Source of the DNA: Arenicola marina
Lineage: Eukaryota; Annelida; Polychaeta; Arenicolidae
NCBI GenBank assembly: GCA_964019135.1
Contig: OZ025256.1
Span: forward strand, 22,947,911 to 23,011,910
DNA: 64,000 nt
Direction of reading: 5' to 3'
Translations under genes and position numbers: made by a program
Notes under the pieces: model-generated
Databases searched by the model: none
What the model was told of the DNA's origin: nothing
Seen by the model: only the letters and a program-made list of their open reading frames with translations
Shown here: in pieces, positions 1 through 64,000 of the stretch
How the letters are laid out: each line of letters opens with the position of its first letter
Position numbering within the stretch: the stretch's first letter is position 1

Positions 1-1440
1 GCTCCTCTGTACCCTGGTAGCGATCCAGGAGCTATTCAACTATGTCCCCCCCCCCCCTTGCTCCCCCTATAGGAGAGTACACCAGGAGACATGGCTCCTC
101 TGTACCTGGTAGCGATCCATGAGCTATTCAACTATGTCCCCACCCCCCCCGCCCTGCTCCCCCCCTTGCTCCCCCTATAGGAGAGTACACCAGGAGACAT
201 GGCTCCTCTGTACCCTGGTAGCGATCCATGAGCTATTCAACTATGTCTCCCCCCCTTGCTCCCCCCTATAGGAGAGTACACCAGGAGACATGGCTCCTCT
301 GTACCCAGGTAGCGATCCATGAGCTATTCAACTATGTCCCCACCCCCCCCCCCCCCCTGCTCCCCCCCTTGCTCTCCCTACAGGAGAGTACACCAGGAGA
401 CATGGCTCCTCTGTACCCTGGTAGCGATCCATGAGCTATTCAACTATGTCCCCCCCCCACCCCCCCCCACCCCTGCTCCCCCCCTTGCTCCCCCTATAGG
501 AGAGTACACCAGGAGACATGGTTCCTCTGTACCCTGGTAGCGATCCATGAGCTATTCAACTATGTCCCCACCCCCCCCCCCCCTGCTCCCTCCCTTGCTC
601 CCCCTATAGGAGAGTACACCAGGAGACATGGCTCCTCTGTACCCTGGTAGCGATCCATGAGCTATTCAACTATGTCCCCCCCCCCTGCTCCCCCCCCCCC
701 CCTTGCTCCCCCTATAGGAGAGTACACCAGGAGACATGGCTCCTCTGTACCCTGGTAGCGATCCATGAGCTATTCAACTATGTCCCCCCCCCCTGCTCCC
801 CCCCTTGCTCCCCCTATAGGAGAGTACACCAGTAGACATGGCTCCTCCGTACCCTGGTAGCGATCCATGAGCTATTCAACTATGCCCCCCCCCCCCCCTG
901 CTCCCCCCCTTGCTCCCCCTATAGGAGAGTACACCAGGAGCCATGGCTCCTCTGTACCCTGGTAGCGATCCATGAGCTATTCAACTATGTCCCCCCCCCT
1001 GCTCCTCCCCCCCCCCCTGCTCCCCCTATAGGAGAGTACACCAGGAGACATGGCTCCTCTGTACCCTGGTAGCGATCCATGAGCTATTCAACTATGTCCC
1101 CACCCCCCCCCCCCCCCTGCTCTCCCCCCCTGCTCCCCCTATAGGAGAGTACACCAGGCGACATGGCTCCTCTGTACCCTGGTAGCGATCCATGAGCTAT
1201 TCAACTATGTCCCCACCCCCCTCCCCCCTTGCTCCCTCCCTTGCTCCCCCTATAGGAGAGTACACCAGGAGACATGGCTCCTCTGTACCCTGGTAGAGAT
1301 CCATGAGCTATTCAACTATGCCCCCCCCCCTTGCTCCCCCTATAGGAGAGTACACCAAAAGACATGGCTCCTCTGTACCCTGGTAGCGATCCATGAGCTA
1401 TTCAACTATGTCCCGACCCCCACCCCCCCAGCTCCTCCCC
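1..1440. repeat. ~90-110 bp minisatellite with variable poly-C tracts, about 14 copies
   Basis: Each unit has a conserved core (GGAGAGTACACCAGGAGACA, then a CTGGTAGCGATCC block and an AGCTATTCAACTATG block) followed by a C-rich segment that changes length between copies. Most length variation sits in the C runs, which reach 10-14 bases. The array starts before the window. Short open frames crossing it on the plus strand come from the repeat and are not genes. Confidence 0.95.
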
Positions 1441-2360
1441 CCCTCCTTGATCCCCATATGTACGTATATAAAAAGTGATTGTAAAACTACTTATTTCTTC
1501 GTGGAGGTGACGGCGCATGGCCGCTGTTAACCTTGACCCCATGGCCGCTGTTAACCTTGACCCCACGTTAACCTTGACTCCACGTGGCCAATGCTGTGAT
1601 ATGCAATGTTGTTTAAACATTCTGGCGGATTTCACACCCATACGGGCATCGGATGTTTCACGAGCAAAAGTCAGTGGAAGCTACGGGGAAATACATCAAC
1701 TACGTTACCTACTGATATCAGAACTACATTTGATAACTGGCTGTGGAGAGATCTGTCTAAATGCATCGCCAATAGTTACTTTGCTTTATTTTGGAAATGA
1801 AATGATGTTGTCTTAGGCCCGTTTTGTGGCCAGCAGGGCTAGATGGGGTCCCAGAACCTCGGGGACAATTAATCATAAGGAAGAAATATGTCCAAGATGA
1901 CATCGCTTAGGTCCGGGTTCGAACCAGACACCTATTGACCTGTAGTCTGCAAAACTTTACAGAAGTAATGACCTCAGACTGGTTCGAATTGAAGTAGCGA
2001 CCTGATCAATCCCGGCATTACAATATAATTACTTGTTTTTAGCTGGTGATCACTTTGACTTTATAAATATATATTCTCTGGCGTTGCTATCGTGTTTTGT
2101 TTTTTATCTACTTGACAGTTACAGAATTTGCCAGTTACAGTCAATAATTTATCAGTAGCTTATTCTAAACTCTTTACATTTTTTCTTAACAACAAAGCTG
2201 ATTAATTGCTTCGGCGACTTCCTTTTCTTTTTGATACTAATCTTATATTATTTTACTGACGTGACATGCATACTTTTGCGCAACATGTTGTCGAACATAT
2301 CAAGTACATCCTTTGAATTCCTTGAGTTTTTTTTGACGGCTGCATTTTGTTTCATTTCAG
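1441..2360. other. Non-coding stretch upstream of the palmitoyltransferase gene
   Basis: Near 1516-1575 a ~24-bp motif (GCCGCTGTTAACCTTGACCC) occurs twice in full plus a partial copy. A lone Pol III B-box-like GGTTCGAACC lies at 1916-1925 within sequence resembling the tRNA-derived satellite at 12 kb, so it is probably a tRNA/SINE scrap. From about 2000 the DNA is AT-rich, consistent with an intron or 5' flank. No further gene is seen. Confidence 0.5.
2347..2360 (+). other. Candidate 3' splice site before the ZDHHC coding exon
   Basis: A T/C-rich run ending TTTCATTTCAG stops at 2360, 23 bases before the preferred start codon. This suggests that at least one non-coding 5' exon lies upstream and that the coding exon begins at 2361. 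The reading frame stays open upstream to 2231, but that part has AT-rich intron-like composition. Confidence 0.45.
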
Positions 2361-2383
2361 AGCATTTTAAAGAGCAGGTCGCC

Positions 2384-3496
2384 ATGGCAACGGGCGCGAC
2401 GCCCCCTCGTGGTGGACTGGGGAGTTCCGGTGACGGCGCGGGGTGTGCCGGGAAGGGTCGCGTCGTCTCGTTCTTCGAGCGGCTCAGTGTGTGCGCCATG
2501 TATTGGTATTGGCTCACCATGATCGGGGTCCTCTACTACGGCATGTTCGAGGTCCTCCCCGCCCTGTACGTCCACCTGGGAGAGGCGTGGCTCCTCTGCC
2601 AGCGCATCTTCTGCGGCTTCGTCTGGGTCCAGATGACGCTGAACTGGGCATGCGTGCGGTACACGTCATCGGACTTCCGGCCCGACGACCACATGGAGTA
2701 CATCAGCGCGCACGCCGACGAGATCTCGAACGGCGGATACGAGATCAACTTGAATCACTTACGCCAGGGCGGCGAGCCAGGTAATTATTCACTTCCGGTT
2801 CAGAGTTTGCGACAGGTGGACGGCGCGCCTGTCAACTCGTCCAAGTTCGCGACCAACACGATGTACATCATGGCTGAGGACCCGCCTGAGCCAGGGTCGG
2901 ACCGCCGCCGGGTCCTCTACCCGTACTGGTCCTGGAAGCCCTGCGTGGTGTGCCAGGTGCAGCGGCCGCCCCGCGCCCACCACTGTCAGATCTGTAACAC
3001 GTGCGTCCTGAGGCGCGACCACCACTGCTACTTCACCTCGTCCTGTATCGGGCTGCGCAACCAGCGCCACTTCGTCATCTTCAACCTCTGGGCGACTGTC
3101 ATCACGTCCTACTGCCTGGTCCACGCATGCGCTTACATCTACTGGGAGATGACAGCCCGCATCGGCGGCCTTGACCTTCTACTGCCCATCACCTTTCTGC
3201 GCTGGTGCCTCGGCTGCGTCTCGGCGCGAGATCTCGTCGGCATCGCGCTCCTGTACTCGGTCACGTGGTTCTTCTTCACGTCGGCCGGATTTCTGAGGGA
3301 TCAGGTCAAGGTCATTCTCAAGGGCACGACCTCATTCGAGGAGGATTGCAACATGAAGATCACGTGCACGGCGTCGAAGGCTCAGAATATCAAGGGTGTC
3401 TTCGGCGATTACTGGTACCTCAACCTCCTCGTGCCCCTCCACATGGTCTTCCCCTGCAACGACGACGGCGTCACGTGGCCACACGTAAAGGCGTGA
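2384..3496 (+). CDS. DHHC-type palmitoyltransferase (ZDHHC22/24-like)
   Basis: Predicted 370-residue protein S-acyltransferase, a multi-pass membrane enzyme that transfers palmitate from palmitoyl-CoA to cysteines of substrate proteins. The cysteine-rich domain starts at about residue 187 (CVVCQVQRPPRAHHC) and leads into CVLRRDHHC, with the catalytic Cys at residue 215. Hydrophobic segments lie at about 36-64, 68-92, 236-260 and 275-310, the usual two before and two after the DHHC domain. DHHC is followed by YF rather than the common P(W). This and the C-terminal FPCNDDGVTW resemble the ZDHHC22/24 group from memory. A TTSFE near the last membrane segment may be a variant TTxE motif. The start at 2384 is chosen for its Kozak context (GTCGCCATGG) and because the sharp rise in GC begins there. 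The coding region is continuous, with no intron. The family call is firm; the subgroup is inferred. Confidence 0.93.
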   Translation: MATGATPPRGGLGSSGDGAGCAGKGRVVSFFERLSVCAMYWYWLTMIGVLYYGMFEVLPALYVHLGEAWLLCQRIFCGFVWVQMTLNWACVRYTSSDFRPDDHMEYISAHADEISNGGYEINLNHLRQGGEPGNYSLPVQSLRQVDGAPVNSSKFATNTMYIMAEDPPEPGSDRRRVLYPYWSWKPCVVCQVQRPPRAHHCQICNTCVLRRDHHCYFTSSCIGLRNQRHFVIFNLWATVITSYCLVHACAYIYWEMTARIGGLDLLLPITFLRWCLGCVSARDLVGIALLYSVTWFFFTSAGFLRDQVKVILKGTTSFEEDCNMKITCTASKAQNIKGVFGDYWYLNLLVPLHMVFPCNDDGVTWPHVKA

Positions 3497-4884
3497 CGTC
3501 ATCAAAATGACCGAACGGTGCATATGGACTGCAGACCCGCATACCATTTGCGTCATCAGTATTGGACCTTTTCGATATATATGAATGGAGTTTACACCGC
3601 TCAGCGTGAGTTTAGGGATAATCGAGATCTTCATTTCGGTGCCGAAACCCGTAGAAACCACGTGGAGAAGAGGCGCCATCTAGTGAAGGAAGTGCCCATG
3701 CGTAACAAGTACAAAAGTCTGCTCTTCATGGGAGACTAGCCGAAGTGAAATCTCTACGCGTCAGTCAATTCGAATGTCTCGACCGGTAGAGGACAACACT
3801 GTTTCGCACGAGATCGGCAATGGTTCGCTTATTTATGTCCGCATGGTAATCGTGACACTAGAGGTTCATGACGAAGACGCAACATGGCTACCGTGGCGGA
3901 ATGGAAATGGATTTGCCTTGAGAGCATCCTCTGGCAGAGTCGTCGCTGATTGTTATAATGCTCATGTATATTTCTGATGAAACTGATTTCCCTGTCGTAC
4001 CTCGACGGCCTCATCTGGAGGCGAAATGCAATCACACGCGCGCATGCGTCGTTGTATCCCGGATACAGCGAATGGAGTGCATACAGTGAAAGGAGGCTGG
4101 GCGGAAGTGAATACACCACGTGATACATACGCCAAGTAACATCACGGAGACGAGATTCTGAGATTCAAAGTCACAGAAAGGGCAAGGTCGGATTTGAGGA
4201 GAACAGCGTTTGAGTCATCATCAATCAGTCAATCGCGTAGTTAGCCGCTAGTTAGTGGAGAAGTGGGATGGAGAGGTTGGGGTATGTGTGCGTTTATCAA
4301 CCGTAAAAGTGATACAACTATTACATGTACCCTATGGGCGGCCTACGTCTCATAAATAAGTCTTCATTAGCGCGTAATACATTCGCTCGAGCGCGTTAAG
4401 CCTGCGTTCTAAATCTCCGCCAGGGGGCGTTCTGTTGTGTTTTGGTCAATGAAATACATGTCCATATCGATCCGCGGGGGCGATTTAAGTATAAGTGGGA
4501 GTAGCCACCATTACGTGACGACGAACAGGGCCCTGTCGCATTATGTCGTATGTGTACTCTCACATTTCACTGCCCGCCCCCCCTACCAACCCCACCACCT
4601 CCAGTTTCTGCCCCACCCCCCGCACCACCTCTAGTTTCTGCCCCCCCCCCCTCCCCGCACGTCCGCCGCTGACAGTGTAAGTGACAATACCTCGTCACCC
4701 GACCTCTCACCATATCAGCGACACTTCGTCACATAATATATTGCGACATTGCGCGAGCCCGCTGGATGGGGGAAGTCAAGTATGAAATGACATATTAAAT
4801 AGAAAACGCCCCCAACCTAACTCGAAGTGGATAGCTCCATCGCAATAATGCAACTCATCTAATCCGGCATACGTAAAATAAAGG
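3497..4884. other. 3' flank of the ZDHHC gene, no further gene recognised
   Basis: It probably holds the 3' UTR, but no poly(A) signal lies close to the stop. The first AATAAA I see is at 4877-4882. A C-rich tract lies at about 4566-4660. Short open frames at 3518-3739 and 3774-3977 resemble nothing known to me. Confidence 0.4.
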
Positions 4885-5730
4885 TTAAGGGCTGTCGACA
4901 TGGTTTGCATGAGAGAGCTTAGGGTGCACGTCTGATGATGATGTTACGTCAAGAGCTTTTGACATGGTTTGATGATGTTAAGTCATACGGTTAATAGCCG
5001 TCGACATGGTTTGATGATATTACGTCATCGTTTTAAGAGCTGTTGACATGGTTTGATGATGTTACGTCATCGTTTTAAGAGCTGTTGACATGGTTTGATG
5101 ATGTTACGTCAGAAGGTTAAGACCTATCGACATGGTTTGATGAGGTGACGTCGTAAGATTTAGAGCTTTTGACATGGTTTGATGTGACGTCATAATGTTA
5201 GGAGCTGTCGACATGGTTTGATGATGTTACGCCATAAGGTGAAGAGCTGCCGGAATGGTTTGATATTATGTCAAAGGGTTGAGAGCTGTCGGCATGGTTT
5301 GATGATGTGACGTCAAAGGGTTAAGAGCTGTCGACATGGTGTGACGATGTTACGTCAAAAGGTTAATAGCCGTCGACATGGTTTGATGATGTGACGTCAT
5401 AGGATTTAGAGCTTTTGACATGGTTTGATGATGTTACGTCATAAGGTTTAGAGCTGTCGACATGGTCTGATGATGTTACGTCAAAAGGTTAATAGCCGTC
5501 GAGATGGTTTTATATGACGCCATAAGGTTAAGAGCTGTCGTCATGGTGTGATGATGTTACGTTAAAAGGTTAAGAGCTGTTGACATGGCTTGATGTGACG
5601 TCATAAAGTTAGGAGATGTCGACTTGGTTTGATGATGTTACGTCATCTGTTTAAGAACTGTCGACAGGGTTTGATGTGAGGTCATAAGCCTAAAGAGCTG
5701 TGGACATGGTTTAATGATGTTACGTCATAA
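4885..5730. repeat. ~42-bp tandem array, about 20 copies, carrying CRE-like sites
   Basis: Consensus parts are GACATGGTTTGATGATGTTA, CGTCA, and a variable AAGGTTAAGAGCTGTC spacer. The perfect palindrome TGACGTCA appears at 5185-5192, 5308-5315, 5392-5399 and 5596-5603, and many other units have TTACGTCA. Several units lack a TGA/GAT trinucleotide, so unit length drifts. The last units run into unique sequence near 5730. Confidence 0.93.
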
Positions 5731-6310
5731 GAATCATTCACGACTTCAATTTGAAATGAACTGTTATAGACGCTGTTACGCATTTCACTCGGTTTGAAAT
5801 TGCTCACAACCGCCTGCTTCAACCAAAGCGATATAATCCGGGTATAGAATAAACCAAAGACACCTGCACAAAGCGCACACACTCAAGTAGATAAAGATGG
5901 AAATCAAGAGAGCCGGAAAGTGTTGCCGATGAAGCAAGTGCCCTTAAAGAGTCCGTGCTAACAGCCACGCTACTACCGTGGGATAATAAACTGCACGCTC
6001 CCTTTACGTTTTTTTCATACCTGCACACGTATCTTGTGGTGCAGGTCGGATGAATTCGGGTGAAGGCGACAGTGCGGTAGAAAACTAAAACTAAATTGCC
6101 CAACGTGGATCCATCAGGTAATGGTGCAAGTTGCAGAGACGGACGACCTATACACGCTCACAGTAGACCACAGCTGGGGAACCTCTACATAATAATGCAG
6201 ATGATGGAAGATGAGTTATGAACTAAAACATGAACTGAAATATATTTGAATGTCAGTGCAAACATGTACAGACAAACTGTGAGCATCTCGACAATACAAA
6301 GTGAGAGAAA
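5731..6310. other. Unique sequence between arrays, nothing recognised
   Basis: No coding exon with supporting motifs and no structural RNA was recognised. Short minus-strand open frames (5682-5882, 5819-6103) show no family signature. Confidence 0.35.
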
Positions 6311-6730
6311 ATGGTGATGTGAACAGAGCAAATGGATTGAATCCGGGTGGATATAACTGGGTTAAATTTCCCCGAAGTTAAGTGTGAGCGGCGCAATAGG
6401 GTGAATCCGAGTCGGCCTAATCTGGCTACAATAACCCGATCGCCTGTGTGAACGGCGCAATAGGGTGAAATCCGAGTTGGTTTAATCAGGGTACACTAGC
6501 CCGATCGCCCGTGTGAACGAACGGAGGGATAGGTGCGAAGGCAACAGTCGGTTAAATACGGGTCTATCTACTCTGGCTAAAACACCGGAGTGGAACGCGT
6601 CTGGCTTGAACTAAACTGCTCACAAGTAAGAGCGAACAAAGCAATAGCGATGGTCTAAATACGGGTGGGTCGGGGCCGTGTAAACCACCGCTTTCTCCAG
6701 TGTGAATAGAGACATACGAGACACTAGTGC
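6311..6730. repeat. Degenerate ~78-bp tandem repeat
   Basis: Two clear copies (about 6383-6460 and 6443-6525) share GGCGCAATAGGGTGAA, TCCGAGT and the CCCGATCGCC block followed by GTGTGAACG. Upstream (from about 6317) and downstream (to about 6720) more diverged copies keep the order 'GTGAA..., AATCCGGGT or AATACGGGT, ...GGGT/GGCTA'. Confidence 0.7.
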
Positions 6731-6892
6731 CACGCCCGGTCGTTTAGGTGCTCGCATATCTACACCTCACTGAGAAATACACACCATTTCATGTTCAGGG
6801 CACGTATGTCTAAACCCAGGTTTGCGTCTACTTCGTCCATCTTTCTTACGCAACATTTTCGTTACAATTTGACCTCCACAAAACCATTCTTC

Positions 6893-7066
6893 GCTGTTCA
6901 CATGACGTTGTCTAGTACATCTCAAAGCCACTCCTCGTTGTTCACATGACGTCGTCTAGTACATCTCAAAGCCACCCCTCGCTGTTGGCATGACGTCGTC
7001 TAGTACATCTCAAAGCCACTTCTCGCTGTTCGCATGACGTCGTCTAGTACATCTTAAAGCCAGTTT
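6893..7066. repeat. ~51-bp tandem repeat, 3-4 copies
   Basis: Units share CATGACGTCGTCTAGTACAT, then CTCAAAGCCAC and a CTCGCTGTT spacer. Copies are over about 85% alike by eye. Each holds a GACGTCGTC half-palindrome, similar in kind but not in sequence to the CRE-like array at 4.9 kb. Confidence 0.9.
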
Positions 7067-8057
7067 TGCGTTGTTATTCGTGTTAGTGCCAAACCTAAAG
7101 CATTGGCATAAACGCTGTCATTTTCCCGCCTTGTAGAGCGTACTAACAATAACATATGACTTTTTGTGCATATCGGTTATCTTGAATGCGGAATCTGACC
7201 TATAAAATGGTGATAGTGATGCTGATAAAGTGGTATTCAATGCTTCCTGTGCAGGTTTCATGTGTAAATGTTACGGAATAATGGCAAACCATAATGTATA
7301 TAGCCTGCATTCCATCAGGTCTGACTGTAACATATGGTCCTATGGCTGCCACCAGTGTTATCACGACGGGCATTGCAAACCTAACTAAGGATAACTGTGA
7401 CCCCTTATTAATCATAAGACTCACGATTATTATGTGACTGATACTAATAACCCTCAAAACGTATCTCATTGGTAAGACAATTATGTTACTCTACAAATGT
7501 AACACTCCCATCCGTTTGTGTGCAGTGCTATTCCGACCGATATCATGTTACAATCACAGAGATCAATTAAATTAAAGTCAGAAACGATAAATACGTCTGA
7601 CTGACAAAGGTCTTACTCGAGATATATATGTGAAAGCTACAATGTGGATTGATATGTCATACTTACATTAATCAAATCAATATAAATCAAGACTTAATCA
7701 TAATTAGTTCGACCGTTACACCACGAGTGGCGCGTCATAATGAGAACTCCAGGCTGCGTGGTGAAGGCATATGACGAAGTGGGACGGAATATACTGACTG
7801 AGCACGCTGTCTTCAATGGCCAAATATATCATCTGTATTACAAAAGGGAAATTGTAAAAAAAATCCTCGCAGTAATTATTGCAACCAATTTGCCAATACC
7901 TTCCGTGAATAGTGCAAATAATATGATGATAATGATACTACTACTACTACGTTTACTACTAATAATAATAGACAATGCTCCCCGTATTGATATTAAAGGG
8001 TTTTATGAATTAAAAATATGGGGAATAGGCCGATTAGACACATAGCAGATAATGTCA
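7067..8057. other. AT-rich non-coding stretch
   Basis: No gene recognised. A triplet-repeat-like tract of (ATG/ACT/AAT) occurs at about 7923-7975 (ATGATGATAATGATACTACT). The open frame at 7740-8045 crosses it and has no family resemblance. Confidence 0.4.
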
Positions 8058-9055
8058 CCCCCTAGGCGTAGGTTTATAGTCCCCAGCCTAGGGTTAGGAT
8101 TATAGTCCACAGCCTAGCCTAGGTTTAGGCTTATAGTCCACAACCTAGGCTTAGGTTTACAGTCCACAACCTAGGTTTAGGTTTATAGTCCCCAGCCCAG
8201 GTTTAGACGTATAGTCCACAGCCTAGGATTAGGCTTATAGTCCACAGCGTAGGCTTATAGTCCACAGCCTAGGCTAAGGATTATAGTCCACAACCTAGGC
8301 TTAGGCTTATAGTCCACAGCCTAGGCTAAGGATTATAGTCCACAACCTAGGCTTAGGCTTATAGTCCACAGCCTAGGCTAAGGATTATAGTTCACAACCT
8401 AGGCTAAGGATTATACTCCACAGCCTAGGCTTATAGTCCACAGCCTAGATTTATAGTCCACAACCTAGGCTTTGGTTTACAGTCCACAACCTAGGCTTAG
8501 GTTTATAGTCCCCACCCCAGGTTTAGACGTATAGTCCACAGCCTAGGCTTAGGTTTATAGTCCGCAACCTAGGCTGAGGTTTATAGTCCACAGCCTAGGC
8601 TTAGGCTTGTAGTCCGCAGCCTAGGTTTATGCGTATAGTCCACAGCCTAGGTTTAGGCTTATAGTCCACAGCCTAGGTTTAGGTTTATAGTCCCCAGCCT
8701 AGGTTTAGGTTGATAGTCCACAGCCTAGGCTTAGGCTTAGACTTATAGTGCGCAGCCTAGGTTTAGGTTGATACGCCACAGCCTAGGTTTAGGCTTATAG
8801 TCCGCAGCCCAGGTTTAGGTTTACAATCCACAGCCTAGGCTGAGGTTTATAGTCCACAGCCTAGGCTTAGGGTTACAATCAACTGCCTAGGTTCAGGCTT
8901 ATAGTCCACAGCCTAGGTTCAGGTTTATATTCCGCAGCCTAGGCTTAGGTTTACAATCCACAGCCTAGGTTTAGGCTTATAGTCCACAGCCTAGGCTTAG
9001 GTTTACAATCCACAGCCTAGGCTTAGGTTTACAATCCACAGCCTAGGTTGCAGGT
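8058..9055. repeat. 26-bp tandem array built on CCTAGG, about 38 copies
   Basis: The unit is CCTAGGCTTAGG followed by TTTATAGTCCACAG, with frequent C/T and A/G changes and some units of 18 or 32 bp. The palindrome CCTAGG begins nearly every unit. Copies are contiguous with no unique spacers, which rules out a CRISPR-like layout. Confidence 0.96.
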
Positions 9056-9690
9056 TGCTCTTGGGTCATCGTGTCTCACAATTAGGCTATCTATGTATGA
9101 TCCCGTTGCATATATCAGTCTGCACAGCTGTTTGCTGGAGAGATCAAGGAAGTAAATGTCTTTAATGTGCCGTACATATATATATATATATACATAACGA
9201 AGAGAACATTGGAGGCTTTGTTGTAAACGTTGGAGTTAGATATACATACACGCATATAAACGAACTGTGGTCACTTGCAGTCTGTCCCTGTTGTTTTTAT
9301 TGGTATTTGCATGCGTTCAATACAATCATCACATGCCATGAAGACAGTGATTGGTTAGGTCGCCACAATTTGCCAGTGTCGTTTAGTTAAGGTTATGATA
9401 TAGCTAACCAATGTGATAACGCCGACGTTTCGCATTAGTATTGTACGTATTTTATAATATATATATATACATAGAATTGAATAAAATTTGTTTAATGATA
9501 TATATAGCAATGGTGTGTTTCGAGTAAGTTATGGAGCCTATCGGAATTGTTTGCCCTATGTTCACCTTTCGTTACTGGTCAAGGGCTCAACTCGCGGCCT
9601 ATAGCGGGTAAGCGAGTTGAGCTATTGGCGAGGGTGCTCTCGCAGGACAACCCAAGCGACAGGTGCGTGTTTCGAATCTCACCTATGCAA
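9056..9690. other. AT-rich flank with a TA microsatellite and a tRNA-like scrap
   Basis: A (TA)n run lies at about 9174-9193 and another TATATATATA at about 9458-9470. At about 9625-9690 the motif GTTTCGAATCT, in a GCGAGGGTGCTCTCGC context, resembles a Pol III B box of a decayed tRNA or SINE. It directly abuts the 87-bp array. Confidence 0.45.
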
Positions 9691-11525
9691 ATGTCTACGT
9701 TTATGCAGGATAAAGGTACCATGTCTAACGTCACAAAGAGCAAAGGGCTACTTAGCGGTGATTGCGCCACTGTACAACATGCTATGTTTATGCCGGATAA
9801 AGGTACCATGTCTAACGTCGCAAAGAGCAACTGGCTACTTAGCGGTGATTGCACCACTGTACAACATGCTATGTTTATGCCGGATAAAGGTACCATGTCT
9901 AACGTCACAAAGAGCAAAGGGCTACTTAGCGGTGATTGCGCCACTGTACAACATGCTATGTTTATGCCGGATAAAGGTACCATGTCTAACGTCGCAAAGA
10001 GCAACTGGCTACTTAGCGGTGATTGCACCACTGTACAACATGCTATGTTTATGCCGGATAAAGGTACCATGTCTAACGTCGCAAAGAGCAACTGGCTACT
10101 TAGCGGTGATTGCACCACTGTACAACATGCTATGTTTATGCCGGATAAAGGTACCATGTCTAACGTCGCAAAGAGCAAAGGGCTACTTAGCGGTGATTGC
10201 ACCACTGTACAACATGCTATGTTTATGCCGGATAAAGGTACCATGTCTAACGTCGCAAAGAGCAAAGGGCCACTTAGCGGTGATTGCGCCACTGTACAAC
10301 ACGCTATGTTTATGCCGGATAAAGGTACCATGTCTAACGTCGCAAAGAGCAACTGGCTACTTAGCGGTGATTGCGCCACTGTACAACATGCTATGTTTAT
10401 GCCGGATAAAGGTACCATGTCTAACGTCGCAAAGCGCAAAGGACTACTTAGCGGTGATTGCGCCACTGTACAACATGCTATGTTTATGCCGGATAAAGGT
10501 ACCATGTCTAACGTCGCAAAGAGCAACTGGCTTCTTAGCGGTGATTGCGCCACTGTACAACATGCTATGTTTATGCAGGTTAAGGTACCATGTCTAACGT
10601 CACAAAGAGCAAAGGGCCACTTAGCGGTGATTGCACCACTGCACAACATGCTATGTTTATGCCGGATAAAGGTACCATGTCTAACGTCGCAAAGAGCAAA
10701 GGGCTACTTAGCGGTGATTGCGCCACTGTACAACATGCTATGTTTATGCTGGATAAAGGTACCATGTCTAACGTCGCAAAGAGCAACTGGCTACTTAGCG
10801 GTGATTGCGCCACTGTACAACATGCTATGTTTATGCCGGATAAAGGTACCATGTCTAACGTCGCAAAGCGCAAAGGACTACTTAGCGGTGATTGCGCCAC
10901 TGTACAACATGCTATGTTTATGCCGGATAAAGGTACCATGTCTAACGTCGCAAAGAGCAACTGGCTACTTAGCGGTGATTGCGCCACTGTACAACATGCT
11001 ATGTTTATGCAGGTTAAGGTACCATGTCTAACGTCACAAAGAGCAAAGGACTACTTAGCGGTGATTGCGCCACTGTACAACATGCTATGTTTATGCTGGA
11101 TAAAGGTACCATGTCTAACGTCGCAAAGAGCAACTGGCGACTTAGCGGTGATTGCGCCACTGTACAACATGCTATGTTTATGCCGGATAAAGGTACCATG
11201 TCTAACGTCGCAAAGCGCAAAGGACTACTTAGCGGTGATTGCGCCACTGTACAACATGCTATGTTTATGCCGGATAAAGGTACCATGTCTAACGTCGCAA
11301 AGAGCAACTGGCTACTTAGCGGTGATTGCGCCACTGTACAACATGCTATGTTTATGCAGGTTAAGGTACCATGTCTAACGTCACAAAGAGCAAAGGACTA
11401 CTTAGCGGTGATTGCGCCACTGTACAACATGCTATATTTATGCCGGATAAAGGTACCATGTCTAACGTCCCAAAGAGCAAAGGGCTACTTAGCGGTTATT
11501 TGCGCCACTGTACAACATGCTTTGC
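9691..11525. repeat. 87-bp satellite with higher-order structure, about 21 copies
   Basis: Units run ATGTTTATGCCGGATAAAGG ... CACTGTACAACATGCT and differ mainly at one block (AACTGGCTA versus AAAGGGCTA). An 86-bp variant with CAGGTTAAGG recurs at about 10573, 11007 and 11354. The spacings of 434 and 347 bp equal five and four units, so blocks of units have been copied together. Because 87 is a multiple of three, two plus-strand frames and one minus-strand frame stay open. The variable sites are largely amino-acid changing in each frame, which speaks against a real protein. Confidence 0.96.
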
Positions 11526-12059
11526 ACCGATCTGTGATCATATATATGAATGCGTTATCAAAACTCTGTGACGTCAGCAAACGCCCACGTGACGTCCGGT
11601 TGGCTTTGTTTAATAGCGCTTTTTGTTTGTTTACATTCGATAGGGTTCCAGCACAATACGTAAAATGGATAACATATCAAACTTATAGGTCAGCCGCAGT
11701 GTCTGTTTCGTATAGGTGACGTCTATTGATGTTTTCAAGGTCACATAGGTCGATTTGTATTTGAGAAGCGCATTTTATAGGCGTGTGCGATATACCGCAG
11801 GATAATAAATCTTGTACAAAATTTTTTGCGTTCGTTCAGCAGGGTTTGTTGACACTTTTCTACTCAGCCCTTACCTGTCTTTCAAATACATATTTCTCAT
11901 CCAAATAATCATGAATTGACAAATCTGGCGTTCTTCGTGCACAAATACATTAAAAATAACGGGAAATGAAATGAATCTTTGTGTAAACGAAAGTCATAAA
12001 TTGGGCTCGAATCCTGCCGAGACAATGGAATGCAGTGGGAAGACACTTTCCGCATATTC
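11526..12059. other. Unique AT-rich spacer between two arrays
   Basis: No gene recognised. An A/T run (AAAATTTTTTG) lies near 11819. It is on the downstream side of the minus-strand Pol III-like units at 12 kb and could serve as a T-run terminator, but this is speculation. Confidence 0.35.
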
Positions 12060-13372
12060 AAGTAACAAGATTCGAACCCACGACTTATTGATATGTTGAT
12101 CTACTGCTCAGTGTGCATACCAACTGAGCTAGGAGGGCTCCCCGCCCGGGTTCGAACCTACGATCTGTTGACCTACTGGTCAGCGTGCATGCCAACTGAG
12201 CTAGGAGGGCTCCCTGCCCGGGTTCGAACCTACGACCTGTTGATCTACAGCTCAGCGTGCGTACCAACTGAGCTAGGAGGGCACCCTGCCCAGGTTTGAA
12301 CCTACGACCTGTTGGTCTACAGTTCAGAGTGCGTACCAACTGAGCTAGGAGGGCTCCCTGCCCGGGTTCGAACCTACGACCTGTTGATCTACTGCTCAGT
12401 GTGCGTACCAACTGAGCTAGGAGGGCTCCCTGCCCGGGTTCGAACCTACGACCTGTTGATCTACTGCTCAGTGTGCGTACCAACTGAGCTAGGAGGGCTC
12501 CCTGCCCGGGTTCGAACCTACGACCTGTTGATCTACTGCTCAGTGTGCGTACCAACTGAGCTAGGAGGGCTCCCTGCCCGGGTTCGAACCTACGACCTGT
12601 TGATCTACAGCTCGGTGTGCGTACCAACTGAGCTAGGAGGGCTCCCTGCCCAGGTTTGAACCCACAACCTATTGCTCTACAGTTCAGAGTGCATACCAAC
12701 TGAGCTAGGAGGGCTCCCTGCCCGGGTTCGAACCTACGACCTGTTGATCTACAGCTCAGTGTGCGTACCAACTGAGCTAGGAGGGCTCCCTGCCCGGGTT
12801 CGAACCTACGACCTGTTGATCTACTGCTCAGTGTGCGTACCAACTGAGCTAGGAGGGCTCCCTGGGAGGGTTCGAACCTACGACCTGTTGATCTACTGCT
12901 CAGTGTGCGTACCAACTGAGCTAGGAGGGCTCCCTGCCCGGGTTCGAACCTACGACCTGTTGATCTACTGCTCAGTGTGCGTACCAACTGAGCTAGGAGG
13001 GCACCCTGCCCAGGTTTGAACCCACAACCTATTGGACTACAGTTCAGAGTGCATACCAACTGAGCTAGGAAGGCTCCCTGCCCGGGATCGAACCCACAAC
13101 CGATTTCTCTACAGTTCAGAGTGCATATCAACTGAGCTAGGAGGGCTCCCTGCCCCGGTTCGAACCTACGACCTGTTGGTCTATAGCTCAGAGCCCGTAC
13201 CAACTAAGCTAGGAGTGCTCCCTGCCCGGGTTCTAACCTACGACCTGTTGGTCTACAGTTCAGAGTGCATACCAACTGAGCTAGGAGGGCTCCCTGCCCG
13301 GGTTTGAACCTACGACCTGTTGGTCTATAGCTCAGAGCGCGTACCAACAGAACTAGGAGGGGTCCCTGCTCG
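12060..13372 (-). repeat. 72-bp tRNA-derived satellite, about 18 head-to-tail units
   Basis: Read on the minus strand, each unit carries TAGCTCAGTTGG (matching the Pol III A-box consensus TRGYNNARNNGG) and, about 45 bases later, GGTTCGAACC (B box). The 72-bp period equals the length of a tRNA with no spacer. The acceptor and T-stem halves do not pair properly in my hand folding, so these are tRNA-derived repeats rather than working tRNA genes. Units at 12.3, 12.66 and 13.02 kb share a diverged form with GTTTGAACC and recur at 360-bp steps (five units), showing a higher-order repeat. The open frames in both directions are by-products of 72 being a multiple of three. Confidence 0.9.
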
Positions 13373-13720
13373 ATTGTTTCATTCTATAAATTCAGAAACT
13401 TAATAAACATTGCCGTTTCGGCTGTGATATGGCAAACGTGTCTATCCTCGGACACCACAAAACTCTGTCGCGGCACTGCTACTTATACAAAAGCATCGCG
13501 AAGACACACAAACTGATGACGTTTACCACTAAAATGAAAACCTGTAGTAAATGGATATGACGTGCAAGGCTAAGAGACATTATTTGGCAGTCTGGCATGG
13601 GTGGGGTATAGACAAAAGAATATTATTTGTATTTTGACCTCATCATTTTTGGCGGGAAAGAGATCGACATGCAACTTTAACAAACGCATTATTTATCACA
13701 TCTAACCCCCTAAGTAAACA
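13373..13720. other. Unique AT-rich flank of the tRNA-derived array
   Basis: No gene, RNA or repeat recognised. Confidence 0.35.
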
Positions 13721-13845
13721 GATTAATTACCGTGTCTAATGTTGTGACAAACAAATTAATTACCGTATCTAATGTTGTTGACAAACAACTTAATTACCGT
13801 ATCTAATGTTGTTGAAGAACAAATTAATTACCTTATCTAATGAAA
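13721..13845. repeat. ~32-bp tandem repeat, 4 copies
   Basis: Units share AATTAATTACCGTATCTAAT followed by GTTGTTGACAAAC, with small changes. The fourth copy has CCTTATC. Confidence 0.88.
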
Positions 13846-14390
13846 TTATCGTTCTTGAAAACGGGCTACTTGTGTACAGTAGCATAACTACATATAGAAC
13901 TTTCATCAAACGCGTAATGAAATATTGTAATAACAAATGTTGTGACTGACAACTTATTAGGGGCTGATAAATAAAGGTTTTGCTATGGCTAATGGCTGCA
14001 GGCTTGTCAATGACATGTCTATTGCGACCCAGTTCTGGGTTTGAGATGGCAGTGATGGCTGTTATTTGGGCTGATATATCACCCAGGCTTACTCAGGTTT
14101 TTAAATAACATTTCTATTATGGCTAATATATTACTCGTGTCTTTGAAGAACAAGTGTCATAAATGTCGTATACAGATTCGACTTGGCTCACGTGCTTTGA
14201 AACACTGGATAGACGTGCTGGTTGTTAGCATTAGAATGTTGGCCACCCTAGTATCAAAAGCAATAGGTAGTGACGTCAGGTTGAAAGCAAATCATTACGG
14301 TTACACAATCGAATGAATGAATTCAAGGGGGGGGGGGTGAGGTGGGGGGTAGGGGCGGGGGGTACTGCTTAAATGGAGACAGAACTATGG
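13846..14390. other. Non-coding stretch ending in a G-rich tract
   Basis: A duplicated GGCTAAT/GGCTG-type phrase occurs around 13985-14120. A poly-G tract with GGGGTGAGGTGGGGGG lies at about 14328-14362. The open frame 14119-14316 resembles nothing known to me. Confidence 0.35.
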
Positions 14391-14640
14391 GCGAACAAAA
14401 CACTAAAATTAAGCAAAAATTAAACGGCAAACTCAATATTTGACGAAAATTTAACGAAAGTTAAGTACGAACCCAATACATAACAAAACTTAGACGAAAA
14501 GTAAAGTACGAACCAAATACACGACAAAACGACCCGAAAAGTCAAGTGCGAACTAAACATACGGCAAAAATGACGCGAAAATTAAAGTACGGAAACAAAC
14601 CCTCGACCAAAAAGGACAAAGAGAAACAATTACACGACTA
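14391..14640. repeat. Degenerate ~60-bp repeat, about 4 copies
   Basis: Repeating phrases are ACGAAAA(T/G)TAAAGTACGAAC followed by CAAATACACGACAAAA. Copies are diverged but keep order and spacing. Confidence 0.7.
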
Positions 14641-14676
14641 AAAAGGGAATAAGGAGATGGGAAAGACTTCCCCATA

Positions 14677-14845
14677 TTAAGTTCTCGGTCTCGTCGCGGT
14701 CCCGTCGCTGAGCTCTTCACTGTCCCTGTCGTACACTACCAGGGGTGAGGGGGGTCGGACCCATGCACCACCCTCACATCCGTGAGCCCCTCTCTACCTT
14801 CCCTGCGCTGCCCCCTTCGCATTCTCTCCCCCCCCCCACCCCGAG
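14677..14845 (+). repeat. Dispersed repeat, copy A (partner at 17.68 kb)
   Basis: It starts TTAAGTTCTCGGTCTCGTCG and includes CTGTCCCTGTCGTACACTA and the CCGTGAGCCCC...CCTGCGCTGC block. The same blocks recur in the same order at 17677-18010. Here the two halves are directly adjacent. Confidence 0.88.
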
Positions 14846-15137
14846 CCCCGCTCCTACCTCCTGATCCAGCTATGGTAGGGTGGGTGAGAGAGACAGAGCT
14901 CGCGTCTTGCCCCTTTCAGGGTGATCAATTAGCCCTCCCTTCACTACCGCCAGGGAGATGAATGCCGAAACGTTGTCCGCCAAGTCTTTCGTTGGCATTC
15001 CGTCTGGCAAGTGACCAATAACCTCAGCGATGGCGGCTCTCATCTAGCGATCCTTTCCGCCATATTAATTTTGAAAGACGGAGGTGAATATGTTGACACG
15101 TATTTTATATCTAGTTATGTATGTAATTGTCAGTTTC

Positions 15138-15796
15138 TGGGGCATCAGGGGCAGGGTGGGGGGCATCAGGGGCAGGGTGGGGGGGGCATCAGGGGCAGGG
15201 AGGGGGGCATCAGGGGCAGCGTGGGGGGCATCAAGGGCAGGGTGGGGGGCATCAGGGGCAAGCTGGGGGGCATCAGGGGCAGGGTGGGGGCATCAGGGGC
15301 AGGGAGGGGGGCATGAGGCGCAGGGTGGGGGGCATCAGGGGCAGGCTGGGGGCATCAATGGCAGGGTGGGGGGCATGAGGGGCAGGGTGGGGGGCATCAG
15401 GGGCAGGCTGGGGGGCATCAAGGGTAGGGTGAGGGGCATCACGGGCAGGGTGGGGGCATCAGAGGCAGGCTGGGGGGCATCAAGGGCAGAGTGGGGGGCA
15501 TCAGGGGCAGGGTGGGGGGCATCAGGGGCAGGGTGGGGGGCATCAGGGGCAGGCTGGGGGGCATCAGGGGCAGGCTGGGGGGCATCAAGGGCAGGGAGGG
15601 GGGCATGAGGGGCAGGGTGGGAGGCATCAGGGGCAGGGTTGGGGGCATCAGGGGCAGGCGGGGGGGCATCAGGGGCAGGCTGGGGGGCATCAATGGCAGG
15701 GTGGGGGGCATCAGGGGCAGGGTGGGGGGCATCAGGGGCAGGGTGGGGGGCATCAGGGGCAGGAAGGGGGGCATCAAGGGCAGGGTGGGGGGTAGC
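15138..15796 (+). repeat. 21-bp G-rich minisatellite, about 31 copies
   Basis: The unit is GGCATCAGGGGCAGGGTGGGG with variants (CAAGGGCAG, CATGAGG, GGCTGGGG). The plus strand has several runs of three to six G per unit, ideal for G-quadruplexes. Gly/Arg/Ala-rich plus-strand frames and Pro-rich minus-strand frames of up to ~170 codons are artefacts of the period being a multiple of three. Confidence 0.95.
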
Positions 15797-16111
15797 CCTG
15801 GTACATGCCTCTCTTACCACGCCCGTAAACGGAGCAAGGGTGAGAGCCATGCCGCTGACACGGCCGAAAACAAGAAATCGCGGACCGGTGGCTCAAGTTC
15901 ATAACAGAATATATATACAGTGCCTACCCGTCAAGTTGCTCCATTAGATTCCTGAAGCTTTCATGACTTTCGTCGGACAGTCATTTCTTTGGTCGGTAGT
16001 GTATTTTCTTGTAATCCGGACGATTTGTGTCCTCTCTCGCTTCGTTTTGAATGCTCCGCCGCTCGCCGGAGATAAACAAACTTAGCGTGAGCACTCGCTG
16101 CCAGGCGGCGT
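15797..16111. other. Unique spacer
   Basis: No gene, RNA or repeat recognised between the G-rich array and the second tRNA-derived cluster. Confidence 0.35.
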
Positions 16112-16366
16112 TTGTTGACATGTGCGTACCAATTGAGCTAGGAGGGCTCCCTGCCCGGGTTCGAACCTACGACCTGTTGGTCTACAGCTCAGCGTGCGTA
16201 CCAATTGAGCTAGGAGGGCTCCCTGCCCGGGTTCGAACCTACGACCTGTTGGTCTACAGCTCAGCGTGCGTGCCAATTGAGCTAGGAGGGCTCCCTGCCC
16301 GGGTTCGAACCTACGACCTGTTGGTCTACAACTCAGCGTGCACACTAAATGAGCTAGGAAGAGTTA
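16112..16366 (-). repeat. Second cluster of the 72-bp tRNA-derived repeat, 3.5 copies
   Basis: Same family as the array at 12-13.4 kb. On the minus strand the A box reads TAGCTCAATTGG and the B box GGTTCGAACC. The three full copies are nearly identical to each other and share the A-for-G change in the A box, so this cluster expanded separately from one founder. Confidence 0.9.
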
Positions 16367-16534
16367 ATCTCTGTGACATAGCATAATCAGATGAGATGAT
16401 ATATAAGGAATCCCGAAACGCAGATGCAGATGAGTTTTGCAGACGGAACTAGGACTGTCGATTGAACAGACAATTAGTGTGTGATATAGCGGACCAGGCT
16501 CGGTGGATTCCATCCAATAAAGGGCTTTGGGGGC

Positions 16535-16650
16535 GAGCGAATATTCCTATTGGGTTAATGCGTTTGGCACTCTGAATGCGAAAGGTCGCCGGATCGAATC
16601 CCCGTATGTTCGGGTGTGGATATTGCTACATCCAACAAAGCCTGATGCCC
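16535..16650 (+). repeat. tRNA-derived SINE-like head
   Basis: TTGGGTTAATGCGTTTGGCA resembles an A-box region. About 40 bases on, GGTCGCCGGATCGAATCCCC resembles a B-box/T-arm region. The spacing fits a tRNA-derived SINE head. A further phrase at about 16670-16685 (CCAACTGAGCTACAG) looks like an A-box region of the opposite strand. Tail and borders are not clear. Confidence 0.5.
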
Positions 16651-16699
16651 TTTTGCTTACAATGTCACTACCAACTGAGCTACAGAGAAAGTATCGACG

Positions 16700-17676
16700 A
16701 CAAAAACAATACCTGCACCACACAATGAAATACACAATCAAATACTTATTATTTGAAGCGAACTACGCTGTCCTCGGCTACTATTTGACCGGCCGTGGAG
16801 GCCAAACTCAGAGCTCAATCCATAGTTCAGTAATAACATGAGTCATATATTGTGCTTCGATTTTCTCTCCAATTGTTTTATTTAACCTGCATAAATGTTA
16901 ATGTCTACATTTTGGGAATATAAACGTTATGATCATATTACAATAGTCCATTTAAATTTCTGTAAATATTTACTTTGGTATCCTTAAAAACAATCATGCT
17001 GTTTTAGTCGTGTTAGGGGAAGGCGGTCTTTGCCCTATATTTGTTACCAACAGGTTATAGCTTTGGTGAAGGCTACTTCATACTGGGAACGGACGCATCC
17101 CAAAGAGCTGTTACATTATGTTATACAGAATGGACGGAAGTGAGAAATGGGCGGAAATTGGAATTTAAGCACAGATTAAGATATTGTTACCAGGAGTGGT
17201 CGAGCAGTATTCACGAACCCACCAAGCTCGATACCTATGCAATATACACAGGCTTGCTGTCTCATTGATGTATCCATATTTGAAACATCATACAGCTATT
17301 ACCGGAGTTAGATGCTCAAATCACAGATATTCCATAGAAGTAGGAAGATACGAAATCGTTTCTAGGTGTGACCGGATATGTATAATTGTAATATAAATGG
17401 TCTCAGTTATGTCGAAGACGAATTTTTGCTCTTTTTGTAACTTGTATAAGGACACGCAAAATAATTATTTGGCAAACATTTATAAATATACTGAAAACCA
17501 TTGATCCCGCTAAGCTAACAGAACTGGGAAACGTCATCTGCCAAGCAACAAATCTCTCGTGATCGGTTTTCATAAAGCTATTGGCAGAATTAAGTTAATG
17601 GTGTTAATATCATAATATATATATGTTTTACTGGGGGCCGAAGGCCAGTAGTACGAGATAAACCTTAAGTTCCATC
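16700..17676. other. AT-rich non-coding stretch
   Basis: No gene recognised. Open frames at 17041-17268 and 17184-17396 have no recognisable domain and lack supporting splice or start context. Confidence 0.35.
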
Positions 17677-18010
17677 TATTAAGTTCTCGGTCTCGTCGCG
17701 GTCCCGTCGCTTCACTGTCCCTGTCGTACACTAGCAGTGGTGGGGGGGGGGGGGGGAGGGTCGCACCCATCTATCAGCATTAAGTATTCTGCGGTATAAT
17801 TGCGAAATTCTCAAGTCAGGCGCGGACGGCTCGGATCTATAATGAGTTCGTTTTAACGTCTTTCGGCGGCATCACATTTTATCCTTGTCGCTGCGGGGTC
17901 AATTTTGCCGGCCTTTCGCCACCACCCTCAAATCCGTGAGCCCCCCTCTCTACCCTCCCTGCGCTGCTCCCTCCGCATTCTCCCCTCTCTGCCGCCCCTC
18001 CCCCCAGCTT
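17677..18010 (+). repeat. Dispersed repeat, copy B, with an extra internal block
   Basis: It begins with the same TTAAGTTCTCGGTCTCGTCG as the copy at 14.68 kb and ends with the same CCGTGAGCCCC/CCTGCGCTGC block. About 150 extra bases (roughly 17770-17920) separate the two halves. Either copy A lost this segment or copy B gained it. It is followed by a poly-G tract at about 18030-18045. Confidence 0.85.
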
Positions 18011-18134
18011 CGCTAATGGATGGTGTTAGAGGGGGGGGGGGAGGGGGTGCATCAGGGGAAGGGTGGGGGGCAGCGGCGACATCCGATGTTGCTTATCTCA
18101 GTGAAAGGTCGGGGAATACCGGCTATAATCCCCC

Positions 18135-18598
18135 AATAGACCGATCCAAGCTCCGCGCTAAGCCCCGCCCACTGACGACACCTCGGTCATCGCACGCACG
18201 GGCGTATCATTGCGTCGCAAGGGTCTCACTCACCCAGTAGTCTCTCGTCTCGCAAAGCTTTAAACAGAGCATAACAACTAAAACGATGGACACAGAAAGC
18301 AAGTTCATTATTCGTTTATTAATTATGTACTAATTGCTACCGCGGTAGTATAAACATGTGATACAAATTCAGCAAAATCGAAGCGACAGTTTTGGCATAA
18401 TATTAGTCTGAAATTTTGGGGGGTAAGAGTTATGAAGTCAAATATCTAAATTTACTAGCGGAACAACCAATCGGGTCTCTATTTATAATTTGACCGCCTT
18501 GGACCTAATGAACTTGTCGCGCACGTGGCTATTCGCCAACTGATTGGCTGAAATGCGTGTGACGTCATCGGGTGATTGGCAGCTTGGATCGGTCTATT
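18135..18598. mobile_element. Candidate MITE (non-autonomous DNA transposon), 464 bp
   Basis: Perfect 18-bp inverted ends: AATAGACCGATCCAAGCT at 18135-18152 and its reverse complement at 18581-18598. The interior has no transposase and is AT-rich in the middle. No target-site duplication is obvious. The superfamily is not recognised. Confidence 0.65.
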
Positions 18599-19125
18599 AC
18601 CACAAGAGCGCGAGACAAAATCGGGCGCGCGGAACACCCCCCCTCCCCTCCTCCTCCTCCTCTCCTCCCACTCGAAGGCTTACCGTAGTGATGGGTGTGG
18701 GGGCAGGGAGGTAAGGGTAGGATAAGGGTTAGGTGCGATAGGCCGGGGGGGGGGGAGGGGGTGGAGTATGGGGCAATTTGCCTGAGAACTGCTTATCCCA
18801 CCCAGACAGGGATGCATCCCTCTGTAGATGGACGAGGTGGGATGCTGACCGGGAAGAGATGGGTCAGGATTGAGGGATGTCACCGGAAGTACAGGAATGG
18901 GGGGAGCTTTTGGTGGAGCAGGGGGACCGGGCGTTCTCGGAGAAATGGGAGCGGCGATGGGGTGCTGGGGAAAGGGCGGAGTTGGGGGTGGCGGGAGAGG
19001 CCGTTTGGGGTAGAAAAACGATGTGGAAAAATCGACACTAGGCACTGCCCCCCCCCCCCCTCCCCCCTGCGGACCCTTACATATGGCTACATATAGCGAA
19101 TTAATGGGACACTGAACCAGTATTA
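18599..19125. other. C/T-rich then G-rich low-complexity stretch
   Basis: It contains CTCCTCCTCCTCCTCTCC near 18645-18665 and several poly-G and poly-C runs up to about 19070. The 18680-19210 minus-strand open frame is Pro-rich low complexity, not a recognised protein. Confidence 0.45.
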
Positions 19126-20423
19126 GGAGCAATGACCGAAAACGATGGCGCGGAGTGATTATTATGTGTTTATCTCTAGGTAAAGGAGATGCCTCGTCAT
19201 CATCTGTCATAATAGCATATACAATGAACGGATTATCGTGTCATGCATTATTAAGCCATCGATGACCCTTCTTGGGTGAACCTGTTTGCGATGTCCATGT
19301 TAGCGGTGGCGGACGGCCGCGGTGTGTGTGTGTGTGTGGCGGGGGGGGGGTGGTGACATCAGGGTGCGGTTGGGATTCAGAGCGGGAAAGGTAAGACGAG
19401 GATTGGGGGGGGGGGTGTGGGGGGGTGAGTGAAGACGGGGGAAAGAGGGTAGCTGCACGAAGGCTGATCCTGACGTTTATTTGAACTTATTGATCCGTGG
19501 GTCGACATTCGATCGACATTTTTCTGACACAGCATAAAAACAGACCTCTTTGAAGCGGGCGTCTCCTCAGACAGGACATCCGGAATAATAGAGAGAGGGT
19601 GGTGGGTGCGCTGTGGGGGGTGGGGGTGTGGGAGAGAAGGAAGGGGTATGAGAGGGCACTATGACGTTGGCCCAGAGAAGAAATTGAACTCAGTACTTAC
19701 AGGGATGCTTGCCAAAAGATGTCTCGGCGGAAGGTGAGCCGTGAATACAAGCCAGAACGGACATTGATGGGGGACGGATATTGTGGGATTAGGAAGGTGT
19801 TTAGGCACGGATTAGACTGAGGAGCAGTGCTAATCATATTGACATTAACCATACGTAGTGGATAGATGAGGATTAAGACCGGACATACTGGTATTGTACA
19901 TGACAGGGGTGGATTAGCATTAGGATTAGGATCGGACGTGGATTGGGATTAGGATTATGATTAGTATTAGGACCGGATATACTGGCATTGTACATGACAG
20001 GCGTGGATTAGCATTATGGTTATGATTAGTATTAGGACCGGACATACTGGCATTGTACATGACAGGGGTGGATTAGCATTAGGATTAGGATCGGACGTGG
20101 ATTGGGATTAGGATTATGATTAGTATTAGGACCGGATATACTGGCATTGTACATGAGAGGCGTGGATTAGCATTAGCATTATCACACGGATCGGATATAC
20201 CGGCATTGTGCATGGCAGACTTCGATTAGCATTAGCATTAGGATCGGGTATATTGGCATTGTACATGGCTGGCGTGAGTTAGCATTAGCATTAGGATTAG
20301 TATTAGGACCGGACATGCTGGCATGGTTCATAACGGAGACGGATTAGGCTTGGTGTTAGGATCGGGCTTACTACGTATTTCGTTGACAGAATGTCAACAA
20401 AATACGTTTTCGGTCATTGCTCC
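19126..20423. other. 1.3-kb segment bounded by a perfect 19-bp inverted repeat
   Basis: GGAGCAATGACCGAAAACG at 19126-19144 recurs as its exact reverse complement at 20405-20423. The interior holds G-rich sequence, a short (GT)n run near 19323-19337 and the GATTAG-rich repeat. It may be a second inverted-repeat element or a chance remnant of one. Confidence 0.45.
19860..20345 (+). repeat. GATTAG-rich repeat with ~158-bp higher-order period
   Basis: The block GACATACTGGCATTGTACAT followed by GACAGG(G/C)GTGGATTAGC recurs five or six times at alternating spacings of about 65 and 93 bp. The intervening sequence is made of GGATTAGG/GATTAGTATTAGG words. Confidence 0.8.
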
Positions 20424-21165
20424 GGTGGGCGATGTCTGCACTCTGGGAGGGTCGGGTGGGAGTGGAGGTGGGGGTGTCTAAGATGAATCTGTCGATGAAC
20501 CTAGGAATGGGAGGGGGGTCATTGCCTTTAAGGAGGGGGGGGGGGAGGGCTATTGGGATAAATAGAGTGAAGGGGGTGGCGGTTCTCAGACATGGCTTGA
20601 GGTGAACCATGTGGACTGAGAGATATGAGCTGCTGGGGCACAGAACGCAGCGAGGATTGGGTCGTATCTCCATGGCGACAGTACGGGCACCACACATCGG
20701 GTGTGAGGGGTGGGGGGGGGGGTGGTCGGGGTTGCATTTATGATAGGTCGTTCCAACGTCGCAGTCCCGAGAAGAAAAAACAGGATGAAAGCATTAGAAA
20801 CCACAACTGAAATCGATTCTATGCTTGTTAATTTACAAACAGAATTGGATTACATATTAGGTAAACAACGTCTAGAAAAACAGAAACAATATTAACATTG
20901 AACACGAAGAAGGAATAATTTGATCATGGTTGGTTGGTCTTAGTAATACAATCGTAGATGTACAGTGATAACAACAACATTGTTCTGACGTGTTCTTTAC
21001 CCTAACGTAGCAGGATTTCATAATCTGCTTCACTTCGCTAAACCGCTCCCTACTAGGCCACAAAAAAAAACCCCGAGTCATTGATCAATGTTGATGAAGG
21101 AGAAGCAATAGGCCAGGTGGGGAGTAAATGATGGAAACGGGAATTAATATTAAGGTTCAAGACCT
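20424..21165. other. Non-coding flank of the giant satellite
   Basis: G-rich patches at about 20530-20545 and 20708-20722. No gene recognised; short open frames here are low-complexity. Confidence 0.4.
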
Positions 21166-24100
21166 GTAAGGAGGGGGAGGGGAGGGGAGGGTGAGAAGGG
21201 GAGGGAGGGAAGCGAAGGGAGGGAAGGGGAGAAAGCAAAGGGAGGAAAGCGAAGGAAGGGGAGGGGAGGGAGGAAATGGGAGGGACGCGAGCTAGGTGGA
21301 CGCCAAGGACGGAATACAGCGGACAGGGGGAAAGTGAGGGAGGGGAGGGAGGTGGACGGTAAGGATGGAGGCAAGGGAGGGAGGTGGACGGTAAGGATGG
21401 AGGGAGGGGAGGGAGGTGGACGGTAAGGATGGAGGCAAGGGAGGGAGGTGGACGGTAAGGATGGAGGGAGGGGAGGGAGGTGGACAGTAAGGATGGAGGG
21501 AGGGGAGGGAGGTGGACGGTAAGGATGGAGGCAAGAGAGGGAGGTGGACGGTGAGGATGGAGGCAAGGGAGGGAGGTGGACAGTAAGGATGGAGGGAGGG
21601 GAGGGAGGTGGACGGTAAGGATGGAGGGAGGGGAGGGAGGTGGACGGTAAGGATGGAGGGAAGGGAGGGAGATGGATGGTAAGGATGGAGGGAAGGGAGG
21701 GAGGTGGACGGTAAGGATGGAGGGAGGGGAGGGAGGTGGACGGTAAGGATGGAGGGAGAGGAGGGAGGTGGACGGTAAGGATGGAGGCAAGGGAGGGAGG
21801 TGGACGGTAAGGATGGAGGCAAGGGAGTGAGGTGGACGGTAAGGATGGAGGGAGGGGAGGGAGGTGGACAGTAAGGATGGAGGGAGGGGAGGGAGATGGA
21901 CGGTAAGGATGGAGGGAGGGGAGGGAGGTGGACGGTAAGGATGGAGGGAGGGGAGGGAGGTGGACGGTAAGGATGGAGGCAAGGGAGGGAGGTGGACGGT
22001 AAGGATGGAGGCAAGGGTGGGAGGTGGACGGTAAGGATGGAGGGAGGGGAGGGAGGTGGACGGTACGGATGGAGGCAAGGGAGGGAGATGGACGGTAAGG
22101 ATGGAGGGAGGGGAGGGAGGTGGACGGTAAGGATGGAGGCAAGGGAGGGAGGTGGACGGTAAGGATGGAGGGAGGGGAGGGAGGTGGACAGTAAGGATGG
22201 AGGGAGGGGAGGGAGGTGGACGGTAAGGATGGAGGCAAGTGAGGGAGGTGGACGGTGAGGATGGAGGCAAGGGAGGGAGGTGGACAGTAAGGATGGAGGG
22301 AGGGGAGGGAGGTGGACGGTAAGGATGGAGGGAGGGGAGGGAGGTGGACGGTAAGGATGGAGGGAAGGGAGGGAGATGGATGGTAAGGATGGAGGGAAGG
22401 GAGGGAGGTGGACGGTAAGGATGGAGGGAGGGGAGGGAGGTGGACGGTAAGGATGGAGGGAGAGGAGGGAGGTGGACGGTAAGGATGGAGGCAAGGGAGG
22501 GAGGTGGACGATAAAGATGGAGGCAAGGGAGTGAGGTGGACGGTAAGGATGGAGGGAGAGGAGGGAGGTGGACGGTAAGGATGGAGGCAAGGGAGGGAGG
22601 TGGACGGTAAGGATGGAGGGAGGGGAAGGAGGTGGACAGTAAGGATGGAGGCAAGGGAGGGAGGTGAACGGTGATGATTGAGGGAGGGGAGGGAGGTGGA
22701 CGGTAAGGATGGAGGGAAGGGAGGGAGGTGGACAGTAAGGATGGAGGGAGGGGAGGGAGGTAGACGGTAAGGATGGAGGCAAGGGAGGGATGTGAACGGT
22801 AAGGATGGAGGCAAGGGAGGGAGGTGGACGGTAAGGATGGAGGGAGGGGAGGGAGGTGGACAGTAAGGATGGAGGGAGGGGGGGGGGAGGTGGACGGTAA
22901 GGATGGAGGCAAGGGAGGGAGGTGGACGGTAAGGATGGAGGGAGGGGAGGGAGGTGGACGGTAAGGATGGAGGCAAGGGAGGGAGGTGGACGGTAAGGAT
23001 GGAGGGAGGGGAGGGAGGTGGACAGTAAGGATGGAGGGAGGGGAGGGAGGTGGACGGTAAGGATGGAGGCAAGGGAGGGAGGTGGACGGTAAGGATGGAG
23101 GCAAGGGAGGGAGGTGGACAGTAAGGATGGAGGGAGGGGAGGGAGGTGGACGGTAAGGATGGAGGGAGGGGAGGGAGGTGGACGGTAAGGATGAAGGGAA
23201 GGGAGGGAGGTGGACGGTAAGGATGGAGGGAGGGGAGGGAGGTGGACGGTAAGGTCGGAGGCAAGGGAGGGAGGTGGACGGTAAGGATGGAGGGAGGGGA
23301 GGGAGGTGGACGGTAAGGATGAAGGGAGGGGAGGGAGGTGGACGGTAAGGATGGAGGGAGGGGAGGGAGATGGACGGTAAGGATGGAGGGAGGGGAGGGT
23401 GGTGGACGGTAAGGATGGAGGCAAGGGAGGGAGGTGGACGGTAAGGATGGAGGCAAGGGAGGGAGGTGGACGGTAAGGATGGAGGGAAGGGAGGGAGGTG
23501 GACGGTAAGGATGGAGGGAGGGGAGGGAGGTGGACGGTAAGGATGGAGGGAGGGGAGGGAGGTGGACGGTAAGGATGGAGGCAAGGGAGGGAGGTGGACA
23601 GTAAGGATGAAGGGAGGAGAGGGAGGTGGACGGTAAGGATGGAGGGAAGGGAGGGAGGTGGACGGTAAGGATGGAGGGAAGGGAGGGAGGTGGACGGTAA
23701 GGATGGAGGGAGGGGAGGGAGGTGGACGGTAAGGATGGAGGGAGGGGAGGGAGGTGGACGGTAAGGATGGAGGGAAGGGAGGGAGGTGGACGGTAAGGAT
23801 GGAGGGAGGGGAGGGAGGTGGACGGTAAGGATGGAGGGAGGGGAGGGAGGTGGACGGTAAGGATGGAGGGAGGGGAGGGAGGTGGACGGTAAGGATGAAG
23901 GGAGGGGAGGGAGGTGGACGGTAAGGATAGAGGGAAGGGAGGGAGGTGGACGGTAAGGATGGAGGGAAGGGAGGGAGGTGGACGGTAAGGATGGAGGGAA
24001 GGGAGGGAGGTGGACGGTAAGGATGAAGGGAGGGGAGGGAGGTGGACGGTAAGGATGGAGGCAAGGGGGGGAGGTATACGGTAAGGATGGAGGGAAGGGA

Positions 24101-27100
24101 GGGAGGTGGACGGTAAGGATGGAGGGAGGGGAGGGAGGTGTACGGTAAGGATGGAGGCAAGGGAGGGAGGTGGACAGTAAGGATGGAGGGAGGGGAGGGA
24201 GGTGGACGGTAAGGATGGAGGGAGGGGAGGGAGGTGGACGGTAAGGATGGAGGGAGGGGAGGGAGGTGGACGGTAAGGATGGAGGCAAGGGAGGGAGGTG
24301 GACGGTAAGGATGAAGGGAGGGGAGGGAGGTGGACGGTAAGGATGGAGGGAAGGGAGGGAGGTGGACGGTAAGGATGGAGGCAAGGGAGGGAGGTGGACG
24401 GTTAGGGTGAAGGGAGGGGAGGGAGTTGGACGGTAAGGATGGAGGCAAGGGAGGTAGGTGGACGGTAAAGATGGAGGGAGGGGAGGGAGGTGGACGGTAA
24501 GGATGGAGGGAGGGGAGGGAGGTGGACGGTAAGGATGAAGGGAGGGGAGGGAGGTGGACGGTAAGGATGGAGGCAAGGGAGGGAGGTGGACAGTAGGGAT
24601 GGAGGGAGGGGAGGGAGGTGGACGGTAAGGATGGAGGAAGGGGAAGGAGGTGGACGGTAAGGATGAAAGGAGGGGAGGGAGGTGGACGGTAAGGATGGAG
24701 GGAGGGGAAGGAGGTGGACGGTAAGGATGAAGGGAGGGGAGGGAGGTGGACGGTAAGGATGGAGGGAGGGGAGGGATGTGGACGGTAAGGATGGAGGGAG
24801 GGGAGGGAGGTGGACGGTAAGGATGGAGGGAGGGGAGGGAGGTGGACGGTAAGGATGGAGGGAGGGGAGGGAGGTGGACGGTAAGGATGGAGGGAGGGGA
24901 GGGAGGTGGACGGTAAGGATGAAGGGAGGGGAGGGAGGTGGACGGTAAGGTTGGAGGGAAGGGAGGGAGGTGGACGGTAAGGATGGAGGGAAGGGAGGGA
25001 GGTGGACGGTAAGGATGGATGGAAGCGAGGGAGGAGGACGGTAAGGATGGAGGGAAGGGAGGGAGGTGGACGGTAAGGATGGAGGGAAGGGAGGGAGGTG
25101 GACGGTAAGGATGAAGGGAGGGGAGGGAGGTGGACGGTAAGGATGGAGGGAGGGGAGGGAGGTGGACGGTAAGGATGGAGGGAGGGGAGGGAGGTGGACG
25201 GTAAGGATGGAGGCAAGGGAGGGAGGTGGACGGTAAGGATGGAGGGAGGGGAGGGAGGTGGACGGTAAGGATGGAGGCAAGGGAGGGAGGTGGACGGTAA
25301 GGATGGAGGGAGGGGAGGGAGGTGGACGGTAAGGATGGAGGGAAGGGAGGGAGGTGGACGGTAAGGATGGAGGGAGGGGAGGGAGGTGGACGGTAAGGAT
25401 GGAGGGAGGGGAGGGAGGTGGACGGTAAGGATGGAGGCAAGGGAGGGAGGTGGACGGTAAGGATGGAGGGAGGGGAGGGAGGTGGACGGTAAGGATGGAG
25501 GGAGGGGAGGGAGGTGGACGATAAGGATGGAGGGAGGGGAGGGAGGTGGACGGTAAGGATGGAAGGAGGGGAGGGAGGTGGACGGTAAGGATGAAGGGAG
25601 GGGAGGGAGGTGGACGGTAAGGATGGAGGGAGGGGAGGGAGGTGGACGGTAAGGATGGAGGGAGGGGAGGGAGGTGGACGGTAAGGATGGAGGGAGGGGA
25701 GGGAGGTGGACGGTAAGGATGGAGGGAGGGGAGGGAGGTGGACGGTAAAGATGGAGGGAAGGGAGGGAGGTGGACGGTAAGGATGGAGGGAGGGGAGGGA
25801 GGTGGACGGTAAGGATGGAGGGAGGGGAGGGAGGTGGACGGTAAGGATGGAGGCAAGGGAGGGAGGTGGACGGTAAGGATGGAGGGAGGGGAGGGAGGTG
25901 GACGGTAAGGATGGAGGGAGGGGAGGGAGGTGGACGGTAAGGATGGAGGGAGGGGAGGGAGGTGGACGGTAAGGATGGAGGGAGGGGAGGGAGGTGGACG
26001 GTAAGGATGAAGGGAGGGGAGGGAGGTGGACGGTAAGGATGGAGGGAGGGGAGGGAGGTGGACGGTAAGGATGGAGGGAGGGGAGGGAGGTGGACGGTCA
26101 GGATGGAGGGAGGGGACTGAGGTGGACGGTAAGGATGGAGGGAGGGGAGGGAGGTGGACGGTAAGGATAGAGGGAGGGGAGGGAGGTGGACGGTAAGGAT
26201 GGAGGGAGGGGAGGGAGGTGGACGGTAAGGATAGAGGGAGGGGAGGGAGGTGGACGGTAAGGATGGAGGCAAGGGAGGGAGGTGGACGGTAAGGATGGAG
26301 GGAGGGGAGGGAGGTGGACGGTAAGGATGGAGGGAGGGGAGGGATGTGGACGGTAAGGATGAAGGGAGGGGAGGGGGGGGGACGGTAAGGATGGAAGGAA
26401 GGGAGGGAGGTGGACGGTAAGGATGGAGGGAAGGGAGGGAGGTGGACGGTAAGGATGGTGGGAAGGGAGGGAGGTGGACGGTCAGGATGAAGGGAGGGGA
26501 GGGAGGTGGACGGTAAGGATGGAGGGAGGGGAGGGAGGTGGACGGTAAGGATGGAGGCAAGGGAGGGAGGTGGACGGTAAGGATGGAGGGAGGGGAGGGA
26601 GGTGGACGGTAAGGATGGAGGCAAGGGAGGGAGGTGGACGGTAAGGATGGAGGGAGGGGAAGGAGGTGGACGGTAAGGATGGAGGGAGGGGAGGGAGGTG
26701 GACGGTAAGGATGGAGGGAGGGGAGGGAGGTGGACGGTTAGGATGGAGGCAAGGGAGGGAGGTGGACGGTAAGGATGGAGGGAGGGGAGGGAGGTGGACG
26801 GTAAGGATGGAGGCAAGGGAGGGAGGTGGACGGTGAGGATGGAGGGAGGGGAGGGAGGTGGACGGTAAGGATGGAGGCAAGGGAGGGAGGTGGACGGTAA
26901 GGATGGAGGGAAGGGAAGGAGGTGGACGGTAAGGATGGAGGCAAGGGAAGGAGGTGGACGGTAAGGATGGAGGGAGGGGAGGGAGGTGGACGGTAAGGAT
27001 GGAGGGAAGGGAGGGAGGTGGACGGTAAGGATGCAGGGAGGGGAGGGAGGTGGACGGTAAGGATGGAGGGAGGGGAGGGTGGTGGACGGTAAGGATGGAG

Positions 27101-30100
27101 GCATGGGAGGGAGGTAGACGGTAAGGATGGAGGGAGGGGAGGGAGGTGGACAGTAAGGATGGAGGCAAGGGAGGGAGGTGGACGGTAAGGATGGAGGGAG
27201 GGGAGGGAGGTGGACGGTAAGGATGGAGGGAGGGGAGGGAGGTGGACGGTAAGGATGGAGGCAAGGGAGGGAGGTAGACGGTAAGGATGGAGGGAGGGGA
27301 GGGAGGTGGACAGTAAGGATGGAGGCAAGGGAGGGAGGTGGACGGTAAGGATGGAGGGAGGGGAGGGAGGTGGACGGTAAGGATGGAGGGAGGGGAGGGA
27401 GGTGGACGGTAAGGATGGAGGCAAGGGAGGGAGGTGGACGGTAAGGATGGAGGGAGGGGAGGGAGGTGGACGGTAAGGATGGAGGGAGGGGAGGGAGGTG
27501 GACGGTAAGGATGGAGGCAAGGGAAGGAGGTTGACGGTAAGGATGGAGGGAGGGGAGGGAGGTGGACAGTAAGGATGGAGCCAAGGGAGGGAGGTGGACG
27601 GTAAGGATGGAGGGAGGGGAGGGAGGTGGACGGTAAGGATGGAGGGAGGGGAGGGAGGTGGACGGTAAGGATGGAGGCAAGGGAGGGAGGTAGACGGTAA
27701 GGATGGAGGGAGGGGAGGGAGGTGGACAGTAAGGATGGAGGCAAGGGAGGGAGGTGGACGGTAAGGATGGAGGGAGGGGAGGGAGGTGGACGGTAAGGAT
27801 GGAGGGAGGGGAGGGAGGTGGACGGTAATGATGGAGGCAAGGGAGGGAGGTGGACGGTAAGGATGGAGGGAGGGGAGGGAGGTGGACGGTAAGGATGGAG
27901 GCAAGGGAAGGAGGTGGACGGTAAGGATGGAGGGAGGGGAGGGAGGTGGACGGTAAGGATGGAGGCAAGGGAGGGAGGTGGACGGTAAGGATGGAGGGAA
28001 GGGAGGGAGGTGGACGGTAAGGATGGAGGGAGGGGAGGGAGGTGGACAGTAAGGATGGAGGCAAGGGAGGGAGATGGACGGTAAGGATGGAGGGAAGGGA
28101 GGGAGATGGACAGTAAGGATGGAGGGAGGGGAGGGAGGTGGACAGTAAGGATGGAGGCAAGGGAGGGAGATGGACGATAAGGATGGAGGGAGGGGAGGGA
28201 GGTGGACGGTAAGGATGGAGGGAAGGGAGGGAGATGGACGGTAAGGATGGAGGGAGGGGAGGGAGGTGGACGGTAAGGATGGAGGGAAGGGAGGGAGGTG
28301 GACGGTAAGGATGGAGGCAAGGGAGGGAGGTGGACGGTAAGGATGGAGGGAAGGGAGGGAGATGGACGGTAAGGATGGAGGGAGGGGAGGGAGGTGGACA
28401 GTAAGGATGGAGGGAGGGGAAGGAGGTGGACGGTAAGGACGGAGGCAAGGGAGGGAGGTGGACGGTAAGGATGAAGGGAGGGGAGGGAGGTGGACGGTAA
28501 GGATGGAGGGAAGGGAGGGAGGTGGACGGTAAGGATGGAGGGAAGGGAGGGAGGTGGACGGTAAGGATGGAGGGAAGGGAGGGAGGTGGACGGTAAGGAT
28601 GGAGGGAGGGGAGGGAGGTGGACGGTAAGGATGGAGGGAGGGGAGGGAGGTGGACGGTAAGGATGGAGGGAGGGGAGGGAGGTGGACGGTAATGATGGAG
28701 GGAGGGGAGGGAGGTGGACAGTAAGGATGGAGGGAGGGGAAGGAGGTGGACGGTAAGGATGGAGGCAAGGGAGGGAGGTGGACGGTCAGGATGGAGGGAG
28801 GGGAGGGAGGTGGACGGTAAGGATGGAGGGAATGGAGGGAGATGGACGGTAAGAATGGAGGGAGGGGAGGGCGGTGGACGGTAAGGATGGAGGGAAGGGA
28901 GGGAGGTGGACGGTAAGGATGGAGGGAAGGGAGGGAGGTGGACGGTAAGGATGGAGGGAAGGGAGGGAGATGGACGTTAGGGATGGAGGGAGGGGAGGGA
29001 GGTGGACAGTAAGGATGGAGGGAGGGGAAGGAGGTGGACGGTAAGGATGGAGGCAAGGGAGGGAGGTGGACGGTAAGGATGAAGGGAGGGGAGGGAGGTG
29101 GACGGTAAGGATGGAGGGAAGGGAGGGAGGTGGACGGTAAGGATGGAGGGAGGGGAGGGAGGTGGACGGTAAGGATGGAGGGAAGGGAGGGAGGTGGACG
29201 GTAAGGATGGAGGGAGGGGAGGGAGGTGGACGGGAAGGATGGAGGGAGGGGAGGGAGGTGGACGGTAAGGATGGAGGGAGGGGAGGGAAGTGGACGGTAA
29301 GGATGGAGGGAGGGGAGGGAAGTGGACAGTAAGGATGGAGGGAGGGGAAGGAGGTGGACGGTAAGGATGGAGGCAAGAGAGGGAGGTGGACGGTAAGGAT
29401 GGAGGGAGGGGAGGGAGGTGGACGGTAAGGATGGAGGGAGGGGAGGGAGGTGGACAGTAAGGATGGAGGGAGGGGAAGGAGGTGGACGGTAAGGATGGAG
29501 GCAAGGGAGGGAGGTGGACGGTAAGGATGAAGGGAGGGGAGGGAGGTGGACGGTAAGGATGAAGGGAAGGGAGGGAGGTGGACGGTAAGGATGGAGGGAG
29601 GGGAGGGAGGTGGACGGTAAGGATGGAGGGAGGGGAGGGAGGTGGACGGTAAGGATGGAGGGAAGGGAGGGAGGTGGACGGTAAGAATGGAGGGAGGGGA
29701 GGGAGGTGGACGGTAAGGATGGAGGCAAGGGAGGGAGGTGGACGGTAGGGATGAAGGGAGGGGAGGGAGGTGGACGGTAAGGATGGAGGGAGGGGAGGGA
29801 GGTGGACGGTAAGGATGGAGGCAAGGGAGGGAGGTGGACGATAAGGATGGAGGGAGGGGAGGGAGGTGGACGGTAAGGATGGAGGCAAGGGAGGGAGGTG
29901 GACGGTAAGGATGGAGGGAGGGGAGGGAGGTGGACGGTAAGGATGGAGGGCAGGTAGGGAGGTGGACAGTAAGGATGGAGGGAGGGGAAGGAGGTGGACG
30001 GTAAGGATGGAGGCAAGGGAGGGAGGTGGACGGTAAGGATGGAGGGAGGGGAAGGAGGTGGACGGTAAGGATGGAGGGAGGGGAGGGAGGTGGACGGTAA

Positions 30101-33100
30101 GGATGGAGGCAAGGGAGGGAGGTGGACGGTAAGGATGGAGGGAGGGGAGGGAGGTGGACGGTAAGGCTGGAGGGAGGGGAGGGAGGTGGACAGTAAGGAT
30201 GGAGGGAGGGGAGGGAGGTGGACGGTAAGGATGGAGGGAGGGGAGGGAGGTGGACGCTAAGGATGGAGGCAAGGGAGGGAGGTGGACGGTAAGGATGGAG
30301 GGAGGGGAGGGAGGTGGACAGTAAGGATGGAGGGAGGGGAGGGAGGCGGACGGTAAGGATGGAGGCAAGGGAGGGAGGTGGACGGTAAGGATGGAGGGAG
30401 GGGAGGGAGGTGGACAGTAAGGATGGAGGGAGGGGAGGGAGGGGGACGGTAAGGATGGAGGCAAGGGAGGGAGGTGGACGGTAAGGATGGAGGGAGGGGA
30501 GGGAGGTGGACGGTAAGGATGGAGGGAGGGGAGGGAGGTGGACGGTAAGGATGAAGGGAGGGGAGGGAGGTGGACGGTAAGGATGGAGGGAGGGGAGGGA
30601 GGTGGACGGTAAGGATGGAGGCAAGGGAGGGAGGTGGACGGTAAGGATGGAGGGAGGGGAAGGAGGTGGACGGTAAGGATGGAGGGAAGGGAGGGAGATG
30701 GACGGTAAGGATGGAGGGAGGGGAGGGAGGTGGACAGTAAGGATGGAGGGGAGGGAAGGAGATGGACGGTAAGGATGGAGGGAGGGGAGGGAGGTGGACG
30801 GTAAGGATGGAGGGAGGGGAGAGAGGTGGACGGTAAGGATGGAGGCAAGGGAGGGGGGTGGACGGTAAGGATGGAGGGAGGGGAGGGAGGTGGACGGTAA
30901 GGATGGAGGGAGGGGAGGGAGGTGGACGGTATGGATGGAGGGAGGGGAGGGAGGTGGACGGTAAGGATGGAGGGAGGGGAGGGAGGTGGACGGTAAGGAT
31001 GGAGGCAGGGGAGGGAGGTGGACGGTAAGGATGGAAGGAGGGGAGGGAGGTGGACGGTACGGATGGAGGGAGGGGAGGGAGGTGGACGGTAAGGATGGAG
31101 GGAGGGGAGGGAGGTGGACGGTAAGGATGGAGGGAGGGGAGGGAGGTGGACGGTAAGGATGGAGGGAGGGGAGGGAGGTGGACGGTAAGGATGGAGGGAA
31201 GGGAGGGAGGTGGACGGTAAGGATGGAGGCAAGGGAGGGAGGTGGACGGTAAGGATGGAGGGAGGGGAGGGAGGTGGACGGTAAGGATGGAGGGAGGGGA
31301 GGGAGGTGGACGGTAAGGATGGAGGGAGGGGAGGGAGGTGGACGGTAAGGATGGAGGGAGGGGAGGGAGGTGGACGGTAAGGATGGAGGCAAGGGAGGGA
31401 GATGGACGGTAAGGATGGAGGGAGGGGAGGGAGGTGGACGGTAATGATGGAGGGAGGGGAGGGAGGTGGACGGTAAGGATGGAGGGAGGGGAGGGAGGTG
31501 GACGGTAAGGATGGAGGGAGGGGAGGGAGGTGGACGGTAAGGATGGAGGGAAGGGAGGGAGGTGGACGGTAAGGATGGAGGGAGGGGAGGGAGGTGGACG
31601 GTAAGGATGGAGGGAGGGGAGGGAGGTGGACGGTAAGGATGGAGGCAAGGGAGGGAGGTGGACGGTAAGGATGGAGGGAGGGGAGGGAGGTGGACGGTAA
31701 AGATGGAGGGAGGGGTGGGAGGTGGACGGTAAGGATGGAGGGAAGGGAGGGAGGTGGACGGTAAGGATGGAGGGAGGGGAGGGAGGTGGACGGTAAGGAT
31801 GAAGGGAGGGGAGGGAGGTGGACGGTAAGGATGGAGGCAAGGGAGGGAGGTGGACGGTAAGGATGGAGGCAAGGGAGGGAGGTGGACGGTAAGGATGGAG
31901 GGAGGGGAGGGAGGTGGACGGTAAGGATGGAGGGAAGGGAGGGAGGTGGACAGTAAGGATTGAGGGAAGGGAGGGAGGTGGACAGTAAGGATGGAGGGAA
32001 GGGAGGGAGGTGGACGGTAAGGATGGAGGAAGGGGAGGGAGGTGGACGGTAAGGATGGAGGGAAGGGAGGGAGGTGGACGGTAAGGATGGAGGGAGGGGA
32101 GGGAGGTGGACGGTAAGGATGGAGGGAGGGGAGGGAGGTGGACGGTAAGGATGGAGGCAAGGGAGGGAGGTGGACGGTAGGGATGGAGGCAAGGGAGGGA
32201 GGTGGACGGTAAGGATGGAGGGAGGGGAGGGAGGTGGACGGTAAGGATGGAGGCAAGGGAGGGAGGTGGACGGTAAGGATGGCGGGAGGGGAGGGAGGTG
32301 GACGGTAAGGATGGAGGGAGGGGAGGGAGGTGGACGGTAAGGATGGAGGGAAGGGGAGGGAGATGGACGGTAAGGATGGAGGCAAGGGAGGGAGGTGGAC
32401 GGTAAGGATGGAGGCAAGGGAGGGAGCTGGACGGTAAGGATGGAGGGAAGGGAAGGAGGTGGACGGTAAGGATGGAATGAGGGGAGGGAGGTGGACGGTA
32501 AGGATGGAGGCAAGGGAGGGAGGTGGACGGTAAGGATGAAGGGAGGGGAGGGAGGTGGACGGTAAGGATGGAGGGAGGGGAGGGAGGTGGACGGTAAGGA
32601 TTTAGGCAAGGGAGCGAGGTGGACGGTAAGGATTGAGGGAGGGGAGGAAGGTGGACGGTAAGGATGGAGGGAGGGAAGGGAGGTGGACGGTAAGGATGGA
32701 GGCAAGGGAGGGAGGTGGACGGTAAGGATGGAGGCAAGGGAGGGAGGTAGACGGTAAGGATGGAGGGAGGGGAGGGAGGTGGACGGTAAGGATGGAGGGA
32801 GGGGAGGGAGATGGACGGTAAGGATGGAGGGAGGGGAGGGTGGTGGACGGTAAGGATGGAGGCAAGGGAGGGAGGTGGACGGTAAGGATGAAAGGAGGGG
32901 AGGGAGATGGACGGTAGGGATGGAGGGAGGGGAGGGAGGTGGACGGTAAGGATGGAGGGAAGGGAGGGAGGTGGACGGTAAGGATGGATGCAAGGGAGGG
33001 AGGTGGACAGTAAGGATGGAGGGAGGGGAGGGAGGTGGACGGTAAGGATGGAGGGAGGGGAGGGAAGTGGACGGTAAGGATGGAGGGAGGGGAGGGAGGT

Positions 33101-34215
33101 GGACGGTAAGGATGGAGGGAGGGGAGGGAGATGGACGGTAAGGATGGAGGGAGGGGAGGGAGGTGGACGGTAATGATGGAGGCAAGGGAGGGAGGTGGAC
33201 GGTAAGGATGAAAGGAGGGGAGGGAGATGGACGGTAGGGATGGAGGGAGGGGAGGGAGGTGGACTGTAAGGATGGAGGGAAGGGAGGGAGGTGGACGGTA
33301 AGGATGGAGGCAAGGGAGGGAGGTGGACGGTAAGGATGAAAGGAGGGGAGGGAGGTGGACGGTAAGGATGGAGGCAAGGGAGGGAGGTGGACGGTAAGGA
33401 TGGAGGGAAGGGAGGGAGGTGGCCGGTAAGGATGGAGGGAAGGGGAGGGAGATGGACGGTAAGGATGGAGGCAAGGGAGGGAGGTGGACGGTAAGGATGG
33501 AGGGAGGGGAGGGAGGTGGACGGTAAGGATGGAGGGAGGGGAGGGAGGTGGACGGTAAGGATGGAGGGAGGGGAGGGAGGTGGACGGTAAGGATGGAGGG
33601 AGGGGAGGGAGATGGACGGTAAGGATGGAGGGAGGGGAGGGAGATGGACGGTAATGATGAAGGCAAGGGAGGGAGGTGGACGGTAAGGATGAAAGGAGGG
33701 GAGGGAGATGGACGGTAGGGATGGAGGGAGGGGAGGGAGGTGGACGGTAAGGATGGAGGGAAGGAAGAGAGGTGGACGGTAAGGATGAAAGGAGGGGAGG
33801 GAGGTGGACGGTAAGGATGAAGGGAAGGGAGGGAGGTGGACGGTAAGGATGGAGGGAAGGGAGGGAGGTGGACGGTAAGGATGGAGGCAAGGGAGGGAGG
33901 TGGACGGTAAGGATGAAAGGAGGGGAGGGAGGTGGACGGTAAGGATGGAGGCAAGGGAGGAAGGTGGACGGTAAGGATGGAGGGAAGGGAGGGAGGTGGA
34001 CGGTAAGGATGGAGGGAAGGGAGGAAGGTGGACGGTAAGGATGGAGGCAAGGGAGGGAGGTGGACGGTAAGGATGGAGGGAGGGGAGTGAAGTGGACGGT
34101 AAGGATGGAGGGAAGGGGATGGAGGAAAGGGGAGGGAGGGAAGGGGAGGGAGGGGTGGGAGGTGGACGTTAGGGAGGGAGAGGAGGAAGGTGGCGGTTAG
34201 GATGGAGGGCAGGGG
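21166..34215. repeat. Giant 32-bp purine-rich satellite, about 13 kb and ~400 units
   Basis: The unit is AAGGATGGAGGGAGGGGAGG plus GAGGTGGACGGT. The regular part runs from about 21335 to 34110, with degenerate GGGA-rich margins on both sides. Three main unit types differ at one block: GGGAGGGG, GGGAAGGG and GGCAAGGG. Rarer markers (GATGGATGG, GTAGACGG, GACAGTAAGG) show block duplications, for example GATGGATGG at 21671 and 22375, exactly 22 units (704 bp) apart. The plus strand is almost pure purine with G runs. The minus strand has no stops in most units, so Pro/Ser/Leu-rich frames of up to 1835 codons appear in all three frames. The period is not a multiple of three and all frames are equally open, so these are not genes. 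Confidence 0.98.
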
Positions 34216-35300
34216 GAGTTGGAGGAGGCGCGGTGAGAGTGTTTCGGATACTAACAAGGGAGAGGGGGGAGGGGGGCTGGGGGGCTGCCAAGTGATATAA
34301 CTGTGTACGTTTTGTAACAGACTCGATGCCCGACTATTGTCATTTGAAACGAAGTCATACCTACTAAGATGACCTACCGTAGAAATAATTCCCCAAAATT
34401 AGCTCCAGGGAGTATTTGTGTTTCTTGAGGTGTTTCTTATTTAGGCTTATTTAGGCAATTCCGAAAAAATCGGGATAGCATATCCAAACGTAAGATTAAC
34501 ATTCACATCTGACAGTACTGTAACATTCGCTTGCTGATGAAACGATCAATCTGGCATATTTCCTTGATAGTTTGACGGTACCAATCAAGCAGTCACACCG
34601 TCTGACAAACCCTCTAACGGTTATGGCAAGCCAACCATTCACTTTGTCAGTCAATCCGTCATGCCAATCATGACAAACCAAACATTCACATGGTATGTCA
34701 AGCTGCCTAATGACAACCCAAACATTCACATCGTCTGCCAAGACCACCAATCTGTCAGTACACCACATATAATGCCGATATATGTACACACAATTGATAC
34801 CATAGTCGACAATGCTGAAAACTCTTTCTGCGCGGCTCAAACTGTAAAAACATACTTGAGCCACAGTCTCCGACTATGCCAACTGTTGGCTTAGTTGGCA
34901 AGCCACAACCTTAATTGTGGCTTATGCACCGCACAATATCGACTGCGGAGAGCATGCGGATTGATGGTTATACGTTGCTTTAGCACAATGCGAAAGGAAA
35001 TTTGATATATGGTAAGTAATTTTTGTTATACTCACCGCCGTGGTAATACACCCACGGAGCTGTCACGTGATCAGCAACCGCCGTAGCATGTCAGTTATCT
35101 ATATGCTTGCAACACATATATTTACCAGCGACAGTTACGCGGCACCCATAGTTCCTTGATGATTGTTGTTGGCAGGTGTCCCTCAAGCCACCGAAACTTC
35201 CCATGCTGCGAATTCACCTTGAACTTACCTTGACCTTACGCTGATTGAACCCACCTTGAACTTCCCTTGAGCGACCACCTCAGTCTGACGTCTCCCTGAA
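34216..35300. other. Unique sequence after the satellite
   Basis: At about 34660-34760 the phrase AACCAAACATTCACAT..GT recurs in diverged form three times. The minus-strand open frame 34496-34864 crosses these and has no recognised domain. Confidence 0.4.
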
Positions 35301-35310
35301 GTCCCGCGAG

Positions 35311-35334
35311 ATGGATGCCAACGATGATCCCAGG
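35311..35334 (+). other. Candidate first coding exon end (weak)
   Basis: A start codon in good context (GCGAGATGG) opens eight codons (MDANDDPR) that end at a perfect donor, CCAGG|GTAAGT, at 35334/35335. No matching downstream exon was identified before the repeat arrays, so this rests on the start and donor sites only. Confidence 0.2.
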
Positions 35335-35340
35335 GTAAGT

Positions 35341-36190
35341 GTTCTACGGTTTATATGAATAACGAGGTTTATGTAGTTTATTGACTGAGCCGTGTCCAAG
35401 AATTGTCGATCGTAAGCTACACCGACCAATGATAACATACCCCGCATCGACAACCGAAACAATGCATCAGCCATATTTTTCAGTTTGAATAATTCGATAA
35501 GAATAGGCCCAGATTTCCCTTAGATTAACAGCTTAGTTACGTGTATATCAACTTCAATATATTATTCCGAAAATTGTTTTTAAATTGATTAATTGATCAA
35601 CCTTAACTTACAATAGATAATGAATGGAAGGGGAAGTTCTTACCTACGACCTCTGGGAGAGTCTCTGGGAGAAACTAACCAAAGCGTCCACACCCAACGA
35701 TCTCGCTGATTGTTGAGAGCAAAATGCCTCTACAACCGGGCATCTCTACTCCAGACTGTCGAACATTTATATGTCTGCAATCAAATAACGCAGAAATGTA
35801 GAAGCGTTCTTTGTATAATATGCAAGTCTTTCTGCTGACGAAATATAGTTTTATTTGAGAGACTGCGAGGCAATTGCTGTTCGCAAGTGTGTTCTCCACA
35901 TCAATATATATAGCCTGTCAAGACTGTAACGTCTGAACATTCAGGCTACAATATATATAGATATGTCGCTATGTTGCCATGTACGATTCTGCGTTCGGGC
36001 GTTTATCATACAACGTCATCAACAGTGGCGATAATAGGAGAATTTAATCTCTTGATCTTATCAACTGAAGGATGCGATTCCGCTGTCAATCATTGTCGGG
36101 GAGGTGCAGACACCACGCCAAGCTATGGACTCCCCCAGGTACTGTGTACTGCTAACTGTCGCAGTAAGTCGCCCTAGTCGTGAAAGTGGT
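35341..36190. other. AT-rich stretch, nothing recognised
   Basis: No gene or RNA recognised. A TATATAT-containing phrase is duplicated at about 35903 and 35951. Confidence 0.35.
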
Positions 36191-36436
36191 ACGTGACCGT
36201 TTCTGCTTGTTCTCTGCGAATGACAGTTTTTGCTTGCTTGGCAAAAGCGACGGTTTTTGCTTGTACTGTGCATGCGACAATTTTCGCTTGTACTGTGCAT
36301 GCGACAATTTTCGCCTGTATTGTGCATGTGACAGTTTCATTGTGCTGTCGGCCATTCTTGCTTGCTTTATGTTCTAGACAGTTCTCCATTGCATTGTGCA
36401 TGTGGCAGCATTTGCTTGTATTGGGTACATGACTGT
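36191..36436. repeat. 27-bp tandem repeat, about 9 copies, outer ones diverged
   Basis: Central units read TTTTCGCTTGTACTGTGCAT plus GCGACAA. Outer units share the GCTTGTA/TGTGCATG/GACA words only. Confidence 0.88.
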
Positions 36437-36454
36437 CTTCACTAAAGAGATGTA

Positions 36455-37945
36455 ATTATGTAAGCATTACATCCAGAGAGTTGTAGTTATGAAAGCATGG
36501 GTGTTTTAGCTGTATGGGCATAGTTTTAGCTGTATGGGCATAGTTTTAGCTGTATGGGCATAGCAAGTAAGGAACTTGTCGTATGTGAATAAAACTGTTG
36601 GGTGAGTTCTATCTATGTGAGCATGACAGGGCAGAGAGCTGTAACTATGACAGCATAACAGGTCAGAGAGTTGTAACCATGGTATACCGACAATTCAGAG
36701 AGTCATAGGTATGATATCATGACAGTTCCAAGTTGCGGTTATGTAAACATTATAGTCCAGAAAGTTATAGTTATGATTGCATGACAGTTCGGTGAGTTGT
36801 AGCTATCATAGAATGATAATATGGAGAGTTGCAGTTATGATAGCATGACAGTTCGGTGAGTTGCAGCTATGATAGAATGATAATATGGAGAGTTGTAGTT
36901 ATGATATCATGACAGTCCAGAGATGTGTAGCTATGATTGCATGACAGTTCGGTGAGTTGTAGCTTTCATAGAATGATAATATGGAGAGTTGTAGTTATCA
37001 TATAATGACAGTCCAGAGAGTTGTAGCTATGATTGCATGACAGTTCGGTGAGTTGTAGCTATCATAGAATGATAATATGGAGAGTTGTAGTTATAGTATC
37101 ATGACAGTCCAGAGAGTTGTAGCTATGATTGCGTGACAGTTCGGTGAGTTGTAGCTTTCATAGAATGATAATATGGAGAGTTGTAGTTATGATAGCATGA
37201 CAGTTCGGTGAGTTGCAGCTATGATAGAATGATAATATGGAGAGTTGTAGTTATAGTATCATGACAGTCCAGAGAGTTGTAGTTATGATAGCATGACAGT
37301 TCGGTGAGTTGCAGCTATGATAGAATGTGATATGGAGAGTTGTAGTTATGATAGCATGACAGTTCGGTGAGTTGCAGCTATGATAGAATGATAATATGGA
37401 GAGTTGTAGTTATCATATCATGACAGTCCAGAGAGTTGTAGCTATGATTGCATGACAGTTCGGTGAGTTGTAGCTATCATAGAATGATAATATGGAGAGT
37501 TGTAGTTATAGTATCATGACAGTCCAGAGAGTTGTAGTTATCATATCATGACAGTCCAGAGAGTTGTAGTTATCATATCATGACAGTCCAGAGAGTTGTA
37601 GCTATGATTGCATGACAATTCGGCGAGTTGTAGTTATAATAGCAGGACAGTCCAGATAGTTGTAGCTATGATAACATGTTAGTTCGGAGAGTTGCAGCTA
37701 TGATTGCATGACAATTTGGAGAGTTGTAGTTATAGCAGGACAGTCCAGAGAGTTGTAGCTATGATTGCATGAAAATTCGGAGAGTTATAGTTATGATAAC
37801 ATGACAATTCAGAGAGTTGTAGTTATGATAGCAGGACAGCCCAGAAAGTTGTAGTTATGATAGCATGAGAATTCAGAGAGTTGTAGTTATGATAGCAGGA
37901 CATTCTAGAGTTGTAGCTATGATAGCATGAAAGTTCAGAGATGGC
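36455..37945. repeat. 32-bp array organised as 64-bp dimers, about 46 units
   Basis: Type A units carry GAGTTGTAGTTATGATAGCA plus TGACAGTTCGGT. Type B units carry GAGTTGCAGCTATGATAGAA plus TGATAATATGGA. They alternate through the centre, giving a 64-bp period, then degrade toward 37.9 kb. A separate 20-bp unit (TGGGCATAGTTTTAGCTGTA) repeats three times near 36500-36565. The period equals that of the giant array but the sequence is unrelated. Confidence 0.94.
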
Positions 37946-38006
37946 TATGCAGAGCGTACTTTTCGTTCATGTCTGCGTGACATTTGAGTCCTCGTGTACG
38001 GGGGCA

Positions 38007-38162
38007 GCTATCATATTGTATTATGGTGTGGGTTATGTCGTTTACACTGATATCACAATGTATTACGGTGTGGGTTATGCCGATTACACTGCTGTCATAT
38101 CGTATTATGGTGCGGGTTATGTTGATTATACTGCTGTCACAATGTATTATGGTGTGAGTTAG
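38007..38162. repeat. 42-bp tandem repeat, 3.7 copies
   Basis: Units share GTATTATGGTGTGGGTTATG followed by TCGATTACACTGCTGTCACAA at exact 42-bp steps (about 38013, 38055, 38097, 38139). Confidence 0.93.
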
Positions 38163-39285
38163 ATCGATTGCACTTAATGAGTCTGTAAATGACGGCAGAC
38201 GCAATATACTCCAGGTTTGTGTGTCGTGATGTGCACCAGTCAGTTAATTTGACGCTTCAGTATTATGTTAGAATTATGTGTCATACGTCTTACAATGTAG
38301 CTCACCGACTTCATATCATCGTTTGAAACGCAACTTCTTTCTTTTTCACCGAACAATTCCAAACAGTGCGAAAAGTGGTATTTAATTGATTTGTTATATA
38401 TATGTGGAAACATTTGCAAATTTACACTAGTTTTTCATTAATTTCCGTCTTTGATAGCCGTTGATATCAGTGTCAGTGATACTGTCGCCAGCTGATCAGC
38501 TGACTGGACAGTCAGAGCCAGTCTTATTTCACTTTTAGTGATAGTATAGGCCTAGCCTAGAATCTAGTAAGCTTAGATGCAGTTTCAATTGTCATTCATT
38601 CAGAACGTTTTAACCTCATTGAATTCATCAGCTGTTCGTAATGCAGGATATTAGGCTATTCATAGTTTTAGCAAGCTCGACTCTATATTCAATTCCCTAC
38701 AGCTCTACACTAAACCTGTTAGGTCTAACGTTCAGCAAAAGGAAAAAGTTGTTGTCTGGTAAGTAATTTTAGTGCTCAGTGGAAAAATAAATAATTGTTT
38801 TAATTGAAAAACATTGTTTTATCCGAAAAAACAACAAACCAGGGGATCGCGTCACTAAGAGACAGATCATACGCTTACGAGCAACGGAAATAATTTGCCG
38901 GTGATTACTACAATTTATTTTCTACCAATATTATTCAAGAACACCTTTGCCATATATTTAAGATAAGTTTAACATTCGCCATTTCTCTTCGAGCCGGCTG
39001 TTCAATTTTTAAATTTTACGAGCAGAAGTTACGAGATCTTAATGAAATGACACCCTGATCTAATCTTAGACTAAGACTTTGTTGTTGCCAAAGAATTGCG
39101 CAACTATACTTCATAGGCTAAAAAGAAAATACAGGGCGGCTGCACATCAACAGTATACCCCCAAATGTGTTTACGAGCGAGAAGCGGTGCGTCTTTGGAA
39201 CAAGCTGTCAGCTTAACACCTCGCATGAAAAATGACAAGCGAATTTGACTTATAAATTTGAACCGATCGATGTATTTAGAACAAA
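38163..39285. other. AT-rich stretch upstream of the THAP remnant
   Basis: No gene recognised. A good donor-like GTCTG|GTAAGT occurs at 38755-38765 without a recognisable exon before it. Confidence 0.35.
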
Positions 39286-39500
39286 ATGGTGAACTGTTCA
39301 GCTGTTGGCTGTAGAAATTCAAGTGCAAAAACTGGACAGCAAACAGGATAAATTTCTACCGCTATCCACTAGGCGACCAGTAGCTTTTGCGGCAATGGCT
39401 GCACCAGAGAGTTTTAAACCCACCAAACATTCAAGAGTATGTTCCGACCACTTTAAGAAGTTTTTTTCTTGAAGATGATCTGTATGCTAATTACGAATAG
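39286..39500 (+). pseudogene. Broken THAP-domain zinc finger
   Basis: THAP domains are C2CH zinc fingers that bind DNA, found in host regulators and in P-element-like transposases. An ATG at 39286 opens MVNCSAVGCRNSSAKTGQ, with the first two ligands as C-x4-C. A stop follows at 39349. Shifting frame, INFYRYPLGDQ (the aromatic-Pro motif), then FKPTKHSRVCSDHFKKF (the C-x2-H pair) and LEDDLYANYE follow in the order and spacing of a THAP domain, with about 43 codons between Cys 2 and Cys 3. The frame changes at least three times, so the copy is dead unless assembly errors are involved. Whether it came from a host gene or a DNA transposon cannot be told here. Confidence 0.78.
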
Positions 39501-39734
39501 GATCAAACGAACCTATCAAGCTGAGTTTGAAGACGGAAGCTGTTCCAACCATCGCCATCCCCTGCCTCCACCCCCTGCTGCACAGTGTGCACATGGCCCG
39601 CCAATCGACCCGACTGCTACCTTCACGCACCTCTCCTCTATCGACCCCTCCCCACCACCCATATAGACCGCCACCTAACCCATCGTAACCCATACGACCG
39701 TTCTGGTAGTACAGCCGCCCTGTCCATACACCCT

Positions 39735-39925
39735 TCATTGACAGCAAATGTCTAAGACAGTAGCTGTATGAAGTTACACCATCGACTGCCGCTTCCCGAA
39801 CCATGGCCCGCCACTCTACGAGTCAAATCAAAATTGGGCACCCTACCAACGATGACGATGGGCTCTTGACTGCACTCCCCCTCCCCTCGCCCCCCCCCCG
39901 CCCTTCTAATGCAACACAACTTCAC
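39735..39925 (+). repeat. Sequence downstream of the THAP remnant, with a second copy at 53.74 kb
   Basis: Blocks GTAGCTGTATGAAGTTACACC, CGCCACTC(T/C)A(C/G)GAGTCAAA and TTGG(G/A)CAC..CCAACGAT recur in order at about 53745-53895. The association suggests the THAP fragment belongs to a larger dispersed element. Confidence 0.65.
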
Positions 39926-41247
39926 AGAAAACGCGAAGGGTCAACGACCTGTATAAATCGTCATCCCTTACGGCTTGGAACGTTACTAATGTATGATAAC
40001 AAAATTGTTTTCATTTTGTGTCATGTTTAGTTAATTCATTATAGTTTAACTAGAAAATGTCAATGATATGGGCCCGGCATTTCCCTTTAAGCTTGAATAG
40101 TATATATAAGTGATTTGGGTTAACCATTTGGGAATACCTCGATGGAAATATCTGTAGATTTAGTTACACATAAGTGCTTGTTTAGCCTTTTTAGTGTGAT
40201 TGTTTGTCACATCCACCTTAGTAATTTATGGATCTTGTGGTCTAATTATTATCACGGTTTACCAGGTAATCAAGTAGGACTTTGTCACTGATCACATATA
40301 GCTTATCATTTACCCTAGCCTATACTAGATTGTAGTTTACAGTACCAGGTAGCTAGGATATATCTTTTAAGATAATTAAATTCATAAGCCAAGTGTGTTG
40401 GTCATCAAATTATCATCTGCTGACACAATTCATCAAAAAAAATGAAAAACCAACAAGGATAATTGCCCAACTTGCCTAACTTTGCAGTTTTGTAAGGGAA
40501 GTGTCGCCTCTACCATCACTCCAATATCTCCACTGTCTGCTACTGACAGACTATCTGACTGTGTGTGACATTTCCTGTTACATATACCCATCTGTTTATA
40601 AATGTCGTCCCTTGACATTTCATATAAGTTTAAAAAAACGCAGCAAACAGTTATCTCACTATTATGTTGAGGTCACTCTTAATAACTAATCAGAATCAAG
40701 CACGCCTTACATTCACACAGACTACAATTTAAAAATATTAACCCCAACATTTTTGAGGTCATCGCGCAACACCAGTACATCAATACTACAGATCCATGAT
40801 AAATAATCCTTTATCATGGTCTACAATGATAACGTTAATATAAAGTGTCGTTATCTAAACACATCATTACGCTTTTTACATTTTACAAAGCATTAACATT
40901 CCATCAACATCTATGAAAGTTATATATTCGATACATAACACCGAGTCTCATCTCACGAATAATTCTTGACAGATTAAATCAAGAATTACAATACTCATTT
41001 CACCCAAAACGTATTTACAAGTTGATTGTCATGCAAGGCATTCTTTATATGCTAATTGACAATGAACATTTCAAATTTACACAATACTTGTGAACAAATC
41101 TTAATAGTGTTACACCGCATTATATTTACACATAATAAACCTGTTGATATAGTTGATAGTCACCAAAGCGCGATGGAGCTTTTCTTTCGCGGTTTGATCT
41201 ATCAACGAACATTCGAATTCAACTCAGTTGGGGAGACCGTTTCTTGA
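39926..41247. other. AT-rich stretch downstream (3' side) of the first retroelement
   Basis: No gene recognised. It may include non-coding 3' sequence of the minus-strand retroelement, but I could not see a repeat shared with the other side (45.4-46.3 kb). Confidence 0.4.
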
Positions 41248-44200
41248 TTAGTTGTCTCTGAGACACGTGTGGGACCAGGGGATGAAGCACTGGGATGAAG
41301 CATGTCTCTCCTGTCTGGGTAATGCTAAACTGCGCGTGTCATAACGTGGGCGTTCACTGTCAGAGTCTGATGACTCTGTCTCGCTTTCTAAGGTTACCTT
41401 CTTGCGCGGAATTGCAGTATTAGAAGATACCTTAGCCTGGGGATCAAGCTGGGGACCACGATTGTCAATCAATGATCCCACTGGCAGTAGCATGTTTCTA
41501 TGGAGGACCCGCTGTTTGCATGAGGACTCATGTTTGACACAAAATACAGGTATCTCTGGGTCAGGCTTCGAGTCAACAAGGTAAACCTCCCTATGCCACT
41601 TGTCCGCCAGTTTGTGCGGCCTTGTGAATGCGACTTGTCTGATTAAGACCCTGTCGCCGACACTCAGTGTAGCACCATGGACACGTTTGTCATAGCATTG
41701 TTTTTGTCTCTCCTGACTAACTTTCGCATTGGATACAGCAACGTCATAAGCGGTTGTTAATCTTTGCTTTAGTTTCTCCACATAGTTTCCATATTCTGTT
41801 TCAACTGTTTGGGCCTCCCCCCTTACCCCCAGTACGATATCTACAGGCAACCTCGGTTGTCTGCCGTACATTAGAAAGAAAGGTGAGAACCCGGTGGAGC
41901 TATTTTCCGTACAATTGTAAGCGTGTGTAATTGGTCCGACATGGGCTCTCCAGTTTGACTTCTGGCTGTCTGCCAAAGTTCCCAGCATGCCCAAGAGGGT
42001 TCGATTATACCTCTCGCATTGTCCGTTATCCATAGCGTGATAGGGTGTTGTATGCGACTTTTCAATGCCAGCCAATTTGCACAATTCACTTATAACTTTT
42101 GACTCAAAATTTCGACCTTGGTCGCTATGTAGTCGTCTTGGAAAACCATAGTGATTGGTAAAATGGTTGAATAGTACTTCAGCAGTGTTCTTTGCTGTTT
42201 GATTTCGGGTGGGTACGGCCAAAGCATATCGTGTGAAGTGGCCAGTGACGACTAGTATGTCTTTATGTAGGTTACGTATGTATGCTGCCTTTGGATTCTT
42301 CGAGACTTAGGAAGTCCATGCATACCAATTCCAGCGGCTGTGTGGTATTAACGGATACCAAAAGAGCGATCGGTGGAGCCCCTTAACGCCGAATGCAAGT
42401 CATGCACTTCCTGAGCCAGTCATTGGCGTCGGCGTACATTCCCGGCCAATAAAAGCGTTGTTGGAGTAGTTTATTAACTTTGTCACGGCGTAAGTGGCCA
42501 AGGTCATCATGCACTCCTCGTAGCGCCACTTCGTGAAGCGATCGAGGAATAACTAACTGGAAAATTTCATTATCTTGCAGACAGCATTTGCGGTACAAGA
42601 TGCCATTTTTCATGGTAAGTTTGGTCAACTGACGTTGTAAAATCTTTTCCCGTGATGAGAGGGAACGATAGTCTTTCATTTTGTGGCCAGATTGATTTGT
42701 GATTTGCGAAATAACGTCAGCCAATAATGGGTCTGCGTTTTGTTTCGCTATCCAGTCATTTACCGTCATCATTGTCAATGCAGTGTCAGGTATGTTTTCA
42801 AGTAAATGTCCGTCGATCGTCAGGGATTCCACAAGAGGTACTGAAGCACTCAACTGACATGCTGCCGTTACTACATCATTGGTCAGTTCGCCCTTTGTGA
42901 TACCTGGAAGGCGCGATAAAGCGTCTGCGTCCACATTCAGTTTTCCACTTCGGTATTTGATGTCAAAGTTGAAACTTGGTCCAGTGGCGTCCAACTTAGC
43001 GGTAGTCATAACATATGTGAGAGGATTGTTGTCTATTAAAACCGTGAATCGACTCCCATACAAATAATCTTTGAACTGTTACAGCCCATTTTAACGCCAA
43101 AAATTCTAGCTTATGGGCCGGATAGTTGCGTTCGGATGCAGATAATCCGAGACTGGCGTACGCAATAACCCTTGAGCCATTTCTCTGCTCTTGATACAAT
43201 AGACATGTAACCGGAATGGCAACGTAAAATCCGCATAGCCAAGAATAGGAGCAGAAGTCATGGATTCAATCAGAGCGTGAAAAGCAGACTGTTGAACTTC
43301 AGTCCAGTAAAAGCCCTGTCGTCTGCCAACTGATCTCTGTGTCGATGTATGACCAGTGTCACATTTGAGTAAATCATAGAGTGGTCGTGCAAGTTTGGCG
43401 TAGTCCTTTACGAAACGTCTGTAGTAGCCGGTAAAGCCTAAAAAGCTACGAAGCTCTTTCACATTTTGGGGAGTAGGCCAGCGTCTGACGGCAGAGATTT
43501 TCTCTTCATCAGTGCTGATGCCTTCTGCTGAGATAATGTGTCCAAGGTATTTTACCTCTTTCTTAAACAGAGAGCATTTAGAGGGTTTCAGTTTCAGGCC
43601 ATGTTGCCGCAGTCTCCGAAAAATGTTTTCTAGATGGATGACATGCTCTTCAAACGTATTTGAGAACACGATGATGTCGTCAAGATATAATAGGCATTGG
43701 GTTAGATGTAAATCACCCATACAAGCTTCCATTAATCGCTGGAATTTTGCGGGCGCGTTTACCATTCCATAGGGCAACCGGTTAAATACATAGAATCCCA
43801 GGGGGCCCGCTGTGAATGCAGTTTTATGTTTGTCTTTCTCGCATAGTTCCATTTGCCAGTACCCGGCTTTTAAATCTAAGGTTGAGAACCAGCGTGCTCC
43901 AGCCAGTGTTTGTACTGTTTCTTCAATACGGGGCAAAGGATGCGCATCTTTGATGGTCTTTGCATTTAGCTTTCTGTAATCTATGCAAAAGCGCAACGAG
44001 CCATCTTTCTTTCTAACCAGCACGACTGGAGAGGCAAAGGGACTGGAACTGGGTCTTATCACCCCTGAGCTCAGCATCTCTTGCACATGCTCACGAACCT
44101 CCTGTATCATGTTAGGAGGGATAGGCCGATAGCGCTCTTTGAAGGGAGTGTCATCGTTAAGATTTATAGGATATTGCATACGATCGGTATGGCCAAGCTC

Positions 44201-45353
44201 ATTGTCGGATAGAGCAAATATATCCTGCCACTTTTCCAACATTCCCCGCACTAGTTGTGTGCCATTTTCATCGGCTTGGAGATGCTGAAGGTCAAAATGA
44301 TCAACAACAGCATTTGAGTTTACCTCCTTGATTGCGTCAGTATTGTTTTGGCAAAATGCCTTTACTTGGGGAACAGTAGGCACCATAGTAACTTGCCTCA
44401 ATTCGGCTACAGTTGTTTTAGCTGGGATGGTTATTACTTTGTTAGTCAAGTTATGTATTGGCTGTCCTTATGGCTTTCACCAAGTCTTCGTACGACAAGC
44501 CAGCCTCACATTTATGCCTAGTGGCATTTTTGAGTTTTTCATTGACAAGTCCCAGCCAAAACTGGGTACGTAGCATGCTTTTGGCAAGTGGCTCGCTAAC
44601 TCCGACCTTGTCTTTTATTTGTGACAGTAATTCTTCCAGCCTACAACCCCAGATTGTTGGTAATTCGCTAGATTTTTTTTTGGCACTATAAAATTCCTGA
44701 TACAATTGTTCCAGAGACAGGATGTTTCCAAAGATAACATCAAACTTTGTTAAAAGGTCAACTACAGTTACCCGCTCACCCTGGTATCTCATGACTTGGG
44801 CAGCGGTACCTCTCAACGAGCGCCGTACGGCTTGACGAATTGAGCCTGTTGAATAACCCTCTGTTATCAAACATCGAACTTCATATTTCCACTGTTCATA
44901 TGTTAGTTCGCCTTTCCCAGCATCTCCTGAGAAATTCGGGATTTTAACAAAGTGTTCATGAGGGGGGTTTACTGGATGGGTGGACTCACTGGATGAAATG
45001 TCAGGGGATTGGGATTGTGCATGGCGGGTGTCCTGCAATCTAGTTATCTGCAGCTCGTGTTGAGCTCCCGCGATTCTCAGCATAGGAGTTTGACCACATA
45101 CCGAGCGGCCAGATGCTTCCCACACCGCTTTAGGTACACATTCAGCATTTTAAAATAAAATGTATGCTGTGCCTTTAAAGGCGCGAGATTCCCTATCATA
45201 AACAAGAAGTATGTCCTCTACATCACCCACATCGCCATAAGCGGTTTCAAGGTCACTTGCAGAGGTGTCAGAAGACAAACCAGAAATATAAAGTGCACGT
45301 TCGTGCGAAGTCATTTTGCCCAAAATGGCCCCGATTGGGTATCCAACTGCCAA
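41248..45353 (-). mobile_element. Ty3/gypsy-type retroelement fossil with PNMA-like gag
   Basis: Minus-strand element read from 45.35 kb down. The parts in order are a short RRM-like segment (about 45.15-45.31 kb), a gag/capsid-like region similar in pattern to the PNMA family (about 44.45-45.12 kb), reverse transcriptase with the YLDD box (about 43.4-44.2 kb), RNase H (about 42.9-43.2 kb), an H2C2 zinc finger (about 42.4-42.5 kb), an integrase core and a C-terminal region (about 41.25-42.2 kb). I see no separate protease. The element is broken, with about four breaks. No pair of terminal repeats was recognised on either side. Integrase and RNase H closely resemble those of the second element at 61.5-64 kb, so both belong to one clade. 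Age: old enough to be broken, though the domains are still readable. Confidence 0.9.
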
Positions 45354-47249
45354 ATATCAATATCAAATATAGTCAGTCGGAAATGAAATACTAACTGTCC
45401 AACAATCATTAGATAAGGACAGGTCAAGCTGGTCTATATTAGGTCATAAAACTACTAAAGTGACTGATCAGAAAAAGGGGTAAGCAATGGAATGAGTAAA
45501 GTTGGTGTAAAGGGTTATCCTTGTTGATCAATGGAATATGAACAAGGTGTATGGATGGTAACTTTAAACTAATGACAACGCTACACGAGTTTTTACACTG
45601 ACACCTTAATTACCTACAAGTGCAAGTTTCATGCCTCTATATACTTTGTAATATTATTTAACACCAGAATTTACACTCATAAAACAAATAATGTCACATT
45701 CATAGCACAGTCACTCATTTCACTTCATGTCATACCGTGAATTGCCGCCTTTCACTAAACATACGAGAAGGAACATCGGGACTCTCGTTTAATGAGATAG
45801 AAAAGTCCAATAAGTAATGTTCATTACTGATGATAACATAAAATGACCGCAATTTCAGAAAACGGTACTTGGTCACCTGGTCACCTAGTCACCAGAAAGG
45901 ACGTTCACAAATTGTCAATCAAGATAACAGGTTTAAAATATGCACTCACTCATGGCGGTTAGGGATGCTTCTTAATCAGTAGTGGATCCCGTTGTCCAGG
46001 TTCGCCGTGTTGTGAAGAGCTGAGAGCCTTTGTGATGTATCAGCTGTTGAAGAAATGCACTGAGTTTCACCCAGTGACCGCAATCGGGTCTGATCTGCGG
46101 GGGCGGTAGTTCGCGCGGTTTACTGAACACAGGTACTGCTCAGCGGGGTCCAGGGTCAGCGGTCTGCTTGTCCCGGACACGATGCACTCCGTCGTCACAC
46201 GGTCGCTGCCACCACAGTGCTGCTCATCGGGCGGCCTGGTTCCTCATGACAGCTTCGGTACACGGAGTTGAGCAATTACGTCACAAATACGAGGTCGCCG
46301 TTGATTTTGGCATGGTAAAGGGTCAGCTGTGAGCTGAGACGTAGTTATGCGGAACAATTAAAGGTCTTACATTTAGGTATCCAAGGGTAAACAAAGTGAT
46401 TTCAATATACTTCATAAACCCGGAACCGTATTGCCTTGGAGCTGGCCGGCACAGCTTCGCATAAACTAATATGTTGTAGGTAAAACCTAGAAGGCGAGCG
46501 TAGACTTTGACTTTGTTGTGAAGCAATTTTTTGGACCCCCACTGATGATAACTGGGCTAAACTGTTTCTCATAACCTTAGTTATGACTTGTTCTTTTTAA
46601 AGGTGAAGTTTTACATATTATGCTATTTTGTATATTTAATATCAAAGTTTTGGTACTGAAAAAGTAAATCTAGTAGTTTAGTAGTACATTTGATTTGTAG
46701 TCAAGTGACCTGCCCCTGACCGAATCTGTCATGATTTAGGTTCCTATTACCCTAGGTTGCTTTATTTGTGATCTGTAAAGTTTCGTTCGAGAGAAATTGC
46801 CATCTAAAAATAGGCTAAGGCAATGAAAAAATCAATTTCCATCCCCTGGTACATTGACTGACCGAAAATGTTTGTTCTCAAAGTTTAAAAGTGCCGTATT
46901 TTGTGGGGAGGGATCATTGCATGGTGTAGGTGGAGTGCCATGGTCAGATAGATGTGGCCGGCAATAGTTATGTTCCTGCCTTCCTGCTCCCTGATTTGGA
47001 TTTGTAACTTCACGACTCAGCTCATGTAATGAGCTTGAGTAAAAATTATGCTCAAGATCTCTAGAATTTGAAACTGGACGACTGGTTGACTGGATTGTGT
47101 TACGGTTACCCAGTGTGAAGCAAAGTACTGTGAATATTTTTTTATGTAAGGGTGGTCCGCCATTATTCAACGCAGCAAACCCAGCAAGAAGTAGTCTACG
47201 ATAGACTACGACTACGATAGTCTACAAGATCCCAAATGACAAGCAGCTG
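45354..47249. other. Unique stretch 5' of the retroelement
   Basis: The first few hundred bases may be its leader. A GC-rich patch lies at about 46080-46260. On the minus strand an ATGGCGGAC start at 47163 opens 18 codons to a possible donor near 47109, which is weak. No other gene recognised. Confidence 0.35.
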
Positions 47250-48840
47250 TGATAGATCTAGAAGCTTTTAGTTTTGAAGTAGATGTGCTAGAGAAGGGGA
47301 GCACAACTTGTTTTGATTTGATAATTGGACTACTGCAAGAACTTACTACTTTTTAAATATAATGAAGAATGCTAATGGATAGATGTTCGAAGATCTTGAT
47401 AACTTAATTATCTCTAGATGTAGGCTAATCTTAACTGAAGGGTTTGTTATAAACCAAAAAAAAAGCTGGGATCTAGCTTTGTATATTACCTTCTAGCTAA
47501 TCTATATTAGAAATTAGTTATTTGACGGATCCTACACGGACGCCTAATGAACTTTCAAACAACCCGTTTGAATGAACACAGATGTTGCTTTGATTCGATA
47601 ATTAGAGTAAGGTTACTTTTTAAAGTAAGCTTATATTAAAGAATGCCAATGGATAGATGTTCGAAGATCTTAATAGATCTAACTTATCTCTAGATGTAGA
47701 CTAAGCTTAATTACATTTTTTGTTAAAAATCTGCCAAACAACAGCAATTTTTGCCTCAATTTTTTTTCAAGCTTTGATCCAACTTAAAGTTGCATGTGGA
47801 GTTCTTTCGCTGTTTTTGAATGCCAAATTTGCGTATAAGAACACAAGCCTAAGGCCTTAAGGTTCATAACAGACAATAAACACCTACCATATCGCTCACC
47901 AATTATCTGCCAATGGCAATGAGCAAAACATTTCAAATTCATGAATTGTCCGCCACAAAAATGAAAACTGGTGCTGATTTGAAACGTCATAAACGTGTGT
48001 GAGCAAGTCGTTTACCGGTGCCACCGACAGGGGGCCCAAGCGCTAAATTATATGAGACAATAGAAGCGTCCGGAGCGCCACTTTTTTTTTGGCGGTGGCT
48101 GTTGACACTGCTTGTGGTCAAAGGTAACATTTCCTGTTTATGTTTATTTTGGTACAGCCGTTGCAACGGCCAGCTCCACGTGTAACTTTAAGCTTAGTAA
48201 GTCTTACATTAATTTCCAGTTAGATCTGCATTAGAAGTCTATTTTAATGAAAGGCTAAAAGACGGTTGTCCCAATCAAATGGTTCAAATAAGTAAATAAA
48301 TAAGTGGTGAAAGTCATATGATTACAGCCTAAATGTGACGTTAGATCTAGCACCTTTTGGATCACCAACCTTGATCTATATTTTCAAAAGCTGAACTAGA
48401 TTGTAGGCCTAACGCCAGTAACGGATCTAAATTTAGATCTGGATCTAGGCCTAAGCTTAGATCTAGAACATGTAATGCGTTAACGAAGCAATTTTTGCCT
48501 CAAATTGTTTAAAGCTTAGATCCAACTTAAACTAGATCTAGGGAACTTACATTAACTTAACTTCCAGCTAGATCTATATTAGTCAATTAGAAGTCTATGT
48601 TACTGAAAGGCTCAGTAAACATTAGCTAAAAGAGTCAAATGGTCCCCTGGTCAGGGTCAAAACTGTTCTATGCCCGACTATGGATCCTACACTGGCGCCT
48701 GATGAACTGTCAAATAGATCTAACTCCTAGGCTAGATCTAAATATTACACAAATAAGTTACCTTAGCACTTTAATGTATCACCAACCTTGATATAAATTG
48801 ACAAAAGCTAGACTAGACGTGAAAATGTTGTAACATCAAC
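47250..48840. repeat. AGATCT-rich region with partial internal duplications
   Basis: Blocks recur in diverged form: GGATAGATGTTCGAAGATCT with its flanks at about 47378 and 47652; a CTAATCTATATTAG/CTAGATCTATATTAG block at about 47498 and 48571; GGATCCTACAC(G/T)G at about 47527 and 48683; and ATCACCAACCTTGAT at about 48360 and 48778. The words AGATCTA and CTAGATC are strongly over-represented throughout. It looks like three or four old copies of one unit of several hundred bases. Confidence 0.65.
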
Positions 48841-50254
48841 GAAGCCTGGTAAACTGCTGACAAATCTGAAACTGTCGTCTGCGCGTTCGACTTGTGCTGC
48901 CACCAAGCGAATGCAGCCCGCGCGCGTGTTGAGCGCCCTCTGTCATGAGAGAGGAGGACACATGCATGTTGTCGCTATGATCAGCGTTTCATCAGTTGGA
49001 ATTATGTTTTTGTATGTGAATTATCTACCAATTATGTATATTCTTTAGTGAATGTGCGGGTTTGGGCTGCATATAAGTTTTTGACAAAAAAATAAACATG
49101 AACTTTCCCGGAATGCATTTAAACGCATGCGCATGTCACACCACTGGGGGTCGACTACCGGTTGATTTTTTTTCGCGCTTTACAGTATGGGATTGAGATA
49201 CAGATTTTGTCAGTTTTTTACGTGTGTGTTATCTAAAGAGCTCACTACGCTCGCTATTATTACCAAAAGCCAATTAAAGTCCCATCGGTGACGCCATTGT
49301 TTTAGCGACTCGTATCATGTGGTTTGGACTGGTTTATTTCCTGTAAATACAGATGGCATTGTCAAAGTATGTTAACAATAGAGCAGTGGACGGTCTGTCC
49401 CTGTCGATACATACAATGCAAACTGCCGGCGTTTCGCGCCAAAGCCTATTTATACTAGAGAGTTGTGTATTGCAACTAGCAAGAAAGAACCAATCAGTGT
49501 GATTGAATCAGGGTCAAGTCAGGTCAGGTAACCATGAATAATTAGCGTTGTGCGGAAATTATTTCCTGTCACACATTCATTACCACGAGTATATGTCTTA
49601 ACAGACATTACCACCAGCACATATTTATTGAACTATGTTTTTCATCAGGGTTTGACATAAGCTTAGCATATAGGGAGTTGTAACCATTGCAACCAATTCA
49701 ATTTCAATTCAATCATTAAATTCACTTTAATACAACTATTTGTATTTGTCCTCAGTTTTCTGAAGAGTGGATTAAACTGTAATATAATTGATAAGCTCTA
49801 AGCTTTAACAACTATTAACCATTACAGGCTTGTTCACAGAAAAAATGGTATTTGACACCGAGAAAAGTTAATTTATTCATAGATGTGGTGTCTGTAAAGT
49901 ATATCTCACCCACACACAAACGTATTACAGCAGAGACTGACTCAAGTGGGGTCTAAGTCAGTTTCTACATTTTGGCGATACTTTGCAATATTCTTCTTTT
50001 CCATCTGCCATTATTAGAATCAGGTACAAGGCCAACTTTGAATTAAAATTCTTACACATATGCATGTTTATGATTGGTAAGATATATATAAGTATAAGCC
50101 TTGTTTTTGATTAAGCATAAGTGATCTGTTTTATTTTTCACTTTCACGTTTTAATTTCAGGGTTTATACATTAGGCTAGTTTTCATCTCCGAAGCCTAAA
50201 AGCTATGCTTTGCCGTTTCAGATGTGGAACTATATAACATTTAATCTGATTAGG
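48841..50254. other. AT-rich stretch, nothing recognised
   Basis: No exon with supporting motifs, RNA gene or clear repeat was found by eye. Confidence 0.35.
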
Positions 50255-50345
50255 TTAAAACTGACCATTGTTTCTTACTGATTCGGTTAAAACTGACCAT
50301 TGTTTCTTACTGATTCGGTTAAAACTGACCATTGTTTCTTTATTA
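50255..50345. repeat. 31-bp repeat, 3 copies
   Basis: GGTTAAAACTGACCATTGTT plus TCTTACTGATTC is repeated three times with only end differences. Confidence 0.93.
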
Positions 50346-50389
50346 TAACGACATTTTGAATTTTTCGTCTTATGTCGGTGTGTTCGGTT

Positions 50390-50413
50390 AGTCTGTCTGT
50401 CTGTCTGTCTGTC
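50390..50413. repeat. (GTCT)n microsatellite
   Basis: About five to six tandem GTCT units immediately before the interspersed repeat copy 1. Confidence 0.9.
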
Positions 50414-50419
50414 ACGTAA

Positions 50420-51135
50420 CGCATCATCTTTCGAATGCCGTAAGATATCGACTTCCAAATTCACAAAAAGATGCAAAATTGCCATCGTCAGGGTAAGTTC
50501 GTAGATGGGCTTTGTAAATCAAAGGTCAAGGTCACAGGAATTTTTATAACGTTCACAGTTTTCACTTAATCGCCCTGGAAATTAATTCACGGATTCGACC
50601 TTGTAGAACGTCTGTAAATTTTGCAAATTGCTTGGACAGTTTTTCTATTAAAAAATCCAAAAGTTTAACATGGGACCCTACGGGAGCATTTTGGCGGAAA
50701 ATTGTCTCCTCAATTTCTCCATGAAGGAGCAAGTCAGAATAACGACACTTTTGGTGAAACATCACATTCGTATTTGGGCAAGAAGTATTGTATTGATCAA
50801 GGTCACGCTTCCAAGGTCAAGGTCATAGCAAGGTCAAGGCCTTTAAACATGTTTTCTCGCGTAACTCCGTTAATATTTACTAGAGATTCGCTGTTTGTTT
50901 ATGAGTAAGGCGCAAACGCAATATTCACTTAGATTTTACCTCACATTTATAGTTTTCGAGTTATTGGATGATCAAGTTTGACATTGCCAAAAGTGTTAAA
51001 AATCGCTGTAACTACATGAAGGCAAGTAGATGACCCATATGTGGTGCAATATGTACCCTTATTACTGACGTCGTGTTTGCCAAATGGCATCGAAATCGAA
51101 CCATTATTTTAAACGCTAGAAAATACTCACACTTT
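50420..51135 (+). repeat. Interspersed repeat family, copy 1
   Basis: Three blocks are shared with other copies: A (TAAGATATCGACTTCCAAAT, 50441), B (AGTTTAACATGGGACCCTAC, 50662) and C (GTAGATGACCCATATGTGGT and following, 51026). Between B and C lie several AGGTCA half-sites, including TCAAGGTCA. No coding capacity was recognised, so it is a non-autonomous or tail-only element. Confidence 0.82.
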
Positions 51136-51599
51136 AAAGCAGCCTGCTTACATGCGCCATCTTAGAATTTTTACATTTTAGAATCAAGAATAAAAGTGTC
51201 TCAAAATTGTGATGCATATGTTTTATATCTCGTTGAGTCTGTTGAGACACCACACAGAATACCGAACAGCGAACTCACGCGCAGTGACATAAAGCCAGCC
51301 ACCCACTTCTGCTGCTAGTGAACAAATTTGCTTCTCTCTGGATAGTCCACAGAAGAGGTTAGTAGAGAAGAGGTTAGTAATACCAAAATGACGGAACATA
51401 TTACTTTAACATCGCCAATTCAATTATGAAGCTCGGTAGTCCAAATGACTGACGGCGCGGTGAAGTTTTGGCCTGTAACCCGGAAGCCAATGAGAGCATT
51501 TTGCCGGGAAAATGACAAGGGTTACTGACTAGGGTAAGGGTTAGCCCTAACCTTAACCTTCTCTGTCAAGACAGCCAGTGAAACAAGCAACACCTTGCG
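51136..51599. other. Spacer, nothing recognised
   Basis: Contains GTTAG-type words around 51530-51560. No gene. Confidence 0.35.
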
Positions 51600-52235
51600 A
51601 AGGTTGGGGTCAGACCAAATCGTGATCTGAAGGGTCAAAGCGCGATCTGAGGTGTCATCCGGATCCTAAGGCTCAAATCGGGATCTGAAGGATCAAATCG
51701 AGTTTTGAGAGGTAAATCGGGACCGCAGAGGTCAATCGGGATCCTAGAGTTACAATCAAAGTCACATCGGGATCTCAGGGTCAATCCGAAATTAAGGGGT
51801 CAAATGAATAGCGTATAGGTCAATTCCCATCCTGGGAGTGCAATCTGCATCTGATGGGTCAAATTAGGATCTGACTGGTCAATCTGGATAAGAGCGGTCA
51901 ATATGGATAGGATGGGTCAATCTGGAACGGAGGGGTTGAATATAGATCTAAGAGGTCAAATCTGCATCTAGTAGGTCGCCCATTATGGTGGGTCAATTAT
52001 AGATCTGGGAGGTCAAATCTGGATCTTAGGAGTTAAATCTAGATCTTAGGAGTTAAATCTGGATATGAGGTGTCAATCTAGATATGAGGTGTCAAATCTG
52101 GATCTGAGGTGTTCATCTGGATCTGAGGTGTCAAATCTGGGTCTGGTGGGTCAATCTCTATCTGAGCGGTCAATCTCGATCTCTGGGATTAAATCTGGAT
52201 CTCAAGGGTTCAATCTGGATCTCACGGGTTGAAAG
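51600..52235. repeat. ~20-bp degenerate array (GGATCTGAGGGGTCAAATCT type), about 30 units
   Basis: Units alternate a GGATCTGA-like half and a GGTCAAATC/GGTCAATC half, with heavy drift early and better matches near 52020-52230. It directly precedes copy 2 of the interspersed family. A lone unit (AATCAGGATCTGGGTGATCA) likewise precedes copy 3 at 56.87 kb. Confidence 0.88.
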
Positions 52236-52254
52236 TATTCTTTAGAGAGAGGCG

Positions 52255-52740
52255 CAAGTTTTTGCGTTAATGGATGATCAATTTTGACATTGCCAAAAAT
52301 GCCAAAAAATCGCTGTGACTACATGAATGCATTATCTGCCGAATATCTTAAGATATCGACTTCCAAATTCACAAACAGATGCGGAATGGCCATCGTCAGG
52401 CTGTTCGTACATGGGCCATGTAGGTCAACGCTCAAGGTCACAGGAATTTTTCGAAATTCGCTTAACCATTGACAGATAGGACCAACGATTGGGAAGATCG
52501 CAATGACGTTCGCAGTTTTCATTTAATCACACTGACAAATATTTCACGTGTTGTGCCCATAGGTATCTTGTATACAGTCTTGAAATTGTGCAAATCGCTT
52601 GGATAGTGTTTTCTGCAAACAATTCCCAAAGTTTAACATGGGACCCTACGGCAGCATTTTGGCGGGAAAATGGTTTCCTCAATTTCCCCACGAAGGAGCA
52701 AGTCAGACAACCGACGCATCACATTGCGTAGGACATAATA
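52255..52740 (+). repeat. Interspersed repeat family, copy 2
   Basis: It begins with the TTTGACATTGCCAAAA..AAAAATCGCTGT block (also in copy 1 at 50978), then block A (TAAGATATCGACTTCCAAAT at 52348) and block B (AGTTTAACATGGGACCCTAC at 52632). The order C-A-B compared with copy 1's A-B-C suggests a unit that was once tandem or circularly arranged. Confidence 0.82.
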
Positions 52741-52759
52741 TTGACGTCGATTTATACCC

Positions 52760-52992
52760 AGCTAACAATTGAACGTTCCGCTAACGTTAATAGGGGGTTC
52801 GCTGAGGGTTTCGCGAACGTTAACATGGAACTTACGAGGTACGTTCGCCAGGAACGTTTTTTTTTAGGTTAGTTGAACCTTCAAGCGAACGTTCGCTGAA
52901 CGTTCACATGGAACGTTCGAGGTACGTTCGCAGGAAAGTTTTTGTTACGTTAATTGAACCTTCAAGCGAACGTTCGCTGAACGTTTAGAAAA
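52760..52992. repeat. ~82-bp AACGTTCGC-rich repeat, about 2.7 copies
   Basis: Units share GGTACGTTCGC(C)AGGAA and TTGAACCTTCAAGCGAACG. They are dense in the palindrome AACGTT and the word CGAACGTTCG. Confidence 0.85.
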
Positions 52993-53735
52993 ACCGTCAC
53001 CTCACCTTCAGCTTACGTGCGACAGACGATCAAATTACGATCCGGTCACACGAAACGATATAACCATGTGATGTATAATTTGCTTTAATTACCAATGAGC
53101 ACAAGCCTTAATGGTGGCCGTCCCAATCCGCTGGCTGTGGAGTACTCGTTAACATGCCCGCATGGGCGACAAAAGAAACATGAAAAGAAATACGTAGACA
53201 TTGATACCATGGTATTTACTATGGAGTACGATGGTATATTTTCATAACAGTATGATTTTCTTCTAGACATTGTGAGCAAAAGGCATTGTTTTGCTGAGAG
53301 CCTGCCTGCCTAAAAAACTGGCTGGCCAAAATTGTAAATGCCCACACATTTGGCAGGCAGGGGGGTGCCTGGCTAATACCCTGCATGTAGTGATAGTGGT
53401 TTTGCTAATATTACATACTTTTATCATATTCCTGACTTAACCCAGGATTTTTGAATAACCATTTTCTTTCTCAAGTGGTCATTAATAATATGGTTACCTA
53501 CCATTGACCTCCATGATATACCACAAATGGTATCTTAGATAGCCTGATTATACAAACATTTAAACTAGCTGCTAATATATAGATATGTTACTAACATAGC
53601 TGATCATATTATTGCTACCCTCTCCCTATCTTCCAGCAAAACTGCCTATCAAAATCCCACCCGGCAAACGAAGCCAATTACTCCGGTGCCAATTCTAGAC
53701 ACAAGTATTTGCGACCACTACTGGTAACAAGCTGT
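52993..53735. other. Non-coding stretch
   Basis: A GCCTGCCTGCC / CTGGCTGGC / GGCAGGCAGG patch lies at about 53300-53370. No gene recognised. Confidence 0.35.
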
Positions 53736-53895
53736 GTGTGGTTAGTCTAAGATGGCAGCTGTATCAAGTTACACCAACCAATGTTGCAGCCATCCACCGC
53801 CACTCCAGGAGTCAAAATTGGACACTGTGCCAACGATTAGGATGGATGACCCCTCAATCCACTCCTCCCCTACAAATGCACCAGACTCACTTGAA
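53736..53895 (+). repeat. Second copy of the THAP-linked sequence
   Basis: Matches 39735-39925 block by block (GGCAGCTGTATCAAGTTACA, CCGCCACTCCAGGAGTCAAA, GCCAACGATTAGGATGG). The THAP domain itself was not found next to it. Confidence 0.6.
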
Positions 53896-54274
53896 ATGCT
53901 GTATTAAAGCCCGTAGTTTCCATGACCAAGTGATTGATGCATCAACCACCTATATAGACACTGCCTAATTGCTGTTAGTTGAGGGGTGTTAAGCTGGTGC
54001 CGCTGAAACTGCACAAGTACACACCAAACAAACATGAACACAGGAAACCAATGCTTCAACACGCAGATGAATCTCACACAGACAGTGTGACTTGTACACC
54101 AGTGCAACTCATATATATGGCCTAAGTCTAAATATTTCACAAATTAGGTGGGTGCGACTTATTCACCAGGGCAACTTATAAGCCAGAAATTCCATTAGTA
54201 TTCATGCCTTTCTAACGGATCCCGATACGGATATGGGTGTGCGTGCGGGAGTGGGGGTCAATCCTGGGTGAGGT

Positions 54275-54790
54275 ATTCCTGTGTAGTATCTCAGTACCAG
54301 TCTGGTTTAACATAAATAGACTAAAACTAACCTGTGCCAAGGGAATTATCCCTTTGGCGCATCATGTTTGACAAATCGCTCCGAACATCCTCGGAATATA
54401 AAGTCCTAGTCCTAATTTTCCCAGTCAGTTTGTGACTCTTGATCTCTATATACAGGGGTGGTTCCTAGGAGGGGTCCACAGAGGGCTGGACAATGATAGA
54501 TCACAGTGGTGGCGACGGAACCCGAACCAGGGGTCATCCTTGCAAATGGTTTCCTACTAGTTTGGGAGGGTGATACAAAGGATATACATAGATCTCCACT
54601 TAGTTGGGCAAGACATTGTCCTTGTTTTCCTCGGATGCCTGTAGGGGCCAGAGTCTTGGATTCATATGCAGGACGTGGTGGTTGGACTGCAAGGTCGCAG
54701 TCCAATGGGCAAGGGTAGAATATTATATCTCAGTATCGGTCCGTTGTAACATAAATAGACTAAAAATGACCTGCGGTAACAGGGTTATCC
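54275..54790 (+). repeat. Pair of ~75-bp direct repeats about 450 bp apart
   Basis: TATCTCAGTACCAGTCTGG ... AACATAAATAGACTAAAA ... GGAATTATCCCT at about 54278-54352 recurs as TATCTCAGTATCGGTCCGT ... at about 54727-54800. The spacer holds no recognised gene. Confidence 0.7.
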
Positions 54791-54800
54791 CTGCATTTGA

Positions 54801-56039
54801 CTTTTCGCTGAGGCCTCCTACACGGTGCCTCCTATGTGTATGAGAAGGAGAGGGGTCGGTCCTGGGTGTATGTGTGAAGGGGTTAGGGAGTCCATCCTCG
54901 TTGTATGAGAGTGGGGTAAAGTGGGAAATTCCTCCTATATGTGTTACTGAGGGAGGGCCCCAGGCAGTCCTGGATGTATGCTAATGCGAGGGGAAGGTTG
55001 GGGGTGGGGTGGGGTGAGGTATGTGTGAGGGGGAGGGAGTCTATTCTGGGTGTATGACAGTATGTGCATGAGGGTAGGTCTGTGCTATGGCGTGTATGGG
55101 CAAAATGTTGTCATAAAGACTGTTGTAACAATTTGGTTAAGAGTAGCCGACACGTACAATGTAGTAATCGTTTTCGACCTAGTATTTGTGCATGCATGTG
55201 CGTGTCGAGGGGGGGGGGCATAGGGGGCGCCCCCCCCCCTTTCAGACACTATCTGTGCCCCACCCCCGGGCGTCAAAAATAACTGACCTCTTGGTCGCAA
55301 TTTTGTTCACCCCCCCCCCCCCCCACTCCCTGGTCACAAGAATTCATCAGCGTGCCACCCCCCTGGTCGCAATATTTCATGTGTTCCTCCTTTGAAGGAT
55401 TCCTGCACACGCCTCTGACATGCATTCAAGCAAGGCACAAGAGATGAACGGGAATAAACAGACATGATGCAGCTGGGCCTATCTCACAGGAGGGGTGGAT
55501 CCAGACTTTAGGGGGTGTGGGGGGGCTTGAATTTCGCGATTACAGTGCTTAGGCAGCGGAAGTGGGGGGGGGGTCTTGTTCTTCGTCAGCATCAGGCTGC
55601 TGCTCCTGGACATAGATAGGCTTATATATTTTCTGGGGCTAAACTTGTTGGCAGGGGGCTTCTGCGGCTTGACCAGGGGGTGTGGGGGAGCTTAAGCCGC
55701 AGTAGTTCCCCGCTGGATCGGTTAATGCACAGTCACACGCTCGCACTGAACCTGGAACTTTGGTTTGGAAGCCATCAATGGCACACCCCCCCCCCCCCCC
55801 CCCCCACTCACCCACCCCGGCCTGTGTTTGTCGATCTGCGACACTTGTTACTCGTGTAACTCGATGAGGACAGATAGACGTGTTAGAAATCATTCATAGT
55901 GACGTAATCACCGATAATGCGAACAATCAAATGGAGCGATGTCGGTCACAATGTCTTATTCGAAGAAACACTGACAAGTCTTAAATCTTAATAAACATTC
56001 AGATTTAGGAGTTACTGTCTATACAGACGAGGCTTGAGC
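54801..56039. other. G/C-rich low-complexity stretch
   Basis: From 54810 to 55080 a loose ~55-bp repetition of GGGAGTCCAT/CCTGGGTGTATG phrases is visible. Poly-G, poly-C and (G)n(C)n runs occur at 55209-55240, 55309-55324 and 55785-55806. A phrase CTGGTCGCAA..TTT recurs near 55291 and 55363. No gene. Confidence 0.5.
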
Positions 56040-56865
56040 CAACCGAGTTATTTTACCCCTGAACGCCTTCTAAAGGTTGCCGTCTAAGAGCGTCTAACTA
56101 AATTCTTAAGCAAATTCTTAAGAATTTTCAAGAATTCTCAATAATTTGCTAAAGAATTCTAAAAGTGTTTCTCGAAAATTCTTAAGTAAAATGGTTCACT
56201 CTATGAGAGTAAACAATAAGGAAAAGTTATAAGTGTCCTGAGAATTCTTTAAAGAGTCATTAGTTGATAATTTGAAGACATAACGATATTATGTCAATGA
56301 TTTTGCCCTTTAAAGGGATTGCCACGAAGGAGTGACGTGCCAAATATTATAGAAATCGACTCGGCAGTTATTGTTTTCTTGCATATGGAGCATATTCGAG
56401 GCACTACAACGCCAAAACTATCGCTTTAAAGAGTCTTATGTTTAAATGCTCATTAACATATATTTATTTCACTAATTTCGACTTTACTAAACTTTCAGTG
56501 TTTTATATGGATTGCCATGAGGAGCTAATTTTAAGAGCAATCGAATGGGCAGTTGCCGAGGTGGGGGTACACTTGACGTCACTTAGCAACAAACCAGAAG
56601 ACCTATTTATCACCATGACAACAGTGACGACAATGACAATGACAGTGCCATATCCGCTTTTATACGGCTGTTTTGATTGGTCCAGAGTGGGCTGGACAAA
56701 TCACGCCCTGAAGAATTCTTAAAGTTTTACTCTGTAAAGAATTCTTTAATCTCACTTCGAGAAACGATTCTTACAAATTTTCTTCACGGAGCAAAACTTT
56801 TTGCTTTAATAAAAATAAGGAATTCTTTATAAAGAATCTTTGTGAACACGGCCCCTGAAGGATAA
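56040..56865. mobile_element. Candidate inverted-repeat element rich in AAGAATTCTT (weak)
   Basis: Left part (56096-56265) and the reverse complement of the right part (56700-56862) share TTTCTCGAA, AAGAATTCTTTA and AGTAAAA words in similar order, with an unrelated centre. The right end reads GGGCCGTGTTCACAAAGATT on the minus strand. Similarity is imperfect, so this could be an old MITE or AT-rich palindromic DNA. Confidence 0.35.
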
Positions 56866-56874
56866 AATCAGGAT

Positions 56875-57460
56875 CTGGGTGATCAATAGAGAAATCGCCC
56901 AAATAGTTTTTCTGCAAAATATTCTCAAAGTTTAACATGGGACCCTACGAGAGCATTTTGGCGGAAAATGACCTCGTCGATTTCTCCGCGAAGGAGACAA
57001 GTCAGACAAATGACACATGTTTTAAGGCATAACATTAGTATTTGGGCTCGTATGACTATATCCAAGGTCAAGGTCACAGCAATATCAAGGTCACATCAAT
57101 GTCAACTTCACAGCAATGTCAAGGTCAACTCGTAGAGCCTAACTCATATTGTTCATATTGGGTCCAGAGATCTTGAGCTGTTTCTTCAGTATTGTTTAGA
57201 GACAGACAGAGAGAGACAGAAACGCGTTAGTGGCTGAGATTTTTCCGCATACTGAACGTGTTTCGAGTAATCGGCCAATCAAGTGTTAGTGTCGTTAAAA
57301 TTGTACAAAAGTCGTAGTGACAACATTATTGCAGGTAGGTGACCCATATGTGGTGGAGTATGTACCAATGTTAGTGACATCGTGTGTGCCGAATAACATC
57401 GAAGTCGAGCCAGCAGTTTAGACGCAAAAGAATAATCACGCTTTAACATGACCAATCCCA
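56875..57460 (+). repeat. Interspersed repeat family, copy 3
   Basis: Block B (AGTTTAACATGGGACCCTAC, 56930) is followed by a cluster of AAGGTCAAGGTCA-type half-sites (57060-57125) and block C (GTAGGTGACCCATATGTGGT, 57334). Block A is absent. It is preceded by a lone unit like those of the 51.6-kb array. Confidence 0.82.
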
Positions 57461-58096
57461 TTATAAAGCCTCGATACGAAAATTGGCTGACAGCGCACTG
57501 ACGTTTCGGCCTTTACCTTGGTCGATATTGCATGTACACCATCGGGGTCGGCCTTAACATGTTCAACGTAGACCTTTCTATTTCTTTTGGCTAAGCAACT
57601 TTCAATACTGGTTAAGTATAGCAATTTGTTGGTGGTTTCATCAAGTCATGCATGAAGGACTGGTGTCAACGCTAAACATGGCCTACGTCTGGCAATCCCA
57701 TCAGCCCGATTTTCGTCTTCCTTCTCAAGCTATGCTTGATCCTGTCTCATTTGATATGTTGAAAAGAAGTCTGTACCTATAATTTTATCTGATTACTATG
57801 AGTTAAGCATCATGATGTGTCAGATATTATTATAAAATACATGTGCATAAATCATAAAGCTTCTAGTAAGTTAGACATGAAACTACATTTATTTGTGCAG
57901 TCTAAGGCTAGGACTAGATCTGACTAGATGACATATTACATTGATGTACGTTTCATTTTTTCATTTTTGTGACTCTCTTTTCCACTCTTTAAATGCATAC
58001 TGCTGATATGAATCAGTGTTCACTTTATGCCCAGATAAAACAACTTTCATGCTGAACTGATGGTGACCTATTGTGTTCCATACTGCATCCTACCAG
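57461..58096. other. Upstream intron of the EGF gene, nothing recognised
   Basis: AT-rich. An in-frame stop at 58053-58055 and the lack of an in-frame ATG before 58097 argue that the membrane-anchor exon is internal, so earlier exons must lie upstream and were not found. Confidence 0.4.
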
Positions 58097-58221
58097 CGAT
58101 AATGATGAGGCCGGAATTAGGCGTCGACGACTCCGTACCGTAGTCTACGTCCTGTTGGCGCTCTGCTGCATCGCGTTCTGCGGCCTCGCCATAGTGAACG
58201 CCATCATTGTCCAGAATAAAG
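58097..58221 (+). CDS. Exon encoding a membrane anchor of an EGF-repeat protein
   Basis: The exon starts after TGCATCCTACCAG and ends at AATAAAG|GTAAGC. It enters in phase 2 and leaves in phase 1, and encodes 41 full codons. A basic cluster (IRRRRLR) is followed by a ~24-residue hydrophobic stretch (TVVYVLLALCCIAFCGLAIV...). With only short charged sequence before it, a type II signal-anchor (N-terminus in the cytosol) is likely. Its exit phase matches the entry phase of the EGF exon at 60130, which supports one gene. The first exon is not seen. The protein cannot be named. Confidence 0.6.
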
Positions 58222-59012
58222 GTAAGCTCTGCCACTCCCTATATATTCCACCGCAGTCTGTTCACTGAACTGTTTGTGCTCCGGTCATTGATTTTTTTTA
58301 AAAAAAAATTTCTATTTATTTTTTCTATTTTTTTTTGGAGAGACTGTTGGTATTTGTGTTTTATTTCAAATCAACAATTCGACAACATGGTACATAAAAG
58401 TATATAACAGCCGTAAAGCGGGGTCACATCGAAATGTCTATTGATTAATGCATTCTGTAATTCTGAATCCACGCTTTTCCGTTGTTGTGGGCGGCTGAAA
58501 GGTAATACATGTTATAATTTCTCCGTATTTATTATATCAGGGGACTGTTGGGTATGTGCGTGGAAGGGGGGGGGCTGAGGGGTGGGGGGGGGAGGGAGGG
58601 TTGCTTCATTTCTGGGCCTGCGTCTCCTGCTGGTATTATGTATATATAGGTTAAAATCGCTATTTAAAGCTACCTTATGGGGTCCAAGTGGTTAAAAAGG
58701 ATGTGATTATCTGCTCCTCGTTGCCGTGGGCTACAGGTCATTGATATATTAGCCCCAAAGTTGTTAAAACATAAAAAATTGTCAACATTCTTGAGAAGGA
58801 GCAATTGCTAATAACACTGTCACATGAACTATTGCAACATAGCTCCACGTATGATATGAATTGTTTACCAAAATTATTTGCCCGCAACACTTTTTGTATG
58901 TAGCACAAATCAATGGAATCAAACGACATTTCAACAACTAATAATAAAAGAGCAGATGTATCATACTAGCCTAATAATCAATTCAAAGTTATACACAATG
59001 AAAACATAATAT

Positions 59013-59113
59013 GTAGTTTACTTTGTTGAAAGTGCAATCCTTCGTTTAGTTTACTTTGTTGAAAGCGCAATCCTTCGTTTAGTTTACTTTGTTGAACGCG
59101 CAATCCTTCGTTC
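59013..59113. repeat. 33-bp repeat, 3 copies
   Basis: TAGTTTACTTTGTTGAAAGC plus GCAATCCTTCGTT is repeated three times with one or two changes. Confidence 0.93.
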
Positions 59114-59607
59114 CAAAACCCTACGCTATTCTAAAAACGAGTATATGTTTACTTTTTGTTTATATTCGTGATTATCTGGCACATATATCCTGACCCCGGG
59201 GCTAACTAGATACACAGATCCATAAGGAAGTGCCTTTGGGAGCCTCAAAATCTTAAATATCCAAGTACCAAAAACTGTGCCAAATTAGTGCCCATCCGCG
59301 TATCATCTGAGAAAGTTGCACGAATTTGGCAATATCTACTGTGACAAAAATTATTAGGATCGCCCCTCTCTAGTTTGAAGATTGAGCTGACCCGTTGGCG
59401 AACCAACTGCCCCACAAAGTATAAAACCCCCAGAACCCCCCTGACTGTAACACAGAAGTCGGCGACTGACGAATTTTCTATTTCGTCGTCTTCATATTAC
59501 CTGGCGCCACGACAGCCAAGCTATGGAGGCACCCGTAGCTTATATCAAGAGCAAACCTTAAATCCAAAGCCAGTGCCACCAAGGTAGCCAGCTATTCATT
59601 TCTGCGT

Positions 59608-59830
59608 ACGCATACTTTCAAACACGTTTTGATTGATAGTTCACGAGTAAAATGTTGGTCTTAGTGTTAAATTTACCTTACGCATACTTTCAGACCATGT
59701 GTTGATTGATAATTCAGGTGTCAAATTTAGGCCTAGTGTTAAACTTTGCTTAGGCATATTTTCAAACCACGTGTTGATTGATAGTTTACGTGTCAAATTT
59801 CGGCTTAATGTTAAACTTTGCTTACACATA
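59608..59830. repeat. ~74-bp repeat, 3 copies
   Basis: Units share CGCATACTTTCA(A/G)AC, GTTGATTGATAGTT and AGTGTTAAACTTTGCTTA in constant order. Confidence 0.9.
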
Positions 59831-60129
59831 CTTCCAAACCTCAATTTCTTTATAATATCAAATGTTCATTTTACGGTTATGTGTTCAACATCGATATTTT
59901 AGTGCTTGCCAGTTTATTGTCATGTCGTGTGGTCAAAATAAAGAAAATAAATATTTTGAACTGTTGTGGAAACTGTAAAAGGGCGAAAACTATACCGATT
60001 TTGGGGATATTTAGATTACGTCAGTATCGGTAACACATTGGCTTTCTTCGATTCCTTGAGTCTTCATACTACATTGAAAGTCTAATAACTGAGCTTTGAG
60101 GGTCACATGTATCTACTTTTGTTCTTCAG

Positions 60130-60264
60130 CCGTAAACATGTCAGCTGTCAACTCGTGCTACGACAATGGAAATTGCCAACATTCCTGTGACGTCATCAAC
60201 AATCTGGCCGAGTGTTCGTGCATGGCCGGATTTGCTCTGGGCGAAGATGGAACCAGCTGTGAAG
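60130..60264 (+). CDS. EGF-like domain exon 1
   Basis: Acceptor TTTTGTTCTTCAG precedes 60130 and the donor GTTGTT begins at 60265. The 135-nt exon is symmetric phase 1-1, typical of EGF modules. Translation includes NSCYDNGNCQHSCDV, AECSCMAGFALG and GTSCEG, giving six cysteines in the EGF pattern C-C-C-CxC-C. It is linked by phase to the membrane-anchor exon. The module would lie outside the cell and probably mediates protein contacts; no specific partner can be named. Confidence 0.82.
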
Positions 60265-60642
60265 GTTGTTACAATTAATAGATGCTTTTAGTGATACAGT
60301 TAAAATATGAGCTAATTAATATATCTCACGCTAGATATGAAATGAAATGTTGGACCACTTTGAAGTCCACGTGCAAGATAGTTTGGGCCAAGAAACCTCG
60401 AGTGTCAGTGGACTGATATGACATACTTAGATTAAATGAAACATGGCTCAGATGGATGTGTCATGTTTAAACTCCTGGCCGACGGTATGCAGCTCACTAA
60501 GCATGCTTATCTAGGGAGCCTCTCTTAACATTGTTTCAAGAGCAATCATTCAATCTCAAGCATTATTTTAATTTCACCTTATGTTGATTTCGTCATTCGT
60601 TTACCGAAATATTCTGACTGTGAGTGAATTATTGTCACACAG

Positions 60643-60756
60643 ATGTCATCGACTGCCTCTCTGCACCCTGTGAGAATGGCGGATCCTGTGTCGACCAGGT
60701 CGGAGGTTTCAGCTGTGTGTGTCCCTCACTCTTCAGTGGAAGCCACTGCCACCAAG
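60643..60756 (+). CDS. EGF-like domain exon 2
   Basis: The acceptor ends TTGTCACACAG at 60642 and the donor is CACCAAG|GTAGCC. The 114-nt phase 1-1 exon encodes DVIDCLSAPCENGGSC, a short loop with GGFSCVCPSLFSG, and HC: six cysteines with the CxxGG and FxCxC signatures of Notch/fibropellin-type EGF repeats. The acidic residues before Cys 1 are loosely like a calcium-binding EGF but lack the usual E before C. The next exon should also begin in phase 1. None is seen before the retroelement at 61.46 kb. Confidence 0.85.
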
Positions 60757-61464
60757 GTAGCCATCATGCCATGTCTGTTTAAGCATGCTGTTACACCTGA
60801 TGCTCATTAATAGTTCACATGTTGAATTCCAGCTTCTTGTGAAACATGAATATTGATGTGGTGGCCCATTTCTTGATGTAACGGTGTTCTGGCTCAATAA
60901 GGAACGACACTTGAGACTGAGCTGATGGGTTCATTGAATCTTCCGTCACACGTTGTTATTGCCTCGGTGAGACAAGCGTACAAGAAAAACACCTGGAGAA
61001 AAGAAATCGATCGTCACGTGACATGATACATTTGATCGAACATGATCGAACTACCGTAACATTTTATAAGCAATATATTATGACTAGTTAGATATTTACA
61101 ACATAATACTAGATTTATATCTTATCGATCACACATATATTCACCTGACTTTCATACACACACACACACATTTACCTGGAACCACCTATGAATTGGCTGA
61201 CTTGTACCAGTCAGACCGTCCTTTCCGTGTGTTCCTTTGTCAGTCAATGCCGAATTGGCTTCCCGCGCCTTTCTGGCACGTGACTGTCATTCACACTCGC
61301 TAGGGGTCGTTGCCTACACTACTTTGGTTTAGGGGTCATGACGACGACTAGATGGCGCCACCGAAGCCTCGGTCACACACACCCTCACAGCAGGGAAGGT
61401 CGTCCCGACATTCAACGAAATAACCCCTACAAATTACACCAGATTAAATCATACACTTAGACGA
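60757..61464. other. Sequence between the EGF exon and the second retroelement
   Basis: An (AC)n run lies at 61155-61170. The part nearest 61464 should hold the 3' end of the minus-strand retroelement, but its terminal repeat could not be delimited because the partner copy lies outside the window. Confidence 0.4.
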
Positions 61465-64000
61465 CTAAAACAAGTCTGCTTGCAGCAAATCCTGCAGGCA
61501 CTGCCGGAGAGCATTTTTCTGCTTCTCTACCCGATTATGTGCTTGCTGCATAAAAACAAAAGTTTCCGGATCGTACCTAGCAGGCCGAGTCCGAGTCCGA
61601 GTAGACCTTCGAGGCAAAACCTTCGGACCCTGTTCATCACTGGAAACTTCACTATGTACATCACCATCCACCGCTTGCCTGTTACCGTCCCCATCTTCAA
61701 CGGACTCTGTCTCCACAGCACCCGCCTCCTCCTCCACTACCGGGGTCTGTGCACCAGGCATCACTAGCCGTGGCACTGGACGCGGTTCGTCCTGACCTTC
61801 AGCCCGCTCGACATCCGGAACAGAACCTGGAGTCTTTTCCACTGAAGCTAAACGCCGTGGTGCGGGCACTGGGGTCAGGGATAACCTGGGAACCGGTATG
61901 GGACTTATCCGGGGGCCAATAGGTGTACGAGGACTACGATGGACGGACTCAATGGGTTTCAATAGGGATGGAGAGTATGGGCCAGGACCTAATGGAAGAA
62001 TGGTCTCTTCTTCCTCATCACTTTCTTCAACGCAGGGACCAGCGAAAGCTTGTTTAGGCTTTGTTTCCCTGCAATGAGTCAGTGGTACCTCTTCTCGACG
62101 TTCCTGCCTAACAGCTGATACTAGATCATCATTGCATCCGATCGGGAGTAACATGTTTCTGTGCAGAACTCGAGACGCGCCCTGACTATCTTCTCGTTTA
62201 ACTTCAAAGACCGGAATGTCTGCATCAGGCTGGGACACTACATTAAACACCGGTTCAAGCCAACGATCTGCCAACTTGTGTGTGCCGGTGAACGCCACAT
62301 TACCAACAAGCACTCTGTCCCCAGGTAGCACGCTAGCACCCCGGATCTTTAGATCATAATTGGCCTTCTGGTGACCCTTCATTACGCCAGACTTTTCAGA
62401 AGCCAGCTGGTATGCTGTTTCGAGGTTTTGGCGCAACTTGGTTACGTAAGAACCAGGATCCTTTTGTCCGGCCGGACGCAACTCATCCGTACCCAACAAC
62501 ACATCCACAGGAAGCCTAGGGTGTCTGCCAAACATTAGAAAGAACGGAGAATAACCCGTCGTCTCGTGTTTCGTCGCATTATATGCGTGCACCATTGACG
62601 CGACGTGACTTTTCCAGTCAGCCTTCTGGGCCGGTGAGAGAGTCCCTAACATATCCAGGAGCGTCCTATTAACTCTTTCACACTGCCCGTTGCCACTAGG
62701 GTGATACGGGGTTGTGCGTGACTTCTTCATTCCCGCTAACTGACACAGTTCAGCTATGGTCTTAGATTCAAAGTTTCGGCCCTGATCCGAGTGTAATCGA
62801 CTTGGGAACCCGTAGTGAACAATAAAGTTCTCATAAAGAACCTTTGCAGTCGTGTACGCTGTTTGGTTGCGACACGGGAATGCTTGCGCATACTTAGTGA
62901 AATTATCGGTGACAATCAAGACCGACTCTATTCCCCCTTTCGAGGGTTCGAGCTTAAGAAAATCTAGACACAGAAGCTCAAGAGGACTAGTGGCCTGGAT
63001 ACTGACTAGCGGGGCTCGTTGACGGGGTAAAGTCTTACGCCTGACACACCGACCACACTTAGCCACATGCTCTGCAGCAATTCCCGCCATTCCAGGCCAA
63101 TAAAACCTGTCCTGCAATAGAGCTACTGTCCTGTCTCGACCAGGATGGCCCACCTCATCATGACAACCAGTAAGTGCCATCGACTGAAACTGAGCTGGGA
63201 GGACCAGCTGCCAACTCACCTCTCCCCCCACCTCGCGGCGTCGACTAAGTAGCCCATTGGTCAGATCAAGCCGGTCCCGGTCCCGTAACAACCTCTGTCC
63301 GAGATTTGTGACAGTCTTCCCGGCATCTGCGGTTCCGTCCAATGTAGCTATTACGCAAGCGAGGTCAGGATCGGAACGCTGAGCAGCGCTCAGTTCCTCT
63401 GTGTTAAGAGTCGACAGGCCTACTACTACGTCATGGACAGAGGACACCACCTGTGTCGAACAACAGACAGTCTCAACTACCGGGAATCCCTCCACCCCTG
63501 TACTCAAGACCTCACGAACGATCTGGGATGTGAGAGTACCGGAGTTGGTTCCGGGTAACCGGGAGAGAGCATCAGCGTCTCCGTTGGTTTTACCCGAACG
63601 ATACTTGATTGTAAAGTTGAAATTGGCTAGCTGGGCAGCCCATCGGTGGCCCACTGCATCCAGCTTAGCCGAAGACAAGACATAAGTTAGAGGATTGTTG
63701 TCTGTAAAGACAATGAATCTACCACCGTACAAATAGTCATGGAATTTCTCCGTCACTGACCACTTCAGAGCCAAAAACTCTAACTTGTGGGCAGGATAAT
63801 TCCTCTCCGCTTTGCTCAAGCTTCGACTCGCATAGGCTACGACCCGTTTCACCCCGTCTACGTCCTGATATAGGACAGCACCTAGACCTTCGCCACTTGC
63901 ATCTGTATGCAGCTCAAAGTCCTTGCGCCAATCGGCAAAAGCCAGAATGGGTGCTTGGGTCAATCTGTCGATAAGAGTTTTGAAAGCACGCTGATGGACG
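61465..64000 (-). mobile_element. Ty3/gypsy-type retroelement, 3' part, continues past the window edge
   Basis: Minus-strand pol region. From the window edge inward it shows the end of reverse transcriptase, RNase H (about 63.55-63.95 kb), an H2C2 zinc finger (about 63.05-63.2 kb), an integrase core of the D,D-35-E type (about 62.5-63.0 kb), a GPY/F-like C-terminal module (about 62.1-62.35 kb) and a Pro-rich acidic tail. In the part visible it looks whole, and the frame is still open at position 64000. The gag and 5' terminal repeat are outside. It is closely related to the broken element at 41.2-45.4 kb and appears younger. It lies antisense to the EGF gene and may sit in one of its introns. 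Confidence 0.93.

Follow-up and report, generated by a model that had tools for sequence, protein, structure and literature searches.

A tandem array of 72-bp tRNA-like units in Arenicola marina as a probable early-stage SINE-derived satellite

The units of a 72-bp tandem array on C9 of the Arenicola marina genome were found to be copies of the head of a SINE, and the array ran straight into the body of this SINE. We put the probability at roughly 85% that the array represents one old SINE insertion in which the head was multiplied to 18 copies with the body and tail left single, that is, an early-stage SINE-derived satellite. The window hereafter denotes the whole 64,000-nt stretch analyzed (C9:22947911-23011910), located mid-contig (22.95 of 43.4 Mb on C9), and the genome searches covered the 867-Mb assembly of 762 contigs. 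The features of the window relevant to the array are the following.

12068..13367, minus strand: 18 tandem SINE heads with a 72-bp period (TRF, direct block scan and consensus); the unit corresponds to SINE nt 1-72, AGGGAGCC...CCCGGGC, with the A box at unit nt 13-24 and the B box at nt 58-67
11978..12067, minus strand: SINE body contiguous with the last head, in the same orientation (nhmmer, E 8.1e-6)
11963..11976, minus strand: short tail ATTCATTTCATTTC, a simple repeat resembling the CATTT/ATTTC tails seen elsewhere in the family (from the sequence)
11952..11956, minus strand: TTTTT, the predicted first Pol III terminator, where the sense strand shows four or more consecutive T for the first time downstream of the start of the array
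16123..16362, minus strand: second short head array of the same type, about 3.3 units (TRF and scan)
16667-16687: extra head fragment near the second array
1798..1899, minus strand: body of an ordinary old SINE copy of the same body type (nhmmer, E 2.7e-9)
60365..60464, minus strand: body of another ordinary old SINE copy (nhmmer, E 4.9e-6)

Results

Structure of the array in the window

TRF analysis detected a period of 72 bp with 17.7 copies at 12094-13369, and the direct scan of the minus strand located A-box-like and B-box-like blocks, 18 of each, spaced by 72 bp, the last B block being offset by 8 bp further on. These results confirmed the view of an earlier note on this DNA that about 18 head-to-tail units are present on the minus strand. 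Its statement that each unit carries both blocks held for the boxes at 72-bp steps and not for the exact words, as the block scan counted the A block TAGCTCAGTTGG without change in 15 of the 18 units and the B block GGTTCGAACC in 11 of the 18. A CAA variant of the B block, GGTTCAAACC (GGTTTGAACC on the plus strand), occurred in unit 1 as well as in units 5, 10 and 15, and units lying five steps apart were on average closer to each other (5.2 differences, compared with 6.5-7.6 at lags 1-4, 6 and 7), in agreement with the previously proposed 360-bp recurrence and multi-unit amplification. The coordinates given in the earlier note covered the array and missed the SINE body and tail at approximately 11963-12067 as well as the second array at 16123-16362. 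The pattern of A and B blocks gave 111 exact matches in the whole genome and none when reversed, which excluded chance.

A 372-codon open frame ran through the array on the minus strand (12085-13203), because 72 is a multiple of three. The Pfam match of this frame to PF08815 (nuclear receptor coactivator) was rejected as surely spurious.

The window also contained a 12.9-kb minisatellite with a 32-bp G-rich unit in about 402 copies (21336-34215), a long open frame on the plus strand with a DHHC palmitoyltransferase domain (2231-3496; Pfam E 4.9e-26), and retroelement frames on the minus strand with reverse transcriptase, RNase H and integrase domains (41248-45125 and 61465-63963).

The unit is the head of a dispersed SINE

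Among 30 loci extracted from the genome, many were single heads, and one shared body followed most of these. The single-copy SINE, as defined by alignment of 13 copies, has a 72-nt head (AGGGAGCC...CCCTGGC), about 115 nt of body sequence and a short tail, with a simple repeat of the ATTTC type in several of the aligned copies. All of these 13 copies, picked by rank from the best 100 of the 353 head-body junction matches (up to 3 mismatches; none for the reversed control), had one head only. The copies were dispersed over many chromosomes, each with a head carrying the A and B boxes followed by the body. Target-site duplications were searched for in 20 single copies and the window copy, in which the words shared between the two sides were no longer than those in mismatched pairs, and the copies are old. 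The SINE label accordingly rests on the head, the body, the tail and the dispersal.

The body in the window was identified with an nhmmer model built from 14 single-copy SINEs, excluding the window, and run on the whole window, for which the best hit in the reversed window had an E value of 0.33. As the body match next to the array was modest by itself (E 8.1e-6), we considered the possibility that an unrelated satellite had landed by chance beside a SINE fragment. The single-copy element, however, showed the identical order of head and body, and the body was present downstream on the same strand, directly or shortly past the last head, at 19 of the 26 multi-head loci examined (within 130 bp). 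The repeated arrangement of head array and body refuted the chance explanation, to which we assign a negligible probability.

Multi-head loci elsewhere in the genome

The 26 loci above had been selected for their similarity to the window or for box patterns and are thus not a random sample, and the window, L003, L006 and L069 all come from one duplicated family on C9; L078 and L079, whose array ends were not fetched, L018-L021, and L102 as a duplicate of L101 were left out of the count. The seven loci lacking the body were L003, L006, L069, L071, L083, L103 and L104, and at L069 a body was located beside its heads on the opposite strand. Many arrays began, as judged by eye, within the first nucleotides of the SINE.

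The number of heads formed a wide series: two (L103, L104 and L129), at least three (L130), five (L100, L101 and L106), six (L102), seven (L003, L070, L084 and L105), eight (L029) and ten (L083), followed by 13, 15, 18 to 21, 26, 37, 39 and 82 (L080), with lower bounds of at least 20 (L086), at least 70 (L079) and at least 90 (L078) where the fetched stretch ended inside the array. The body was sometimes multiple, with three body pieces in a row after the heads at L076 and two at L081. Whole-genome searches at up to 3 mismatches gave 5746 matches for the head and 3851 for the body, and none for the reversed controls. When the best 100 matches listed for each, which did not cover all chromosomes, were inspected, a neighbor on the same strand within 300 bp was found at 65 places for the head compared with 0 for the body.

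Two other arrangements were observed. The array at L069 (C9:26.508 Mb) was inverted, with head units facing each other on opposite strands. At L128 (C8:40.33 Mb), three successive copies of a 38-bp part of the head were present. This repeat begins with CTGCAG, which is found within the head as well; a microhomology duplication is a possible origin of this sub-head repeat.

Growth and spread of the arrays

Comparison of 440 units from 18 loci, all exactly 72 bp long, showed that the nearest neighbor of 428 units was in their own locus, with ties counted as own. L101 and L102 (C9, 29.90 and 30.05 Mb) were a duplicated pair with near-identical flanks where aligned, sharing the body and units; L101 had five heads and L102 six, the extra 72-bp unit being an exact repeat of its neighbor. 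The locus-specific units and this difference of one unit between L101 and L102 indicated that the arrays grow in place.

The window region, together with an 87-bp satellite at 9695-11521, recurred on C9 at 18.45 and 26.5 Mb, which were the only ones among the loci compared that matched the window flanks beyond the SINE itself. This satellite, with 21 copies and 94% matches, accompanies the head array in the duplicated C9 segments.

The head-to-head junctions were compared at 28 loci, of which eight were left out because they had been read in the wrong orientation. A linker of 21 nt was found in 17 loci, one of 22 nt in L100 and one of 5 nt in L018 and L020, and L082 and L105 also contained some 17-nt linkers. 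Short shared words such as GGG or CC were seen by eye at some junctions of other types. The recurrence of the junction from SINE nt 72 to nt 1 at unrelated loci fitted poorly with purely independent duplication in place, and points to a constrained break or to the spread of a two-headed founder, which may have come first and spread by retrotransposition.

A broader version of this idea is that the multi-head SINE is a mobile form, in which Pol III would start at an upstream head and read through all heads, the body and the tail, the multi-head RNA would be retrotransposed, and the two-headed and many-headed founders thus spread would later grow in place. The junction with the 21-nt linker recurred on several chromosomes with unrelated flanks, and L129 with two heads and L130 with at least three both had the body. 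The units contained only one run of four T in 36319 bases, none was present between the array start and the body in the window, and the first TTTTT past the window array was at 11956, beyond the SINE tail. On the other hand, the units were locus-specific as described above, the closest array pairs outside the family with shared flanks (L074/L077, L075/L076 and L083/L085) were each on one chromosome, and target-site duplications were not seen. We regard such mobility as less likely than not.

A sibling SINE with a different head

Nine of the 20 copies picked by their bodies, which were the closest body matches and not a random sample, had the same type of body joined to another tRNA-type head, which one copy carried in its 3' half only. 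The sibling head, TGGTGTAGTGGTTAGCGC..., was assigned to L107, L110, L114, L115, L118, L121, L122, L124 and L126, and to L131-L138. It gave 19409 matches at up to 3 mismatches, more than the first head, and none was obtained for the reversed control. These matches were uneven between the strands (7765 forward and 11644 reverse), a possible sign of one or more large arrays.

Exact tandem junctions of the sibling head numbered 90 at 22 loci. The linkers at four of these loci were longer (11-22 nt, compared with 7 or 9 nt), and these four could be two neighboring SINEs. At L131, six sibling heads were followed by the body (E 1.1e-10). Half of the eight fetched array edges reached the body (L131, L132, L134 and L138); L133 ended without a body, and the stretches at L135, L136 and L137 were still inside the array. 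L135 and L137 contained 54-bp sibling units without a B box. These results showed that the sibling SINE with the other head also multiplies its head.

Conservation of the Pol III boxes

The variability of the boxes was determined in 17 arrays, restricted to units of exactly 72 bp and to arrays with at least five of them, which removed 3 of 20 (L070, L081 and L086); a limit of 20 differences per unit removed no unit. Outside the boxes the mean within-array divergence was 0.050, compared with 0.046 in the A box and 0.024 in the B box, where the units had been found through the A box (up to 4 mismatches of 14), which favors the A box. Values as low were obtained at 41 of the 72 placements for the A box and at 3 of the 72 for the B box, and jointly for both boxes at 11% of random placements. 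The B box was below the rest of the unit in 15 of the 17 arrays and the A box in 10. Fixed changes relative to the SINE consensus were present in the A box of 13 arrays and in the B box of 3, and the window consensus had eight fixed changes elsewhere and none in either box. When the array consensuses were read by eye against the degenerate box motifs TRGYNNARNNGG and GWTCRANNC, seven of the 17 had a damaged A or B box and ten kept both. Positions 51-56, just before the B box, were about as invariant as the B box itself.

Two other counts were discarded. One had given a very strong conservation of the B box (21 arrays and 558 units; values as low at 1 of 57 placements for the B box and 33 of 55 for the A box) and was not accepted as proof because trimming of the local alignments had occurred right beside the B box (L078 and L083), and the period-based count above was used in its place; the same count also gave a fixed box change in 16 of the 21 arrays. 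The other was the control of 20 body-picked copies (mean divergence of 0.328 for the A box, 0.154 for the B box and 0.283 for the rest of the head), which could not serve because nine of them carry the different head.

The earlier note had proposed to ask whether the boxes are conserved beyond the rest of the unit. This was not the case for the A box, and the B box was approximately twofold less variable within arrays; the boxes as a pair are therefore not specially kept, with a weak signal remaining in the B region. The arrays might be retained as TFIIIC-binding or Pol III-transcribed elements, with an insulator or RNA function and with boxes under selection. The low divergence of the B box, below the rest of the unit in most arrays, and the unchanged boxes in the window consensus are in line with such selection, and the low variability of the B box is not predicted by a purely passive array. 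The A box, in contrast, was hardly less divergent than the rest and had acquired fixed changes in most arrays, as had the B box in a few. Furthermore, the arrays of 82 (L080) and at least 90 units (L078) both had damaged boxes, the 54-bp units of the sibling arrays lacked the B box, and the positions beside the B box were equally invariant. A selected function thus appears improbable, and a maintained Pol III or TFIIIC function was not supported as far as the sequence allows a judgment. If Pol III does use the heads, the RNAs are predicted to share their 3' end at TTTTT and to differ by 72 nt.

Relation to tRNA

The earlier note had read the array as a tandem repeat derived from tRNA that keeps both boxes and has lost the fold. 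ARAGORN detected no tRNA in the whole window, and the Rfam tRNA model gave no match in 11900-16600 at E values up to 10, nor in eight related loci at permissive thresholds, where the SINE head itself also remained without a match. Folding of a single unit was not tRNA-like (z of -1.20). The loss of the fold and the presence of both boxes were thereby borne out, and a satellite born directly from a tRNA gene was not, as the unit is a SINE head with its own body and tail.

In standard tRNA numbering, the unit presumably begins about 5 nt before tRNA position 1 and ends within the 3' acceptor strand. The mismatched acceptor would result from this early start and from the stop inside the 3' acceptor strand, and the tRNA length of the unit looks like a coincidence. 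The A and B blocks at about tRNA spacing would also agree with the array being made of genuine tRNA genes or of their pseudogenes. The same genome, however, does contain high-scoring tRNA genes elsewhere, neither program recognized a tRNA in the window stretch, the related loci were equally negative for Rfam, and a SINE body follows the array. An intact tRNA gene array is refuted by the lack of a cloverleaf in ARAGORN, Rfam and single-unit folding, and this reading retains hardly any probability. As a separate observation, high-scoring tRNA genes formed a tandem series at C3:29.958-30.003 Mb with a spacing of mostly about 1336 bp.

Concentration on chromosome C9

The loci with exact junctions of the first head type were located on C9 in 11 of 20 cases, or 6 of 15 after merging apparent copies, the locus at 22.56 Mb being merged on unit similarity alone. 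For comparison, C9 carried none of the 35 single-copy SINEs at 0-1 mismatches, seven of the best 100 of the 353 matches, and none of the 22 sibling-head loci. Fisher tests on the merged count gave P values of 0.0003, 0.0018 and 0.002 against these three sets, respectively, for a junction pattern with two exact boxes that favors window-like arrays, C9 being the window's own chromosome. The junction pattern of the SINE consensus gave 493 matches, and 6 of the 15 loci at 0-1 mismatches were again on C9.

Discussion

The early-stage SINE-derived satellite that we propose would have arisen by a first duplication of the head joining SINE nt 72 back to nt 1, after which replication slippage or unequal exchange would alter the number of heads in place; on C9 the array was copied further by segmental duplication. 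The Pol III boxes of the array are inherited from the SINE, and transcription by Pol III could still begin at any of the heads and run on to the common 3' end. The array itself is most likely a passive by-product. A more far-reaching proposal, which we hold to be rather unlikely, is that this SINE lineage has a recurrent tendency, specific to the head, towards multiplication, with the Pol III promoter itself as the driver: each head would be a start site, multi-head RNAs made by transcription or template switching could be retrotransposed, and the arrays would give 3'-coterminal RNAs that form a 72-nt ladder.

In the literature searched, SINE-derived satellites were found in PMC10702118 and the review PMC12692304; PMC9659126, PMC10294476 and PMC5874043 were also consulted on known kinds. 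The closest counterparts are the SINE-derived satellites of squamates (sSats; Vassetzky et al. 2023, PMC10702118), of which three testable features were found here: the unit is a portion of a SINE with dispersed copies, the terminal unit extends to the SINE end, and units resemble each other more inside a locus than across loci, their number differing between copies of a locus. Squamate sSats likewise show tandem units of a partial SINE with a longer terminal unit reaching the SINE end, a higher likeness within loci, loci that are one unit apart, sizes from short duplications up to hundreds of units, and an origin from several SINE families (PMC10702118). In contrast, the unit here is the head from nt 1 with both boxes, whereas the major snake unit is described as 67 nt with box B only and part of the body; the body end was kept at 19 of the 26 loci here and many arrays start at the SINE 5' end, whereas flanking by both SINE ends is presented as a minor variant in squamates (PMC10702118). 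Another difference is that two heads on one body type behave alike here. A subtelomeric preference has been reported for squamate sSats, and their occurrence outside squamates was regarded as uncertain (PMC10702118).

PcH-sat of Patella caerulea is a mollusc precedent without the boxes. It likewise goes back to a SINE of a type known from its group (Nin-SINE) but is reported to have a 179-bp unit lacking both boxes, a pericentromeric location and a share of about 10% of the genome (PMC11121367). The amphibian families Hy/Pol III, OAX or satellite I, Rana/polIII and PolIII/TAN also have tandem units with a tRNA-like segment, but the units are given as about 200 nt or more (PMC9659126 and PMC10702118), and their published links to SINEs were judged inconclusive in PMC10702118. 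Unlike in these amphibian families, the head, the body and the junctions here tie the array to a single-copy element in the same genome. Helitrons are DNA elements that are not known to carry a Pol III head. Expansion of the central tandem repeats of Helitrons (DINE) into satellites (PMC9659126) resembles the present case in that the inner part of a mobile element expands in place. The term tRNA-derived satellite was not found in the literature searched, which mostly excluded subscription papers, so that head arrays may have been reported.

Links between SINEs and satellites have often been claimed from mere similarity of fragments. The present genome by itself provides a series from one head to 82 or more on recognizable SINEs, together with a pair of loci whose head numbers differ by a single unit. 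On one body type, two different tRNA-type heads are each multiplied, the body itself mostly being exempt. The first steps in the birth of a satellite, and any role of the Pol III promoter in them, thereby become directly testable. If multiplication were promoter-driven and had affected two unrelated heads independently, the conversion of a SINE into a satellite would be a mechanism and not an accident. The results also give a warning for annotation, as plain SINE debris can take the form of a tRNA-like array with good boxes and even contain a 372-codon frame. Head multiplication at many sites of the same genome, and with two different front parts, shows how satellite DNA can originate from mobile elements.
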